Assembly (NCBI GenBank): GCA_013388855.1
Contig: JACAEM010000039.1
Location: 1 to 55,476, forward strand
DNA length: 55,476 nt
Reading direction: 5' to 3'
Source of the DNA: Chloroflexota bacterium
Lineage (GTDB): Bacteria; Chloroflexota; Anaerolineae; Anaerolineales; Villigracilaceae
In this document: positions 1-55,476 of the stretch, one piece after another
How the letters are laid out: each line of letters opens with the position of its first letter
Numbering within the stretch: the first letter of the stretch is position 1
Notes under the pieces: model-generated
What the model was told of the DNA's origin: nothing
Seen by the model: only the letters and a program-made list of their open reading frames with translations
Databases searched by the model: none
Program-made: the position numbers and the translations under genes

Positions 1-1701
1 CAGCCGCTGTTCGAGAACCTGCTGTACGCCTTCGGTTCACCGAACTACGGCACGCAGCGCTCGCTGTGCTTCAACGCCATGATTGTCTCGAACCTGATGA
101 CCTACGGCATGGAAGAGCCTGAGCGCATCTATGATGACAAACTCAAGTACATCATTTTGACGGGACGCAATCTGCTGGAAGCGATCTCCACTTCGGAGAC
201 GCACGACCTGATTATGGCGATTGACCGCGGCGCGAAGGTGGTCTATCTCGACCCGCGCTACACCAAAACCGCTTCCAAAGCGACCGAATGGCTGCCCATC
301 AAACCAGGCATGGACTTGGCTTTTCACCTTGCCCTGCTCAACGTCGTCATCGGCGAGAGACTTTACAACCGCTGGTTCGTGGAACAGCACACTGTCGGCT
401 TTGACGAGTTGAAAAAGGAAGTCGCGCGCTACACGCCCGAATGGGCGGCGCCGCTGACGGGAATCCCCGCCGAAACCATCACGCGCATCGCGCATGAATT
501 GGCGGACGCCGCGCCGCACGTTCTTGTTCACAACGGCTGGCGCACCTCCAATTTCATCAATTCGTTCCATACCCAACGCGCCATTTCCATTTTGAATGCG
601 CTTATGGGCAACTGGAACGTAACCATGACCGCCGCGGCTGCCGAAGGCGCAGGGTTGGGCGCCCCGCCCCAGCCTCCGTATCCGCGCGTGTCTACCTTGC
701 GCCTCGACGGCGTGCCGTGGAAGTACCCCATCGTGCCGTTCAAGATTGGCGTCTTTCAAGAATTGCGCGACAACATTGTGAAGGGCGACCCGTATCAGGC
801 GCATGGCTGGTTCATCTCACGCCAGAATCCCATCATGTCCCTGCCCGACCGCGCCAAGACTCTCGAAGCCTTCGGCAAAATGGACTTCATTGCGACGGTG
901 GACATCATCATGAACGACACCGCCTGGTTCTCGGACGTGGTCCTGCCCGAAGCCTCGTATCTCGAACGCTACGACCCGCTCCTGCCCGTCGGCGACAAGG
1001 CTTTCATCCGCCAGCCTGTCATCGAGCCGCAGGGAGAGGCGAAGTCTGCGCTGTGGATTTACAAGCAGTTGGGAACCAAACTCGGCTTGGGCGATTTCTT
1101 CCAGTACGAAGATGAAGAAGATTATCTCCGCCAGCAGTTGAAGCCGCTTGGGGCGAGCCTTGAGGAAGTGAAGAAAAAAGGCTACGCCGAAATGCCCGAA
1201 GGCGAACCCGCTGGCTTCACCTGGAGCACGCCCAGCGGAAAGATCGAGTTGTATTCCGACACGCTGGCAAAGGTCGGCTTCTCTGGCGTGCCGACGTGGG
1301 AGGAACCTCCGCAGCCAAAGGAAGATCAGTTCTATTTGCTGACGGGCAAGGTGGCGCAATCCACGCAGTTCGGCACGCAAAACAATCAACTGCTGCACAA
1401 ATATTCAGACGAACCGCGTCTGTGGATGAACGCCAGGACTGCCGCCAACCTCGGGCTTGCCACCGACGATTGGGTCGAAGTGACGAGCGAAGTCGGGCAG
1501 ATTCACATCAAACTGCTGGCGACCGAAGCCATCCGCCCCGATTGCGTCTACATGACTCCGGGCTATGGACATCTCTCTAAAGGACTGACCACCGCCTTCG
1601 GAGTCGGAGCGAGCAGTTCCGTTCTCCACGTCACCTATGCTGACCCCATCAGCGGCGGGCAGGCATTGAGCCAGACCTTTGTCACGGTGAAGAAGGCTTA
1701 G
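1..1701 (+). CDS. Molybdopterin oxidoreductase catalytic subunit (PsrA/PhsA-like), 5' partial
   Basis: Open from the first base of the window to the stop at 1701; 566 residues are visible and the N-terminus with the Fe-S cluster lies outside. The text FGSPNYGTQRSLCFN near the start, the substrate-domain pattern ending in SDVVLPEASYLER, and the C-terminal dinucleotide-binding domain (TGKVAQSTQFGTQNNQLL onward) match the DMSO-reductase superfamily, closest in feel to polysulfide/thiosulfate reductase A subunits. Family knowledge: Mo-bis-PGD enzyme reducing or oxidising sulfur or related oxyanions outside the membrane, passing electrons through a four-cluster ferredoxin to a NrfD quinone subunit. 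Both partners follow immediately. The substrate cannot be told from sequence alone. Any internal methionine start (for example at 79) is only an artefact of the window edge. Confidence 0.88.
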   Translation, partial: QPLFENLLYAFGSPNYGTQRSLCFNAMIVSNLMTYGMEEPERIYDDKLKYIILTGRNLLEAISTSETHDLIMAIDRGAKVVYLDPRYTKTASKATEWLPIKPGMDLAFHLALLNVVIGERLYNRWFVEQHTVGFDELKKEVARYTPEWAAPLTGIPAETITRIAHELADAAPHVLVHNGWRTSNFINSFHTQRAISILNALMGNWNVTMTAAAAEGAGLGAPPQPPYPRVSTLRLDGVPWKYPIVPFKIGVFQELRDNIVKGDPYQAHGWFISRQNPIMSLPDRAKTLEAFGKMDFIATVDIIMNDTAWFSDVVLPEASYLERYDPLLPVGDKAFIRQPVIEPQGEAKSALWIYKQLGTKLGLGDFFQYEDEEDYLRQQLKPLGASLEEVKKKGYAEMPEGEPAGFTWSTPSGKIELYSDTLAKVGFSGVPTWEEPPQPKEDQFYLLTGKVAQSTQFGTQNNQLLHKYSDEPRLWMNARTAANLGLATDDWVEVTSEVGQIHIKLLATEAIRPDCVYMTPGYGHLSKGLTTAFGVGASSSVLHVTYADPISGGQALSQTFVTVKKA

Positions 1702-1767
1702 AGGTACCCTCACCCCCGTCCCCTCTCCCAGCGGGAGAGAGGTGAAGGAGTGAGGGGAGGAAAAACT

Positions 1768-2553
1768 ATGACTGAAATCAAACATCACGCCTATCTCTTT
1801 GACGCCACGCGCTGTATTGACTGCCGCGCCTGCATGGTGGCGTGCAGTGTGGAAAACAATATCGAGATGGACAAGACCCGTATCTGGGTCGCGGGACTCG
1901 GCGTCACAGGCGAGTACCCCAATCTCCAGCGCGGCACGATGGTCTATCACTGTATGCATTGCGAGCATCCCGACTGCATGTCGGCTTGCCCCGTCGGCGC
2001 GTACACCAAAGCGGAAGACGGCCCCGTCTCCTACAATCCCGACGTGTGCATCGGCTGCCGCTATTGCATGAACGCCTGTCCGTTCGGCGTGCCGCACTTC
2101 GACTACGACAAGGGCATCATTGACGGCGCGTTCATTGACAAATGCACCTTCTGCCCCCAGCGCATCTACAACGGACAGGAACCCGCCTGCGTGGCGACCT
2201 GTCCCACCGACGCGCTCGAATACGGCGACCGCGACGAACTCATCCAGCGGGCGCACGAACGCATCGCCGCGCATCCCGACCGTTACATTGACCACGTCTA
2301 CGGCGAGCATGAAAACGGCGGCACGTCCTATCTCATCATTTCGCACGTCCCGTTCAAAGATTTGGGTCTGCCCGAACTGCCCGAAACGCCCATCAACGAA
2401 GTCAGCGAGAAGGTGATGGAAATGACCATCCCGTTTGCGCTCAGTTGGGGCGCGGTGCTCACCGCCGTCAGCGCGGGCGTGGCAATGTATGACAACAATA
2501 AAAAGAAGAATGGCAAATCTGCCGAAGAAAAGAAAGCGGAGGAACCGAAATGA
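1768..2553 (+). CDS. Four-cluster ferredoxin subunit (PsrB/DmsB-like) with C-terminal membrane segment
   Basis: 261 residues. Four cysteine groups are visible in order: CIDCRACMVAC, CMHCEHPDCMSACP, CIGCRYCMNACP and CTFCPQ...CVATCP, the usual four [4Fe-4S] clusters of the electron-transfer subunit in complex iron-sulfur molybdoenzymes. The start at 1768 is preferred over an in-frame GTG at 1750 because a strong Shine-Dalgarno (GAGGGGAGG) lies just upstream of the ATG. The last 50 residues contain a hydrophobic stretch (PFALSWGAVLTAVSAGVAMY) followed by a lysine-rich tail, so this subunit may be tethered to the membrane, as in HybA-type proteins. The stop overlaps the next start (ATGA), indicating coupled translation with the NrfD subunit. 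Confidence 0.9.
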   Translation: MTEIKHHAYLFDATRCIDCRACMVACSVENNIEMDKTRIWVAGLGVTGEYPNLQRGTMVYHCMHCEHPDCMSACPVGAYTKAEDGPVSYNPDVCIGCRYCMNACPFGVPHFDYDKGIIDGAFIDKCTFCPQRIYNGQEPACVATCPTDALEYGDRDELIQRAHERIAAHPDRYIDHVYGEHENGGTSYLIISHVPFKDLGLPELPETPINEVSEKVMEMTIPFALSWGAVLTAVSAGVAMYDNNKKKNGKSAEEKKAEEPK

Positions 2554-3776
2554 AACTCAGCATCACCCTTTCCAAGTTCCTCCGCATCGGGACTCTGCCC
2601 CTCGTGCTGATTCTGCTCATGGCGATTGCCGCCGTTGTGGCATTCACGCGCTACGCCTTCGGGATCGGCGCCATCAGCGACCTGAGTTATTCCTATCCCT
2701 GGGGCTTCTGGATCAGTTTCGACCTGTTCACGGGCGTCGTCATCTCCAGCGGCGGTTTCCTCATGGCAGGCACAGTCTACATCCTGCGCATCAAAGAGTT
2801 CGAGCCGCTTCTGCGTCCCTCCGTACTCACTGCCTTCCTCGGCTACATCATGGTTGCCGTCGCTCTGCTGGTTGACCTCGGTCAGCCTCTCCGCATCTGG
2901 TACATGATGATCCACTGGAACCACACCAGCGTCCTGCTTGAAATCGGCATCTGCGTGATGAGTTACCTGACCGTTCTTGCCATCGAGTTCGCGCCTGTGG
3001 TGTTGGAGCGCTTCCCCACATTGCACGAGATCGCGCATCTCATCCACAAATTCATCATGCCGTTCGTCATCCTCGGCGTGGTGCTTTCCACTCTGCACCA
3101 GTCCTCTCTCGGCTCCCTGCTCCTCATCCAGCCGCAGAAACTGCATCCGCTGTGGTGGACGCCCATCCTGCCGATCCTGTTCTTCACCTCCGCCATCTCG
3201 GTCGGCCTCTCGATGATCATCCTCGAGTCGTCGCTCAGTTCGCGTTACTTCCAACGCGGACTTGAAACACATCTACTGACGAAACTCGCCAAAGCCCTGC
3301 CGATCACCCTCGGCGTCTACCTCGTGCTCAAATTCGGCGAACTCGCAGTGGCGGGCGATCTCGGCTACCTCTTCACCAGCAGCGTGATGAGCGCCCTCTT
3401 CTGGGCGGAGATTCTCATCGGCGTGGTCATTCCCATCGTCTGGTTCTCCATCAAAAAGAATCAGACCAGCCCGCGTGGACTCCTCACAGGCGCGGTCATC
3501 ACCCTGCTCGGTCTGATCCTCAACCGCTTCAACGTTAGTTGGTTCGCGGTCAAGCATCCCGACCCGCTGTTCTACGTCCCGACCTTCATGGGCAACGTCC
3601 GCTACTTCCCGACCCTGCCCGAAGTTGCTGTCTCGATCGGCATCTTCTCCGCGGGCATCATGGCGTTTGGACTGCTTGCCAAATATTTCCCTGTCTTTGA
3701 AACGGAACATGAAGCCGAAACGACTCCCGTTCCCATACGCAGACTTCATCCCGCGCCGACTGTCGCTGATGACTGA
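2550..3776 (+). CDS. NrfD/PsrC-type quinone-interacting membrane subunit
   Basis: 408 residues with about nine to ten hydrophobic helices, including IGTLPLVLILLMAIAAVVAF, the YPWGFWISFDLFTGVVISSGGF segment and later helices around LYHP-like positions. This is the layout of NrfD/PsrC membrane proteins, which bind menaquinone and exchange electrons with the ferredoxin subunit. It overlaps the ferredoxin gene by four bases. It has no haem ligands of its own in the family. A hairpin with a T-run follows at 3836, separating the first three genes (a classical CISM) from the cytochrome b/Rieske half of the cluster. Confidence 0.9.
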   Translation: MKLSITLSKFLRIGTLPLVLILLMAIAAVVAFTRYAFGIGAISDLSYSYPWGFWISFDLFTGVVISSGGFLMAGTVYILRIKEFEPLLRPSVLTAFLGYIMVAVALLVDLGQPLRIWYMMIHWNHTSVLLEIGICVMSYLTVLAIEFAPVVLERFPTLHEIAHLIHKFIMPFVILGVVLSTLHQSSLGSLLLIQPQKLHPLWWTPILPILFFTSAISVGLSMIILESSLSSRYFQRGLETHLLTKLAKALPITLGVYLVLKFGELAVAGDLGYLFTSSVMSALFWAEILIGVVIPIVWFSIKKNQTSPRGLLTGAVITLLGLILNRFNVSWFAVKHPDPLFYVPTFMGNVRYFPTLPEVAVSIGIFSAGIMAFGLLAKYFPVFETEHEAETTPVPIRRLHPAPTVADD

Positions 3777-3835
3777 ATCGCTTCCTTCCTGACCTCCAAC
3801 CTGCCTCCGCTTCGACGGGCATTTGCCCACCCGAC

Positions 3836-3867
3836 AACCCTCCCGCCGATTGAGCAGGAGGGTTTTT
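3836..3867 (+). terminator. Intra-operon stem-loop whose 3' arm carries the next gene's Shine-Dalgarno
   Basis: Arms AACCCTCC (3836-3843) and GGAGGGTT (3857-3864) pair over a 13-base loop and run into TTTTT. The same GGAGGG is the only good ribosome-binding site for the cytochrome b start at 3873. The structure could therefore terminate transcription and also mask translation of the downstream gene. Confidence 0.6.
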
Positions 3868-3872
3868 CCCCC

Positions 3873-4895
3873 ATGCGCCCCTCCTTCTTCCATCACCTCC
3901 ACCCTCCAACCATCCCCGCCGCGCAAGCGCGCTGGCGTCACACGTTGGGTGCGGGCGGGACTACCGTCTTCCTCATGCTCGTCCTCGGCGTGACGGGCAT
4001 CCTGGAAATGTTCTACTACGTTCCAAATCCAGAAGAAGCCGCGCTCTCGGTTCAGGTCATCACGTATCACGTCCCCTACGGCGGATTCATCCGCAACCTG
4101 CACTATTGGTCGGCGCAACTGTTGCTCATCGTTTCGGCAGTTCATCTTCTGCGCGTCATTTTCACCGCCGCCTACGGTCATCCGCGCCGCTTCAACTACC
4201 TGCTTGGGCTGGGACTCTTCGTCCTCGCCATCATGCTCGACTTCACGGGCTACATCCTGCGCTGGGATCAGGGCATTTGCTGGCCGCTCACCACTGGCAC
4301 AAATCTCATCAAGACGATTCCGTTCATCGGCGATTTCCTCTTCCGTCTCGCTGTCGGCGGCGGAGACGCCTGCAAGACCGCCCTGACGCGTTTCTACACC
4401 TGGCATCTCTTCGGCTTGACGATTCCCGTCGTCGTCCTCGGCATCTGGCACGCCTTCCGCGTCCGCAGAGATGGCGGAATCGCCGTCCCGCCGCCGCATG
4501 CCCGCACTGATAACGTCCGCATCTCCCGCAATGAACTCGTCCGCCGTGAAGTGTTGACAATGTTCATCGCTAGCATCCTGCTCGTTCTGCTCTCCAGCTT
4601 CTTTCCCGCGCCTATCGCCCCCGCTATGATCGGCAAACCGAGCCCCGACGCAGAGACGCGCGCGCCCTGGTTCTTCCTCTGGGTTCAGCAAATGCTCAAA
4701 TGGGGCGACCCTTTCATCTTCGGCGTCTTGATTCCGTTTGGTATTCTTGTCATTCTTGCTTTCATCCCTTACATTTTCCCCAAACCCGCGGACAGCGACA
4801 TCGGGACATGGTTCCCCAAATCCAACCGCCTCGCGCAGGTCGCGGCAACAGTGATTGCAGTCTTCATCATCATTCTCACTCTCCTAAACAGATAG
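3873..4895 (+). CDS. Cytochrome b6/b-type quinol oxidoreductase subunit
   Basis: 340 residues. Two bis-histidine haem pairs are visible: H in FIRNLHYW and H in SAVHLLRV, 14 apart, and H in FYTWHLFG and GIWHAFRV, 15 apart. The longer second spacing is the b6-type arrangement rather than the mitochondrial one. Eight or so membrane helices make it a full cytochrome b (b6 plus subunit IV). The Qo-site PEWY motif reads APWFF here, lacking the glutamate; APWY-like variants are known in menaquinol-using bacterial bc complexes. Its partners are the Rieske protein at 6158 and the multihaem cytochrome at 4947, so this is probably a menaquinol:cytochrome c branch encoded together with a molybdoenzyme. 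Confidence 0.88.
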   Translation: MRPSFFHHLHPPTIPAAQARWRHTLGAGGTTVFLMLVLGVTGILEMFYYVPNPEEAALSVQVITYHVPYGGFIRNLHYWSAQLLLIVSAVHLLRVIFTAAYGHPRRFNYLLGLGLFVLAIMLDFTGYILRWDQGICWPLTTGTNLIKTIPFIGDFLFRLAVGGGDACKTALTRFYTWHLFGLTIPVVVLGIWHAFRVRRDGGIAVPPPHARTDNVRISRNELVRREVLTMFIASILLVLLSSFFPAPIAPAMIGKPSPDAETRAPWFFLWVQQMLKWGDPFIFGVLIPFGILVILAFIPYIFPKPADSDIGTWFPKSNRLAQVAATVIAVFIIILTLLNR

Positions 4896-4946
4896 ACAGG
4901 TACACACGACTCCCCAATTACCATTTACCAATTACCAATCACCCCC

Positions 4947-6155
4947 ATGCGCCGCCTCCTCACTCTTTCCTCTTTCCTCCTTCTCCTCTCCATCATTTTG
5001 GTCTGGTGGAATAACTCACGCCAACCCAAGCCCATCGAATTAATCCCCACACTGACAGGCCAGCCCGAATACTGCCTCACCTGCCACGCGGACCTGCCTA
5101 AAATCAGCGCCTCGCACCCTGTCGAGACCTTCGGCTGCGTCACCTGTCACGGTGGGGAGCGCCTTGCCCTGAACGCGGATTTGGCGCACAGTTCCATGCG
5201 CGGGGGCGCGAACCCATCCGACCTGAGCGTAGTCGAAGCCTCGTGCGGCGGAACCAACTGTCACAGCGGCAGTGAAGCGGACGACCGCCACCACATCCAG
5301 CGCGTGACCACCAGCATCCAATCCACGTACGCGGGCGCGATCGCCAGCATCCGCTTTACGTTTGGCGCGCAGGTGGACTTGACGCCGCGCTACGGAATCA
5401 ATGCCGTGACCGATGACGAAACGCAGACGGGCATTACTTCACTACTTGCATTCGACCCATTGAGCGAAGCCAATCCCTCCATTCAAAAATTTGGCGAAGA
5501 ATGCCTCACCTGCCACATCAACGCGATGCCACGTGAAGGCGAAGACTATTCGAGGCAAACGGGATGTTCTGCCTGTCACTCCGTTGGCGAACACACTTTA
5601 ACAACAGCCATCCCGTACACCCAATGCAACACCTGCCACAACCGCGGCAACTACGACCTGCGCACGATGACCTTCACCAAGCGCGACGATCATCCCATCT
5701 TACGCATTGACGACTACTACCAACCCATCGGCGTGTTCACCAAATGCGAATACACCCTCGACTGCATTGACTGTCACACCCGCTCTGAATCAATGGGCGA
5801 CGGCGACATCCACAAAGACCAGGCGTCCATCGAATACGTTCAATGTAAAACCTGTCACGGCACGCTGGACGAACTGCCGCTGACCAAAACATTGACCGAC
5901 CCGAATGACATCGCCTTCACGCTCGCCTTCCTCAACCCCGTCATTGACTTGAAACTCGGCGACACCATCCTCGTCACCGAAAAGGGCGAGCCGCTCTGGA
6001 ACATCCGCATTCTCCCCAATGGCACATACGAGATGTACGGCAAAGCCACCCGCCAATACTTCACCTTCCGCCCCGTGATGGGAACCGCCTGCGAGCAAAA
6101 CCCTGACGAGCAGGAATCCCATTACTGTCACGAATGCCACGCCGTGGAGCATTAA
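4947..6155 (+). CDS. Membrane-anchored multihaem cytochrome c (about nine haem sites)
   Basis: 402 residues. An N-terminal hydrophobic segment (LLTLSSFLLLLSIILVWW) serves as uncleaved anchor or signal. Eight canonical CXXCH sites are visible: CLTCH, CVTCH, CLTCH, CSACH, CNTCH, CIDCH, CKTCH and, at the C-terminus, CHECH. A ninth site, CGGTNCH, has four residues between the cysteines. Role: electron carrier outside the membrane, presumably accepting from the Rieske/cytochrome b pair. No family name can be assigned from sequence. There is no clear Shine-Dalgarno before the ATG; the leader consists of short ATTACCA repeats. The stop is two bases from the Rieske start. Confidence 0.85.
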   Translation: MRRLLTLSSFLLLLSIILVWWNNSRQPKPIELIPTLTGQPEYCLTCHADLPKISASHPVETFGCVTCHGGERLALNADLAHSSMRGGANPSDLSVVEASCGGTNCHSGSEADDRHHIQRVTTSIQSTYAGAIASIRFTFGAQVDLTPRYGINAVTDDETQTGITSLLAFDPLSEANPSIQKFGEECLTCHINAMPREGEDYSRQTGCSACHSVGEHTLTTAIPYTQCNTCHNRGNYDLRTMTFTKRDDHPILRIDDYYQPIGVFTKCEYTLDCIDCHTRSESMGDGDIHKDQASIEYVQCKTCHGTLDELPLTKTLTDPNDIAFTLAFLNPVIDLKLGDTILVTEKGEPLWNIRILPNGTYEMYGKATRQYFTFRPVMGTACEQNPDEQESHYCHECHAVEH

Positions 6156-6157
6156 CC

Positions 6158-6574
6158 ATGACCGACCTCTCCCGCCGCGATTTTCTCAAACTCCTCCGCT
6201 CTGGATTTCTCTACATTAGCGGAGCTCTCGCCTTGGGTGGCTTGCTCCGCTTTCTGGATTATGAACCCAACCCCGCGCCTCAAACGGAATTTGACCTGGG
6301 TCCCGCTTCGAACTTTCCCCTCGGCTCGCGCACGCTTCTCTCCGATCCTCCTGCCGTGTTGCTCCACACCCAAAGCGGATTCTCCGCCCTGAGCCTGGTC
6401 TGCACGCACCTCGGCTGCACACTGGAAGACCAGGAAAACGGCTTCACCTGTCCCTGCCACGGCTCGCGCTTCGACGCGAAAGGAAACGTGACCCATCGTC
6501 CCGCGGAAAAACCCCTCCAATCCCTGCGTGTGGAAGTGACGGATGAAGGCAACTTGAGATTATTTACCGCTTGA
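6158..6574 (+). CDS. Rieske [2Fe-2S] protein with Tat signal
   Basis: 138 residues. Begins MTDLSRRDFLKLL, a twin-arginine motif followed by a hydrophobic helix, so it is exported folded and anchored. The cluster-binding boxes are CTHLGC and CPCHGS, each with the Cys and His ligands plus the disulfide cysteines. The start at 6158 is chosen over an upstream in-frame ATG at 6134 because it places the Tat motif correctly and follows the cytochrome c stop directly. Known role: takes an electron from quinol at the Qo site of cytochrome b and passes it to a cytochrome, here presumably the multihaem protein upstream. Confidence 0.92.
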   Translation: MTDLSRRDFLKLLRSGFLYISGALALGGLLRFLDYEPNPAPQTEFDLGPASNFPLGSRTLLSDPPAVLLHTQSGFSALSLVCTHLGCTLEDQENGFTCPCHGSRFDAKGNVTHRPAEKPLQSLRVEVTDEGNLRLFTA

Positions 6575-6585
6575 AAGGTATAACC

Positions 6586-7192
6586 ATGAATATCCAACTT
6601 CTCCTCGATAAATCCATGCAAGACCACGACCATATCTCTGCCCGCGCCAGATCCTTGGTGTGCGGATTGGCTTGGCTGGCATGAAAGCGCTTGGTTTCGA
6701 TGAGCCTCCAACGAAAAAGCGACCACTCATCATCTCCGAAACAGCCGTCTGTTTCGTGGGCGGCGTCATCGCTGCGACAGGTTGTACTGTTGGTCACCGC
6801 ACCTTGCACGTGGAAGATTATGGTAAGGTCGCTGTGACATTTGTGGATACGAAAACGGGTTGCGCTATCCGCATTGCGCCTGCATTGGATGTCCGCGAGA
6901 AAGCGTATGCCTATGCCCCCAATGAGCCACGCTACTATTTCGCGCAGATGCAGACTTACAGATCATGCCTGATGAAGAGATGTTGACGATTCAAGAAGTG
7001 GTTTTGAATACCTCAGTGGGGGAGATCATTTCGAGGGCGGGTGTCCGCGTCAATTGCGATGTGTGCGGCGAAGAGATCATGAACGAACGGGAAGTGAAAC
7101 ATGAGGAATTTACCCTTTGCCGCGCCTGCGCGTCATCAGCGTATTACCAAGTTCCTATTTTGCTGGTTGCCTTTTCAGAAGGTAACGCGTAA
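6586..7192 (+). pseudogene. FmdE-like protein with two frameshifts
   Basis: Read across three frames the product resembles FmdE-family proteins: MNIQLLLDKSMQDHDHI, then an ILGVRIGLAGMKALG segment, a middle part ending YYFAQMQTY, and a C-terminal zinc-ribbon (CDVCGEEI ... CRAC). A doubled TC near 6637 shifts the frame, and a C appears to be missing near 6960. FmdE proteins are named for a formylmethanofuran dehydrogenase subunit but are widespread near molybdo/tungsto-enzymes, in keeping with this location 12 bp after the Rieske gene. Two independent small indels fit either a recently inactivated gene or sequencing/assembly error. The start has a plausible GAAAGG upstream. Confidence 0.7.
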
Positions 7193-7238
7193 GATTGTCA
7201 ATACCCGTCTTATAACCGCAATCGGATCTGTCCGGCGG

Positions 7239-7270
7239 GGTACATATCTGGTATATGGGTATAAGTTTCG
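7239..7270 (+). repeat. Recurrent intergenic element, copy 1
   Basis: One of four 32-nt copies in this window (others at 8681, 23416 and 29514), all on the plus strand. The 3' half, GGGTATAAGTTTCG, is identical in all four; the 5' half follows GGYAYATATC then WKGNATAY. A further 12 nt upstream (TCWRYCCRGCRG) are also similar. Copy 1 lies 46 bp after the FmdE-like stop and 11 bp before a strong terminator hairpin. Function unknown. Confidence 0.85.
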
Positions 7271-7281
7271 TTTACGAACGG

Positions 7282-7308
7282 GCGGCGGAGAAAATCTCCG
7301 CCGCTTTT
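7282..7308 (+). terminator. Intrinsic terminator after element copy 1
   Basis: Perfect 10-bp stem (GCGGCGGAGA with TCTCCGCCGC), three-base loop, then TTTT. Confidence 0.8.
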
Positions 7309-7370
7309 GATTCTATGCCCCAGCACTTACCATTCTTTATGCTCAAATTCATTGTCCAAGAGCCGAGCCT

Positions 7371-7403
7371 GTACAAATGTGCAATTGTATTACATATTTG
7401 TAC
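7371..7403. promoter_or_regulatory. AT-rich dyad upstream of the DUF4143 ATPase
   Basis: GTACAAAT at 7371-7378 mirrors ATTTGTAC at 7396-7403, in an AT-rich stretch 57 bp before the ATPase start. A weak TTGTAT/TAATGT promoter could be drawn through it (7385 and 7407). Could be an autoregulatory operator; no regulator is known. Confidence 0.4.
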
Positions 7404-7459
7404 AATTAATGTTATCATAGAAACATCAATAAGCATTATCCGCTTAGTGGAGTGTTCCT

Positions 7460-8611
7460 ATGATCGAAAGAACTTTGGCAACCAAGCTAATTACTCTTGC
7501 GAAAAAATTCCAAGTCATTACCCTCACTGGTCCTCGCCAATCAGGTAAGACCACCCTCGTGCGAGCTACCTTTCCCAACTTGCCTTATGTTTCTTTGGAA
7601 GAGCCTGATATCCGCCAAATTGCGCTGACTGATGCGCGTGGCTTCCTCGCCAATTATCCGAACGGTGCAATTTTGGATGAAATCCAAAATTCTCCTGATT
7701 TGTTTTCCTACATTCAAAAGCTGGTGGACGAGAATCGGAAAGTTCAATTCATCTTGACCGGTTCATCAAACTTCTTGTTGATGGAGAAAATCAGTCAAAT
7801 GCTGGCAGGGCGCACAGCAGTATTACATCTACTCCCGTTTTCCTTTGCAGAACTGAATCCAGATGTAGATCAATACGAAAGTCTGATTTTCAAAGGTCAA
7901 TATCCGCGCATTTATGATCGCGACATCAATCCCACCGATTTTTATCCGGCTTACATCCAAACCTATGTCGAGAAAGATGTGCGCCTGATGAAAAACATCG
8001 GGGATATCAATGCTTTTATTCAATTCACACAGTTATGCGCCGGGCGCATCGGGCAACTGCTCAACTATGCCAGTCTGGCAAGCGATGCTGGGATCAGCCC
8101 AAATACTGCCAAAGCCTGGCTCTCCATTTTGGAAAGTTCCTATATTTTATATAGATTGCGGCCCTACCATCGCAACTTTAACAAGCGGCTGGTCAAATCG
8201 CCCAAGTTGTATTTTTACGACACGGGTATTGCTTGTTCCTTGCTTGGTATCCGCGAAGAAAATCAGGTTAACCTACACTATCTAAAGGGTGGGCTTTTTG
8301 AGAATCTGGTCATTAATGAGTTTATTAAGCGCAACTTCCATCGTGGCGAGAATCGCCTCCCGTATTTTTGGCAGGATAATCATGGTAAAGAGATTGATTG
8401 TTTGCTAGTGAATGGCGATAAAACCACACCGGTTGAGATCAAATCTGGTAAAACGCTGTCTACCAGTTACTTTGACAACCTCCAATACTGGCGACAGTTG
8501 ACGGCGGTTCCTGAAAATCAAGGCTATGTGGTTTATGGAGGAGTGCAATCCATGCAGACTAGCGTCGGATCATTGATCAGTTGGCGAGAGTTGGAGCGTA
8601 TTCCAGATTAG
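7460..8611 (+). CDS. AAA-family ATPase with DUF4143 C-terminal domain
   Basis: 383 residues. Walker A GPRQSGKTT near residues 24-32, Walker B GAILDEIQ near residues 73-80, and the sensor-like TGSSNFLL motif are followed by the DUF4143 region. The C-terminus has a PD-(D/E)XK-nuclease-like pattern (EIDCLLVNG ... VEIKSGKT). This family is very common, patchily distributed and of unclear function; roles with toxin-antitoxin or mobile loci have been suggested. The gene is visibly more AT-rich than its neighbours and sits between two near-identical direct copies of the 32-nt element, which suggests acquisition as a cassette. GGAG lies at a suitable distance before the ATG. Confidence 0.9.
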   Translation: MIERTLATKLITLAKKFQVITLTGPRQSGKTTLVRATFPNLPYVSLEEPDIRQIALTDARGFLANYPNGAILDEIQNSPDLFSYIQKLVDENRKVQFILTGSSNFLLMEKISQMLAGRTAVLHLLPFSFAELNPDVDQYESLIFKGQYPRIYDRDINPTDFYPAYIQTYVEKDVRLMKNIGDINAFIQFTQLCAGRIGQLLNYASLASDAGISPNTAKAWLSILESSYILYRLRPYHRNFNKRLVKSPKLYFYDTGIACSLLGIREENQVNLHYLKGGLFENLVINEFIKRNFHRGENRLPYFWQDNHGKEIDCLLVNGDKTTPVEIKSGKTLSTSYFDNLQYWRQLTAVPENQGYVVYGGVQSMQTSVGSLISWRELERIPD

Positions 8612-8680
8612 TAAGTTAAGAGTGGTATCTAAAGGTTCATCTCCATATTGGTTAAAGCCTAAACACAATCAACCCAGCAG

Positions 8681-8712
8681 GGTACATATCTGGCATATGG
8701 GTATAAGTTTCG
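8681..8712 (+). repeat. Recurrent intergenic element, copy 2
   Basis: Differs from copy 1 by a single base over the 32 nt (C for T at the 14th position). Lies 70 bp after the ATPase stop, so copies 1 and 2 bracket the ATPase as direct repeats. The flanking TCAACCCAGCAG also matches the upstream 12-nt extension. Confidence 0.85.
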
Positions 8713-8802
8713 CAAGCGCGTAGGCGGCACGTAGACGGCGGAAATACATCGCTTCTTGCACGTTTTCCAGAAAAACCGTGGGAACCCAGTCAAAATCAAA
8801 GG

Positions 8803-8830
8803 CGGTGGAGAGTTACCTCTGCCGTTTTTT
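8803..8830 (+). terminator. Intrinsic terminator between convergent genes
   Basis: Stem CGGTGGAG with CTCTGCCG (two G-U pairs), six-base loop, then TTTTTT. It lies between the ATPase and the convergent CPBP gene and could work for both strands. Confidence 0.65.
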
Positions 8831-8887
8831 GTTTATTTCACCAACTTTCAGCCTTCGAGAGTCGTGGGGTCATTGAAAATTTCCTCT

Positions 8888-9805
8888 TCAAGCCGAACCC
8901 AGCGCCAGCAAGATGTATAGCACCAGATCACCCCAGAGGTGCATGAACACGGGTATTCCCAGTCCTTTTGTTTCGACCATTGCCTTGCCGAAGAGGACGG
9001 CGAGCAGTGTGAGATAAATAACGCCTGCCGCTCCGAAGGAAACGCCGCCATAGTAATGCCCCAAGCCGAACCACAACGCCATCATCCAGACGGCTTGTCG
9101 TTTCCCGACAATCTGCCATAGTTGAGAAAGCGGCGCGGCGCGGTATGCCATCTCTTCGCCAAAGGCATTCATCATGGCAAGGATGAACACCATTGGAAGA
9201 ATGGGCAGGATATCGGCAATCGTTATTGACAGGGAGTTCATCGCCAGGATACCTGCTGTGAACAATGCCGTCAGAAGGAGCGCGATCAGCGGACCTGCTA
9301 CTTTCCACCGGAGACGCATTCCTTCCGCGGGCGCGTTGATATTTCCCAAGGTAAAAAAGAAATCGCCGCGTTTCTGCCCCATCAAGGCAAGAACGCCTGC
9401 AAGCGCCAATGCCGTCAGGACGATCCCCAATCTATCGCCGAAAGACAAGATGAGCCACGGTTTATCTGGACCGAACCAGGAGACCCAGACCGAAGTTCCC
9501 GTAAGCCAGGACATTCCAATCGTGACCACGTAGATCATGGTCATAATCAGGAAATACCCTCGCAACGGTCTCACGGCTGACCATACAAAGGTAAGCGCAA
9601 CAAGCGCTATACCTACGACGATCCACCACCACATGCTCCACTCGGAGAAGGGAGCTACGCCCAACTCGCTGAGAATGATCTGCGGTAAACGGCTGAGCAA
9701 CAGGGTGCCCAGCCAGGCAGTCAGAATCAACATCGCTCGTGAAGAAGTTGGTGCGTTGATCCTCCCCTGTTCTTTGACAAGACTTTCAGACGATAAATGG
9801 TTCAT
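8888..9805 (-). CDS. CPBP family intramembrane protease (1 of 6)
   Basis: 305 residues, eight or so hydrophobic helices. The CPBP (Abi/Rce1-like) motifs are present: GEEMAYR (EExxxR), FGLGH (FxxxH) and HLWGD (third His motif). The family includes eukaryotic Rce1 CaaX proteases and bacterial proteins linked to bacteriocin maturation or immunity; substrates are mostly unknown. The start at 9805 is chosen because AAGGAGAA precedes it; the longer in-frame version has no ribosome-binding site. Its start overlaps the 3' end of the preceding CPBP gene when that gene's frameshift is corrected, so the two are translationally coupled. Last gene of the minus-strand cluster. Confidence 0.88.
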   Translation of the reverse strand: MNHLSSESLVKEQGRINAPTSSRAMLILTAWLGTLLLSRLPQIILSELGVAPFSEWSMWWWIVVGIALVALTFVWSAVRPLRGYFLIMTMIYVVTIGMSWLTGTSVWVSWFGPDKPWLILSFGDRLGIVLTALALAGVLALMGQKRGDFFFTLGNINAPAEGMRLRWKVAGPLIALLLTALFTAGILAMNSLSITIADILPILPMVFILAMMNAFGEEMAYRAAPLSQLWQIVGKRQAVWMMALWFGLGHYYGGVSFGAAGVIYLTLLAVLFGKAMVETKGLGIPVFMHLWGDLVLYILLALGSA

Positions 9806-10587
9806 GAGATTCTCCTTTTGAGTGAGTAAACGGTTGAACGATGTCGCGGAGCAAATGCAATCCGTATGTTGCAAGCGGGAGCATGAAGAGGCTCAGCAAC
9901 AGCCATGAGGAGGGTGTCGCTTCCGTGCCGTTGCTCGCGAGGTTCAGATAACCCGCAACATTCAATGACCCATGGAAAAGAGCCGCAGGGTAAATACTTC
10001 CTCCCCGCAGTACCAGTCCGCCGAAAAAAAATACCCAGCAGGAATGCTGCGATGATTCGGAAAAGGACGATTTGTAATGGCTCGCCAGCCGGGTAGATGA
10101 CATGCATACCGCCGAAAAAGAGCGAGGAAACCAGGACGCTCCTGAGTACGCCGCGGTTTGTGCTGCCCCACGCGCGGATAAAACTGTGCATGATCAAACC
10201 TCGAAATGCAATTTCTTCCAATAATGCATGAGTCATCAGGAACAGGATTACGATGCTCGTGAATAATGGGTCGGAGGAGCTGAAATCGAGATTTCCCGTC
10301 ATCGCATAGGCTGACACAGCAATAGAGTAAGCGAGCGGAATGATGAGCATGAGCCATGTGCGCGGCTGTCCCAGCGACGTGAATCCTGCCGAATGCAACC
10401 AGCCCAGGCGCGAGAGAACGATGAGCAGAATAAATATCGAGACCAGCCTGCCGATTGTGCTGCCGATGTACCAGCCAGAGGTCTCTGCGGCGGATGCTCT
10501 ACCAACAAGAATGGATGACGCCAACACCAGCAGGATAAAAACAATGGTGATGAGAAAACCGAAAGCAAGCGGATGTTTCGTTGACAA
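9786..10587 (-). CDS. CPBP family intramembrane protease (2 of 6), frameshifted at a T8 tract
   Basis: The 5' part carries LLEEIAFRG and FFGGMH; after a run of eight T (8 A on the plus strand, 10024-10031) the reading frame loses homology. The other frame continues as GGLVLRGGSIYPAALFHGSLN, restoring the third motif (HGSLN), and ends at 9786. With seven T the protein is continuous (about 266 residues). Either a homopolymer sequencing error, a recent mutation, or a slippage-controlled gene. The uncorrected frame runs to 9802 with a non-CPBP tail. Follows an ABC permease gene by 12 bp on the minus strand. Confidence 0.75.
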
Positions 10588-10599
10588 GGATGAGTTCTC

Positions 10600-12159
10600 C
10601 TATTTCTGTATCTGCCTTGCCCTGCCAATAAAGGATGCGACAATCAGGGCAAGGGATAATGGCAGGAAGAAACCGATGTTCCCATCACTGTTCGCGCCAT
10701 AGAAATCCACTGCCTCCACTTTGTTGATCGCCAGATACCAAAGGGAGATGTACAACACTTCGAACAACTTCGAACTGTTGCTCCAAATGCCCAGCGCGAG
10801 GGCGAGGCTTGGGATGAACAGCGCGGCAGAAAACCACGCAAGCAGACCCTCACCATCGCCTGCGCTTGATAACTTGATAAAGGCTCCGCTTCCCGTCAAC
10901 ACGGTGACGATGAAACCCGCCAACCACGTCGCAGGGAGTTGCCGAGTCAGTGGCGCGGCGGCAGAGAAGACCATCTGTCCGACGTTATGCCGCATCTCGC
11001 GGCTTCCCATGCCTGACCAGACCAGGACAGGCAGGAGCCAGGTGATGGGGAGAATATAGGCGCGCACAGGTTCAGGTTTCATGAGCAAGGCGGCTAGAAT
11101 CAGTCCGCCTGTTATGGCGAACCACCACCACCGCAATCCCTTGAGCAGGAGTTTCAGTTCCAGAAAGAGGACGCGGGTGAAGGCAAGACTGTCAGGTCGC
11201 GCGGTCAGGGGAGTCAGATGAACGGAGGATAAGGATTGGGTTGCAGGAACAGATTGAGGCGTCGGATGGGAAACGTGGCGCTGCGCAGTCATCCGTATAG
11301 TTCTGACGCGTGAAGAGTCGAAACGGTCAAAGAAAATGGACGAGGTCAATGTCAACGCGAGCGCAACGCCGAAGAACATGAAGCGCGTCAGAAGGATATC
11401 GAGAGTCCAGTCCACGCCGAGCCACGTGAACACGCCTGTAATGGGCGTATCGGTCAAACCCAGGGCGAAGTTGCCGCCGTAATCGGGAAATATCGCTTTC
11501 GCCGCCGCTCCCATGCTTTGTTGAAGGAGCGTCAGACCGAGCGGGTCGAGGGCGGGATTGTTTTTACCCAATGTGATCGCCGCTGAAATGGTGGAGGCGA
11601 AGAGGATAAAGTAGATGATGTTTCCGAAGCCACCCTGCAGGAAGCCGATGCTTTCGAATAGAACCGCCAGCGCGGCGGTCAGTGCCAGCATAGGCAAAGC
11701 GATGAAGAGGAAGGGGGTCAGGAGCGCGAGGAAATCGAACTGCCTGCTTTCGCCAGCCAGCAGTTGAATCAAAAACGCGACAATGGCAAGGACAACGACC
11801 ATTGCAATGAACACGACAAAATTGCTCAGCCATTTACCAAGCATGTACAGCGGACGTGTGAGCGGCGTGGTCGCCATGATCTGACCGACGCCCGTCTCGC
11901 GGTCGCGCGCCACGGAGCCTTTGACGAGATAGAAACCGAACCAGCCAAGCATAAATGACGCAATGATCGCCAACATGCCCCCCACCCAGGCGGAGTTGAA
12001 TTCCCCGCGATAATCTCCGAGCTGGACAGTGAAATTGCCGATCCCCGCCTGATAACCGAGGAAGACCACCGCGCCCAGCATGACGAGGAAACTGTAGCGG
12101 CGCACGCGTTCGAGAAAATCGGCGCGGGCGATGTGATAGACGACACGCGCGGCGCTCAT
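10600..12159 (-). CDS. ABC-2 type transporter permease, large two-module form
   Basis: 519 residues with about twelve hydrophobic helices in two blocks, joined by a soluble linker near residues 235-285 (after ITVL-like helices, the text FDSSRVRTIRMTAQRHVSHP). The first block starts ARADFLERVRRYSFLVMLGAVVFLGY, typical of ABC-2 exporters. The start at 12159 overlaps the ATPase stop (ATGA), which overrides a longer upstream in-frame extension. Pairs with the ATPase at 12156. Substrate unknown; the CPBP neighbours suggest a peptide or lipid-like product. Confidence 0.85.
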   Translation of the reverse strand: MSAARVVYHIARADFLERVRRYSFLVMLGAVVFLGYQAGIGNFTVQLGDYRGEFNSAWVGGMLAIIASFMLGWFGFYLVKGSVARDRETGVGQIMATTPLTRPLYMLGKWLSNFVVFIAMVVVLAIVAFLIQLLAGESRQFDFLALLTPFLFIALPMLALTAALAVLFESIGFLQGGFGNIIYFILFASTISAAITLGKNNPALDPLGLTLLQQSMGAAAKAIFPDYGGNFALGLTDTPITGVFTWLGVDWTLDILLTRFMFFGVALALTLTSSIFFDRFDSSRVRTIRMTAQRHVSHPTPQSVPATQSLSSVHLTPLTARPDSLAFTRVLFLELKLLLKGLRWWWFAITGGLILAALLMKPEPVRAYILPITWLLPVLVWSGMGSREMRHNVGQMVFSAAAPLTRQLPATWLAGFIVTVLTGSGAFIKLSSAGDGEGLLAWFSAALFIPSLALALGIWSNSSKLFEVLYISLWYLAINKVEAVDFYGANSDGNIGFFLPLSLALIVASFIGRARQIQK

Positions 12160-13097
12160 GACTCGCCTCCGATAAAGTACAAATACGCATCTTCGAGATT
12201 CGGACTCACGCTTCCTGCCTGGACCTCGGGCTGACTTGCGCTGACCACACGCACCTGCACGCCGTCGCTCCTGCGGATCGTTCCGCTGACGATATATTTC
12301 TGCTTGAGCGCCACCAGTTCTTCGCTGGACACGCTCCACTCCCAAACCTTGCCTTCCACTTCCTTCAATAGACTTTCAGGCGCGGCGGTCCGCAGAAGAC
12401 GACCCTTGTTGACGAGCGCGATGTGTGTTGCGGTCGCCTCCACATCCGAGACGATGTGCGTGGATAGAATCACAATCCTTTCTCCTGATAAGTCTGACAG
12501 CAGATTCCGAAACCTGACCCTCTCTTCGGGGTCCAAGCCGACAGTCGGTTCATCAACGATGAGGAGTTGCGGGTCGTTCAACAAAGCCTGGGCGATGCCG
12601 ACGCGTTGTTTCATCCCGCCCGAATATCCGCCCAACGGACGTTTCGCCGCTTCGACCAGATTGACCACCTGAAGTAATTCGTCAATCCTTCTTTTCGCGG
12701 TTTTGGAATCCAAGCCTTTGATCGCCGCCATGTATTCAAGGAACTCCACCGCGGACAAATTCGGGTATACGCCGAAATCCTGCGGCAAATACCCCAGCAC
12801 CGCGCGGAGTTCGTCGGGAGATTTGGCGATGTCCGTGCTCTTCCATGTGACCGTGCCAGACGTGGCTTTAGTAATGGTCGCCAGGATGCGCATCAGCGTG
12901 GATTTGCCCGCGCCGTTAGGACCGAGTAAGCCGAGGATGCCAGGACCGAGTTCGAGCGTGAAATCGCGCAAGCCCCAGTTCCTGTTGTTGTATTGTTTGC
13001 TCACATTCTGGATGCTCATCACCATTGACTGGGTTGGCGCGGCGGCAGAAGTGAATATTGTTTTGGGTTGCGTAGTAGTTTGAGTAGTCATTATCAT
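12156..13097 (-). CDS. ABC transporter ATP-binding protein (exporter type)
   Basis: 313 residues. Walker A GPNGAGKST, Q-loop LPQDFG, signature YSGGMKQR, Walker B LLIVDEPTVGLDP and switch His in STHIVSD. A 30-residue unstructured N-terminal tail rich in Thr/Gln precedes the domain, and a 75-residue C-terminal extension after the switch follows. An in-frame ATG at 13091 is an equally plausible start. Overlaps its permease by four bases. Energises the exporter at 10600. Confidence 0.92.
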   Translation of the reverse strand: MIMTTQTTTQPKTIFTSAAAPTQSMVMSIQNVSKQYNNRNWGLRDFTLELGPGILGLLGPNGAGKSTLMRILATITKATSGTVTWKSTDIAKSPDELRAVLGYLPQDFGVYPNLSAVEFLEYMAAIKGLDSKTAKRRIDELLQVVNLVEAAKRPLGGYSGGMKQRVGIAQALLNDPQLLIVDEPTVGLDPEERVRFRNLLSDLSGERIVILSTHIVSDVEATATHIALVNKGRLLRTAAPESLLKEVEGKVWEWSVSSEELVALKQKYIVSGTIRRSDGVQVRVVSASQPEVQAGSVSPNLEDAYLYFIGGES

Positions 13098-13109
13098 CTC
13101 TCTATTCTG

Positions 13110-13916
13110 TTACTTGGTTCCCACCTGTCCAGCGCTCACCATTCCCTGTTTGTTCACAAGGTTGCGTTGCAGGTTCACGCCAAAGAGGAGGATCAAAACA
13201 AAAGCCGCCGCCAGGACTACAACCGCCTGTGCCCAAACCGCCTGTTCGATTGCAAGCCCGGCAAGCAGGAATTGGGGAGAATAATCGATCGCAAAATGGA
13301 ATAGGATTGCCATTGCGAGGCTGCCTTGTGTGTGAACAAACAGCCATGTCATCACCACGGATAGTCCAACTGGAACAAGAAAAGTCGGCATCCAGGGTCT
13401 GCCATCAACCAGACCGATACCGATATGCAGGATGCCCCACAGGATGCCTATGATCAGGGCGGAAGAGAGAGGCGAACGATGAACCAGCAGTCTCGGCAGG
13501 GCATAACCCCGCCAGCCCAGTTCCTCCAAAACGGCGACGAGCAGGATCAGGATGAAGTTGGTGATCAACTGTGAGGAGGCTGGAACACTGAACTGGACTT
13601 TGGGAGCCCATCCCAGGAAAAATGCCAATACATCAGCAAGCAGGATGATCCCGACAGACAATGCAAGGGCAACTACATACCACTTAAGACCAACCTGCCA
13701 TTGAAATACCTTCTTCAACAACATCGCCGCGCTTTTTACTCCCTCAGCGAGCGCGGTAAGCAGGATTGCCAGGGTTGAAGGGACCAAAAGCAACAACAAG
13801 GCGATCAAGACCGTGGGAAGTGGCAGGAAAAGCGCCATGGCTAGGCTGATGAGTGGAGTCAGGACCAGATAGATCGTCAAGGAATACTGTTCAATAAAAG
13901 TTGGCTTTGTGTTCAT
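13110..13916 (-). CDS. CPBP family intramembrane protease (3 of 6)
   Basis: 268 residues. Motifs: LEELGWRGYALPRL, ILWGILH and LFHFAIDY. The N-terminus MNTKPTFIEQYSL closely resembles that of CPBP 4 (MNTKSTFLEHYAL), so the two look like a tandem duplication that has since diverged. AAGGAGAAAACC precedes the start. Lies 12 bp upstream of the ABC ATPase, in the same transcription unit. Confidence 0.9.
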   Translation of the reverse strand: MNTKPTFIEQYSLTIYLVLTPLISLAMALFLPLPTVLIALLLLLVPSTLAILLTALAEGVKSAAMLLKKVFQWQVGLKWYVVALALSVGIILLADVLAFFLGWAPKVQFSVPASSQLITNFILILLVAVLEELGWRGYALPRLLVHRSPLSSALIIGILWGILHIGIGLVDGRPWMPTFLVPVGLSVVMTWLFVHTQGSLAMAILFHFAIDYSPQFLLAGLAIEQAVWAQAVVVLAAAFVLILLFGVNLQRNLVNKQGMVSAGQVGTK

Positions 13917-13957
13917 TGAGGTTTTCTCCTTCTAAAAAGTTGGTTTTCAGGGAATAC

Positions 13958-14992
13958 TTACTGTGCCACAATTGCTGATTTCTTTGCTGGTTCACGCTGC
14001 AAGTCTGGTCCATAGATTAAGATCAAAACAAGACTGACTACAACGGTTATCGCGGTCATTAACCACAGTTGCTGGGTTAAAGAAATTCCTCCATTGAGGA
14101 AGACAAAATAACTCTGCCCAAAATGAAACAGGATGGGGATTACAAGGTTGCCTCGCGTTTGGATATATAGCCAGGTCAGGACTACAGATAATCCGATGAT
14201 ATATAGGATGCTTGGAAGCCAATGCGAGCCTGCGTTCATCTGCCCGGGCAGAATCAAACCAAGATGTATCACTCCCCAGATGACTCCGATGAACAAAGCA
14301 GAATAGAGCGGCGAACGATTGGTCAATAGTTTGGGCAGAATAAAGCCGCGCCAGCTCAACTCCTCCGCTATGGCGCCGATGATGATGAAGACCCCGATAA
14401 TGATGTATTGCGGGAGAGACCAGGGCGTGAGTTGGATGGCGGGAATCCATCCGAGAAGCAGCGCCAGCGCGCTCATCGTCAAACGCAAGCCGAAAGCAAG
14501 TCCAAACACGATGGCATACCACTTGAAGCCAATCCGCCATTGGAATAGTTTTTTCAACAGCACACCCACACCTTTTCGTCCATCAGTCAGCGTGGTGAGG
14601 ACAATCGCTATAAGCGCGGGGACGAGGACCATCATCAACGGGACGATCTCAGGCGGAACATGCAGAAAAAGCGGAATGGCGAGGCTGATCAACGGGGTTA
14701 GAATGATGAATAGCGGCAATGCATAATGCTCGAGAAAAGTTGATTTAGTGTTCATGGTAATATCTCCTTCCATTCGATCTTCATCGGACAGGGTATTCAC
14801 TGAAACCAGCGTCAAACCCAGGCTGCTGATCCGTTTGAGAACGCCCTGCAGAGCAGCCTGGTCTGGAATGGAACCTGAGAGCAGGGCGTCGCCGCCTTCC
14901 AGGTTGGAGAGGGTCAACCCATCGAACATGTCTGCCAGGGTCACATCCAGATGTCCTCTGACCTTGATTTGATATTGTGTAGGTTTTTCCAT
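13958..14992 (-). CDS. CPBP family intramembrane protease (4 of 6) with fused or coupled N-terminal 80-residue domain
   Basis: 344 residues if read from 14992. Residues 1-79 form a small soluble domain (IKVRGHLDVTLADMFDGLTL, then LLSGSIPDQAALQGVLKRI, then LGLTLVSVN), a type seen elsewhere as a stand-alone protein of about 80 residues with unknown function. Residue 80 is the methionine of MNTKSTFLEHYAL, the normal start of the paralogous CPBP 3, and a strong GGAAGGAGAT lies just before that codon (ATG at 14755). So either a true fusion or two overlapping products are made. CPBP motifs: AEELSWRGFILPKL, VIWGVIH and FHFGQSY. Confidence 0.85.
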   Translation of the reverse strand: MEKPTQYQIKVRGHLDVTLADMFDGLTLSNLEGGDALLSGSIPDQAALQGVLKRISSLGLTLVSVNTLSDEDRMEGDITMNTKSTFLEHYALPLFIILTPLISLAIPLFLHVPPEIVPLMMVLVPALIAIVLTTLTDGRKGVGVLLKKLFQWRIGFKWYAIVFGLAFGLRLTMSALALLLGWIPAIQLTPWSLPQYIIIGVFIIIGAIAEELSWRGFILPKLLTNRSPLYSALFIGVIWGVIHLGLILPGQMNAGSHWLPSILYIIGLSVVLTWLYIQTRGNLVIPILFHFGQSYFVFLNGGISLTQQLWLMTAITVVVSLVLILIYGPDLQREPAKKSAIVAQ

Positions 14993-15053
14993 TCGTCACC
15001 GAGCTTTTTTTGAGTTATGCGGCAAGGTATCCTTTTTTCATTTGTTGCTCAAA

Positions 15054-15881
15054 TCAAAACTCTTCACGCCCGAAGCGCCAGAGCGCCAGGATGGTCATTA
15101 CAGCAATTTCGATTCCGGTTGCTATGATGGGCACGGGCCAAATGGACGGCAGAGATGCTCCCAGCGCCAATCCCCCCGCGACATCCGGCAGGGGCCAGGG
15201 GGTTGCGATCAATATCTGCATGGGCATAAATCCCTTCAACAGCAAACCAGCCATGAAGAAGCCGATCCCAATCCCGGCAATGGGACCGCGGCTGCTGAAG
15301 AACGTTCCCAGCATCAAAGTCAGCGTCAGATAGAAAAGCTGCCCCAAAATAACGAGCCCCACCCCGTATAAGAACGGGATCAGGGGAAGTGACGCAGGAA
15401 TCAACGCCCTCATCGTGATATAGAAAATCGTGGAAGGGATCAAGATGGCTGTGACAAAGAATCCAATGGCATACGCAAGCAGTTTTGCCAGGATGAACGC
15501 CGAGCGCGAAGCCGGTTTGGACATTGCCCAGGCTGCAGTCCCCAGTTGCTTCTCGCCCACGATCGCGCCCTGAGTCGTGATGACGGTTCCCATCCCTATG
15601 ATCCCAACGCTCATCGGCAGGAAGGTTTGAACGACCTCCTGCAACAAATCATTCGGTGTTATTGATTCAGTTAAAGCCACAATGGTGGAGATGCCGTTCA
15701 AGATCAATACCCAGATCAAAGTTTGCACCCACCAGGTTCGGGTCCCCCACCATTGTCCCAACTCCTTGCGCAGCATGTTGCCGAAGCCGCCCAGCCAGGC
15801 GCGCTCACGCACGGGGATCAATCCCTGCCGCGCGGCGAGAATGCGATCTTGATTGCCAACTGATTTCGATTGCGCGTTCAT
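15054..15881 (-). CDS. ABC-2 type transporter permease
   Basis: 275 residues, six hydrophobic helices, with the N-terminal amphipathic stretch (NMLRKELGQWWGTRTWWVQTLIWVLIL) typical of ABC-2 permeases. The start overlaps the ATPase stop at 15878 by four bases, so the pair is coupled. Forms the second exporter of the CPBP cluster. Substrate unknown. Confidence 0.88.
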   Translation of the reverse strand: MNAQSKSVGNQDRILAARQGLIPVRERAWLGGFGNMLRKELGQWWGTRTWWVQTLIWVLILNGISTIVALTESITPNDLLQEVVQTFLPMSVGIIGMGTVITTQGAIVGEKQLGTAAWAMSKPASRSAFILAKLLAYAIGFFVTAILIPSTIFYITMRALIPASLPLIPFLYGVGLVILGQLFYLTLTLMLGTFFSSRGPIAGIGIGFFMAGLLLKGFMPMQILIATPWPLPDVAGGLALGASLPSIWPVPIIATGIEIAVMTILALWRFGREEF

Positions 15882-16849
15882 TTCTTTGACTCCTCTCCAA
15901 CCATGCTCAGGAAGACTTCTTCCAGGTTGTGCGTCTTGCGACCGAAACTTTTCACGCTTACACTCCGATCTTCCAGGATAAGACGCAGCATCTGATCCTC
16001 TGCGGCATCCGCGTCGCTGACATTCACCTGCCAGTTGACCGCGCCATTATTGGACTTAGCGCTCAACGACCGGACCCAGGGCTGCCTGGCCACCCGAGCC
16101 TGCGCCCCGCTGACAGACCCTTTGATGGTCACGTTATAAACAACGGATGAGCCGCTTCCGTTCAACAGTTCCTGGATCGGCGCCTCCGCCACCAGCCCGC
16201 CGCGATTCAGAATGGCGACCCGATCACTGACGCGCTGCACATCATCAAGGATGTGGGTGGAGTAGAAGATGGTTGTGTGTTTGCGTAAAGTTTCCATCAC
16301 GGTCAACACATCGCGCCTGCCCTGCGGATCGAGCGACGCGGCGGGTTCATCCAGAATCAAAAGGTCTGGATAGTTGACCTGCGCTTGCGCGATACCCAGA
16401 CGCTGACGTTCACCGCCGGAAAAGCCTTTGATCGGGCGGTCGGCTTTGTCTTCCAGCCCGACAAGTTCGAGCATCTCCTCCACGCGCGCTTCGATCAAAT
16501 CTTTTGGACCTTGATAAAAGAAGCGCGCCGTATAACGCAGAGTCTGGCGGGCGGTCATGTGTTCATAGTAGCGCGGGTCCTGGGCGAGATAACCAACTTT
16601 TCTGCGGACTGCGAGACTCTCCTGTGTAATATCCTTCTCGAAGATCAGGGCTTTCCCCGCAGTTGGGCGAGTCAACCCCAGGAGCATCTTGATGGTCGTG
16701 CTCTTGCCCGCTCCGTTGGGACCCAGGAACCCGAAGATTGAATTCCTGGGGACTTGCAGGTTGAGACCCTGCAATGCGTTCACGCCTTTGTAGGTCTTGG
16801 TCAATTCCTGCGTGTGGATGACATTTCCATTGGATGTGTTCGTATCCAT
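15878..16849 (-). CDS. ABC transporter ATP-binding protein (exporter type)
   Basis: 323 residues. Walker A GPNGAGKST, Q-loop LAQDPRYYEHM, signature FSGGERQR, Walker B LLILDEPAASLDP and switch His in STHILDD. A C-terminal extension of about 90 residues follows, as in CcmA/YhaQ-like exporters. Partner permease at 15054. No Shine-Dalgarno stands out except AAGGA at a suitable distance. The 280-bp gap upstream suggests its own promoter. Confidence 0.92.
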   Translation of the reverse strand: MDTNTSNGNVIHTQELTKTYKGVNALQGLNLQVPRNSIFGFLGPNGAGKSTTIKMLLGLTRPTAGKALIFEKDITQESLAVRRKVGYLAQDPRYYEHMTARQTLRYTARFFYQGPKDLIEARVEEMLELVGLEDKADRPIKGFSGGERQRLGIAQAQVNYPDLLILDEPAASLDPQGRRDVLTVMETLRKHTTIFYSTHILDDVQRVSDRVAILNRGGLVAEAPIQELLNGSGSSVVYNVTIKGSVSGAQARVARQPWVRSLSAKSNNGAVNWQVNVSDADAAEDQMLRLILEDRSVSVKSFGRKTHNLEEVFLSMVGEESKK

Positions 16850-16911
16850 GATTAATCCTTCCTGGGCTTAATCGCTCATCTTACGCACTTTAAACCTTTA
16901 CACTCTCAGGC

Positions 16912-16983
16912 GTGTCACCCTGAGCGACAGCGAAGGGTCTCTACAATAATCTCAGAGATTCTTCGCTCCGCTCAGAATGACAT
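16912..16983. repeat. Imperfect palindromic intergenic repeat (REP/MITE-like)
   Basis: The left arm GTGTCACCCTGAGCG...AGCGAAGGGTCTCT and the right arm AGAGATTCTTCGCT...CGCTCAGAATGACA are imperfect inverted copies around a short AT-rich loop. The motif (C)TGAGCG-AGCGAAG is a very widespread type of dispersed palindrome in bacteria of several phyla. The rest of the 16850-17129 gap shows no gene. Confidence 0.7.
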
Positions 16984-17129
16984 TGCGTAAGGTGAGTTAA
17001 TCAGCCGCCGTTGGCTGATTTGCGGTTATGCTCATGGTGGCTTCCGGCTTGGGCTCCAACTCCCTGCGGGAGCGTCACTGAAAGTAAAGGTATTTTCTTT
17101 ACAAAGTACTAAACCTCTTTATCTATTGG

Positions 17130-17912
17130 TCATCCACCGAAATAGTGCTGCACGAAGCTTATGGTATCCAATACAGCATGCGCGAAGATCAGAGGCCACA
17201 GATTCCGTCGTATGGTCAAAAATGCCGCCCCAAATAGAAGACCCGCTACAATGATCCGAATTACGCCTCCCAGCCCCTGATACGTGTGACCCAGTCCGAA
17301 GATTATTGCGCTGCCAACCAAAGCAATCACCCAGGCGAGCTTCGTGTTCTTCCCTTGGAGATCAACGAGCCGGTTCATCAGGTAGCCGCGCCATAAGAGC
17401 TCCTCAAGGAATCCAGCCGTAAACCACGCAGCGACCACGTTGAGGATCAGATTAGGCAAATTGCCGCGCAAGAAATCAAAGCGACTGAGGTCCTGCTGTG
17501 CAACTGGGAAAACGAGTTGGATCAGCGAAATAAGCAATGGAAATGAAACGATGATGCCGACAGTTACGCCAATGCCCATCAAGATCGTACGTCCCCAGCC
17601 CTTTGGCCGCGCCAACCCGAAGTCGCTCCAGGTACTGCCTCGTAGTCTCGATACAACCCAAAAGATCGCTATCGTGAGTACCAGGCCCAGATTAACAAGT
17701 GGCCCCCCGGCAAGTACAAGTCCACCACCAAGTGGAAGGAAGTCGTCACCACCCAAGCGATTGCTTATTACCAAGAGTATATACAATGGAACAAACACAA
17801 CCGCGATTTCCAGCAGGATAGCGAGCTTGTTTGTTCGTAACAACTCACCAAATTTTTCCTGAAATGGTTTTGAGTCTTTCATTTTTGTTCGATCAGACAA
17901 GTTTGTGTTCAT
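17130..17912 (-). CDS. CPBP family intramembrane protease (5 of 6)
   Basis: 260 residues. Motifs: LEELLWRGYLMNRL, IIFGLGHTY and FAHAVLD. The start at 17912 follows AGAAGGAGAATCAA; the longer in-frame upstream extension has no ribosome-binding site and is rejected. A soluble N-terminal tail (MNTNLSDRTKMKDSKPFQEKF) precedes the first helix. Separated by 79 bp from CPBP 6. Confidence 0.9.
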   Translation of the reverse strand: MNTNLSDRTKMKDSKPFQEKFGELLRTNKLAILLEIAVVFVPLYILLVISNRLGGDDFLPLGGGLVLAGGPLVNLGLVLTIAIFWVVSRLRGSTWSDFGLARPKGWGRTILMGIGVTVGIIVSFPLLISLIQLVFPVAQQDLSRFDFLRGNLPNLILNVVAAWFTAGFLEELLWRGYLMNRLVDLQGKNTKLAWVIALVGSAIIFGLGHTYQGLGGVIRIIVAGLLFGAAFLTIRRNLWPLIFAHAVLDTISFVQHYFGG

Positions 17913-17991
17913 TTGATTCTCCTTCTGAAAGATTATTTGTTGTGCCCTTGAATGTGAGAAAACAAGGGCACAACCTTTGGAATATAGTCCC

Positions 17992-18813
17992 TTATCTCGC
18001 CATTGCCGGTTGCTCCGCAGCTCTCGCGTCCATCCCTGCTTCCGGCTTGCGGCCCAGTTCTTTGCCCGACAGGACAACTAACAGGATAGCCAGGATCACA
18101 AATACCACTGTCTGCATGACCATGTGGCTCTGCGCGTCGGCCCCTGTGAACAAGGGGTTAAAGATTCCGGTCATGAGATGGATGGAGGCGTGCAGCAACA
18201 TGGCCAGGAAGACGCTTCCATTCGTATGGTTGAACAACCAGGTATTCAGAACCGCCCCACAAATGACGATGATGGCAACCAGGGGTGGATCTGAGCCAAA
18301 GATGAACAGCGGGATATGCCAGATCGCATGAAGTACACCGAGGATCAAGGCAGCCGATAGAGCGGAGCGTCCCACCAGCAGGCGAGGCAGCGCAAAGCCG
18401 CGGAATCCTGGCTCCTCACCCAGAGCGATCAGCAAGAAGCCGGGAAACAGGAACTGAGCCAGGAGGTCAGGTCCAGCAGGGATCTGGAGACCGGTCGACA
18501 TCGAGGCGCCCGTGAGGATATTCAGACCAACAGCCGCCAGCCTGAGCACAGGCGGGAGGAACAATGCAACTGCGTACCATTGAAGCCCGACTCGCCAGCG
18601 CACCATGCGGCTGAAAAAGGTTTTCAACCCGCTTTTGCCATCGGCAATGGCTGTGATGAGAATCCCTGTCAGAAATGGAAATAAAAGAAAGAGGAACCAG
18701 ATGTCGGATGGATACTTCGAGCCCATGTACCAGGCAAAGAGCCATGTCCCCCAGTTGATCCCCCAGAAGACGCCCTGAGGGTAGCGTTTGATGAATGAAG
18801 TGATAGGGTCCAT
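17992..18813 (-). CDS. CPBP family intramembrane protease (6 of 6)
   Basis: 273 residues. Motifs: LGEEPGFRGFALPRL, LHAIWHIP and LLHASIH. Start at 18813 chosen for AAAGGAGAATTAC. First gene of the CPBP/ABC cluster on the minus strand; a perfect 9-bp dyad at 18841-18867 lies where its promoter should be. Confidence 0.9.
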   Translation of the reverse strand: MDPITSFIKRYPQGVFWGINWGTWLFAWYMGSKYPSDIWFLFLLFPFLTGILITAIADGKSGLKTFFSRMVRWRVGLQWYAVALFLPPVLRLAAVGLNILTGASMSTGLQIPAGPDLLAQFLFPGFLLIALGEEPGFRGFALPRLLVGRSALSAALILGVLHAIWHIPLFIFGSDPPLVAIIVICGAVLNTWLFNHTNGSVFLAMLLHASIHLMTGIFNPLFTGADAQSHMVMQTVVFVILAILLVVLSGKELGRKPEAGMDARAAEQPAMAR

Positions 18814-18840
18814 GTAATTCTCCTTTGTTAAATGAAAAAC

Positions 18841-18867
18841 AAACTGATACGAACACAATATCAGTTT
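18841..18867. promoter_or_regulatory. Perfect dyad upstream of the CPBP/ABC cluster
   Basis: AAACTGATA and TATCAGTTT are exact inverted copies separated by nine bases, 28 bp before the CPBP 6 start. Looks like an operator for a dimeric repressor; no cognate regulator lies next to it. Confidence 0.5.
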
Positions 18868-18973
18868 ATGTATGGAAAGTCGTCCACCGAAGGGTGGAAT
18901 CGGGGGGTGGAGTTTTGTATGGTGAGAAGAATCGATTAGGGCTAGCCCGGGGCCAACTCTCAGATGATGCGAA

Positions 18974-20359
18974 TCAGGACCACGGCATTTGTTTGGAAGC
19001 CGGCTTGGGGGCGATCTGGTTAAAAAACTGACGTGCGAAATACATCGACAGCAACAGGCCGATCACGGGAACCACACCAATAAGAAAGCGGAACGCAAGG
19101 TCAGGCTGCGGACCGGGTTGCTCACCACTGATAAAGCCAAAGAGACCGCTAACGGCGAACATTGCCGCACCCTGCAGCACCCCCGAGAGGTGGATTCCGA
19201 CACCCAGCAGGCTGAAATAGACAGCCTCACTGCGCTGTCCTGTAAGGTGAAAATGCCGATCTACCAGATCCGCGCGGATCACATCAAAACAAACCTGGCA
19301 TCCACCCCAGCCTATTCCGTAGATACCGGTAGCCAGGATCGCCGTCACCGACTCTGGAGCCAGCCCCAAACCCAGGCTGGCAATCACAATCACCCCCATG
19401 GACCTCAGGAAAACGGTCGCCGTGCCCCAGCGACGATACAGTCTCACCCACACCGGCACGCTCCCCAGTGCTGCCGTCAATGACACTGCGAAGATCAATA
19501 CGATCGTCCCCGACTCCGCACCCAGGGCATATTTGCTGTAGAAGGGGATGGCGAAGGGAAACAGGTTTACGGCGAATGCAAAGATCGCCAGAGTCAGCGC
19601 GTACAACCAGAAGGTACGCCCCTTTAGGATCTCCCGAAAGATCGGCCAAGGCCCAGGGATGGCCGGGTTTTGGTAACTGGAATCTTCCCGGTGCCGAAGC
19701 GTGGCAATGAACAACACGATGCCCGCCAGAGCGGCATACAGAAGAGCCATTTTCTGGAATCCCAGCTGCTCGTATACCAAAGGAGTCAAAGCCAGGCCGA
19801 CAAACACTCCGAGGATCAACCCTGCTCGGTTAAATGCGCCGGCACGAACTCGATCTGGTAATGTGCGGAACAGCTCTGGAAAGAGGACGTTGTAATTGAC
19901 GCCAGTAATCGTGAGAAAGGTTTCGTATAACAGGGTGACAGCTACCAGATACCAGAAAAGGATGTTTTGCCCTCTCATCGAACCCGGCACCAGGAATATC
20001 AACACAAAGGAAAGCGCCAGAAAGGGCACGCTAATCAGCAGCCACGGGCGACGACGTCCCCAGCGGGTGCGTGTGCTATCTGAAAGATAGCTAAAGAGCG
20101 GGTCGTTCAGGGCATCCCATATTGCGTAGATCGTCCGGGCCAGGGCAGCCAGCGCCAGCGTCAGGCCCAGGAAGTCTACATAGTAAAAATACGCGAAGGC
20201 GCCAAACGTTTCCCCCGCCACGGTCATCCCCAGCGTGCCCAAGCCAAAGAAGAATGGTGAGGACTTGTGACCTAGCGCCTCAAGCTCCTGCTGGTTGCCT
20301 TGAAGATCGGCAACCGGTACCTGAGAATCGTCAGTTTGGGTTGTTATAGAATTAGGTAT
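18974..20359 (-). CDS. GPH-family sugar:cation symporter (MFS), apparent ATA start
   Basis: 461 residues from 20359, twelve helices. The family hallmark IWDALNDPLFSYLSD followed by RTRWGRRRPWLL is clear; GPH transporters import glycosides, pentosides or hexuronides with H+ or Na+. The start is odd: a strong AGGAGG (20366-20371) is followed at the ideal distance by ATA in frame, giving (I/M)PNSITTQ, with no ATG, GTG or TTG close by. The upstream in-frame extension would run into the MalT-like gene. Either a rare ATA initiation or a G-to-A change. The MalT-like regulator at 20421 immediately upstream may control it. Confidence 0.85.
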   Translation of the reverse strand: MPNSITTQTDDSQVPVADLQGNQQELEALGHKSSPFFFGLGTLGMTVAGETFGAFAYFYYVDFLGLTLALAALARTIYAIWDALNDPLFSYLSDSTRTRWGRRRPWLLISVPFLALSFVLIFLVPGSMRGQNILFWYLVAVTLLYETFLTITGVNYNVLFPELFRTLPDRVRAGAFNRAGLILGVFVGLALTPLVYEQLGFQKMALLYAALAGIVLFIATLRHREDSSYQNPAIPGPWPIFREILKGRTFWLYALTLAIFAFAVNLFPFAIPFYSKYALGAESGTIVLIFAVSLTAALGSVPVWVRLYRRWGTATVFLRSMGVIVIASLGLGLAPESVTAILATGIYGIGWGGCQVCFDVIRADLVDRHFHLTGQRSEAVYFSLLGVGIHLSGVLQGAAMFAVSGLFGFISGEQPGPQPDLAFRFLIGVVPVIGLLLSMYFARQFFNQIAPKPASKQMPWS

Positions 20360-20420
20360 GGGAAACCTCCTATCTTGTGGGAAGTTGTCAACCAGGAAAC
20401 GATCAAATCGGGGTAGAGAA

Positions 20421-23129
20421 TTAATCTGCCAGCAAGCCCAACTCGCGTGCAATCGCGATCGCCTCTGTTCGGCGATTTGTACCAAGTTTGCCATACAAGT
20501 TATTGATATGGGTTTTGACCGTGCTGACGGCAATGACCAGCATTTCGGCAATTTCCTGATTGCTGCGCCCTATCGCAATGAGCCGCAGAATATCCAGCTC
20601 ACGCTCACTCAACGGGTCGGGAAGATTCTTAGACACTGCGTTTTCAGTAGGAGCAGGTTGGGGAAAAGCAGACAGCAACTTATCCACGTAGAGCAGTTGC
20701 CGAGCTTTGCCCTCTCCCGTTTCCTGTCCTTTCATCTTCGACCGGTAATCAAGCAACAACAAGCGCATCTGCTTACCTTCGTCCACAAAAGCTCGGATGT
20801 GACCCTCAGGCTCCGCCAGAGTGACAGCCTGCTCCAGGCTCGCGAACATCTCCGTTGTGTTGCCCTGTGCCTCGTAAAGCAGGGAGCGAAGAATCAAGAG
20901 CTCAATTAACTGTCCCCACCATTGCCCTGCGGTGGCTCGCTCGATGAGGCGATCTACGATGTCAGCTGATTCGTCAAGGGGCTGAACCTGGTTTCTTGAC
21001 CGGCCCTGTGCCAGACGCAATCGTACCAACGTGACTGCCTGTATTTGACCCAGGAGTGTATGTTCCGGCAGCCACTGACAATCTTCAGCCCACTGGATTG
21101 CTGTTTCAAGATCATTTACCTGCACCGCGATCCGAATCCTGCCTACATCCAACAAAGTCCCGGCGCCTGTGTCAGCGATCTGCATCTGTGAGAACCACTC
21201 CGCGCCCTGGTGAATGATCGCGTACGCCTCATCAGAATCACCGCGGGCCAGATGAACATCAGCCAGTGCAATGTAGCCCTGCGCAAGGAGAAATTGTTCA
21301 ATCGAACCCCGCAGCCGTTCCACACCCTTTGTCAGCGCGCGGGTTGCCGCTTCCAGGTCATTTTGTTCATAAAGCACCCGCCCCAGGTGAATGTAGATCA
21401 TGCCAATCGCGGGCATACTATCCCAGTTCCGGCGAGCAGCCATATCCAAAGCCTGCTGACAGGATTGCATAGCCTGGGTCAGATTTCCCTGCCGGAGTTG
21501 GATGTCGCTCAGTGTATCCAGGGCGCTCAAAGCCATGTACGGTCCGCCCCTTGCCTCGCCCGCGGCAGCAGCCTCTACCAGGGACTCGTGGGCAGAAGCG
21601 ATATCTCCTTGCTGTAATTGGGCGACTCCAATTGTATAAAGTGCTCCGGCCTGAAGACCTCGATCATCCTCGGAGAGAAGACCTAGGGCTTGTCGAGCCA
21701 ACGCAAAGGCCCGGTCATTTTCGCGTCGGAAGCGGGCTAATGTCGCCTGAAGCAGGATTAGTTCTCCCAACACCTGTGCAGGCAGGTCCGGTGCATCAAG
21801 GACTGCGCTGGTCTGAGGCGCGATCAGCCACTTTTCGAGCTCATTCACGTGACCGGTCAGGACTAGGCTCCAACCATTCGCCAGGATCAGGCGCGGCCGG
21901 GTCCGGACCATCTCAGGCGGTAATTGCTCGAGCCAGGATCGAAAGATGAATATCTTGCTCTGCTGCATCATCACCATGCTGAAATGCTCCACCAGGGATG
22001 CGCCCCGCTCTATATCTGGAGCCGCCAGTGCGTGACCAATGGCTTCGTCAATCAGCCCCATCTCTTCGAACCAGGTGCTCGCACGCTTGTGAAGTTCACC
22101 TATCGTTTCTTTTGTTGCTGAAGCTTTCAGGCGATTGTGAAGAACCTCCGCGAACAGATGGTGATAGCGATACCAGACACCTTCGTCGTCAAGCGGGATG
22201 ATAAAAAGATTGGCACGTTCCAGGGTTCTGAGCCTTTCTTCACATCCAACACTTGCGGTCACCGTATCACAAAGTGAGCCACAAAGCCTTTCGAGAATGG
22301 ATGTTTGCAGGAGGAAATTCAGTGTGCTCTCGGATTGCTGGTTAATCACTTCATCTGCCAGATAACCCAGGATGTGCCGGTGGCTTCCCGAAAATGCTTC
22401 GATAAAACCGGAGATATCATCGCGACCCTGCATGGAGAGCGCCGCAATTTGCAATCCGGCAATCCAGCCTTCGGTGCGCGTCTCCAGCGCCGCGACTTCT
22501 TCCGCTGATACGTTCAAACCCATCATCCTCCTGAGAAACTCAGCCGATTCATCCGTTGTAAAGCGCAGGTCATTGGCACGGAGTTCGGTCAGATCATCAT
22601 GAACGCGGATACGAGCCAAAGGCAGAGGCGGATCAATGCGGGTTGTCACAACCAGATGCATATTCTTCGGCAGGTGGTTCATCAGAAAGGTTAACGCATC
22701 ATGGACAGGTTGAGAATCAATGACATGATAATCATCGAGGACAATGGCAAACATATCCTTGAACGCTGTGATTTCATTGATTAATGCCGTCAGGATAGAA
22801 GTAATTGGGGGAGGCTGAGGGGATTGTAGAAGGCTGAGGATGCTGGCGCCAATTTCAGGCTTAAGTCCCTGAAGCGATGCAATGAAGTAAGCCCAGAATT
22901 TGACCAGGTCGTTATCGCCATCTTCGAGCGAAAGCCAGGTCACACAGCGCGGGCTTTGGGGAATCCATTCGCTCAGCAGGGTGGTTTTTCCGAACCCTGC
23001 CGGCGCGGCGATGAGGGTGAGTTTCCTGTCCAACCCTTCGGTCAGGCGGTTTACCAACCGCGGACGAGAAACCAGATTTTTTCGTAGACGAGGAATGAAA
23101 AGTTTTGTGGTCAGAATCTCAATCATCAA
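20421..23129 (-). CDS. MalT-like LuxR-family transcriptional regulator (STAND ATPase)
   Basis: 902 residues. N-terminal LFIPRLRKNLVSRPRLVNRL, Walker A APAGFGKTT, WLSLEDGDNDLVKFW and FAIVLDDYHVI (Walker B) are typical of MalT-type signal-transduction ATPases. A long TPR-like helical middle follows. The C-terminal LuxR helix-turn-helix is LSERELDILRLIAIGRSNQEIA with VSTVKTHINNLYGKL. Such proteins activate transcription on binding an inducer. The neighbour downstream is the GPH symporter, the likely target. It starts near a 760-bp intergenic region shared with the divergent lipoprotein locus. Confidence 0.92.
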   Translation of the reverse strand: MMIEILTTKLFIPRLRKNLVSRPRLVNRLTEGLDRKLTLIAAPAGFGKTTLLSEWIPQSPRCVTWLSLEDGDNDLVKFWAYFIASLQGLKPEIGASILSLLQSPQPPPITSILTALINEITAFKDMFAIVLDDYHVIDSQPVHDALTFLMNHLPKNMHLVVTTRIDPPLPLARIRVHDDLTELRANDLRFTTDESAEFLRRMMGLNVSAEEVAALETRTEGWIAGLQIAALSMQGRDDISGFIEAFSGSHRHILGYLADEVINQQSESTLNFLLQTSILERLCGSLCDTVTASVGCEERLRTLERANLFIIPLDDEGVWYRYHHLFAEVLHNRLKASATKETIGELHKRASTWFEEMGLIDEAIGHALAAPDIERGASLVEHFSMVMMQQSKIFIFRSWLEQLPPEMVRTRPRLILANGWSLVLTGHVNELEKWLIAPQTSAVLDAPDLPAQVLGELILLQATLARFRRENDRAFALARQALGLLSEDDRGLQAGALYTIGVAQLQQGDIASAHESLVEAAAAGEARGGPYMALSALDTLSDIQLRQGNLTQAMQSCQQALDMAARRNWDSMPAIGMIYIHLGRVLYEQNDLEAATRALTKGVERLRGSIEQFLLAQGYIALADVHLARGDSDEAYAIIHQGAEWFSQMQIADTGAGTLLDVGRIRIAVQVNDLETAIQWAEDCQWLPEHTLLGQIQAVTLVRLRLAQGRSRNQVQPLDESADIVDRLIERATAGQWWGQLIELLILRSLLYEAQGNTTEMFASLEQAVTLAEPEGHIRAFVDEGKQMRLLLLDYRSKMKGQETGEGKARQLLYVDKLLSAFPQPAPTENAVSKNLPDPLSERELDILRLIAIGRSNQEIAEMLVIAVSTVKTHINNLYGKLGTNRRTEAIAIARELGLLAD

Positions 23130-23415
23130 AATCCCTTCGCCAAGGCGTCATGCGATAAGGGTTGCTCCATCAAAAGGGCGGCAGGATCGAGGGGCTGGAA
23201 TGTCTTTCGGTTTGCCATGCGCAACCAATAAGAATGGGATAATTATAGTCCTGATTGAACGGGCGTAATTGTTGAGTTTAAAAAACATCGAAAATCAATA
23301 CGCGTACAACCATACGCAAAGTAATCAAGGATCGTTATCCATGTGGTGAGGTTATATCAATTTGCGCGCAAGCCCATGTTTTATCATCATAGCCGAATCA
23401 GAATCTGCCCCGCGC

Positions 23416-23447
23416 GGCATATATCATGGATACGGGTATAAGTTTCG
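23416..23447 (+). repeat. Recurrent intergenic element, copy 3
   Basis: Carries the invariant GGGTATAAGTTTCG and the variant 5' half GGCATATATCATGGATAC. The preceding TCTGCCCCGCGC fits the 12-nt extension. A terminator lies 52 bp downstream. Confidence 0.85.
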
Positions 23448-23498
23448 CCCCGCTCGGTTTATTCCCACCATATAGAGAAGAAACAGCCCAAACGAACG

Positions 23499-23524
23499 AA
23501 CACCCCTACGTATAGGGGTGTTTT
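23499..23524 (+). terminator. Intrinsic terminator after element copy 3
   Basis: AACACCCCTA pairs with TAGGGGTGTT over a four-base loop, followed by TTCGTTT. No gene upstream on the plus strand explains it, so the transcript would begin at or near element copy 3. Confidence 0.7.
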
Positions 23525-23701
23525 CGTTTAAAAGGAATCAATCCAGCCCCGGTCATTTACGCCAACAGTTCAAAATACAACAGTTCATACATCGTTTAGC
23601 GGCATTCATGTCGCCCAAAAACATAAGATAAATCTCGCGTCGCCTCATAAGGTCAGGGTTAATAATCTGATAACGGCGAAACTGGATGGAACTCATACCA
23701 T

Positions 23702-23781
23702 TTCGTCGGGGCGTAAGCATCTGCAAAGATGGGACTGGATTAGGGACACCGCTCCCATGACAACGGGACAACCTGCGTGCT
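23702..23781 (+). repeat. Duplicated 5' leader, copy 1
   Basis: About 80 bp from TTCGTCGGGGCG to TGCGTGCTAA, roughly 90 percent identical to 24654-24733. Shared core: CAAAGATGGGACTGGAT, then GGGACAC, then GCTCCCATGACAACGGGACA. Located 108 bp before a lipoprotein start. Promoter or RNA regulator not identified. Confidence 0.75.
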
Positions 23782-23888
23782 AACCTGTGGATATCGCACA
23801 AGACAGCGATATCCGGAGGTGCGCCTGCCCAATAACATCGTTCATTTCCCGTATCCGTTTTATCCATAAACAACCAAGGAGTTTAACA

Positions 23889-24617
23889 ATGAAAGTCAAT
23901 CTGTCAGTAAACGTTATTGCAGGGCTGGTTCTGCTCACAGCAGTCATTTCGGCTTGCGCCGGCTCGAACACGCAGGAAAGCCCACCCGAGACACCCAGCA
24001 ACATTACAGCACAGCCAACCGAGGTGGCTGTGATTGAAACCGAAGCGCCCGCCACTGCCGAAGCAAAAGAACCCGTCCGCATCGAGGCGAATGGCGAGGT
24101 GCCCTTCTATGCCCGTTTCGGAGAAAACGAGACCTTTTCGGACGGCGAATGGACGGTCATCGTCTTCTATCGCTCTCCGAATTGCATCCCTGCCGACTTT
24201 AACCTGAACCAGTTCTTCCACTTCCCAAGCAATGACGATCCGGGCGCTTTTGCCTGTGCGCCACCGACCACTACATCCGTTGAATATTGGGCAAACGACC
24301 CACAGACTGATCCCGCCCCTTTAATCGCAGAAATGACCGGGCGAGGCGCCGTGCCTGTTTGGTTTATCGCCCAGTCAGAAATCGAAGCGGCAATGGCAGA
24401 TGGTGTTGTAACCATTGGCGAACTTGCAGAGTCGCCATCCCTGCTGAAAGGCGAGGCGGCAACCTATACAGAATTATTGCACCCCGGTCAATCGAATCCG
24501 CAGCCTTTGATCCAGTTCAAAGCCGAAGGCGCGTTGGAGGATGGTCGTCCCTTTATCGTTGACGTCAGTTACGGCGCGCCGGATGTAGAGGATCACACCA
24601 CCATCGAGATTCAGTAA
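23889..24617 (+). CDS. Putative lipoprotein of unknown function
   Basis: 242 residues. The signal peptide MKVNLSVNVIAGLVLLTAVISAC ends in a lipobox; an unstructured Ser/Thr/Pro/Glu-rich linker follows (to about residue 65), then a globular domain beginning VPFYARFGENETFSDGEWTVIVFYR. No family recognised. The start at 23889 follows AAGGAG; a longer in-frame version from 23787 is rejected because it would bury the signal peptide. First gene of the PDZ/two-component locus, preceded by the duplicated leader. Confidence 0.8.
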   Translation: MKVNLSVNVIAGLVLLTAVISACAGSNTQESPPETPSNITAQPTEVAVIETEAPATAEAKEPVRIEANGEVPFYARFGENETFSDGEWTVIVFYRSPNCIPADFNLNQFFHFPSNDDPGAFACAPPTTTSVEYWANDPQTDPAPLIAEMTGRGAVPVWFIAQSEIEAAMADGVVTIGELAESPSLLKGEAATYTELLHPGQSNPQPLIQFKAEGALEDGRPFIVDVSYGAPDVEDHTTIEIQ

Positions 24618-24642
24618 ATCTGCACCTGTCTCCAATCCATAA

Positions 24643-24671
24643 GCACGCCCCGCTTCGTCGGGGCGTGCGTC
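24643..24671 (+). terminator. Intrinsic terminator after the lipoprotein gene
   Basis: GCACGCCCCG pairs with CGGGGCGTGC over a six-base loop, then GTCTTT. Its 3' arm is also the first part of leader copy 2. Confidence 0.7.
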
Positions 24672-24733
24672 TTTGCAAAGATGGGACTGGATCGGGACAC
24701 TGCTCCCATGACAACGGGACAGCCTGCGCGCTA
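24654..24733 (+). repeat. Duplicated 5' leader, copy 2
   Basis: Second copy of the 80-bp leader, ending 43 bp before the small membrane protein start at 24776. Copy 1 retains only the right arm of the terminator that overlaps this copy, suggesting that copy 1 arose by duplication of this region. Confidence 0.75.
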
Positions 24734-24775
24734 AAGTATGGATGTCAGACACAAACAACTCATTTGGAGGCAGCG

Positions 24776-25084
24776 ATGAACATCCTTTATACGCAGGTCG
24801 AGAGAAAGTCACAATTATCTTCATACATACTGGTTGCCTTTGCCATCTGCATGGCAGTGATGCTGACCCTAAGCCTGGTCCGCCGCGTTGAGATTCACTG
24901 GTCGGTTCCTTCCGTATCCGCCCAGACGGCTCAAATCGAACACAGCAATATGCCTGTCGCCATCCCCGCGCCTCCGCCGCCCGCCGAAGCGACCAATGCC
25001 AGTTCCACACCCGAGCCGGTTGGGAATGCATCATTGCATCCAGTACCTCAGGTCATTCGTGCGCCGATGCCTTTTGTGCCATAA
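24776..25084 (+). CDS. Small single-pass membrane protein, Pro-rich tail
   Basis: 102 residues. A hydrophobic helix (residues 16-36, YILVAFAICMAVMLTLSLV) is followed by an Ala/Pro/Ser-rich extracytoplasmic tail containing IPAPPPPAEA. Start chosen at 24776 for TTGGAGGCAGCG. No family recognised. Lies 16 bp before the PDZ/S41-like lipoprotein, so presumably co-transcribed. Confidence 0.7.
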   Translation: MNILYTQVERKSQLSSYILVAFAICMAVMLTLSLVRRVEIHWSVPSVSAQTAQIEHSNMPVAIPAPPPPAEATNASSTPEPVGNASLHPVPQVIRAPMPFVP

Positions 25085-25100
25085 TAGAAAGGAAAACCAA

Positions 25101-26375
25101 ATGAAACTCCAACATTTATTCGTATTTTTTCTTACCCTTATCGTCTCTGCCTGTACCGCAATCGCTTCCCCGCCTGACCCCACGCCTATACCCCTTCCGC
25201 CCGCGCAACACGTGGAAAGCGCCTTCCAGTGGTTGGAAACCCATGCGATGATGAAAGATAACGTGGATTGGATCGCCCTGCGTGCCGAAACCGCCGACCT
25301 CGTCGCTGGCGCACAGACGACCGCCGATACATATCCTGCCATTTGCCAAGCCCTGAAGGAACTGAAGGATGGCAACGCCTGGTTGCTGGTTCCCAGTTTG
25401 GAAATCCCCAATTTCTACACTGGCTACCAGACTCTGTATCCGGAGAATCAGGTGGTCATTCGCATCGAGCCAGACAGTCCCGCAGAAAAAGCCGGGCTTC
25501 AGGTGGGCGACCGGATCGAACAGGTCAATGGGCAGCCCCCAGTTCCGTATGAAGAAGCGGATGCGTTTCCGCCCTGCAATGAGAAAGAGATGGACACCTC
25601 AACCGAGGAGCAACTCATCATCCAGCGGGATGGGCAATTACTGCAAATCAATGTTGCGAGGAACAAAATCACGGCTGGCAGGGATCCTTACAATCCTCCA
25701 GTGGGTCGGCGGCTGGGCGGGGATGAGCGCGGCGTTGGTTACATTGAATTGACATTAGAATCCGGCTCGCATTTGCAATACCCGACGGATGTCCAAAAGT
25801 TGATGCGGAACATGGATCGTACGCCCGTCTGCGGCTGGATGCTCGATCTGCGCCGTACTCCGGGCGGCGACGTCTGGTCGTACATTGCGGCGGTCGGTCC
25901 GGTTCTGGGTGAAGGCGACCTGGGCGGCTTCCAATACAGCGACGGGCGGCAGGAAGCGTGGACCTATCGCAACGGCGAGGTGTTCTGGAATAATGAATAC
26001 CGTTACGAGAGCGAGATTGACGGCTCGGTCTACAAGCCGAAACGGGTGACCCCTGTGGCGCTGCTGGTCAGCCCCGCAACACAGGCGGCTGGTGAATTGC
26101 TTTTGATTGCCTTTCAAGGACGCGCAGATATTCGTTCCTTTGGCGAGCCCACCCGCGGACTGCCGACTCTGATCACCCACACCGACCTGAGCGATGGCTC
26201 CAAGTTATTGGTGAGCGGCGCATTTTCCTTCGACCGCAACGGGACAGTTTACAATGGACCCATCCCACCGGATGTATTCGTGGAAACCGACTGGTCGAAA
26301 TTCGGAACAGAACAAGACCCGGTCATCCTTGCTGCAATGGATTGGCTGTATTCGCAATCCACGTGTCTGCCATAG
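25101..26375 (+). CDS. PDZ-S41-like lipoprotein, predicted inactive peptidase
   Basis: 424 residues. The signal peptide ends in a lipobox (TLIVSAC). A PDZ domain sits around residues 110-195 (VVIRIEPDSPAEKAGLQVGDRIEQVNGQP). The C-terminal half has the fold signature of tail-specific (S41) proteases: GVGYIELT, then GWMLDLRRTPGGDVW, VALLVSP and the segment ATQAAGELLLIAFQ. In active members the last motif reads SAGE or SASAE with the nucleophile serine; here the aligned position is Ala329 (GCG). The protein therefore probably binds rather than cuts C-terminal peptides. The true start is 25101 after AAAGGAAAACC; an in-frame start at 24888 would overlap the upstream gene and hide the signal peptide. 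Confidence 0.82.
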   Translation: MKLQHLFVFFLTLIVSACTAIASPPDPTPIPLPPAQHVESAFQWLETHAMMKDNVDWIALRAETADLVAGAQTTADTYPAICQALKELKDGNAWLLVPSLEIPNFYTGYQTLYPENQVVIRIEPDSPAEKAGLQVGDRIEQVNGQPPVPYEEADAFPPCNEKEMDTSTEEQLIIQRDGQLLQINVARNKITAGRDPYNPPVGRRLGGDERGVGYIELTLESGSHLQYPTDVQKLMRNMDRTPVCGWMLDLRRTPGGDVWSYIAAVGPVLGEGDLGGFQYSDGRQEAWTYRNGEVFWNNEYRYESEIDGSVYKPKRVTPVALLVSPATQAAGELLLIAFQGRADIRSFGEPTRGLPTLITHTDLSDGSKLLVSGAFSFDRNGTVYNGPIPPDVFVETDWSKFGTEQDPVILAAMDWLYSQSTCLP

Positions 26376-26506
26376 CATGGCATGATTATCAGTAGTTCAC
26401 GAGAACCTGATCTCGACGCAGTTGCACTGCGTCGAGGCAGGCGGCTGTACAATTGCCGCTAATCTTTCGCGAAGCGCTGATTATCTGAGTTTTGCCAAAG
26501 GAAAAC

Positions 26507-28825
26507 ATGGAACAAGCGCCCGCCGCATCGAACATCAACACCCATCTCAAAACCCGATGGCTGTTTCCAGCGCGCCTCCTCTGGCTGATAGGCTCGCTCA
26601 TTGCCCTGGGGTTGTTCCTTGCAGGTCTGCCACTGCATGCGCGGGAAATCCACGAGTTGTATCGAGGCGACATCCAGGTATGGCTGACTCAAAATCAAAA
26701 TGGTGAGGTTCTCCTGTCGTTGCATGAGGGTTCTGCCGCGGCGCAGGCGGGCATTCTGGAGGGAGATATTTTACTGGCGGTGGATGGAGTGGAGATCACT
26801 TCAGCAGAGCAGGCGGAGGAACTGCTCACTGGCGAGATCGGCGCGCCGGTCACCGTCAGCGTGCGGACCGGCAATTTCCCGGCGCGGCAGGTCATAGTCA
26901 CGCGCGGAAGCTGGGCGGGGGGCATCCTCCTCGAGTACGGCTTATCCAGTCAATTTGCGGTCATCTTCACGCTGGCGAGTGAACTCCTGTTGGCTGTGCT
27001 GTGCGCCGGCATCGCAGTTGTGATCGTCCGCTATCGCTCCGATGACTGGATGGCGTTATTCTCCGCCCTCTTGATGACCGTGCTCCTGACCGGCTTATCC
27101 CTGCCCGTAGTGGCTCTTGCGAACAGCCTGTTCAGCGGGTCTTATCCTTACTGGATGGATGCCTGGATAACGTTCGCCTTTGGTTTGCTGATCCTCTTCT
27201 TTTACCTGTTCCCTGCGGGACGCTTCGCATCAAACCTGACCCTCGGCCTGGCTCTGGCGCTTGGACTTTGGCTGACGCTGGGGCTTTTTGAACGCTCACT
27301 GCTCATCTGGTATCTGCCGCGCTGGCTCTATATTTCGGCGGGATCGTTCTGGGTTGCCACCGGAGCAGTCGCCCTGATACATCGCTACCGACATTCTGAC
27401 TCGTTCCAGCGTCAGCAAATCCGCTGGATTGTGTGGGGCGCGAGCGCAAGCACGGCAGGGCTGATGCTTCAAGTCTTCCCCGGCATCTTCAATTTGAATG
27501 CCTCCGAGCGCGTATTCCATGATTTTGTGCTGTACCCGCTGGGGCAATTACTGAAAGCCTGTCTCCCGCTGTCCATCGCCTTTGCCATCCTGCGTTACCG
27601 TCTGTGGAACATCGAACTCATCCTCAATCGCGTGCTCGTGTATGGTTCCCTCTCCGTGCTGACGATGCTCGGATATCTGGGGGCGATCTTTGTGCTGCAC
27701 GTGTTGTTCACCGGGCTTTCCAACCCTGTGATCTCGTTCCTTGCGGCAGGGACTGTGGCGATCCTATTCGAGCCGCTACGACAACGCCTGCAACGCCTCG
27801 TCAACCGTTCGATGTACGGAGATCGCGACGATCCCTACGCCGTGCTTTCGCGGCTGGTGCGGACTCTGGAGAACACTCCCTCAACAAACGAAATGCTTCC
27901 CTTGATTGCCGAGACTATCGGTCATTCGCTCAAAGTGCCTCATGTGGCAATCTGGCTCGATGAGGATGGCGAGGAAAAACTGGCTGCCTCCTTCGGCGCG
28001 GATACAATGGATACAGTCTCATTTCCGCTGGCATATCAGGGCGAACGGATTGGCAGACTCGAGGTGGCGCATCGTGCGCCGAACGAACCATTCTCGGAGG
28101 CGGACTACCGCTTGATCGAAAATATCGCACAGCAGGCGGGGGCTGTTGCACAAACGGTTCGCCTGAATGCCGAATTGATCCGCTCGCGGGCTCAGATCGT
28201 CAACGAACGGGAAGACGAGCGTCTGCGCATCCGCCGCGACCTGCATGACGAACTGGGTCCCATGCTCGCCGCCCAGGGACTGAAACTATCGGCGGCGCGG
28301 CAGGTCATCCGCACCAAACCCGATAAAGCGGAGAGCCTCGTGGATGAGGTCATTCAACAAAGCCAGCAGACCGTTGCAGATGTCCGCCGGCTGGTGCATG
28401 GTCTGCGTCCACCAGTGCTGGACCAACTTGGCTTGGTGGACGCTATCCGCGACCTGGCGCGGAATCATAGCGGTAAACCGACTCTGGAAATTATTGCACC
28501 GCCAGGTGGGCTTCCGCAATTGCCTGCGGCGGTGGAGGTCAACGCCTATCGCATCCTGCTCGAAGCCTGGAACAACACAGTCAGGCATGCACGCGCAAGC
28601 CGCTGCTTCGTAAAATTTTGGGTTGAGCGGAATATGCTGGCCATTTCGATTCAAGATGATGGTGTTGGCGTGCCAAAGGAACACCGGACTGGCGTGGGAT
28701 TACGGTCCATGCGGGCGCGCGCGGAAGAGATCGGTGGAGCGCTCAGTATAGAAGAAGTCCAGCCACACGGGACCCGCATCACCGCCAGATTGCCATTATC
28801 TTCATTCAAAGGAAACAACCCATGA
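26507..28825 (+). CDS. PDZ-7TM-GAF sensor histidine kinase (NarL-partner type)
   Basis: 772 residues. Order: one TM helix (residues 22-45), an extracytoplasmic PDZ domain (about 50-140: LSLHEGSAAAQAGILEGDILLAVDGVEI), then seven or eight TM helices to about residue 435, a GAF domain (about 455-560: HVAIWLDEDGEEKLAASFG), the HisKA_3 box with phospho-accepting His580 (RRDLHDELGPML) and a HATPase domain with DDGVGV and GVGLRSMRARAEEIGG. The partner regulator overlaps its stop by four bases. PDZ domains on the sensory side of histidine kinases are unusual. It likely senses envelope proteins or peptides together with the PDZ lipoprotein upstream. Confidence 0.88.
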   Translation: MEQAPAASNINTHLKTRWLFPARLLWLIGSLIALGLFLAGLPLHAREIHELYRGDIQVWLTQNQNGEVLLSLHEGSAAAQAGILEGDILLAVDGVEITSAEQAEELLTGEIGAPVTVSVRTGNFPARQVIVTRGSWAGGILLEYGLSSQFAVIFTLASELLLAVLCAGIAVVIVRYRSDDWMALFSALLMTVLLTGLSLPVVALANSLFSGSYPYWMDAWITFAFGLLILFFYLFPAGRFASNLTLGLALALGLWLTLGLFERSLLIWYLPRWLYISAGSFWVATGAVALIHRYRHSDSFQRQQIRWIVWGASASTAGLMLQVFPGIFNLNASERVFHDFVLYPLGQLLKACLPLSIAFAILRYRLWNIELILNRVLVYGSLSVLTMLGYLGAIFVLHVLFTGLSNPVISFLAAGTVAILFEPLRQRLQRLVNRSMYGDRDDPYAVLSRLVRTLENTPSTNEMLPLIAETIGHSLKVPHVAIWLDEDGEEKLAASFGADTMDTVSFPLAYQGERIGRLEVAHRAPNEPFSEADYRLIENIAQQAGAVAQTVRLNAELIRSRAQIVNEREDERLRIRRDLHDELGPMLAAQGLKLSAARQVIRTKPDKAESLVDEVIQQSQQTVADVRRLVHGLRPPVLDQLGLVDAIRDLARNHSGKPTLEIIAPPGGLPQLPAAVEVNAYRILLEAWNNTVRHARASRCFVKFWVERNMLAISIQDDGVGVPKEHRTGVGLRSMRARAEEIGGALSIEEVQPHGTRITARLPLSSFKGNNP

Positions 28826-29472
28826 CGAACATCAGATTGATGATTGCCGATGACCACAAATTATTCCGCGAGGGCATCAAGGCTCTGCTTGCTGTCACAG
28901 ACGACATCGAGATCATTGGCGAGGCGGAAGATGGGGACTCCGTCCTACAACAAGCCCGGGAACTCGAACCGGATGTCATCCTGATGGACATTAACATGCC
29001 GGGCTTGAACGGCATCCGCGCGACCGAGCAAATCCTGGAGAAACAACCGCAGACGCGCATTATCATGCTCACCATGATTGAAGATGACGCCTCTATCTTC
29101 CATGCCATGCGGGCTGGCGCAAGAGGCTATCTATTGAAAGGTGCCGACCCGCAGGAAGTGTTGAGCGTCATCCGGGCTGTGGCGGAGGGGCAGGCGTTGT
29201 TCGGTCCGGCGATTGCCGCGCGGTTGATGAATTACTTCAAGGAGTTAAGCGCCAAACCCGCCGTATCCGGCACGCCCTTTCCCGAATTGACCGAGCGCGA
29301 ATTGGAGATCCTTCGCCTGATCTCGCAGGGACTCAACAATCAGGAAATTGCGCGGAAACTTTTTCTGAGCCCCAAGACGATTCGCAATCACATCACGAAT
29401 ATCTTCAGCAAACTACAGGTGGCAGATCGCGCCCAGGCAATCGTTCGCGCCCGGGAAGCGGGGTTGCATTAA
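28822..29472 (+). CDS. NarL/FixJ-family response regulator
   Basis: 216 residues. Receiver domain with phospho-acceptor Asp56 (DVILMDINMPG) and conserved Lys in LLKGADP; C-terminal LuxR-type helix-turn-helix (LTERELEILRLISQGLNNQEIA, SPKTIRNHITNIFSKL). Overlaps the kinase gene (ATGA), so it is the cognate partner. Targets unknown; the duplicated leaders upstream of the locus are candidates. Confidence 0.95.
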   Translation: MTNIRLMIADDHKLFREGIKALLAVTDDIEIIGEAEDGDSVLQQARELEPDVILMDINMPGLNGIRATEQILEKQPQTRIIMLTMIEDDASIFHAMRAGARGYLLKGADPQEVLSVIRAVAEGQALFGPAIAARLMNYFKELSAKPAVSGTPFPELTERELEILRLISQGLNNQEIARKLFLSPKTIRNHITNIFSKLQVADRAQAIVRAREAGLH

Positions 29473-29513
29473 CAATTCTCTACGCTATAAACGCAGTCGT
29501 ATTACCCCAGAGT

Positions 29514-29545
29514 GGTATATATCATGTATACGGGTATAAGTTTCG
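29514..29545 (+). repeat. Recurrent intergenic element, copy 4
   Basis: Lies 41 bp after the response-regulator stop. Invariant GGGTATAAGTTTCG preceded by GGTATATATCATGTATAC. The upstream TTACCCCAGAGT matches the extension more loosely than the other copies. Confidence 0.85.
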
Positions 29546-29720
29546 GCCCACATTGAATCACATTTAATATATACCACACCCTGCCCCCATAAATGGAGAT
29601 AGGGTGCCATGAACAGAATAAATCTCTCTATATAGTTGAATGATTGTGTACGGGAATGGAATTTCTCTCATAAACGATCATACCGCACTGCTCTATTTGG
29701 GAGTGCGTACTTAATGGAAA

Positions 29721-29773
29721 AATGCCTTGATAATCCACTCGCTATTGAGGGATCGTCAAGGCGTTATCTTTTT
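29721..29773 (+). terminator. Intrinsic terminator after element copy 4
   Basis: AATGCCTTGA pairs with TCAAGGCGTT across a 25-base partly structured loop, ending in TTATCTTTTT. Confidence 0.55.
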
Positions 29774-29916
29774 CATTAGAAGTTGCTCGCTACAACCGAA
29801 CTACAATTTCACCACCATTCGGAAAATAGGGTGATATATCTTGACAGGTTGATTTTTGTTTAGATCTGGATTTCGATAACAGCGATGAAGTTGACCTTTC
29901 CAATCTTGGAAAAGAT

Positions 29917-30234
29917 CTAACAGACCTTTTTCGTACATCCCTTGGATATGCCGCAGCGGAGATTAATGAGCGCGGCGGCTAGCTCACGGGGGTTGGCGGA
30001 ACCCGCCTCCAGCGTGGATTCAAGCGTCGAAACGGAATCTGGTTCAACGGTCCGAAGAGAAGTGGCGATGTAGGCAAAGAAACGGGCTAAGTCGTTGTCG
30101 TCTTCATCCAGCGAATACCAGGCATCTCGTTCGTTGCGTTCTGCCACCCTTGCCGCCAGTATGGTGAGTCTTGATATGGGTGGTCGCCCTACCCGACCAT
30201 CACTGTAACATGAACGGGGTTTGCCTCTTGACAA
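29917..30234 (-). pseudogene. Remnant of a MalT-like regulator gene
   Basis: The reading frame gives RLTILAARVAERNERDAWYS, then LDEDDNDLARFFAYIATSLR. This matches the region after Walker A in MalT-type proteins (compare WLSLEDGDNDLVKFWAYFIA in the intact gene at 20421). The Walker A loop itself is deleted and nothing recognisable continues on either side, so only about 80 codons survive. The rest of the 29546-30227 gap shows no gene. Confidence 0.65.
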
Positions 30235-30287
30235 AGACCTTTCGGTCTTGTAAACTTATGTTACCGGTCACGTGACCGGTAACATAA
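30228..30287 (+). promoter_or_regulatory. Promoter with 32-bp perfect palindromic operator for the first LacI operon
   Basis: TTGACA (30228-30233), 17-bp spacer, TAAACT (30251-30256), then an exact palindrome 30256-30287 with arm TTATGTTACCGGTCAC and its mirror. Placed over the expected transcription start and 16 bp before the LacI gene, it fits autorepression. A second small dyad, AAGACC/GGTCTT (30234-30249), fills the spacer. Confidence 0.8.
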
Positions 30288-30302
30288 TCCTCTTCTACCT
30301 TT

Positions 30303-31316
30303 ATGCATCCCTCCCGTCCGACGATACGCGATGTGGCTCGACAAGCTGGTGTATCTCACCAAACTGTTTCGCGCGTGATCAACGGACGGGATGATGTTTT
30401 ACCCGAGACGCGTGCACTGGTGGAGACCGCCATTCAAGAACTGGGATATCGCCCCAGTGCCATTGCCCGCTCGATGGCCCGCGGACAGACCCACACTCTG
30501 GCTTGCATCTCCCCCAATCTGACCGATTACACCTTTGCCAGCGTCATCGAAGGTGCGGAAACCGAAGCCCGACAACACGGGTATTTTTTGTTGTCCTCCT
30601 CCGCCACCGACCCGGAGGCGTTCCGCGAATTGGTGGATGAACTGGTTGGTCACCGCCGTGTGGATGGGTTAATCATCATCAATCCTTATTCAGACAGACG
30701 TTTTGAGTATATTCCACAAAACTTCCCGGTGGTATTCGTGGGTGCGCGCTCGCATGGTGAACCGATCTCATCAGTCTGCCTCGATGATGAGAATGTGGCG
30801 TACGAAGCGACCCGTCATCTAATCTCGCTCGGACATACAAGCATCGCCATGGTGACCGGTCCGATGGAGGAGGATTGTTCACAGGATCGCGCCGAAGGGT
30901 ATCGCCGCGCCTTGCAGGAGGCAGGTATCGAAGTGGACGAGACCATGATCATCGAAGGCGATTGGTCCGCTACTTCGGGGCAGGATGCGTTGCTTTCGTT
31001 CGTGGAATTGGGCCGCGTGCCGACCGCCATCTTCGCCCAGAATGACCGCATGGCGATGGGTGTCCTGCGCGCTGCGCGGGATGTGAACCTGGTTGTCCCC
31101 TCGAAACTGGCGGTCATCGGCGTGGACGATATGCCACTGTCATCCTACTTCGACCCGCCTCTGACTACCATGCGGCAGGATATGCCCCGCATCGGTCAGG
31201 ATGCCACCCGCATCCTGCTGGATATCATCCAGGGGAAAAACAATACGGTTCGCGAAGTGAAATTATCTGCGCAGTTGGTCATAAGACAATCCACATCACA
31301 TAAAGGAGGTGATTAA
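30303..31316 (+). CDS. LacI-family transcriptional repressor (first sugar operon)
   Basis: 337 residues. N-terminal LacI helix-turn-helix (TIRDVARQAGVSHQTVSRVING) with hinge (IARSMARG), then the periplasmic-binding-like effector domain, including GVDDMPLSSYFDPPLTT. Ends with an AAAGGAGGTGATTA site just upstream of the next gene's region. Probably autoregulated through the palindrome at 30256 and controls the following importer genes. The effector sugar cannot be read from sequence. Confidence 0.93.
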   Translation: MHPSRPTIRDVARQAGVSHQTVSRVINGRDDVLPETRALVETAIQELGYRPSAIARSMARGQTHTLACISPNLTDYTFASVIEGAETEARQHGYFLLSSSATDPEAFRELVDELVGHRRVDGLIIINPYSDRRFEYIPQNFPVVFVGARSHGEPISSVCLDDENVAYEATRHLISLGHTSIAMVTGPMEEDCSQDRAEGYRRALQEAGIEVDETMIIEGDWSATSGQDALLSFVELGRVPTAIFAQNDRMAMGVLRAARDVNLVVPSKLAVIGVDDMPLSSYFDPPLTTMRQDMPRIGQDATRILLDIIQGKNNTVREVKLSAQLVIRQSTSHKGGD

Positions 31317-31394
31317 CCGATCAGAACAATACAGTAAAAGCAATCCGCCCTCAAAATGTATAACCGCTTTCTAATCATTCAAGGAGAAGAATAA

Positions 31395-32795
31395 ATGAAG
31401 AAGAGTTTTGTTTTCAAGATGCTGAGCTTGTTCGTAATAGCATCTTTTGCTTTGGCGGCCTGTGGCAGCCCGGCCGCCACGGAAGCGCCTGCTGAAACCG
31501 AAGCGCCAGCGATGACGGAAGCCCCAGCGGTCACTGAAGCTCCCGCCACCGAGGCACCGAGCGCTGAAGAAGTTACCTTGCGTTGGCGCACACGCCCGGA
31601 CAATCAGGAAGAGATTGACGTCTACAGCCAGATCAGCACCGAACTCGATGCCCAACTCGATGGTATCACATTAACCTATGAACCGGGCGGTACAGAAGGA
31701 GCCAACTATCAGGATCAACTTCGCTCTGAAGTAGCGGCCGGCACCGCACCGGATGTATTCTGGATCCCTGGCACCGATGTGGCGGACTTCGCCACCCGCG
31801 GCTTGATCCTCAACATCTCGGATCTTGCCGCACAGACCGAGGGCTTCAATGTAAGCGATTTCTATCCCGGCCCGATGTATCACCTTACCTATAATCCTGA
31901 AACCGATGCCTCTGGCGCAGACTCTGGCGCGTTGTGGGGATTGCCACGCGATGTGTCCACGTTCGCTCTCTACCTGAACCTGGATCTAATTGCCGAAGCT
32001 GGTGCGCCCGATCCGCGTGAACTGGCCGCCAAAGGTGAATGGGATTGGGACGCCTTCCTCGATGTGGCACAGAAGACTCGCGCCCTCGGTTCTGATATCT
32101 ACGGTTACGGCGCCTCCGCCTGGTGGGGCCCCTACGGCGTGTGGCTGAACGCCTCCGGCGGTGGTTTCTTCACTGCCGATCGCAAAGCCTGCGCGCTCAA
32201 CACCCCCGAGTCCCTTGCCGGTCTTGATTTCCAGCGCTCGCTGTATCAGGATTACGATGTTGCCACTCCCTACGGCGAAGATCCCGAGCCGCCGTTTCGC
32301 GCGGGCAAGGTCGCCATGTTCCAGAATGGTCGTTGGGCAACGCCCGGCGTCCGCACTGTGGATTTCAACTGGGATGTGGTGGAACTGCCGAACGGTCCAA
32401 AGGGCACGCCCGGTAACTGGTTGTTCTGGGGCGCGTATGTGATCAATGCCAAGACTGCTCATCCCGAAGAGGCGTGGAAGCTCGTCCAGGCGCTAACCAC
32501 TGCTGAAACACAAGGCAAGGTTGCCGCTCTCGGTGCCAATATTCCGAGCCGCGTAAGCCAGGAAGCACTCGATGCCTTCCTCACCTTCACCCCACCTGCC
32601 AACAACCAGGCATTTCTCAATGGCATCGCCGATGCTGCCGCCCCGACTGCGGAAGGTCCATTGTGGGCTGGCTCCTGGCCCGAATTTGACAAGATCATGG
32701 GGCCCGCCATCCAAGGTGTGTTGACCGGTGCAACGTCGGTGGAAGATTTTGGTGCAACGATCTGCGACGAAGCTAACAAGGTCTTCAATCAGTAA
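31395..32795 (+). CDS. Sugar ABC transporter substrate-binding lipoprotein
   Basis: 466 residues. Signal peptide with lipobox FALAAC; then a linker of repeated TEAPA units (residues 26-55), then a CUT1-type extracellular binding protein fold (LRWRTRPDNQEEIDVYSQI; VAAGTAPDVFWIPGTD; LWGLPRDVSTFALYLN). Start preceded by AAGGAGAAG. Captures the sugar outside the membrane for the permeases downstream. A stem-loop at 32810 follows it. Confidence 0.92.
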   Translation: MKKSFVFKMLSLFVIASFALAACGSPAATEAPAETEAPAMTEAPAVTEAPATEAPSAEEVTLRWRTRPDNQEEIDVYSQISTELDAQLDGITLTYEPGGTEGANYQDQLRSEVAAGTAPDVFWIPGTDVADFATRGLILNISDLAAQTEGFNVSDFYPGPMYHLTYNPETDASGADSGALWGLPRDVSTFALYLNLDLIAEAGAPDPRELAAKGEWDWDAFLDVAQKTRALGSDIYGYGASAWWGPYGVWLNASGGGFFTADRKACALNTPESLAGLDFQRSLYQDYDVATPYGEDPEPPFRAGKVAMFQNGRWATPGVRTVDFNWDVVELPNGPKGTPGNWLFWGAYVINAKTAHPEEAWKLVQALTTAETQGKVAALGANIPSRVSQEALDAFLTFTPPANNQAFLNGIADAAAPTAEGPLWAGSWPEFDKIMGPAIQGVLTGATSVEDFGATICDEANKVFNQ

Positions 32796-32809
32796 ACCGC
32801 TTTGAAACA

Positions 32810-32833
32810 AGGGGCAGGCAATTACCTGCCCCT
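32810..32833 (+). other. Stem-loop between binding protein and permease genes
   Basis: AGGGGCAGG pairs with CCTGCCCCT over a six-base loop without a T-run. Probably an mRNA-stability or partial-termination element that raises binding-protein levels relative to the permeases. Confidence 0.6.
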
Positions 32834-32939
32834 CTCTGAATCAACTCACAAGTAGATCCCCAAATTACAAAACCTCTTTGCGATTTCGCGATCTTTTTGT
32901 GGAAGTCTTCCCAAACTCGAAGGCCCAAGGAGATGAGCC

Positions 32940-34613
32940 ATGAGCAAGGTTGCACTGTCAGACGCCCGCACAAACCAGATCCTGCGCCTGCACATTATCT
33001 GGCGCGTGGTGTTTGCATTGCTTGCAACAGCAGGCACATTGACACCCTGGATCGGCTGGGTGACCTTTGCCTCGAACTGGCAGAAGATCTTGGTTACCGC
33101 CATTCTGCTGGTCGCGGCACTCGCCAGCCTGTTCGGCGCCCGGCAATTGACCCGCCGCAGTCATGCGGGACGGATGATCGCCCTGACCCTGGACTATCTG
33201 GCGTTTGTGGCTTGTGCGGTGATCGTCCTCAATACGGGTCAGGTCTTTATCGGCATCGATGCGTTGGGCGAGACCTTTGGTCGCGGGGTACCTTATCTGG
33301 GTATCGCTGTGGCGGGTTATTTTCTTGGCGCAATCGAAGAGTACTACCCAAAACGCAATCTCTCACCCACCAACAGCCTGAAAGCTGTCAGCCGCTGGGT
33401 CATTCTAGGCGGCTTCGTGTTGTTCCTGTGGCAGATTGACGCGGTCAACGGGCTCTTGTATTTTTTGAGTAAACTTGCTCAACCAAAAGGGTTGGTTGCA
33501 GTGGCTGGAGTCTTGGTTTTTGGATTTTCCCTCTGGTCCATGATGCGCCCCGAGCTTGCCCAGGCGCTGAACGCTAAGACCAATCACGAACAGATCATCA
33601 ACGGCTGGCTCTTCCTATCTCCCAACCTGCTGGGCTTTTTGATTTTCTTTGCCGGGCCTCTCATCCTTTCGTTCTATTTCTCCTTCACCGATTCGGATGC
33701 CTTCAACCCGCCGAACTGGGTTGGCTTTGATAATTATGCCCGAATCCTGAATGTTCGGTTTGCCTGGTTATCCTCTCCCGACCAATTGGCACGCGAGGTC
33801 GTCGATATCAAGATTTATGACGAGGTGGGACGCTTCAAGTTTGGCAACGGCGGATTGCTCTTCGCCGCCGCCGACAAGTTCTTCTGGCTTGCGCTGCGCA
33901 ACACCCTGACCTTTGCGCTGTTTGCTGTGCCCCTGAGCGTGATCCCTGCCCTGCTCCTCTCCAATGTACTCAACAGCAAATTGCCTGGCATGAAATTTTT
34001 CCGGGCGGTGTATTTCATGCCGAGCATTGCCGCCGTGGTGGGCATTTCGCTCGTCTGGCAATGGCTCTACAACGCTACCATCGGCTACATTAACTATTTC
34101 ATCACGGTTGGCATCGAGTTCTGGAACACCCTGTTCAATGTTGCCATCGTCGATCCCAAGATCCAATGGGTCTCTGACGAAAATACTGCCCTTTTTGCCG
34201 TAATTATCATTGCCGCTTGGCAGAGCATGGGCTTCAATACCGTGTTGTTCCTGGCGGGTCTACAGAACATCCCCGGCGAATTGTACGAAGCCGCCACAGT
34301 GGATGGAGCCGGTCCCTGGGCGAAGTTTTGGGGTATTACCCTGCCCATGCTCGCACCGACCACGTTCTACGTAGTCTCCACCACCACCATTCAAGCCATG
34401 CAGGTCTTCGAACAGGTCTTCATCCTGATGAACCCGCCGGAGGGACCCAACAACTCCACGATCACGCTGGTCTTATATTTGTATCGCAGCGGTTTCCAGA
34501 ATTTCAAACAGGGCTATGCCTCCGCCATTGCGTGGGTGTTGTTCATCGTCATTTTCGGTCTGACCCTGGTTCAGTTCCAGCGCCAGCGCCGTTCCAGCAT
34601 TTATGAAGGGTAG
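32940..34613 (+). CDS. Sugar ABC transporter permease (MalF-type) with large N-terminal membrane extension
   Basis: 557 residues, nearly double the usual 290-310. Residues 1 to about 215 hold five or six extra hydrophobic helices (for example VVFALLATAGTLTPWIGWV and MIALTLDYLAFVACAVIVL) before the canonical permease domain starts at NGWLFLSPNLLGFLIFFAGP. The EAA loop is LYEAATVDGAGPWAKFWGIT. An additional soluble insert (REVVDIKIYDEVGRFKFG) sits before the third canonical helix. Works with the MalG-type partner at 34624. No ATPase gene accompanies the operon, so a shared one elsewhere is expected. TTG-free ATG start follows AAGGAGATGAGCC. Confidence 0.9.
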   Translation: MSKVALSDARTNQILRLHIIWRVVFALLATAGTLTPWIGWVTFASNWQKILVTAILLVAALASLFGARQLTRRSHAGRMIALTLDYLAFVACAVIVLNTGQVFIGIDALGETFGRGVPYLGIAVAGYFLGAIEEYYPKRNLSPTNSLKAVSRWVILGGFVLFLWQIDAVNGLLYFLSKLAQPKGLVAVAGVLVFGFSLWSMMRPELAQALNAKTNHEQIINGWLFLSPNLLGFLIFFAGPLILSFYFSFTDSDAFNPPNWVGFDNYARILNVRFAWLSSPDQLAREVVDIKIYDEVGRFKFGNGGLLFAAADKFFWLALRNTLTFALFAVPLSVIPALLLSNVLNSKLPGMKFFRAVYFMPSIAAVVGISLVWQWLYNATIGYINYFITVGIEFWNTLFNVAIVDPKIQWVSDENTALFAVIIIAAWQSMGFNTVLFLAGLQNIPGELYEAATVDGAGPWAKFWGITLPMLAPTTFYVVSTTTIQAMQVFEQVFILMNPPEGPNNSTITLVLYLYRSGFQNFKQGYASAIAWVLFIVIFGLTLVQFQRQRRSSIYEG

Positions 34614-34623
34614 GAGGCGAACC

Positions 34624-35844
34624 ATGAATCCTCAATCCTACAAGTTGCGCCGCTTTTTAGGTAATTTCGCTGTGTATTTTGTGCTGACCTTCTTCGCGCT
34701 GGTGATGATCTTCCCGTTCCTATACATGCTCGCTACTTCTTTCAAGATTCCCTCGGACACGTTCCGCTACCCGCCGCGCATGTTGCCGCGCGATCCTGTC
34801 GAAATCATGGTGACCGGGTACGATGAACCGCTCCCGCTCTACTACGTGGACGTGGACGGTCAACAGAAAGAATATGCCCTTGCGCAAAGCAATATCCGGG
34901 TGGGAACCTATGCCCCGCCTGAGGACCTCAACGCCACCGTGGAACGGTATCTCTCGGAGGTGAAGCCCACCGGCGGCGCGATGAATCCGCAATCGGTCAC
35001 GGTGAACGGTGAAGAGCAAAAGCTCTTCGATGTGGAGGTGGAAGGTCAGGTGATTCCCATGATTCTCGTCAGCCAGACCACCGTCGGCGAGTTCATTGAT
35101 CCGCAAAATCCCGAGACAAAGGTCTATCGGAATGTGCGTCTCAGCGAGCCGGTGGAAAATATCAGCTGGCACCCAGAAAATTACCGTGAGGTCATCGAAC
35201 TCAACAACATGAGTCGGGCATTGACCAATACCGCGCTCGTCACCATCCTGGTCGTATTGGGTCAACTGGCGACCTCGGTGTTCGGCGGCTACGCCTTTGC
35301 CCGCCTGAAATTCCCCGGGCGCGACACGGTCTTCGTCTTCTATCTTGGCACGATCATGATCCCCTTTGTAATGCTCATCGTGCCGCTCTATCAACTCATG
35401 GTGCTCATCGGCTGGACCGACCGCCTCGCCGCGCTCATCATCCCGTGGATCTTCACCGCCTATGGCACGTTCCTGATGCGCCAGCACTTCATCACCTTCC
35501 CCAAAGAAATCGAGGAAGCCGCGCTGTTGGATGGCGCCTCGCGCTTCCAGATTCTCAAGGACATCCTGATTCCCGCCAGTGTGCCTGCTTTGGCAACCCA
35601 AGCCACTTTTACCTTCCTCTATGCGTGGAACTCGTTCTTCTGGCCCCTGGTCATCATCAACGTGGGCAACGAAAAGAACCATGTGCTTACGCTCGCCCTC
35701 AATGTCTTGCGCGGACGCGCCTCCGACACCCCCAACCTGATCCTGGCGGGCGCGGCCATCGCCATCATCCCACCGCTAATCGTGTTCATCCTTGGGCAGC
35801 GTTTCTTTGTCGAAAGCGTGGCAAGCAGCGGTGTCAAGGGATAA
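34624..35844 (+). CDS. Sugar ABC transporter permease (MalG-type) with large extracytoplasmic insert
   Basis: 406 residues against the usual 270-300. After the first helix (FVLTFFALVMIFPFLYML region) comes an insert of about 140 residues (GYDEPLPLYYVDVDGQQKEY ... SEPVENISWHPENYREVIEL) predicted to lie outside the membrane. The EAA loop is IEEAALLDGASRFQILKDIL. Start chosen at 34624 after TAGGAGGCGAACC rather than the in-frame ATG at 34603. The insert might contact the binding protein, much as the P2 loop of E. coli MalF does, but in the other subunit. Confidence 0.9.
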   Translation: MNPQSYKLRRFLGNFAVYFVLTFFALVMIFPFLYMLATSFKIPSDTFRYPPRMLPRDPVEIMVTGYDEPLPLYYVDVDGQQKEYALAQSNIRVGTYAPPEDLNATVERYLSEVKPTGGAMNPQSVTVNGEEQKLFDVEVEGQVIPMILVSQTTVGEFIDPQNPETKVYRNVRLSEPVENISWHPENYREVIELNNMSRALTNTALVTILVVLGQLATSVFGGYAFARLKFPGRDTVFVFYLGTIMIPFVMLIVPLYQLMVLIGWTDRLAALIIPWIFTAYGTFLMRQHFITFPKEIEEAALLDGASRFQILKDILIPASVPALATQATFTFLYAWNSFFWPLVIINVGNEKNHVLTLALNVLRGRASDTPNLILAGAAIAIIPPLIVFILGQRFFVESVASSGVKG

Positions 35845-35862
35845 AATTAAAGTTTTCCAGCG

Positions 35863-35890
35863 ACCGCCAGCCGAACCCGGCTGGCGGTTT
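35863..35890 (+). terminator. Stem-loop after the permease genes
   Basis: ACCGCCAGCC pairs with GGCTGGCGGT over a six-base loop, then TT. Sits between MalG-type gene and the GT-B-like gene, so the latter may be expressed at a lower level or separately. Confidence 0.6.
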
Positions 35891-35939
35891 CAAAGAATCT
35901 TTGCAAGCAATCATACCATTTTCAAGGAGAAAGGCTCTC

Positions 35940-37463
35940 ATGCTACAAAAGAAGGACGGTCAATATCAGGTATACGGCAATTCCATCACCAAAAGCCAGA
36001 CCCGCGCCGCGGATAAATGGAAGGACATGCTGGCGAAGAAGTTCAAGTACGACCCGAACGAAAAATTCAACCTGAGCGTCGAGGATCATCCCTACGGACA
36101 CGAGATCTTCGGCCTGAAGACCATCGTCCGCGACGGGCAGGGCACGCCCCTCAACAAGGAGAACGGCGTCATCGTCAGCACAATCCGCATGGGCTTCGGT
36201 CACTACCGCATCGCCATGGCGGGCGTGTCTGCCGCCAAAGCGATGGGTTTCACCCCCTACTGGCTCGACCTGCTCTCCATCCCCGGCATCACCACCGATG
36301 TGATCAACTGGTGCAACACCAATTACAGCAAATATTCGCGCATCTCCCAACGCTATCCCTGGTTCGATAAATACGTGTGGGAATCGCTGACCACCGGAGA
36401 GCCGTCTCTGCCTGGCTTGAACACGCTCTTCAACAACTGGATCGTCACCTGGCCCTGGCGTTTCCTCAAGACCGAAGTCAAAGATTACAAGATGAGCGAG
36501 TTGTTCAAGAACCTGTACGGCACGCTCCCCTCTGACATGCCTATCCTCACCTCGCACATGTGGAACTGCATGGGCGCGGTGGCGGGCGGCATGACCAATG
36601 TGGTGGACATGATGTTCGATAACTGGCCCATGGCATTCCAACTCACGGAAGGAGCCAAACATGCCGTGCAATCGCCTTCCGGCTACTACGGCTTTCGCGT
36701 CATGCGCGGCTTCGACGACAAGGGCAGGATCCTCAAGCCCACCCCGTCAGATGCGCTCTTCTACACCGGTCACCACGTGGACCATGAACTCGTCGAAAAC
36801 ATCGAAGCCGACTGTGACGACCGCCTGCGCCGCATGAAAGCCAAAGAGCCGCGCCGCTTCCTCGTCACCATGGGCGGCGCGGGCGCACAGCGCGAACTGT
36901 TCAAAGCCATCATCGAGCATGCCGTGCCCATGATCCAAAAGGACCAGATCGCCCTGTTCATCAACCTCGGCGATCACAAGAACAACTGGGAATGGCTGCA
37001 AGGCGAACTCGCCCATCACAAAGACCTGATCAACACTCACTTCACCTGGGACGACACCCGGGAATTCACCGACAGCATCCGCAAGAAGCCCGCGCACGGC
37101 TTGCATGTCTTCCTGCACGACAACACCTTCCACGCCGTGTATGCCACCAACTACCTCATGCGCGTCATGGACGTGATGATCACCAAGCCCAGCGAACTGG
37201 CCTTTTACCCGGTGCCGAAGATCTTCAACGCCCGCGTCGGCGGACACGAAATGTGGGGCGCCATTCGCGGCGCAGAGATCGGCGACAGCACCGTCGAGAC
37301 CCGCACCATCCCGCAGACTCTGCAAGCCATCGACCTCATCGCCGCCGAGGACGACCTGCTCACCCTGTTCTGCGATTGCATCGTCAAGAACAAGAGCATC
37401 GGCATCTACGATGGCGCGTACAAGAGCGTCGAACTCGCCACAGGAAAAAAATTCACAAGATGA
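35940..37463 (+). CDS. Uncharacterised GT-B-like protein
   Basis: 507 residues, soluble, no signal peptide. Residues 77-103 (VIVSTIRMGFGHYRIAMAGV) look like the N-terminal glycine-rich loop of GT-B glycosyltransferases of the MurG/MGDG-synthase type, and residues 307-330 (FLVTMGGAGAQRELFKAI) like their second-domain start. Near 404-425 MRVMDVMITKPSELAFYPVP echoes the donor-binding segment. The resemblance is only at motif level; I cannot name a family or substrate. AAGGAGAAAGGCTCTC precedes the start. Encoded in the same direction 96 bp after the importer genes, so it may act on the imported sugar or build a storage or surface glycan. Confidence 0.7.
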   Translation: MLQKKDGQYQVYGNSITKSQTRAADKWKDMLAKKFKYDPNEKFNLSVEDHPYGHEIFGLKTIVRDGQGTPLNKENGVIVSTIRMGFGHYRIAMAGVSAAKAMGFTPYWLDLLSIPGITTDVINWCNTNYSKYSRISQRYPWFDKYVWESLTTGEPSLPGLNTLFNNWIVTWPWRFLKTEVKDYKMSELFKNLYGTLPSDMPILTSHMWNCMGAVAGGMTNVVDMMFDNWPMAFQLTEGAKHAVQSPSGYYGFRVMRGFDDKGRILKPTPSDALFYTGHHVDHELVENIEADCDDRLRRMKAKEPRRFLVTMGGAGAQRELFKAIIEHAVPMIQKDQIALFINLGDHKNNWEWLQGELAHHKDLINTHFTWDDTREFTDSIRKKPAHGLHVFLHDNTFHAVYATNYLMRVMDVMITKPSELAFYPVPKIFNARVGGHEMWGAIRGAEIGDSTVETRTIPQTLQAIDLIAAEDDLLTLFCDCIVKNKSIGIYDGAYKSVELATGKKFTR

Positions 37464-37521
37464 CTATTCAGACCTGACAGCTTTCCGAAAAAAAGAATCC
37501 GCCTGCAATGCGCCACACCTG

Positions 37522-37542
37522 CCCTAGCGGGTGGCGCTAGGG
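37522..37542. terminator. Hairpin after the GT-B-like gene
   Basis: CCCTAGCG and CGCTAGGG are exact inverted copies over five bases; followed by AAATTTGTG, so a weak terminator at best. Confidence 0.4.
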
Positions 37543-38077
37543 AAATTTGTGTCCAAAAGCGTTGATCGTGGGCTTGCGAGTCGGATCCATACCAAATTTG
37601 AGACGGCAGACGGCCGCCAGTAACGCCACGCGCACACCAAAAACGTAACTTGAATGGCACGCAGACGATTCACTTTGGCGGTGGCTTCGGCTTCGTAGAG
37701 ACGCACCACCATATCGGCTCTTTGCACCAGATCATCGGATTATTCTGCAAGAGCAGTTCGTAGAGAGGGGGCGGTGGCATGGAAGAAGTCATCGCCTCCA
37801 GCGTGAAGCGGTATCTAGTCCAGATGGAGTCCACCTCATCCAACGCGGCGAGCAGCTTTCGGTCGCGTGTGACCGGCAGGTCCACAACGCTATTTGTCAA
37901 GTAGGGGGCGGTTCCCCCGTTTCGCAGTGCAGCTAAGGTTTGATCAAAAATTTGCTCTGATTCCTGCAAGGCGTCCAGCGCAGAGTCATCCCCATCCTGT
38001 ACTTGAAATGCCAGCCGCGTCATCTGCTGACGCCCCGCCAGGTTGATGACCGAAACGTCCTGTTGCTGGGTCTGCAC
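37524..38077 (-). pseudogene. Truncated, frameshifted PilJ/NarX-type sensor remnant
   Basis: The frame from 38077 gives VINLAGRQQMTRLAFQVQ, FDQTLAALRNGG and VDSIWTRYR, the pattern of PilJ/type-IV-pili MCP-like sensor domains. Near 37740 one base is missing; the other frame continues DLVQRADMVVRLYEAEATAK then VNRLRAIQVTFLV, the run into the second TM helix. Kinase or MCP output domain is absent. A decayed fragment of a sensor protein gene. Confidence 0.65.
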
Positions 38078-38150
38078 CCCAAGGCGTGAAGACGACCCTC
38101 GCTTTTGCAGGACCTTTTAGTTAAGTTTGCAGTTCGAACTGATATGGAGG

Positions 38151-39188
38151 CTATTTCGTCTCTGTCACTTTGCGGATACTACGCGGGTGTTCGACATCAT
38201 ATCCTTTTGCAAGCGTGAGGTTGGCGGCGAACAGTTGTGCCGGCAAAATACTTATCATGGGAGAAAGCCACTCAGGGACGTCTGCCGGGATTTTCAATGA
38301 GACCTGCGCCAGACTCGACACCCTTTTATCGTTGGAGATCACCACCAATTCGGCGGAAATCTCCGAACGCAAACGCTGAAGCATTCCCAACATTGAATTG
38401 AACACTCTGCCTTTTGCCGCCACTGCAAAGACAGGGTATCCGCTTTCGACCATGGCAATGGGTCCATGCGCAAAATCCGCCGAGGAGTAAGGCTCGGCAA
38501 TGATGTAGGTCAACTCCTTCAACTTCAACGCCCATTCAAAGGCGGTCGCATAATTGAATCCACGTCCAAGGACAACCGCCTGATCCATGTAACGGTAACG
38601 CTGAGCAGCCTCCGCGATGAAATCGTTTTGCTTGAGCGTTTCGTTCATCCAGGCGGGGATCTTACCCAGTTCGCCCCAGCCTTTGTTATTTCCGCTCAAC
38701 GCTGTGGAAAGCATTGCCACCGCCATCAACTCGGCAGTATAAGTTTTCGTTGCGGCGACTGCCCGTTCAGGTCCGGCATGAACATCCAGCACAAAGTCTG
38801 ACACATTCGCCAATGGCGAGTTTGGTTCGTTGGTGATGGCAAGCGTCATACATCCCTGCCGCTTCCCCTCCTCCAGAACACTGACAATATCCGGCGATTT
38901 ACCCGATTGCGACACTCCAATCACCAATGCATTTCTTAATTGGGGTGGCTTTTTATAATATGTAAACAGCGAAGGCGTCGCCAATGCGAGCGGAAGCCCG
39001 TTCATGGCTCCGAGCAAATAATTGGCATACCGTCCGGCATTGTCTGAAGTTCCGCGTGCGGCAAGAAATACATAATCGATATTATGTTTTCGAATCGCCT
39101 CCGCTATCTTTTCCACACCCTTTCTTTGGGAAGACAATAACCTTTTGATGCGGTCGGGCTGTTCATTGATTTCTGAAAATAAAGACAT
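38151..39188 (-). CDS. SIS-domain aldose-ketose isomerase / GlmS-C-like sugar deaminase
   Basis: 345 residues. Two SIS domains: LAARGTSDNAGRYANYLL with GVSQSGKSPDIV, and VLGRGFNYATAFEWALKLKE with EPYSSADFAHGPIAMV, as in the isomerase half of glucosamine-6-phosphate synthase and in AgaS/FrlB-type enzymes. The glutaminase domain is missing, so it probably acts as a phosphosugar isomerase or deaminase on an amino sugar or fructosamine phosphate. Single gene on the minus strand with remnants on both sides. Confidence 0.9.
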   Translation of the reverse strand: MSLFSEINEQPDRIKRLLSSQRKGVEKIAEAIRKHNIDYVFLAARGTSDNAGRYANYLLGAMNGLPLALATPSLFTYYKKPPQLRNALVIGVSQSGKSPDIVSVLEEGKRQGCMTLAITNEPNSPLANVSDFVLDVHAGPERAVAATKTYTAELMAVAMLSTALSGNNKGWGELGKIPAWMNETLKQNDFIAEAAQRYRYMDQAVVLGRGFNYATAFEWALKLKELTYIIAEPYSSADFAHGPIAMVESGYPVFAVAAKGRVFNSMLGMLQRLRSEISAELVVISNDKRVSSLAQVSLKIPADVPEWLSPMISILPAQLFAANLTLAKGYDVEHPRSIRKVTETK

Positions 39189-39291
39189 GACAAAACTCCG
39201 CTTCTCATTCCAATCCGGAAATGGATACCGACAACTGACCTGTCATCGCCCCTCTTCACGTCCCAGGGTGATGGGTCTTCCTGCAATTTTG

Positions 39292-39594
39292 TTAATCACC
39301 CGCATGTGACGGATAAACAGTTTCTTCACGGAAGAAAATCTTTCGAAAAGCTCGCCGAGCAGGCCCTGCCGTGAGCAACATCAGCACAGCCATCAAGACC
39401 GCAGATATCAGACACCAGGCACAAGTGGCGCCAATGACAAGGGCTCCAGGAACGTCAGATTAATCGAAAATAGGGTGCCGCCAGCGGTCATGCCAAACAC
39501 GGAGACAGCGGCAAATTGAGGCAGACGGCCATCCGCGTAGCGTGCAACCAGCCAGGAAAAGAAGGATGAGGATCAGAATCGATGATCGTTTCAT
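39292..39594 (-). pseudogene. VKOR-like protein remnant, two frameshifts
   Basis: Starts overlapping the TrmO stop (ATG at 39594: MKRSSILILILLF), shifts frame near 39565 to SWLVARYADGRLPQFAAVSV, and again near 39440 to LVIGATCAWCLISAVLMAVL. The CAWC box within a helix is the redox CXXC of vitamin-K-epoxide-reductase-like thiol oxidoreductases. The N-terminal half is missing. Confidence 0.6.
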
Positions 39595-40025
39595 TTTTTA
39601 CTCCGTGTCTCACACCAGCCAGCACTTACATTTTCCGTGCGGCGGTCGAAATCTGGAACGTAGGGCTTGATGTTAAGCAAGGGTGTTCCATCCAGCACAT
39701 CCACGCCTTCGATGATGAGCACATTGTTTTGGCGCGACAACAGTCTCACTGTGGATAGTCCAACCGGGTTCAGACGATGAGGATAACGTGTGACAAAAAT
39801 GCCGTGCACATGATCATCCAGAAACGGTTTGACATGAAGCGCGCACCCGGATGATTTATGAAAGACATACAGTAAATGAATATGAAACAGATGCTCGATG
39901 TCCCTTAAGTCATTGGCATACTTCGGAAAAACCTCCACCTGACCGATTGCCTGTGATCGTGTCACCTGAATGGGTGTCTGGCCTTTTCCGGTAAACGGCG
40001 AATGAATTACGCCGAGGATGGACAA
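39591..40025 (-). CDS. trmO: TrmO-like tRNA (t6A37) methyltransferase (UPF0066/TsaA)
   Basis: 144 residues. Hallmarks: LGVIHSPFTGKGQTPIQ, GQVEVFPKYANDLRDIEHL, KPFLDDHVHGIFVTR and the conserved HRLNPVGLSTVRLL, GVDVLDGTPLLNIKPYVP. Family members methylate t6A at position 37 of tRNA using SAM. The start is TTG at 40025; the N-terminus matches the family's usual start within a residue or two. Surrounded by decayed genes, so it might be on the way out too, but its own frame is intact. Could be a functional paralogue with another substrate. Confidence 0.85.
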   Translation of the reverse strand: MSILGVIHSPFTGKGQTPIQVTRSQAIGQVEVFPKYANDLRDIEHLFHIHLLYVFHKSSGCALHVKPFLDDHVHGIFVTRYPHRLNPVGLSTVRLLSRQNNVLIIEGVDVLDGTPLLNIKPYVPDFDRRTENVSAGWCETRSKK

Positions 40026-40043
40026 CGAAACCCATTGTTCCGG

Positions 40044-40216
40044 CTAATGCAATTTTTCCACATGATCCACAATCTGTCCATTGGCATACGCCAAAACAGT
40101 TTCACCGAATCGGCAATACCCGTGACCACCGGACGGATATTGCAAGGTTTCATGTTTTCATGGGCACCCATGCCATTCTGCATGGAAATGGTGAACGGCA
40201 TGTATGCTATACGCAA
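40044..40216 (-). pseudogene. Unrecognised gene fragment with one frameshift
   Basis: In one frame NGMGAHENMKPCNIRPVVTG and IADS, then, if a missing G near 40105 is restored, GETVLAYANGQIVDHVEKLH and a stop just before TrmO. The joined text reads like the natural C-terminus of a real protein, but I do not recognise the family. Confidence 0.35.
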
Positions 40217-40347
40217 AAAGATCGACGCGGGATTCTAATCTGTTTCACAAGTATAAAATTCTTCATACCCTGAAGGTATATCAAATATCGTGGCTTACCT
40301 TGTATTCTTTTGCCCAAATAACCCCAGGAGCGGCGTAGGCACGATGG

Positions 40348-40390
40348 TTGACGGTTTCAACCTCCTTATGCTAAACTGAAAGTGCTTTCA
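40348..40390 (+). promoter_or_regulatory. Promoter and operator of the second LacI gene
   Basis: TTGACG (40348-40353), 18-bp spacer, TAAACT (40372-40377), with the 14-mer operator TGAAAGTGCTTTCA at 40377-40390 over the expected start of transcription. The identical 14-mer lies upstream of the binding-protein gene at 43609. A separate dyad GGTTGA/TCAACC (40346-40362) overlaps the -35 box. Confidence 0.75.
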
Positions 40391-40407
40391 TATTGCTTTC
40401 ATTCACT

Positions 40408-41418
40408 ATGGCAAACAAAAAAAAATCCCCCACCATTTATGATGTCGCCAAACTTTCCGGCGTGAGCATTTCCACCATTTCACGTGTCCTGAACGCCCCG
40501 GATAAAGTCAACCCGGAGACGCGCGAACTGGTCATGTCGGCAATCGACCGCCTCGGATTTGTCCCCAAGGCAGAGGCACGCGCACGCGCATTGAAATATA
40601 CCAATCGAGTGGGTGTCATTACACCTTTCTTTACTGCCCCGTCTTTCGTTCAACGTCTGCGGGGGGTGGCGTCTACTTTGTCCCGCGCAAATTATGAATT
40701 GGTAATTTACCCCGTTGACTCAGAGGAACATCTTCAAGGGTATATCTCCTCCATCCCTATTATGAGAAACCTGGATGGACTGATCATCATGTCGCTTGCC
40801 ATTGCAGAAAGGGATGTACAGCGTCTGGTTGACAATGAAATGCAAACTGTCCTCATTGAATATGAACACGAGAAATTAAACAGTATCGTCATTAACGATG
40901 AACATGGAGGCAGGCTTGTTGCCGAGCATTTGATCGGCAAGGGACACAAGTCTTTGGGCTTTTTAGGCGACATCGAACCACCGGAGCGTTTTTCCATTCA
41001 CCCGGTGCGCTCCAGATTGCAGGGCTTTAAAGGGGCACTGGATGAAGCGGGCATCGCTCTGCGTCCCGAACACATCAAACGGGCGTCATACACTCAGGAA
41101 GACTCACGCATTGCGGCTTCGGAACTTCTGCATATGAGCAACCGCCCAACCGCCATCTTTGCCGCATCTGATGTGCAGGCAATCAGCGTCATGAAAGTCG
41201 CCCGGCAAATGAATTTGAGAATTCCCGATGATATTGCAGTCATTGGCTTCGATGACATCGATATGGCAGAATACGTGGACCTGACCACCATTCGTCAACA
41301 TTTGGATGAGTCAGGAAGATTATCAGCTGAGATGGTCCTGGCACGAATCGACGACCCAAGCCGTACATTACAACATGTCCATCTTCCGCTGACTCTCATT
41401 GAACGTCAAACGACATAA
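40408..41418 (+). CDS. LacI-family repressor of the alpha-galactoside/sucrose operon
   Basis: 336 residues. Helix-turn-helix TIYDVAKLSGVSISTISRVLNAP, hinge region and ligand domain (VIGFDDIDMAEYVDLTTIRQ). Start at the ATG 40408; an in-frame TTG at 40393 is less likely. There is no Shine-Dalgarno between the operator and the ATG, so the message has a very short leader. Co-directional with GH36 (11 bp away). The shared operator supports control of its own promoter and of the transporter promoter at 43573. Confidence 0.92.
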   Translation: MANKKKSPTIYDVAKLSGVSISTISRVLNAPDKVNPETRELVMSAIDRLGFVPKAEARARALKYTNRVGVITPFFTAPSFVQRLRGVASTLSRANYELVIYPVDSEEHLQGYISSIPIMRNLDGLIIMSLAIAERDVQRLVDNEMQTVLIEYEHEKLNSIVINDEHGGRLVAEHLIGKGHKSLGFLGDIEPPERFSIHPVRSRLQGFKGALDEAGIALRPEHIKRASYTQEDSRIAASELLHMSNRPTAIFAASDVQAISVMKVARQMNLRIPDDIAVIGFDDIDMAEYVDLTTIRQHLDESGRLSAEMVLARIDDPSRTLQHVHLPLTLIERQTT

Positions 41419-41429
41419 AAGAGGCTGCC

Positions 41430-43520
41430 ATGCCCATTCATACTTCCCCCAATTACTGGGTTCTTGAGATGCGTCACACCGCCTATGCCTTTGGGCTGAA
41501 CAAAATGGGACTGCTCTCGCATTGTTATTGGGGCAAATGCCTACCTTTCGTACAGGATTACCCCGCGCCAGTCGAGCCAGTTCACTGGCCCTCCACAGAC
41601 GGCTACGACCACTTCATTCCCGAAGAATACCCCGGCTACGCGGGCGTCAAATACATCGATCCGGTTCTCAAAGTGACCTATCCAGATGGAGTGCGGGACG
41701 TCGTGTTGGAATTTCAGGATTTTACGACCACCGCATCTCCCCAACCGACGCTTGATCTGCGTTTTAAAGACTCATTCTACCCGCTACAGTTAACCCTCCA
41801 CTACCGCATCCATGAAGAGTACGATCTCATCGAACGCTGGGCCACATTGGAGAATCTCGGCAACGACCCCGTCCTTATCGAACGCGCCTTCTCCGCCAAG
41901 TGGACCATGCCGCACGGTGACGATTACTCGCTCTCACATCTTTACGGCCGGCATATCGACGAATTTCACCTCAAGCGCGAAGCCCTCACGCCCGGCTTGA
42001 AGGTCATCGAAAGCCGGCGCATCATTCCCAGTCATCGCGCCAGCCCGTGGTTTGCGGTTGACCGCAACGCAAGCGAAGACCACGGTGAAGTCTGGTTTGG
42101 CACGCTGGCATGGAGCGGCAACTTCAAAATCACCGCCGAGGTGACCGAATTCGCATCCACGCGTATCAGCATCGGCATCAACGATTGGGACTTTGCCTGG
42201 AGACTCCTACCCGGCGAACCACTCGTCACCCCATCTGCCATCGGCGGCTACACCTCGGACGGATTCGGCGCCGCCAGCCGCATTTTTCATGATTATGTGC
42301 GCGACCGACTCCTTCCTCACGGCAAAGTCCTGCACAAGGTTCTATACAACTCCTGGGAGGCAACTCTCTTCGATGTGAACGAAGTTTCGCAATCGAAACT
42401 TGCCGCCATTGCCGCAGGCATGGGCGTGGAACTCTTCGTCATGGACGATGGTTGGTTCCACAACCGCAACCTCGATAATGCCGGCCTTGGCGATTGGTTC
42501 CCCGACAAAGTCAAATTTCCAAACGGACTTGGCGGCTTGATCAAGCGCGTCAACGAACTCGGCATGGACTTCGGCTTGTGGATTGAGCCGGAAATGGTCA
42601 ACCCGGACAGCGACCTCTATCGCGCCCATCCCGATTGGGTCATCCACTTCCCCACCCGCAAACGGACGGAAAGCCGTAATCAACTCATCCTCAACATGGC
42701 GCGGGCGGAGGTGCAAAACTACCTCATCGAAACACTCGACAAAATCCTCAGCGAAAATAACATTGCCTTCATCAAATGGGATATGAATCGCGGCATCAGC
42801 GAACCCGGCTGGGCGGATGCCCCCGGCGACCCGCGCGAACTTTGGGTCCGCTACGTGTACGGCGTGTATCACGTTTGGAGCACGCTGCGCCAAAGACACC
42901 CGGATGTCATTTGGCAATCCTGCGCCAGCGGCGGCGGACGAGCCGACTTCGGCATTCTCAAACTTGCAGACCAGGTTTGGGTGAGCGACAACACCGAAGC
43001 CACGGCGCGTTTATCCATTCAGGAAGGATATTCGCAATTTCTGCCTGCCAACACCATGGAAGCCTGGGTGACGGATTGGGGCAGGGAACTCGTACCGCTT
43101 GAGTTTCGCTTCCACGTCAGCATGTGTGGATTGCTTGGAGTGGGAGGAAACCTTCTCGAATGGAATCAGGCTGAACGTCAGGTCGGAGCCGAACTCATTC
43201 GCCTGTACAAAGAGATTCGTCCTGTCATTCAATTTGGCGACCAGTATCGTTTGATCTCATCCCAAAAGAACGGGTACTCGGCGGTGCAATATGTGAGCAA
43301 AGACAAAAACGAAGGTGTGTTGTTCGCCTTCCGCGTACACATCCCCGACCCGTTCAACCTTCCGATGATTCGCCTGCGCGGGCTGGACCCCAATGCCATA
43401 TATTCCGTCGAAGGCTTTGAGCAACCCCGCTCTGGATTGGCTTGGATGGAAACAGGCTTGAAGGTGGAGTTAAAGAACCTGCAAAGCAAGGTGATGAAAA
43501 TCCACCGCCTCTCTGCCTGA
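41430..43520 (+). CDS. GH36 alpha-galactosidase
   Basis: 696 residues. N-terminal beta-sandwich, then a (beta/alpha)8 barrel with NSWEATLFDVNE and LFVMDDGWFHNR, GLWIEPEMVNPDSDLYRAHP, the nucleophile Asp451 in FIKWDMNR, CASGGGRADFGIL and the acid/base Asp520 in VWVSDNTEA. These are the bacterial GH36 hallmarks. It should hydrolyse terminal alpha-1,6-galactose from melibiose, raffinose or stachyose. No signal peptide, so it acts in the cytoplasm on imported sugar. AAGAGG lies upstream of the ATG; it shares the LacI transcript. Confidence 0.94.
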   Translation: MPIHTSPNYWVLEMRHTAYAFGLNKMGLLSHCYWGKCLPFVQDYPAPVEPVHWPSTDGYDHFIPEEYPGYAGVKYIDPVLKVTYPDGVRDVVLEFQDFTTTASPQPTLDLRFKDSFYPLQLTLHYRIHEEYDLIERWATLENLGNDPVLIERAFSAKWTMPHGDDYSLSHLYGRHIDEFHLKREALTPGLKVIESRRIIPSHRASPWFAVDRNASEDHGEVWFGTLAWSGNFKITAEVTEFASTRISIGINDWDFAWRLLPGEPLVTPSAIGGYTSDGFGAASRIFHDYVRDRLLPHGKVLHKVLYNSWEATLFDVNEVSQSKLAAIAAGMGVELFVMDDGWFHNRNLDNAGLGDWFPDKVKFPNGLGGLIKRVNELGMDFGLWIEPEMVNPDSDLYRAHPDWVIHFPTRKRTESRNQLILNMARAEVQNYLIETLDKILSENNIAFIKWDMNRGISEPGWADAPGDPRELWVRYVYGVYHVWSTLRQRHPDVIWQSCASGGGRADFGILKLADQVWVSDNTEATARLSIQEGYSQFLPANTMEAWVTDWGRELVPLEFRFHVSMCGLLGVGGNLLEWNQAERQVGAELIRLYKEIRPVIQFGDQYRLISSQKNGYSAVQYVSKDKNEGVLFAFRVHIPDPFNLPMIRLRGLDPNAIYSVEGFEQPRSGLAWMETGLKVELKNLQSKVMKIHRLSA

Positions 43521-43572
43521 CCTCCGAATGGGTGGCCGAACCTACACTTTTTTCTCCCCGGAAAATTGCCTC

Positions 43573-43636
43573 TTGACTCTGGCATTTGAAAGTGCTATAT
43601 TATCAATATGAAAGTGCTTTCAGAGTAACACTTTCA
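43573..43636 (+). promoter_or_regulatory. Promoter with three LacI-type operator sites before the importer genes
   Basis: TTGACT (43573-43578), 17-bp spacer, TATATT (43596-43601). Operators: TGAAAGTGCTATAT (43587) in the spacer, the perfect TGAAAGTGCTTTCA at 43609-43622, and an inverted half site ACACTTTCA at 43628-43636. The perfect copy is identical to the one at the LacI gene. Confidence 0.8.
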
Positions 43637-43758
43637 CGAAGTATGAAAGACATCGCTATCGTTTATCTTCCCCTACAGGAGGTGCCCCATCACAAGATAC
43701 GATTACCTTTCGAGTCGAGCAAGGAAGTATCCAATTTTTAAATTTCGTGAGGAGAACA

Positions 43759-45087
43759 ATGAATAAGAAATCCCTTTTGTCCCTTTTGAGCCTGTTCGTG
43801 ATGGCTTCCCTGTTACTTGCTGCTTGTGGTGGTGGCGCCGCCGCTACTGAAGCACCTTCTTCTGAAGACGGTGGATTACCAGCAGGCGATGGCAAGGTAA
43901 CAATCTTTGGTGGGTACGGTGAGGCGCAGGCCGCCGCCTTTCAGAAGGCGCTGACCGAATTTGGTCAGGCGAATGGCATCGATGTCACTTTCACATCGCT
44001 TGCCAGTTTCGACACCGACATCAAAGTGAAAATCGAGGCCGGGCAGGAGCCGGATATTGCCATGTGGCCGCAGCCGGGTGGTCTCAAGAATCTGGCTGAT
44101 GTCCTCATCCCACTGGAAGACGTCATTGACTTGAGCAAGCCGCTGTCGACCCTGGTTCCGGGATGGGACAAGCTCGCAGTCGTTGATGGCAAGATCTACG
44201 GTCTGCCGGTCTCTGCGAATATGAAGACTTTGGTTTTCTACAACCCATCCGCTTTCGATGCTCATGGGTACACGGTGCCGACCACCGACGCTGAGTTGGT
44301 TGCGCTGGAAGAGAAGATCAAGGCTGACGGTTCCGGTTACCCCTGGTGTGCAGGCATCGAGTCTGGCGGCGCGACCGGTTGGCCATTCACAGACTGGGTT
44401 GAACAGTACGTTTTGGATTTCAATGGTCCTGATGTTTACGCCAAGTGGATTTCAGGTGAAGTTGACTTTGCTTCTCCTGAGGTCACCAAGGCTATCGATG
44501 AGGTTTCCAAGCGCCTGCTTGCTGACGGTCAGGTCAATGGTGGTGGCATCTCCATGGCAACCGACTCATTCCAGAACACTGCCCCATTGTTTGCAGATGG
44601 CAAGGAGAATGGTCAGTGCTTCATGTTGCGCCAGGGCTCGTTCATCACCGCCTTCATGCCTGAAGACATTCAAGCTGAGATCCAAGCTGGTGACTATACC
44701 CATCTGAACGTGTTCCCGCTGCCTGCTCCTGCGGGCGGCCAGGCTGGCGTTCTCGGCGGCGGTGATATCGCAGGCGTCTTCGCCGGTCACGCCGACCAGG
44801 ATGTCGCCAAGGTCGTTGCTTTCATCTTCAGCCCGGAGGTCCTGAAATACCAGGTAGCCACTGGTGATATCTCACCGCACAAGAATTTCGATCTCTCGCT
44901 CTACCCGAATGAGATGCAGAGAAAGATTGGTGAAGCCATGGCCAACGCAGCCGTGTTTGGTTTCGATGGATCCGACCAGATGCCCGCTGAAGTAAATGCC
45001 GAGTTCTGGGCTGCTGGTACCGACTTCGTCGCAGGTCGTATCACCTGGGCTGAGGCTGCCGAGCGAATCGACAGCAAATATCCCTAG
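43759..45087 (+). CDS. Sugar ABC transporter substrate-binding lipoprotein (alpha-galactoside/sucrose type)
   Basis: 442 residues. Signal peptide with lipobox LLLAAC, short Gly/Ala linker, then a CUT1 binding protein (VTIFGGYGEAQAAAFQKALT; VKIEAGQEPDIAMWPQPGG; KIYGLPVSANMKTLVFYN). Start at 43759 after AGGAGAACA. Most similar in style to AglE/ThuE-like alpha-glucoside or galactoside binders. Followed by a GC-rich stem-loop (45109) that would make it the most abundant product of the operon. Confidence 0.92.
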   Translation: MNKKSLLSLLSLFVMASLLLAACGGGAAATEAPSSEDGGLPAGDGKVTIFGGYGEAQAAAFQKALTEFGQANGIDVTFTSLASFDTDIKVKIEAGQEPDIAMWPQPGGLKNLADVLIPLEDVIDLSKPLSTLVPGWDKLAVVDGKIYGLPVSANMKTLVFYNPSAFDAHGYTVPTTDAELVALEEKIKADGSGYPWCAGIESGGATGWPFTDWVEQYVLDFNGPDVYAKWISGEVDFASPEVTKAIDEVSKRLLADGQVNGGGISMATDSFQNTAPLFADGKENGQCFMLRQGSFITAFMPEDIQAEIQAGDYTHLNVFPLPAPAGGQAGVLGGGDIAGVFAGHADQDVAKVVAFIFSPEVLKYQVATGDISPHKNFDLSLYPNEMQRKIGEAMANAAVFGFDGSDQMPAEVNAEFWAAGTDFVAGRITWAEAAERIDSKYP

Positions 45088-45108
45088 TTAGCTCCACTTG
45101 GTAAAATA

Positions 45109-45150
45109 GTGGCACCGGCTTTCCGGACAGGTCGGTGCCACATTGCTTTT
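45109..45150 (+). terminator. Partial terminator after the binding-protein gene
   Basis: GTGGCACCG pairs with CGGTGCCAC over a 15-base loop; ATTGCTTTTTG follows. Gives higher binding-protein than permease expression, as common in CUT1 operons. Confidence 0.7.
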
Positions 45151-45221
45151 TGTGCTTGCTTAATAAAGAGTGATCGGTCAACTGTAGATAGAGAGATCCA
45201 AACAAAGGAGATTATTGAGTC

Positions 45222-46202
45222 ATGGGCGATATAATTTTTAGTCTGGTCGCCATTGTGATCGGCATCGCCGCCAGTTACGGGCTGTATTGGCTACTTAACT
45301 TCCTGCTCTCCCTATTACCAGAACACATTCAGAAGAAAGTCAATTGGCTGGCTTTTTTGACGCCAGCCGCAGTGCTGGTAATTCTAGTGCTTATCATGCC
45401 CCTGCTTCAGACGGTGATTTGGTCTTTCAAAGATGATCGGGCAAGAGAATGGGTTGGACTCAAAAACTACATTGACCTCTTCACTGACGAACGTTTTCTG
45501 GGAATCCTGTTGAATAACTTCTTGTGGGTGCTGGTGGTGCCGGCGGTTACTGTGGCCATTGGAACAGCCGCAGCCACCCTTACAAATCAAGTGGGCCCCA
45601 CGCGTGAGAAAATCTTCAAGTCTTTGATTTTCATGCCCATGGCGATTAGTTTTGTGTCAGCATCGACCATCTGGGCGTATTTTTATGCGTATGTACCGCC
45701 AGGTCGACCAGAAATCGGTCTGCTTAACGCGTTGGTGAAGTCGCTGGGTTTTGAAGCACAACCCTGGCTTACCATGGATCAGGGGCGCTTAAATTCCTTT
45801 TTGCTCATGGCGGTTTTGGTCTGGCTGCAGGTGGGATATGCCATGGTTGTCATTTCCGCTGCCATTAAGGGTGTGCCTGAGGAGACCATTGAAGCGGCCC
45901 AGCTGGATGGCGCAAATGCCTGGCAAATCTTTGCCGGTGTGATTCTGCCCCAAATCTGGGGAACAGTGATGTCCGTATTTGTCACAATCTTGATTCTTGT
46001 GATGAAAATCTTCGACATTGTACTTGCCATGACCCGGGGCAACTTCACCACCAGCGTCCTGGCTTTTGAGTGGTATAAGCAATACTTCGAAAACTCAAAT
46101 ATTGGACCTGCATCTGCCGTTGTGATGGTATTGGTCTTGCTGATTGCACCGCTGATGTGGCTGCAAATTAATACGGTAAGGCAACAGGAGATGTTACGAT
46201 GA
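45222..46202 (+). CDS. Sugar ABC transporter permease (MalF-type)
   Basis: 326 residues. An extra N-terminal helix (IIFSLVAIVIGIAASYGLYWLL) precedes the canonical FLTPAAVLVILVLIMPLLQT start. EAA loop: TIEAAQLDGANAWQIFAGVILP. Start ATG at 45222 with AAAGGAGATTATTGAGTC upstream. Overlaps the next permease by four bases. Confidence 0.93.
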   Translation: MGDIIFSLVAIVIGIAASYGLYWLLNFLLSLLPEHIQKKVNWLAFLTPAAVLVILVLIMPLLQTVIWSFKDDRAREWVGLKNYIDLFTDERFLGILLNNFLWVLVVPAVTVAIGTAAATLTNQVGPTREKIFKSLIFMPMAISFVSASTIWAYFYAYVPPGRPEIGLLNALVKSLGFEAQPWLTMDQGRLNSFLLMAVLVWLQVGYAMVVISAAIKGVPEETIEAAQLDGANAWQIFAGVILPQIWGTVMSVFVTILILVMKIFDIVLAMTRGNFTTSVLAFEWYKQYFENSNIGPASAVVMVLVLLIAPLMWLQINTVRQQEMLR

Positions 46203-47068
46203 ACAAAGTTGAGCACCTATTCAGAAGGCTTAATTTGGGCAGCACGATTGCATTGCTCATTCTTGTTACCATTTGGTTAATCCCCACCGTTGGTTTGCTT
46301 GTCACATCACTGAGACCAAGTTCAGTCGCCGAGCTATCCCCTTGGTGGGAAGGTCTATTCAATCCGCTTAGCACGGTCTGGACGCTGGATGCCTATCAAA
46401 CCTCCCTCCAAAGTGGAATGCTGGAATCTTTGATCAATACCATAGCAGTTACCGTGCCTGCAACCATCCTGCCGCTCATGATCGCGGCGAATGCTGCATA
46501 TGCATTTACCTTCCTGAATTTCAAGGGCAAAGAAATCTTCTTTGCAACACTGGTGGCCTTGATGGTCATCCCGCTGCAATCCTCCTTGATTCCGGTTCTC
46601 AAAGGAATGGTCTGGTTCCAAAAAACATTTAACATTCCACTGACCGGGACGTACGCCAGCGCCTGGGTGGTCCACAGCGCTTTCGCGATGCCTTTGGCGA
46701 TTTACATTCTGCGCAATTACATGATGACATTGCCGACAGCCCTGATCGAAGCCGCAAAGATAGACGGCGCTAGCAATTACCAGATTTTCTGGCGACTGGT
46801 ATTGCCGATGTCTATCCCCGTGATCGCCTCCTTTGCGATCTTCCAGTTCCTGTGGGTCTGGAACGATTATCTGATTGCCTTCATCTTCGTTGGTGAACAG
46901 AAGGCGGTTATGACCTATCAATTATTGAGGTTGCTGGGGCAGTATGGACAAGGCTGGCGGGATGTAGCGGCAGGTTCTTTTATCTCCCTGATTGTGCCGC
47001 TGATCGTATTCTTCAGCTTGCAGCGCTATTTCACGCGCGGTTTGCTGGCGGGCTCAGTCAAAGGATAA
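46199..47068 (+). CDS. Sugar ABC transporter permease (MalG-type)
   Basis: 289 residues, six helices. Start helix [24 protein letters not shown] loop [23 protein letters not shown]-terminus [13 protein letters not shown], the classic CUT1 ending. Works with the permease at 45222 and the binding protein at 43759; the ATPase must come from elsewhere. Strong terminator directly after it. Confidence 0.94.
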
Positions 47069-47083
47069 ACCTTCCGAAGGGAC

Positions 47084-47113
47084 AAGTGGACTGGGCAGCC
47101 AGTCCACTTTTTT
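47084..47113 (+). terminator. Strong intrinsic terminator after the importer genes
   Basis: AAGTGGACTGG pairs with CCAGTCCACTT over four bases, followed by a T-run. The trehalose synthase start lies only five bases beyond the T-run. Confidence 0.85.
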
Positions 47114-47117
47114 ATAT

Positions 47118-48719
47118 ATGGTCAACAATCTCTGGTACAAAAACGCAGTCTTTTATCAAATTTCCATCCGCGCTTTCAAAGACAGCAACGGCGATGGGCG
47201 CGGCGACCTGAACGGGTTGACCGAAAAACTCGATTACCTGCAAACGCTCGGTGTGGATTGCATCTGGATTATGCCCATCTATCCTTCGCCTCTGCGCGAT
47301 GACGGCTATGACATCGCAGACTATTACAGCGTGGACTCCGCCTATGGGTCGCTGGATCAGTTCAAGGTCTTGATCGAGGCGGCGCATCGGCGCGATATCC
47401 GCATCATCATGGATCTCGTGCTGAATCACACTTCCGATGCCCATCCATGGTTCCAGTCCGCGCGCTCCGACAGGAATTCGCCATACCGCGATTATTACGT
47501 CTGGAGTGACACGGATGAAAAATACAAAGACGCGCGCATCATCTTCGTGGATACGGAAAAGTCGAACTGGACGTGGGACGAGAAAGCCGGTCAATATTTC
47601 TGGCATCGCTTTTATTCGACCCAACCCGACTTGAATTATGACAACCCCAACGTACAGGAGGAAATGTTGAACGTGGCGCGCTTCTGGCTGGACCTGGGCA
47701 TTGACGGCTTCCGCGCCGACGCGGTGCCGTATCTCTTCGAGCGCGAAGGGACGAATTGCGAGAACCTGCCGGAAACCCATGCCTATTTGAAAAAACTGCG
47801 CGCCTTCATGGATGAGCATTACCCCGGGCGGATTTTGCTTTGCGAAGCCAATCAATGGCCCGAAGATGTGCGTCCCTACTTCGGCGACGGCGACGAGTTC
47901 CACATGGGCTTTCACTTCCCCATCATGCCGCGCATTTACATGGCGTTGAAGAAGGGACGCTACGAAGACATGGCGCAGATCATGCGCCGCACGCCGCCCA
48001 TCCCGGAGAATTGCCAGTGGTGCACCTTCCTGCGCAATCATGACGAGTTGACGCTGGAAATGGTCACAGAGGAAGAGCGCCAGTGGATGTGGAAGGAGTA
48101 CGCGCCGGAGCCGCGCATGAAACTCAACCTCGGCATCCGCCGCCGTCTTGCACCATTGCTGGATAACGACCGCCGCAAGATCGAATTGGCAAATTCCCTG
48201 TTGTTTACTTTGCCCGGCTCGCCGATCGTTTACTATGGCGATGAGATCGGCATGGGCGACAACCTCGACCTGCCGGATCGCAACGGAGTTCGTACGCCGA
48301 TGCAATGGGACGACTCGCCTCATGCTGGCTTTACATCCGGCACACCTTTTACAGAGCCCATACAGCAGGGTGTATTGGGGTATCAGCATGTAAATGTCGC
48401 CAGCCAGTTGAAAGACCCGAACTCGCTGTTCCATACCATACAAAAAATGATACGCCTGCGCAAGAAACATACTGCCTTTAGCGGCAGTGACATGCAATGG
48501 GTAGAGACGGGCAACCCGGCAGTCGCGGTCTATGTTCGCGAGCATGACGGAGAAACCATCATTGTTCTCAACAATTTGAGCGACGTTCATCAGACCGTCC
48601 GACTTCCGACCGCTCATCAAAAGATTGGGCGTGAGTTATTCTCAGATCGATCCTTCACTCTCAAAGAACAAGTGACGCTTCAACCATATTCATATCTTTG
48701 GTTTCTTGCAGAGTACTGA
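47118..48719 (+). CDS. treS: GH13 trehalose synthase (maltose glucosyltransferase)
   Basis: 533 residues. GH13 motifs: [15 protein letters not shown], nucleophile Asp201 in [10 protein letters not shown], acid Glu243 in [12 protein letters not shown], and Asp309 in [11 protein letters not shown]. The text [34 protein letters not shown] (as [19 protein letters not shown]) and [11 protein letters not shown] is typical of TreS (GH13_16), which interconverts maltose and trehalose by intramolecular transfer. No Shine-Dalgarno lies between the terminator and the ATG. Sits with GH32 and amylosucrase in one run of genes. Confidence 0.92.
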
Positions 48720-48720
48720 A

Positions 48721-50139
48721 ATGAGCAATTCATACCGTCCCGCCTTCCATTTTACGCCGCCCGCAAATTGGATGAACGACCCGAACGGAATGGTCTGGCA
48801 CAACGGTGTATATCATCTCTTCTATCAACATCATCCACACAGCATGGTTTGGGGACCCATGCACTGGGGTCATGCCATTAGCCGCGACCTAATTCATTGG
48901 CAGCATTTGCCCATCGCTCTTTACCCGGATGAACATGGCATGATTTTCTCCGGCAGCGCCGTGGTGGATTGGAAAAATACTGCCGGTTTCGGTGAGGAGA
49001 CCCTGGTTGCCATATTCACCTACAACAAAAATCATATCGAAACCCAGAACCTCGCCTACAGCCTTGATCATGGAAAAACCTGGAAAAAATACGCAGGCAA
49101 TCCTGTTATCGGCTATCGAGATGACTTGAAGGATTGCCGCGATCCAAAGGTCTTTTGGTATGAAGACCACTGGGTCATGGTGTTAGCGGCAGGAAAACAC
49201 ATTCTTTTTTACGTCTCGCCCGACCTAAAACATTGGGACCAAAGCGGAGTCTTTGATTGTGAGCGTGACACTGGCGACGGCATCTACGAAACCCCGGATC
49301 TTTTCCAACTCCCTGTAGACGGTTCATACCCACGCTGGGTACTGACCGTCGGAGTTGCGAAGGGCGCCTACGCTGGAGGTTCCGGCACCCAATACTTCAT
49401 TGGAAATTTCGATGGACGAACCTTTAAACCAGAGAATCCACCTGAAACCAGTTTGTGGATGGATCACGGCGCGGACTATTATGCACCGCAGTCATGGAAC
49501 AACGAACCCAATGGACGACGACTGATGCTTGGCTGGATGAGCAACTGGCAATATGCAACGCTTACACCTGCAACGTCATGGCGCGGGGCATTTAGCATCA
49601 TCCGCGAAATTTCATTGAAACGAAACGGTGATGAGGTTTATCTCTCTCAACAACCGATTCCGGAGATGCGGACATTGCGCGGCAAGCACACCCGCTGGCT
49701 GGAAAAAATCATCGAACCCAATACAAATCTGCTCGCAGACATACGCGGCACATCTCTGGAGATCATCGCTGATTTCAAACTTTTTTATAACGCCAGACGT
49801 TTCGGGGTCCGCGTCCGCGTCGGCAAACAGGAGCAAACCACGATCTGTTATGAGACAGAACCGAGAACACTTTCGGTCGACCGCACACGGTCGGGACGGG
49901 TTGATTTTCATGATGCTTTCGCAGGCATTCATTCTGCGAGTTTGCTCCCGCTGAATGACGTAATCCGGCTGCATATCTTTGTCGACGTATCTTCCGTCGA
50001 AGTCTTTGCCAACGACGGACTACTTACGTTCACCGACTGCATCTTTCCCGCCGAAGAAAGCCAGGGACTCGAGCTCTTTGTCGAAGGCGGGGATATTCTT
50101 TTGCTGTCGCTCGATTTATTTCAACTCAAACCTGCCTGA
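48721..50139 (+). CDS. GH32 sucrose/fructan hydrolase
   Basis: 472 residues. Beta-fructosidase motifs: WMNDPNG with nucleophile Asp20, the RDP box (CRDPKVF, Asp141) and YETPDLF with acid/base Glu190, where family members usually have EC. FSGSAVVD and the C-terminal beta-sandwich with DVSSVEVFAND are also present. Resembles SacC/levanase-type enzymes; no signal peptide, so intracellular hydrolysis of sucrose, kestose or raffinose to release fructose. Start ATG at 48721, one base after the TreS stop; the in-frame start at 48706 is less likely. Confidence 0.92.
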   Translation: MSNSYRPAFHFTPPANWMNDPNGMVWHNGVYHLFYQHHPHSMVWGPMHWGHAISRDLIHWQHLPIALYPDEHGMIFSGSAVVDWKNTAGFGEETLVAIFTYNKNHIETQNLAYSLDHGKTWKKYAGNPVIGYRDDLKDCRDPKVFWYEDHWVMVLAAGKHILFYVSPDLKHWDQSGVFDCERDTGDGIYETPDLFQLPVDGSYPRWVLTVGVAKGAYAGGSGTQYFIGNFDGRTFKPENPPETSLWMDHGADYYAPQSWNNEPNGRRLMLGWMSNWQYATLTPATSWRGAFSIIREISLKRNGDEVYLSQQPIPEMRTLRGKHTRWLEKIIEPNTNLLADIRGTSLEIIADFKLFYNARRFGVRVRVGKQEQTTICYETEPRTLSVDRTRSGRVDFHDAFAGIHSASLLPLNDVIRLHIFVDVSSVEVFANDGLLTFTDCIFPAEESQGLELFVEGGDILLLSLDLFQLKPA

Positions 50140-50162
50140 CTTCACAATGCAGAGAATTAACC

Positions 50163-52112
50163 ATGTCCACTATGAATATTGAGCGCGAATCGAAACGCAC
50201 ACTCCAACGTCTCCTCTCCCGCATGGAGAAAGACCTATCTAATCACATCGCCGCCGATACGCATGGCTGGCAGTTGTTTGTTGTGCGCCTGCAAAAATAT
50301 TTTCCGTCGTTATTCGGTCTTTACCTGGAACTTTACGGCGCACGCTACGACTTTTTCTTCCATTTGGAAGACCTGCTGTTCAGTCTGGCGCGCTCGTGGT
50401 TTGCCCGCCCTCAAGACCTGCGTGAACTGGACAAGGCCCGAGAACAGAATCCGCTCTGGTTTCAATCGAACCAAATGCTGGGCGGCGTATGCTACGTCGA
50501 TCTGTTTGCCGGAAACCTGGAAGGCATACGCTCCAAGATTCCTTATTTCAAGGAACTTGGGCTGACCTATCTTCACCTCATGCCATTGTTCAAAGCGCCT
50601 GCAGGCGAAAACGATGGCGGGTATGCTGTCAGCAGTTATCGCGAAGTTCATCCGCCACTGGGAACCATGGAGCAACTTGCCTCTCTGGCGCGGGATTTTC
50701 GCGCCGTGGGAATCAGCCTTGTCGTGGATCTGGTTTTCAATCACACATCGGATGAACATATTTGGGCGGAGCGCGCCAAGGCGGGGGACGAAGAATACAT
50801 CGACTTCTACCGCATCTTTCCCAGCCGGGAACTGCCCGACGCTTACGAGCGGAATCTCAGGGAGATCTTTCCCGATGAACATGCTGGTGTGTTTACATTT
50901 TTCCCGAACTTCTTCCAAAATGGAGGTTGGGTATGGACAACGTTCCACTCGTATCAGTGGGATCTGAACTATTCCAATCCGGCCGTCTTCAATCGCATGG
51001 CGGAGGAGATGCTGTTTCTCGCCAATCAGGGCGTGGAAGTGATCCGGCTCGATGCGGTTGCTTTTATCTGGAAGGAATTGGGAACGAACTGCGAAAACTT
51101 GCCGGGCGCGCACAAACTCATCCGTGCATTCAACGTCGTTGCAAGGATCGCATCACCGGCTCTGATCTTCAAATCCGAAGCCATCGTACACCCGGACGAT
51201 GTCGCAAAATATATCGACCCGGCTGAGTGCCAGCTTTCCTATAATCCGTTGTTGATGGCATTGCTCTGGAACTCTCTCGCCACGCGCAAGGTGCGATTGC
51301 TCTCCAAGGCGCTGGCGACCCGCTTCAAAATCCACCCCGGAACCGCATGGGTCAACTATGTTCGCGTGCATGATGACATCGGCTGGACATTCTCCGATGA
51401 AGACGCCATCGAACTGGGCGTGAACGGACACGACCATCGCCGCTTCCTGAACGAATTCTACCGCGGGCGTTTCGAAGGGAGTTTTGCACGCGGACTACCC
51501 TTCCAGGAAAATCCCAAAACCGGTGACTGTCGGATCAGTGGAACGGGCGCGTCACTGGCAGGGTTGGAGAAAGCAATCAAAGAAGAGGGTCCGCAAGAGG
51601 TGGATCTCGCGATTCGCCGCATTTTACTAATTCATGGCGTGATTATGACGGCCGGTGGTATTCCACTGATCTATCTCGGCGACGAAATCGGAACCCTCAA
51701 TGATTACAGCTATCGCGACAACCCCGACCACGAACGGGACAGTCGTTGGGTGCACCGTCCACGTGCGGACTGGGAGAAATATGCAAAGCGGAACGATCCC
51801 AGTTCGATCGAAGGACGTGTCTATCAAGGTTTGCAACGGTTGATAAAGCTGCGAAAAGAGAATGAGGTCTTTTCCGGCGGCATGCTTGAGGTGATTCATA
51901 CGCAAAACGATCATGTACTTGCCTTTATGCGCATGAATGCAGGCAGGCGTACGGTCATATTTGCAAATTTTTCAGAACAGCCGCAAACTGTACCGGCGCG
52001 GGTATTGGATCAATATTCCATTCACAACAAGCAAGTATTGCATGGCATAAGCAATGTCGTACCCAAAAACGACCTGACAATATCGCCACTGGATTTTTTA
52101 GTGTTTGGATAG
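50163..52112 (+). CDS. GH13 amylosucrase-like enzyme
   Basis: 649 residues. An N-terminal helical domain of about 90 residues (RLLSRMEKDLSNHI ...) precedes the barrel, as in amylosucrase. Catalytic set: nucleophile Asp297 in VIRLDAVAF, acid Glu339 in IFKSEAIV, and Asp404 in VRVHDDIGW; DLVFNHTSDEHIWA and YRDNPDHERDSRWVHRP are also family-like (GH13_4). Offsets from the three catalytic residues match those of the Neisseria enzyme. Family role: transfers glucose from sucrose to alpha-glucan, freeing fructose. Could also be a sucrose hydrolase, the nearest relative. Last gene of the operon. Confidence 0.9.
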   Translation: MSTMNIERESKRTLQRLLSRMEKDLSNHIAADTHGWQLFVVRLQKYFPSLFGLYLELYGARYDFFFHLEDLLFSLARSWFARPQDLRELDKAREQNPLWFQSNQMLGGVCYVDLFAGNLEGIRSKIPYFKELGLTYLHLMPLFKAPAGENDGGYAVSSYREVHPPLGTMEQLASLARDFRAVGISLVVDLVFNHTSDEHIWAERAKAGDEEYIDFYRIFPSRELPDAYERNLREIFPDEHAGVFTFFPNFFQNGGWVWTTFHSYQWDLNYSNPAVFNRMAEEMLFLANQGVEVIRLDAVAFIWKELGTNCENLPGAHKLIRAFNVVARIASPALIFKSEAIVHPDDVAKYIDPAECQLSYNPLLMALLWNSLATRKVRLLSKALATRFKIHPGTAWVNYVRVHDDIGWTFSDEDAIELGVNGHDHRRFLNEFYRGRFEGSFARGLPFQENPKTGDCRISGTGASLAGLEKAIKEEGPQEVDLAIRRILLIHGVIMTAGGIPLIYLGDEIGTLNDYSYRDNPDHERDSRWVHRPRADWEKYAKRNDPSSIEGRVYQGLQRLIKLRKENEVFSGGMLEVIHTQNDHVLAFMRMNAGRRTVIFANFSEQPQTVPARVLDQYSIHNKQVLHGISNVVPKNDLTISPLDFLVFG

Positions 52113-52153
52113 AAATCAATCCTGACAGGATAAGATGTCATCCCAAAGAGAGG

Positions 52154-55153
52154 CTATACGAGATTCAATTTCCGGGCACGTGCAATAGCTTGAACCCGGC
52201 TGTTGACTTCGAGTTTGGTATAAATATTTCCCAAATGAGTTTTGATAGTACTTTCAGAAACGGATAACTCCACCGCCATCTCCCGATTGGAGTATCCGGC
52301 ACTTAGCAGGTGGAGAATTTCCTGTTCCCGCGCAGAAATCGAGGCGGATATGGAAAGTGTTTCCATTTCTGCCTTTGAAATCCGGGGATGTTTTCCATTG
52401 GGGTCCAGCAGCCGCAACAATTCCTTGATAAAGACTCGTGCGTCGCTGGTGAGATTCTGTATTTCCAACACCAGAGCGAGCAACGGGGCACATACAACAC
52501 CACCCATCAGGAAAGGATGGAAAAATTTCTCAGGCGCAGCCAATCGAATTGCTTCAGTCATTATCTGGAGCGCTTGATTCATTTTGTGCTGCCCAAACAG
52601 TGCCAATGCCAGCGATACGCGCGCACCCATCAACGGCTCAAAGACAATACCGCCTGGGTACTTGGCAATGATGTCAAGCAATTGCTTTTCAGCAATTTCA
52701 AAATGATTTTTTTTCAAGGAAATTTCCGCCTGTACTAATTGTGAGAGGTGATGTTCGCTACTACCCTCCGATTCGATTAAGAGTTGCTCCGCTGAGGCAA
52801 TGTCCCCAATTCGTATGCAAATCAGTGCCTCGTAGGCAAGCAAATCCTGGTCAGACCACAAACCGGATGGTCGCCAAAGGTGCAAATTACGTATTGACTG
52901 AATTGTAACGCGCGCTTCATCCATCTGATTTTGCGCCGCCTGAATTTTGGCCCGCAAAATGGCAAACTGGACAGGCATGTTCATGCTGGCTGGATTAGGG
53001 TCCACTTCCACTGCATCGTCAAGATATTTTCGCGCCAGTCTCATCTCATTCCGTTCCAGATGTATCTGGCTAAGCGCCGCCAATGTGATGCTTGCTGGCC
53101 CGGGCAACTTTCCTCTGTAGGCAATGGCCTTTTCCAGGATCTGGCGCGCCAACTTTTCGCCGCGCCGTAATTGACCAGCAACAATCGCCCGCCTAACCAG
53201 CGCGCCTCCAGCCATCAAAACGACAAATAGATTATGTCGATTCTCGGCCTCATGTAACAAATTGAGGATTGAGTCATCCAGCAATGTTTGCTCAGAACTA
53301 TAAGCTTGTCCCAACAGATGCAGACGATTGACGACATCCCACTTGGCATCGTATTCATTCCCAGCGCGTGACGGTGGTGTAAAGATGTCACCTTGTGACC
53401 ATATACGGCGAATCTGTTGAATCTCGGTCAGAACGCCCCGCTCATTCTCTGTTTGCAATACATCAGGCTTGCCGGAAATGCTCATTTCGATCTGGGCGAC
53501 AAATTTCTCGATCTTTTTCTTGGGCAAAGCAATATTTGCCAGCCGCAGGTAGACGAAGAGTAGATTTTTGTGCCTCTGAACAACCCTTTCAGGAAGTTCC
53601 TGTAACCAACGCAACAGGCGCGAATCTTCACCAAATTGTTCCAATTCACGCAGCGCCATTTCCTCCATCAATGTGGCGGCTTCCTCCCAGGCTTCAGCAG
53701 CCAACAGGTGGTATATTGCATCGGCGGGTGCATATTGTTCACGGTACCACTGCGCGGCGTTTCGGTGGAGTTGGGGAATCGCTTCAGGATAGCGTGTCTG
53801 CAGTTGGCTTTTTAGCATTTCGGCGAACAGGTCGTGATAACGATACCATCCCTGTTCCTCCAATCGGACAATAAAGAGATTCTCCTGCCACAGGCGGGCA
53901 AGCATTTCTTCGCATCCCGTTTGACCGGTGACGGCATCACACAAGCTTCCCGTCAAGTGCTTCAGAATGGCGGTTTTAAGCAAAAACAATTGAACATCGG
54001 GAGAGGTATGTCGTAACACAGTCTCCATGAAATATTCCCGCAGGTAGATATGTGCGCCGCTAAATGTATCGATAAACTGGCGGCGGTCAGCCTGCTTCCC
54101 CATCGCCAGGGCAGTAAGCGTCAATCCAGCAGCCCATCCCTCGGCATGTTTGACCAGTTTTTCAAGGTCGTCGCGGGCGAAAGGTGGATTTTGTGGAAAC
54201 TGCCGTAAGTAATGGATACCCTCTTCAAGGGTGAAACGCAGATCATTGGCATCCAGTTCAGTCAATAAGCCCTGGGCACGTAAATGACCAAGTGAGAGCG
54301 GCGGCTTGGTATGTCCTGAAATAACCAGCTGTACATTTACTGGAAAGTGCTCAAGCCAGACTTGGATGGCATCGTAAATTTCGGGGTTATGAATATGGCG
54401 AAAATCATCTAGTATCAATCCAAAACGAGGGAGCAAGGCTTGGGAGTGGATAATGTCATTCGTAAAGCGCGAAACCGCCTCCACAGGAGAAATGGAGGCG
54501 GTTGAATCCAGGTAATCCAGCAGTTCCTTCCCAAAGTCCGAGTGTATGGTGCGGAAGGCCGCCACCACCGAGTGCCAAAAACGAGTTAGGTCGTTGTCAT
54601 GCTCATCGAGAGAAAGCCAGGCAATGGGATAGCCGCAGGCTTGTTTCCAGTCGTTGAGCAGCGTGCTCTTGCCGAATCCGCTGGGGGCATATATCAGGAT
54701 CAGAGGAGCGTTCATCTGCCGGATAAGGCGGGGACGTGTGACAAGTTGGCGCGGCAATACTGGAGGATCAACTTTCGTCATTGGCAGAAACGACGTATCA
54801 ATACGGGATTCGAATGTTAGATTTTCGTTTTCGGCTGGTTGGTTGGAGAACTGCCCAAGTGGGGCCAATTCCTTGAATGAAATACTGGCCCTCTTCAACC
54901 TTTCTGCTGTCAACTCGCTGGTTTTGCCCAAATACACTTTGAGTAACTTTCTGGCACGGCGGCGATAGGCATACCAATAAGGCTTGTCGCGACGCGTTTC
55001 ACATTGCGCCAGGAAATGTCCTAATTGCCCCTTATAAGAGAATTTTTTATTGGCTGAAAGCCACTCATACCACTCAAGCGACCCAACCGGAATGGAAATT
55101 GACCCAATCAGCAGGATATCATCTTTTACCATGTACTTTGCAGAATCTGGCAT
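52154..55153 (-). CDS. MalT-like LuxR-family regulator with N-terminal basic domain
   Basis: 999 residues from 55153 (CAGGAGCAG upstream); a longer in-frame version has no ribosome-binding site. Order: a 75-residue N-terminal domain (VGSLEWYEWLSANKKFSYK, YWYAYRRRARKLLKVYLGK), then the MalT STAND ATPase (Walker A APSGFGKST, FGLILDDFRHI), a TPR-rich middle, and the LuxR helix-turn-helix LSAGYSNREMAVELSVSEST with IKTHLGNIYTKL. The N-terminal YAYRRR...YLGK text resembles small basic domains seen in other Chloroflexota regulators and may bind nucleic acid. Divergent from the ABC permease at 55385, its likely target. Confidence 0.9.
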   Translation of the reverse strand: MPDSAKYMVKDDILLIGSISIPVGSLEWYEWLSANKKFSYKGQLGHFLAQCETRRDKPYWYAYRRRARKLLKVYLGKTSELTAERLKRASISFKELAPLGQFSNQPAENENLTFESRIDTSFLPMTKVDPPVLPRQLVTRPRLIRQMNAPLILIYAPSGFGKSTLLNDWKQACGYPIAWLSLDEHDNDLTRFWHSVVAAFRTIHSDFGKELLDYLDSTASISPVEAVSRFTNDIIHSQALLPRFGLILDDFRHIHNPEIYDAIQVWLEHFPVNVQLVISGHTKPPLSLGHLRAQGLLTELDANDLRFTLEEGIHYLRQFPQNPPFARDDLEKLVKHAEGWAAGLTLTALAMGKQADRRQFIDTFSGAHIYLREYFMETVLRHTSPDVQLFLLKTAILKHLTGSLCDAVTGQTGCEEMLARLWQENLFIVRLEEQGWYRYHDLFAEMLKSQLQTRYPEAIPQLHRNAAQWYREQYAPADAIYHLLAAEAWEEAATLMEEMALRELEQFGEDSRLLRWLQELPERVVQRHKNLLFVYLRLANIALPKKKIEKFVAQIEMSISGKPDVLQTENERGVLTEIQQIRRIWSQGDIFTPPSRAGNEYDAKWDVVNRLHLLGQAYSSEQTLLDDSILNLLHEAENRHNLFVVLMAGGALVRRAIVAGQLRRGEKLARQILEKAIAYRGKLPGPASITLAALSQIHLERNEMRLARKYLDDAVEVDPNPASMNMPVQFAILRAKIQAAQNQMDEARVTIQSIRNLHLWRPSGLWSDQDLLAYEALICIRIGDIASAEQLLIESEGSSEHHLSQLVQAEISLKKNHFEIAEKQLLDIIAKYPGGIVFEPLMGARVSLALALFGQHKMNQALQIMTEAIRLAAPEKFFHPFLMGGVVCAPLLALVLEIQNLTSDARVFIKELLRLLDPNGKHPRISKAEMETLSISASISAREQEILHLLSAGYSNREMAVELSVSESTIKTHLGNIYTKLEVNSRVQAIARARKLNLV

Positions 55154-55174
55154 GGTCTGCTCCTGTATCGTCAC

Positions 55175-55219
55175 AAAAGTTACCCAACGCGTCCCATTAT
55201 AGACCATTGGGTAACTTTT
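55175..55219. promoter_or_regulatory. 13-bp perfect dyad in the leader of the second MalT-like gene
   Basis: AAAAGTTACCCAA (55175-55187) and TTGGGTAACTTTT (55207-55219) are exact inverted copies with a 19-bp spacer, 22 bp before the start at 55153. Possible operator pair or an RNA stem-loop near the ribosome-binding site. Confidence 0.6.
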
Positions 55220-55384
55220 ATCTACAAAACATCCACCGATATGATTTTCATCACACCGTTTTGTTGCATTTTTTACAAAAAAAATCACCCGAATTCCCGA
55301 TTTTCCATGAGGTGGTTTTATTCTATTCTTTCAACACATTAATATTCATTTTCCATAAACGGAGAGAGGAAGGAGGCGAGGGAA

Positions 55385-55476
55385 TTGAAAGGCTACCGGA
55401 AATACTTTCTGAACAAACTGGGGTGGTATGGGGTGACGCTGGTGTGCGCCTTCATACTGAACTTCATTCTGCCGCG
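55385..55476 (+). CDS. Peptide/oligosaccharide ABC transporter permease (DppB-like), 3' partial
   Basis: Only 30 residues are visible: (M)[19 protein letters not shown] then [10 protein letters not shown]. The pattern, basic N-terminus then a helix ending LNFxLPR, is that of DppB/OppB-type permeases. Start is TTG with AGGAGG eight bases upstream (55371-55376). Divergent from the MalT-like regulator. Confidence 0.7.

Follow-up and report, generated by a model that had tools for sequence, protein, structure and literature searches.

Organization of the locus

The analysed stretch of DNA, referred to as the window, comprises 55,476 nucleotides from an uncultured Anaerolineales bacterium (Chloroflexota). 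Ten genes follow one another on its minus strand between positions 8888 and 18813, where other frames are only short or overlapping. Reading frames and Pfam profiles confirm the first-pass annotation of these genes as six CPBP (Rce1-like, membrane-protease-like) genes and two exporter pairs on one strand; its addition that there is nothing else holds within 8888-18813, besides the small domain DOM80, but the unit also takes in the genes of an MFS transporter and of a large LuxR regulator of MalT type. The features of the extended unit are as follows.

20421..23129, minus strand: LuxR, MalT-type (LAL), 902 aa; TPR_MalT 204 bits, GerE 63 bits; first gene of the extended unit
18974..20551, minus strand: MFS_2 transporter; PF13347 181 bits; start codon uncertain
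18835..18911, minus strand: leader of CPBP6, consisting of block, stem-loop and T-run, from a three-genome alignment
17992..18813, minus strand: CPBP6, PF02517 (45.0 bits); EEPGFR, LxxxH, HASIH
17939..17974, minus strand: hairpin between CPBP6 and CPBP5, from pairing in three copies
17130..17912, minus strand: CPBP5, PF02517 (69.4 bits); EELLWR, FGLGH, HAVLD
16955..16981, minus strand: dispersed repeat in the gap between CPBP5 and ATPA; 9 genomic places
15878..16849, minus strand: ATPA, ABC exporter ATPase; ABC_tran 119.6 bits
15054..15881, minus strand: PERMA, ABC-2 permease; ABC2_membrane_2 37.3 bits
14756..14992, minus strand: DOM80, 79-residue domain in frame with CPBP4; no family name
13958..14755, minus strand: CPBP4, PF02517 (57.7 bits); EELSWR, WxxxH, HFGQS; own ribosome-binding site and ATG
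13110..13916, minus strand: CPBP3, PF02517 (56.8 bits); EELGWR, WxxxH, HFAID; in the clade of CPBP4
12156..13097, minus strand: ATPB, ABC exporter ATPase; ABC_tran 111.2 bits
10600..12159, minus strand: PERMB, single-chain double-length ABC-2 exporter, 519 aa; ABC2_membrane_3 37.6 bits
9786..10587, minus strand: CPBP2, PF02517 (40.2 bits), interrupted; frame change at the T8 tract 10024-10031
8888..9805, minus strand: CPBP1, PF02517 (43.4 bits); EEMAYR, FxxxH, HLWGD

The spacing among the ten genes is uneven, and the 280-bp gap from CPBP5 to ATPA contains a repeat that occurs at 9 places in its own genome (at most 3 mismatches, self included; reversed control 0). All six CPBPs exceed the Pfam cut-off for PF02517 (22.4 bits). 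The whole genome (4.03 Mb) holds 11 PF02517 matches, six of them at the cluster, so that the CPBPs are clustered far above random placement; the earlier impression of a striking cluster of strongly diverged CPBPs is upheld.

Recurrence in relatives and CPBP phylogeny

The cassette was found again, rearranged, in genome G048 of the same genus (locus L031) and in the metagenome-assembled genome bin116 (locus L093). The conservation of gene order, proposed earlier as a check, is thus partial: order and membership vary among the three copies, but the gene set is kept in both relatives. The cassette is sporadic, being present in 2/152 family genomes by PERMA at 80% identity or higher; PERMA is 85% identical to that of G048, and the remaining matches among the 152 genomes reach at most 43%. 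The LuxR gene of the window also heads the G048 copy, in which the MFS orthologue occupies the same place. The bin116 copy is preceded by a LuxR end, with no MFS gene between this end and CPBP6. CPBP1 and CPBP6 have orthologues in both loci; CPBP5 is 84% identical to its G048 orthologue and absent from the bin116 copy. In total, the relatives' clusters hold orthologues of 5/5 (G048) and 4/5 (bin116) CPBP clades.

Both related copies carry a toast-rack gene between PERMA and DOM80 (PF17115, 67.8 bits in L031; the L093 protein matches the one of L031 with 244 bits in phmmer). It is absent from the window cluster, and one PF17115 match lies elsewhere in that genome. The bin116 copy has a PF00144 hydrolase gene that the window cluster lacks; beyond the window, PF00144 was seen in the bin116 copy and at other CPBP loci only. 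Within the loci examined, many of them chosen for their CPBP clustering, a CPBP gene lies at most three genes from 10 of the 20 PF00144-like ORFs (8 distinct places).

For the trees, 105 CPBP ORFs (at least 50 bits, 180-450 aa) were reduced to 84 by removal of shared ends and joined by two weak CPBPs of the genome itself (86 in total). The careful tree holds the 49 sequences left once named long branches (these two included) had been dropped and the set thinned by locus. A single clade for the six CPBPs was rejected (AU test, p ~1e-7), and with it lineage-specific duplication of all six; only CPBP3 and CPBP4 belong to one clade, with an ambiguous branching order between these two and their counterparts in the relatives. 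As read from these trees, the six CPBPs are five old clades, separate lineages held together. Since orthologues of each clade stand in the relatives' clusters, the six are explained neither by a burst within one lineage nor by accidental proximity. The first-pass annotation had named beforehand, as evidence to the contrary, an unkept order together with unrelated clades assembled by chance: the clades are indeed different, but chance neighbourhood is ruled out by the orthologous clusters in L031 and L093. Its suggestion of an expanding family agrees with the CPBP number per genome in the genus (2 to 20, n=18 genomes), but not in the sense of a lineage-specific burst of six.

Regarding divergence, dN was 0.08-0.62 versus a dS of 0.35-2.70 where finite (CPBP2c rows excluded). 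The pS values against G048 were 0.28 for CPBP5, 0.47 for ATPA and 0.68 for PERMB, with 0.61 for one background gene, by its look SHMT; for two other genes of the window genome, by their look carB and purB, neither G048 nor G436 has a close counterpart. With a single gene as background, horizontal transfer is no more than suggested.

CPBP motifs

The motif EExxxR is kept in all six CPBPs, as had been claimed. The second motif, earlier given as FxxxH throughout, has this form in CPBP1, CPBP2 and CPBP5 and reads WxxxH in CPBP3 and CPBP4 and LxxxH in CPBP6, the histidine being present in all. The third CPBP motif is H-x3-N/D. Its wider form H-x3-N/D/S/H, ascribed before to all six, is found in five, ending in D in CPBP1, CPBP3 and CPBP5, in S in CPBP4 and in H in CPBP6; in CPBP2 (10587-9802) the third motif FHGSLN is out of frame and the conserved C-terminal third lies in ORF 10103-9786. 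This downstream frame can still be aligned to intact orthologues (78 columns with a score of 182, 66 columns with 170), so that the frame change is either recent damage, a site of slippage or a fault of the assembly. The two frames of CPBP2 were compared apart, and the trees take its first 187 residues only. With CPBP2 broken as assembled and CPBP4 and CPBP6 deviating from N/D at the last motif position, not every one of the six need be a protease.

No CPBP reached the curated cut-off of the NCBIfam CPBP equivalogs (MmRce1, MroQ, Mrt families, SdpC, ABC_perm_CPBP). The best score was 43.6 bits against a cut-off of 425 (MmRce1), the sorting-CPBP models MrtJ, MrtC, MrtP and MroQ scored far under their cut-offs, and CPBP3 matched the SdpC model NF052643 weakly (21.9 bits, cut-off 300). 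The sole solved structure matched by CPBP6 by sequence was Rce1 (4cad, E 1.2e-5); its comparison with plasmids (60 records, every one below 60% identity) was uninformative. Bacterial CPBP function is presented as largely unsettled in passages of PMC9298176 and PMC6914704.

Exporters

ATPA/PERMA and ATPB/PERMB each pair an ABC ATPase with an ABC-2 permease by Pfam profiles. DrrA is the top NCBIfam model for both ATPases and both remain under its cut-off (ATPA 236.7 bits, cut-off 312.45). As the closest solved relatives of ATPB by sequence are ABCA phospholipid transporters, a lipid substrate is also conceivable. The ATPB/PERMB pair mostly occurs without CPBPs (none at 60/80 named loci, several of which are contig ends). 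Among the matches listed, the one that ranked first for the predicted PERMB model (pLDDT 81.2) in Foldseek against the PDB was a mycobacterial efflux pump (8k1n, TM only 0.37, E 2.0e-4); in VIA-align this pump matched over the whole length (404 aligned, rmsd 9.0, Z 14.0) but stood in row 20, beneath NosY and ABCG matches of half length. PERMB and the pump (PDB 8k1m-8k1p) are alike as single-chain double-length ABC-2 permeases that match structurally over their whole length, but sequence identity over the structural alignments is 12-14% and the TM-score is low.

DOM80 and its LuxR neighbourhood

The frame of DOM80 continues stop-free into CPBP4, in line with the fusion of an 80-residue domain described at first; CPBP4 nevertheless starts at an ATG of its own (14755) behind a Shine-Dalgarno-like sequence (AAGGAGATATTACC-ATG), and DOM80 is more often a separate small protein, standing alone in L031 and L093. 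It has no family in Pfam or NCBIfam and no PDB match by sequence. The predicted fold is beta-alpha-beta-beta-alpha-beta, ferredoxin-like (pLDDT 79.5). Among the matches listed, Foldseek gave ferredoxin-like neighbours, none at E 0.001, and all VIA matches had Z of at most 8.2 and 4-20% identity; given these weak matches, no function is read from the fold.

A MalT-type LuxR gene lies within about 1.5 kb of DOM80 at 25/29 loci versus 2/55 controls. Plasmids of Cyanobacteriota, Deinococcota and Actinomycetota also carry DOM80 close to LuxR genes.

LuxR-DOM80 operons elsewhere contain quinone oxidoreductase, DUF4386 and MMPL genes, so that LuxR alone does not imply peptide stress. DOM80 is an unnamed family that, in Chloroflexota, has a strong link to the large LuxR regulators, and offers a handle on the possible control of this large regulator class.

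Conserved non-coding elements

Two conserved non-coding elements, the leader of CPBP6 and the CPBP6-CPBP5 hairpin, accompany the cassette. The leader begins with the block TCCACCC/TTCGGTGGA at 18873-18911, followed by a stem-loop (18867-18841) and a T-run (18839-18835) 21 nt ahead of the CPBP6 start codon. Its exact 18-mer occurs only at this site in the window, L031 and L093 (L213 and L214 are the same places). With up to 3 mismatches the block was found in 6/18 genus genomes, and with 0-1 mismatch at this cluster only. The block is thus not supported as a genome-wide operator with a regulon; the five further sites, in four other genomes, have 3 mismatches. Regarding the leader stem, 27/27 cells were paired across three sequences and 3/9 pairs were changed on both sides; the covariation score, from three sequences only, was reached by 26/500 shuffles, and the fold had z = -3.04. 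The hairpin is kept in L031 and in L093 stands before the PF00144 gene; 31/36 cells were paired against 30.6-50.0% in slid versions, with covariation no greater than in shuffles. Counts of a promoter/terminator scan were within 1 sd of shuffles, and its list did not include the leader stem-loop.

The earlier statement that no precursor gene is visible is borne out for the 19 small ORFs beside the genes (at least 15 residues, at least half outside genes), none of which was conserved as a precursor by tblastn against L031 and L093. Strong tblastn matches (18825-19028 with the ORFs within; 17896-17973) were set aside as conserved non-coding DNA before CPBP6 and CPBP5.

Interpretation

The locus is best explained, tentatively, as a putative inducible cassette for envelope stress, peptide detoxification and efflux. 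It looks like a predicted switchable kit for surviving membrane-active toxins, probably peptides or lipopeptides. The MalT-type LuxR would sense a signal and turn the unit on, possibly with DOM80 as its regulatory partner, and the stem-loop ahead of CPBP6 may act as an attenuator or leaky terminator. The CPBPs, whose motif surroundings differ, would cut or shield against different membrane-embedded peptides, and the two ABC exporters and the MFS carrier would expel the compound or its pieces. Protection against membrane-active peptides is close to the self-immunity proposed in the first-pass annotation, which remains the best of its three ideas.

This reading draws on the recurrence of the gene set, which G048 has with the same LuxR and bin116 behind a LuxR end, and on the excess of dS over dN. 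Further points in its favour are the toast-rack gene of both relatives, the PF00144 hydrolase in bin116 and the CPBPs near PF00144-like ORFs, the analogy to MlrA and to CPBP bacteriocin immunity, the PERMB match to the mycobacterial pump, DrrA as top model of the ATPases, the leader stem-loop with its T-run and compensatory changes, and LuxR near DOM80. Several observations argue against it: the window cluster is without toast rack and PF00144 gene, CPBP2 is broken, the third motifs of CPBP4 and CPBP6 deviate and non-catalytic CPBPs are known, ATPB/PERMB mostly occurs without CPBPs and ATPB is nearest to ABCA phospholipid transporters, LuxR-DOM80 operons carry other genes, the covariation is from three sequences, and the PERMB TM-score is 0.37.

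It is unlikely that the CPBPs are non-proteolytic modulators, i.e., scaffolds or sensors tuning exporters, kinases or envelope enzymes like Abx1 and SpdC. The degenerate motifs of CPBP4 and CPBP6, the lesion of CPBP2, the weak SdpC match of CPBP3 and the non-catalytic CPBPs cited in a passage of PMC9298176 would suit such a role; drift would, however, be expected to erase the motifs, and EExxxR is retained in all six, with the second- and third-motif histidines in frame in five. It is likewise improbable that accessory genes under LuxR control have gathered loosely around no one shared substrate, the CPBPs being separate envelope-protein proteases within a single regulated island. Order and membership differ among the three copies, other islands hold CPBPs mixed with many gene types, and uneven synonymous divergence along the cluster is expected if pieces are exchanged separately, but all three genomes keep both exporters and the leader elements with the same five CPBP clades, of which bin116 holds four.

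Peptide maturation and export, as first proposed, found nothing positive in its favour. A self-made peptide, its leader or tail trimmed by CPBPs, exported by the ABC-2 pairs and with a precursor encoded elsewhere, is quite unlikely. CPBPs are described as common in bacteriocin gene clusters (in a passage of PMC9298176), the CPBPs of the related locus L113 are interspersed with GNAT acetyltransferases and an FMN reductase, and the bin116 copy, unlike the window, encodes a 90-residue protein with no Pfam match between PERMB and CPBP1. Against this, the 19 small ORFs include no conserved precursor, the window cluster has neither a peptidase-containing exporter nor a modifying enzyme (Pfam, NCBIfam), the sorting-CPBP models score far under cut-off, and one peptide needs fewer than five different CPBP clades. 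An anti-phage or abortive-infection island is very improbable, for although CPBPs are frequently annotated as "abortive infection protein" (a remark in PMC6914704), occurrence is sporadic and the bin116 copy is bordered by a serine recombinase, a group II intron protein and a DUF6094/helicase protein, none of the eight non-ATPase proteins (six CPBPs, two permeases) matched PADLOC at E 0.01, and the matches of the ATPases to mad3 (100.9 and 98.7 bits) and other ATPase models are, in our judgement, what many ABC ATPases would give.

The detoxification and efflux cassette could, more doubtfully, represent an undescribed inducible resistance class of Chloroflexota, in which LuxR and the ferredoxin-fold DOM80 would control non-orthologous glutamate intramembrane proteases, each tuned to a different membrane-active peptide and the whole battery coupled to drug-type ABC exporters. 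If so, detoxification would be achieved by a panel of intramembrane proteases and not by one dedicated enzyme. Related genomes keep a regulator, two exporters and two conserved control elements together with CPBPs of five old clades, and the question of why there are so many CPBPs becomes testable in a single segment, about 14 kb long, that can be cloned. No title or abstract among those listed described such a cluster or DOM80.

Comparison with known systems

The closest analogues appear to be toast-rack/ABC stress operons, CPBP bacteriocin immunity and the mlr microcystin-degradation cluster. The LiaF/LiaG-type toast-rack operons, read as membrane-linked systems in parts of PMC11237479, resemble both related copies in combining a toast rack with an ABC ATPase and permease; the window cluster differs in having no toast rack and a MalT-type LuxR in place of GntR/RHH or LiaRS, and CPBP has 0 occurrences in the main text of that paper. 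A large ATP-binding-type LuxR also heads the secondary-metabolite clusters with LAL/MalT regulators of PMC3282765; the present cluster, unlike these, has DOM80, exporters and CPBPs and no biosynthetic core in its ten genes. Passages of PMC9298176 report CPBPs as bacteriocin immunity factors, processors or receptors and SilX as dispensable for immunity. At bacteriocin loci (SilX, SagE, PncP and kin) CPBP genes lie near transport genes, as in the cassette, but number one or two instead of six, and the cluster is without bacteriocin precursor, peptidase-exporter and two-component system.

In the account of the mlr cluster in PMC6914704, MlrA belongs to the CPBP family, MlrB is a serine protease with a beta-lactamase-type active site and MlrD a putative transporter. 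Unlike mlrABCD, the cassette has LuxR, a pair of ABC exporter systems and several CPBPs, which fall into different clades; no MlrC counterpart was noticed in it, and its window copy is without PF00144. At family level the window shares with mlrABCD a CPBP and a carrier (MFS), to which bin116 adds the PF00144 hydrolase, and by analogy a CPBP protease would detoxify a peptide here too.

Gene content and organization

The cassette is transcribed in the order listed here, and two further genes lie upstream of it on the same strand.

18813 to 8888, minus strand: CPBP6, CPBP5, ATPA, PERMA, CPBP4, CPBP3, ATPB, PERMB, CPBP2, CPBP1
Upstream of CPBP6, same strand: MFS_2 transporter
Upstream of CPBP6, same strand: LuxR-type regulator, 902 residues, with a MalT-type TPR region and a GerE domain

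The six CPBP proteins and two exporter pairs recognized in the first-pass annotation were both confirmed: all six CPBPs passed the PF02517 cut-off, and ATPA/PERMA and ATPB/PERMB each consist of an ABC ATPase and an ABC-2 permease. The window genome (4.03 Mb in 46 contigs) contains 11 PF02517 matches, six of them in the cassette. The genes from ATPA to CPBP1 lie close together, with no gap exceeding 61 bp, and 280 bp with a dispersed repeat lie between CPBP6-CPBP5 and ATPA. Labels of CPBPs and other genes within loci were assigned with a profile derived from the CPBPs of the cluster itself and with phmmer, part of them being checked with Pfam; the compared genomes are mostly draft assemblies. 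Elsewhere in the window, the interval 24888-28825 encodes a peptidase S41/PDZ protein and, after it, a histidine kinase with a PDZ domain of its own, an apparently unusual pairing.

Regarding the CPBP motifs, FxxxH had been ascribed to all six proteins, which does not apply to CPBP3 and CPBP4 (WxxxH) or CPBP6 (LxxxH); the third motif ends in S in CPBP4 and in H in CPBP6. Six intact third motifs had likewise been reported, and here CPBP2 is the exception: its reading frame switches at eight consecutive T (10024-10031), after which the conserved end, FHGSLN included, lies in a different frame. Because this end still aligns to the intact CPBP2 of relatives (66 and 78 columns), the interruption would be a young lesion, slippage or an assembly error. 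The tract itself could be a site of slippage or phase variation, or be misassembled; the window has three further A/T runs with a length of 8 or more.

Conservation in relatives and CPBP phylogeny

Conservation of the cassette is sporadic. The search for its gene order in relatives, as the first-pass annotation had proposed, recovered the set with partly different membership and order in a same-genus genome (G048, a single contig; locus L031) and in the metagenome-assembled genome bin116 (locus L093).

G048: LuxR-MFS-CPBP6-CPBP5-ATPA-PERMA-toast rack-DOM80-CPBP2-CPBP1-CPBP3/4-ATPB-PERMB
bin116: LuxR end-CPBP6-PF00144 hydrolase-alpha/beta hydrolase-ATPA-PERMA-toast rack-DOM80-unknown (253 aa)-CPBP2-CPBP3/4-ATPB-PERMB-unknown (90 aa)-CPBP1

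Genes for a serine recombinase, a group II intron protein and a DUF6094/helicase protein directly follow the bin116 copy (L093:13080-19874) and possibly represent a mobile element. Among 152 family genomes, identities of at least 80% to PERMA and CPBP5 were found in the window genome and G048 only, the remaining matches reaching at most 43% and 41%, respectively.

A quick tree of 86 rows and a careful tree of 49 CPBP sequences, thinned from 86, were computed. In the latter, every window CPBP groups with its counterpart from L031 and/or L093 (bootstrap 98-100), CPBP3 and CPBP4 share one clade, and a single clade of all six window CPBPs is ruled out (p-AU 1.07e-07), so that the six do not form the lineage-specific set of duplicates that had been considered. 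The pairing with relatives together with the rejected single clade indicates, on phylogenetic grounds, that five old CPBP lineages travel together in the cassette. Synonymous divergence (pS) against G048 was 0.28 for CPBP5, 0.47 for ATPA, 0.51 for PERMA, 0.77 for DOM80 and 0.65-0.68 for the remaining measured cassette genes; relative to a background of 0.61, taken from one reference gene, this unevenness suggests piecewise exchange.

The number of CPBPs per genome in the genus ranges from 2 to 20 (18 genomes, fragmented ones included). Contig C34 of the window genome (L186:3-5755) carries genes which by look are carB- and purB-like, and close counterparts of these were not found in G048 or in another compared genome, G436.

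Exporter ATPB/PERMB and other CPBP-rich regions

PERMB matches occur in 29 of 120 family genomes, and its relatives (80 named loci) reach Acidobacteria, Paenibacillus and Haloterrigena. In the flanks of these 80 loci, where several contigs end close to the gene, at least one CPBP was present in 20, at least two in 11 and at least four in 4; the exporter therefore generally occurs without CPBPs and collects them in part of the Anaerolineae. DOM80 and a large LuxR were each found in 14 of the 80.

A search of the PERMB sequence against the PDB yielded no match. The best Foldseek match of its predicted model (pLDDT 81.2) was a mycobacterial efflux pump (E 2.0e-4, TM 0.37). VIA-align placed NosY at the top, for the first half (Z 17.6, rmsd 3.1, 220 aligned), and the mycobacterial pump, over the whole length, in row 20 (Z 14.0, rmsd 9.0, 404 aligned). 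Since the best solved relatives of ATPB by sequence are ABCA phospholipid transporters, the substrate may be lipid-like.

Regarding other regions rich in CPBPs, about 112 kb of G048 (G048:C1:184000-296000; loci L031, L032, L175-L177) hold 11 of the 19 listed CPBP matches (20 in the genome). DOM80, two ATPB/PERMB pairs and a number of large LuxR genes lie in the same stretch, which gives it the look of a hotspot for such operons. Loci L113, L114, L115 and L119 represent a second, different type of cluster, in which ATPB/PERMB is accompanied by three to five CPBPs; GNAT acetyltransferases are interleaved in L113 (by Pfam) and in L114 and L119 (by look only), L113 also encodes an FMN reductase, and both L113 and L119 encode a protein of roughly 460 aa that has no Pfam match. 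PF00144 serine hydrolases of 661-673 aa adjoin tandem CPBPs in L120, L173, L175, L180 and L182. A large LuxR gene lies immediately upstream of these genes in L120 and L173; in L175 it is two genes farther away on that side.

DOM80 and the LuxR-type regulator

DOM80, a 79-residue unnamed domain upstream of CPBP4, was recorded at the following places.

14756-14992, minus strand: DOM80 of the window
L063-L092: DOM80 of other loci
L186:7350-7994: DOM80 of a further locus

The domain had been described as fused to CPBP4, with which it is indeed in frame, but it is more often a separate protein: 10 of 65 distinct domains extend in frame at least 80 residues into the following gene. In all ten, a Shine-Dalgarno-like sequence and an ATG are retained close to the start of that gene, so CPBP4 is probably also produced alone. 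A scan of 17 members assigned DOM80 to no Pfam or NCBIfam family (matches of single members had E 0.024 or worse), and no PDB match by sequence was found. The predicted model is ferredoxin-like, and ACT and Lrp-type ligand domains are among its structural neighbours (Z at most 8.2), a likeness which may reflect only a common arrangement.

DOM80 is present in 59 of 301 genomes of the phylum. A large LuxR gene of MalT type lies within about 1.5 kb of it in 25 of 29 phylum-wide loci picked by DOM80 alone (the window's own excluded), vs 2 of 55 control loci excluding the own and G048 copies (PERMA-chosen 0/18, CPBP5-chosen 0/10, PERMB-chosen 2/27); in 18 of these 29 loci it is the nearest upstream gene on the same strand. 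DOM80 also matched eight plasmid records. Among the five inspected, a LuxR-type gene lies at most 5 kb upstream in those of Acaryochloris, Streptomyces, Chlorohelix and Deinococcus, directly adjoining DOM80 only in the last two; none was found within that distance upstream on the Microbacterium plasmid.

Conserved non-coding elements

A block of TCCACCC repeats and TTCGGTGGA (18873-18911) precedes CPBP6 in all three genomes. Its 18-mer core occurs exactly in 4 of 239 loci, which amount to just two places, L031 and L093, both outside the window, and at 0-1 mismatch only in this cluster among 18 genus genomes. Five sites with three mismatches to the block, in four other genomes (loci L242-L246), could be further operators; three are mutually identical, as are the other two.

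G058:C97:40014
G078:C336:5749
G084:C20:19121
G084:C96:3723
G073:C2:725887

Downstream of the block come a stem-loop and a T-run, which complete the leader (18835-18911) at 21 nt (window) or about 60 nt (L093) from the CPBP6 start codon. All 27 pair cells of the stem hold, and three pairs are altered on both sides in L093, although this covariation comes from three sequences and its score was reached by 26 of 500 shuffles. Because the window leaves hardly any promoter room between T-run and start codon, transcription probably runs through the stem-loop into CPBP6, and the structure would serve attenuation or leaky termination. Another hairpin lies before CPBP5, and in bin116 before the PF00144 gene. 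In this hairpin 31 of 36 cells pair, more than in slid versions, but its covariation in the three genomes was not above shuffles.

Proposed function and comparison with known systems

CPBPs have been assigned to immunity to bacteriocins, their processing or a receptor role, some acting without catalysis, and SilX is reported as not needed for immunity (PMC9298176). MlrA, a member of the CPBP family, opens microcystin, and a serine protease and a putative transporter are encoded along with it (PMC6914704); toast-rack proteins with ABC transporters have been interpreted as modules for membrane-linked sensing and transport (PMC11237479). In the examined loci, many of which had been chosen because CPBPs cluster there, a CPBP lies at most three genes from 10 of 20 PF00144-like ORFs (8 distinct places). 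On the basis of this literature and this proximity, the cassette might be an inducible unit for detoxification and efflux, a reading held with slightly less than even confidence. The cassette is classed apart from the mlr, bacteriocin and Lia systems, each of which has a defining feature that the cassette lacks or may lack.
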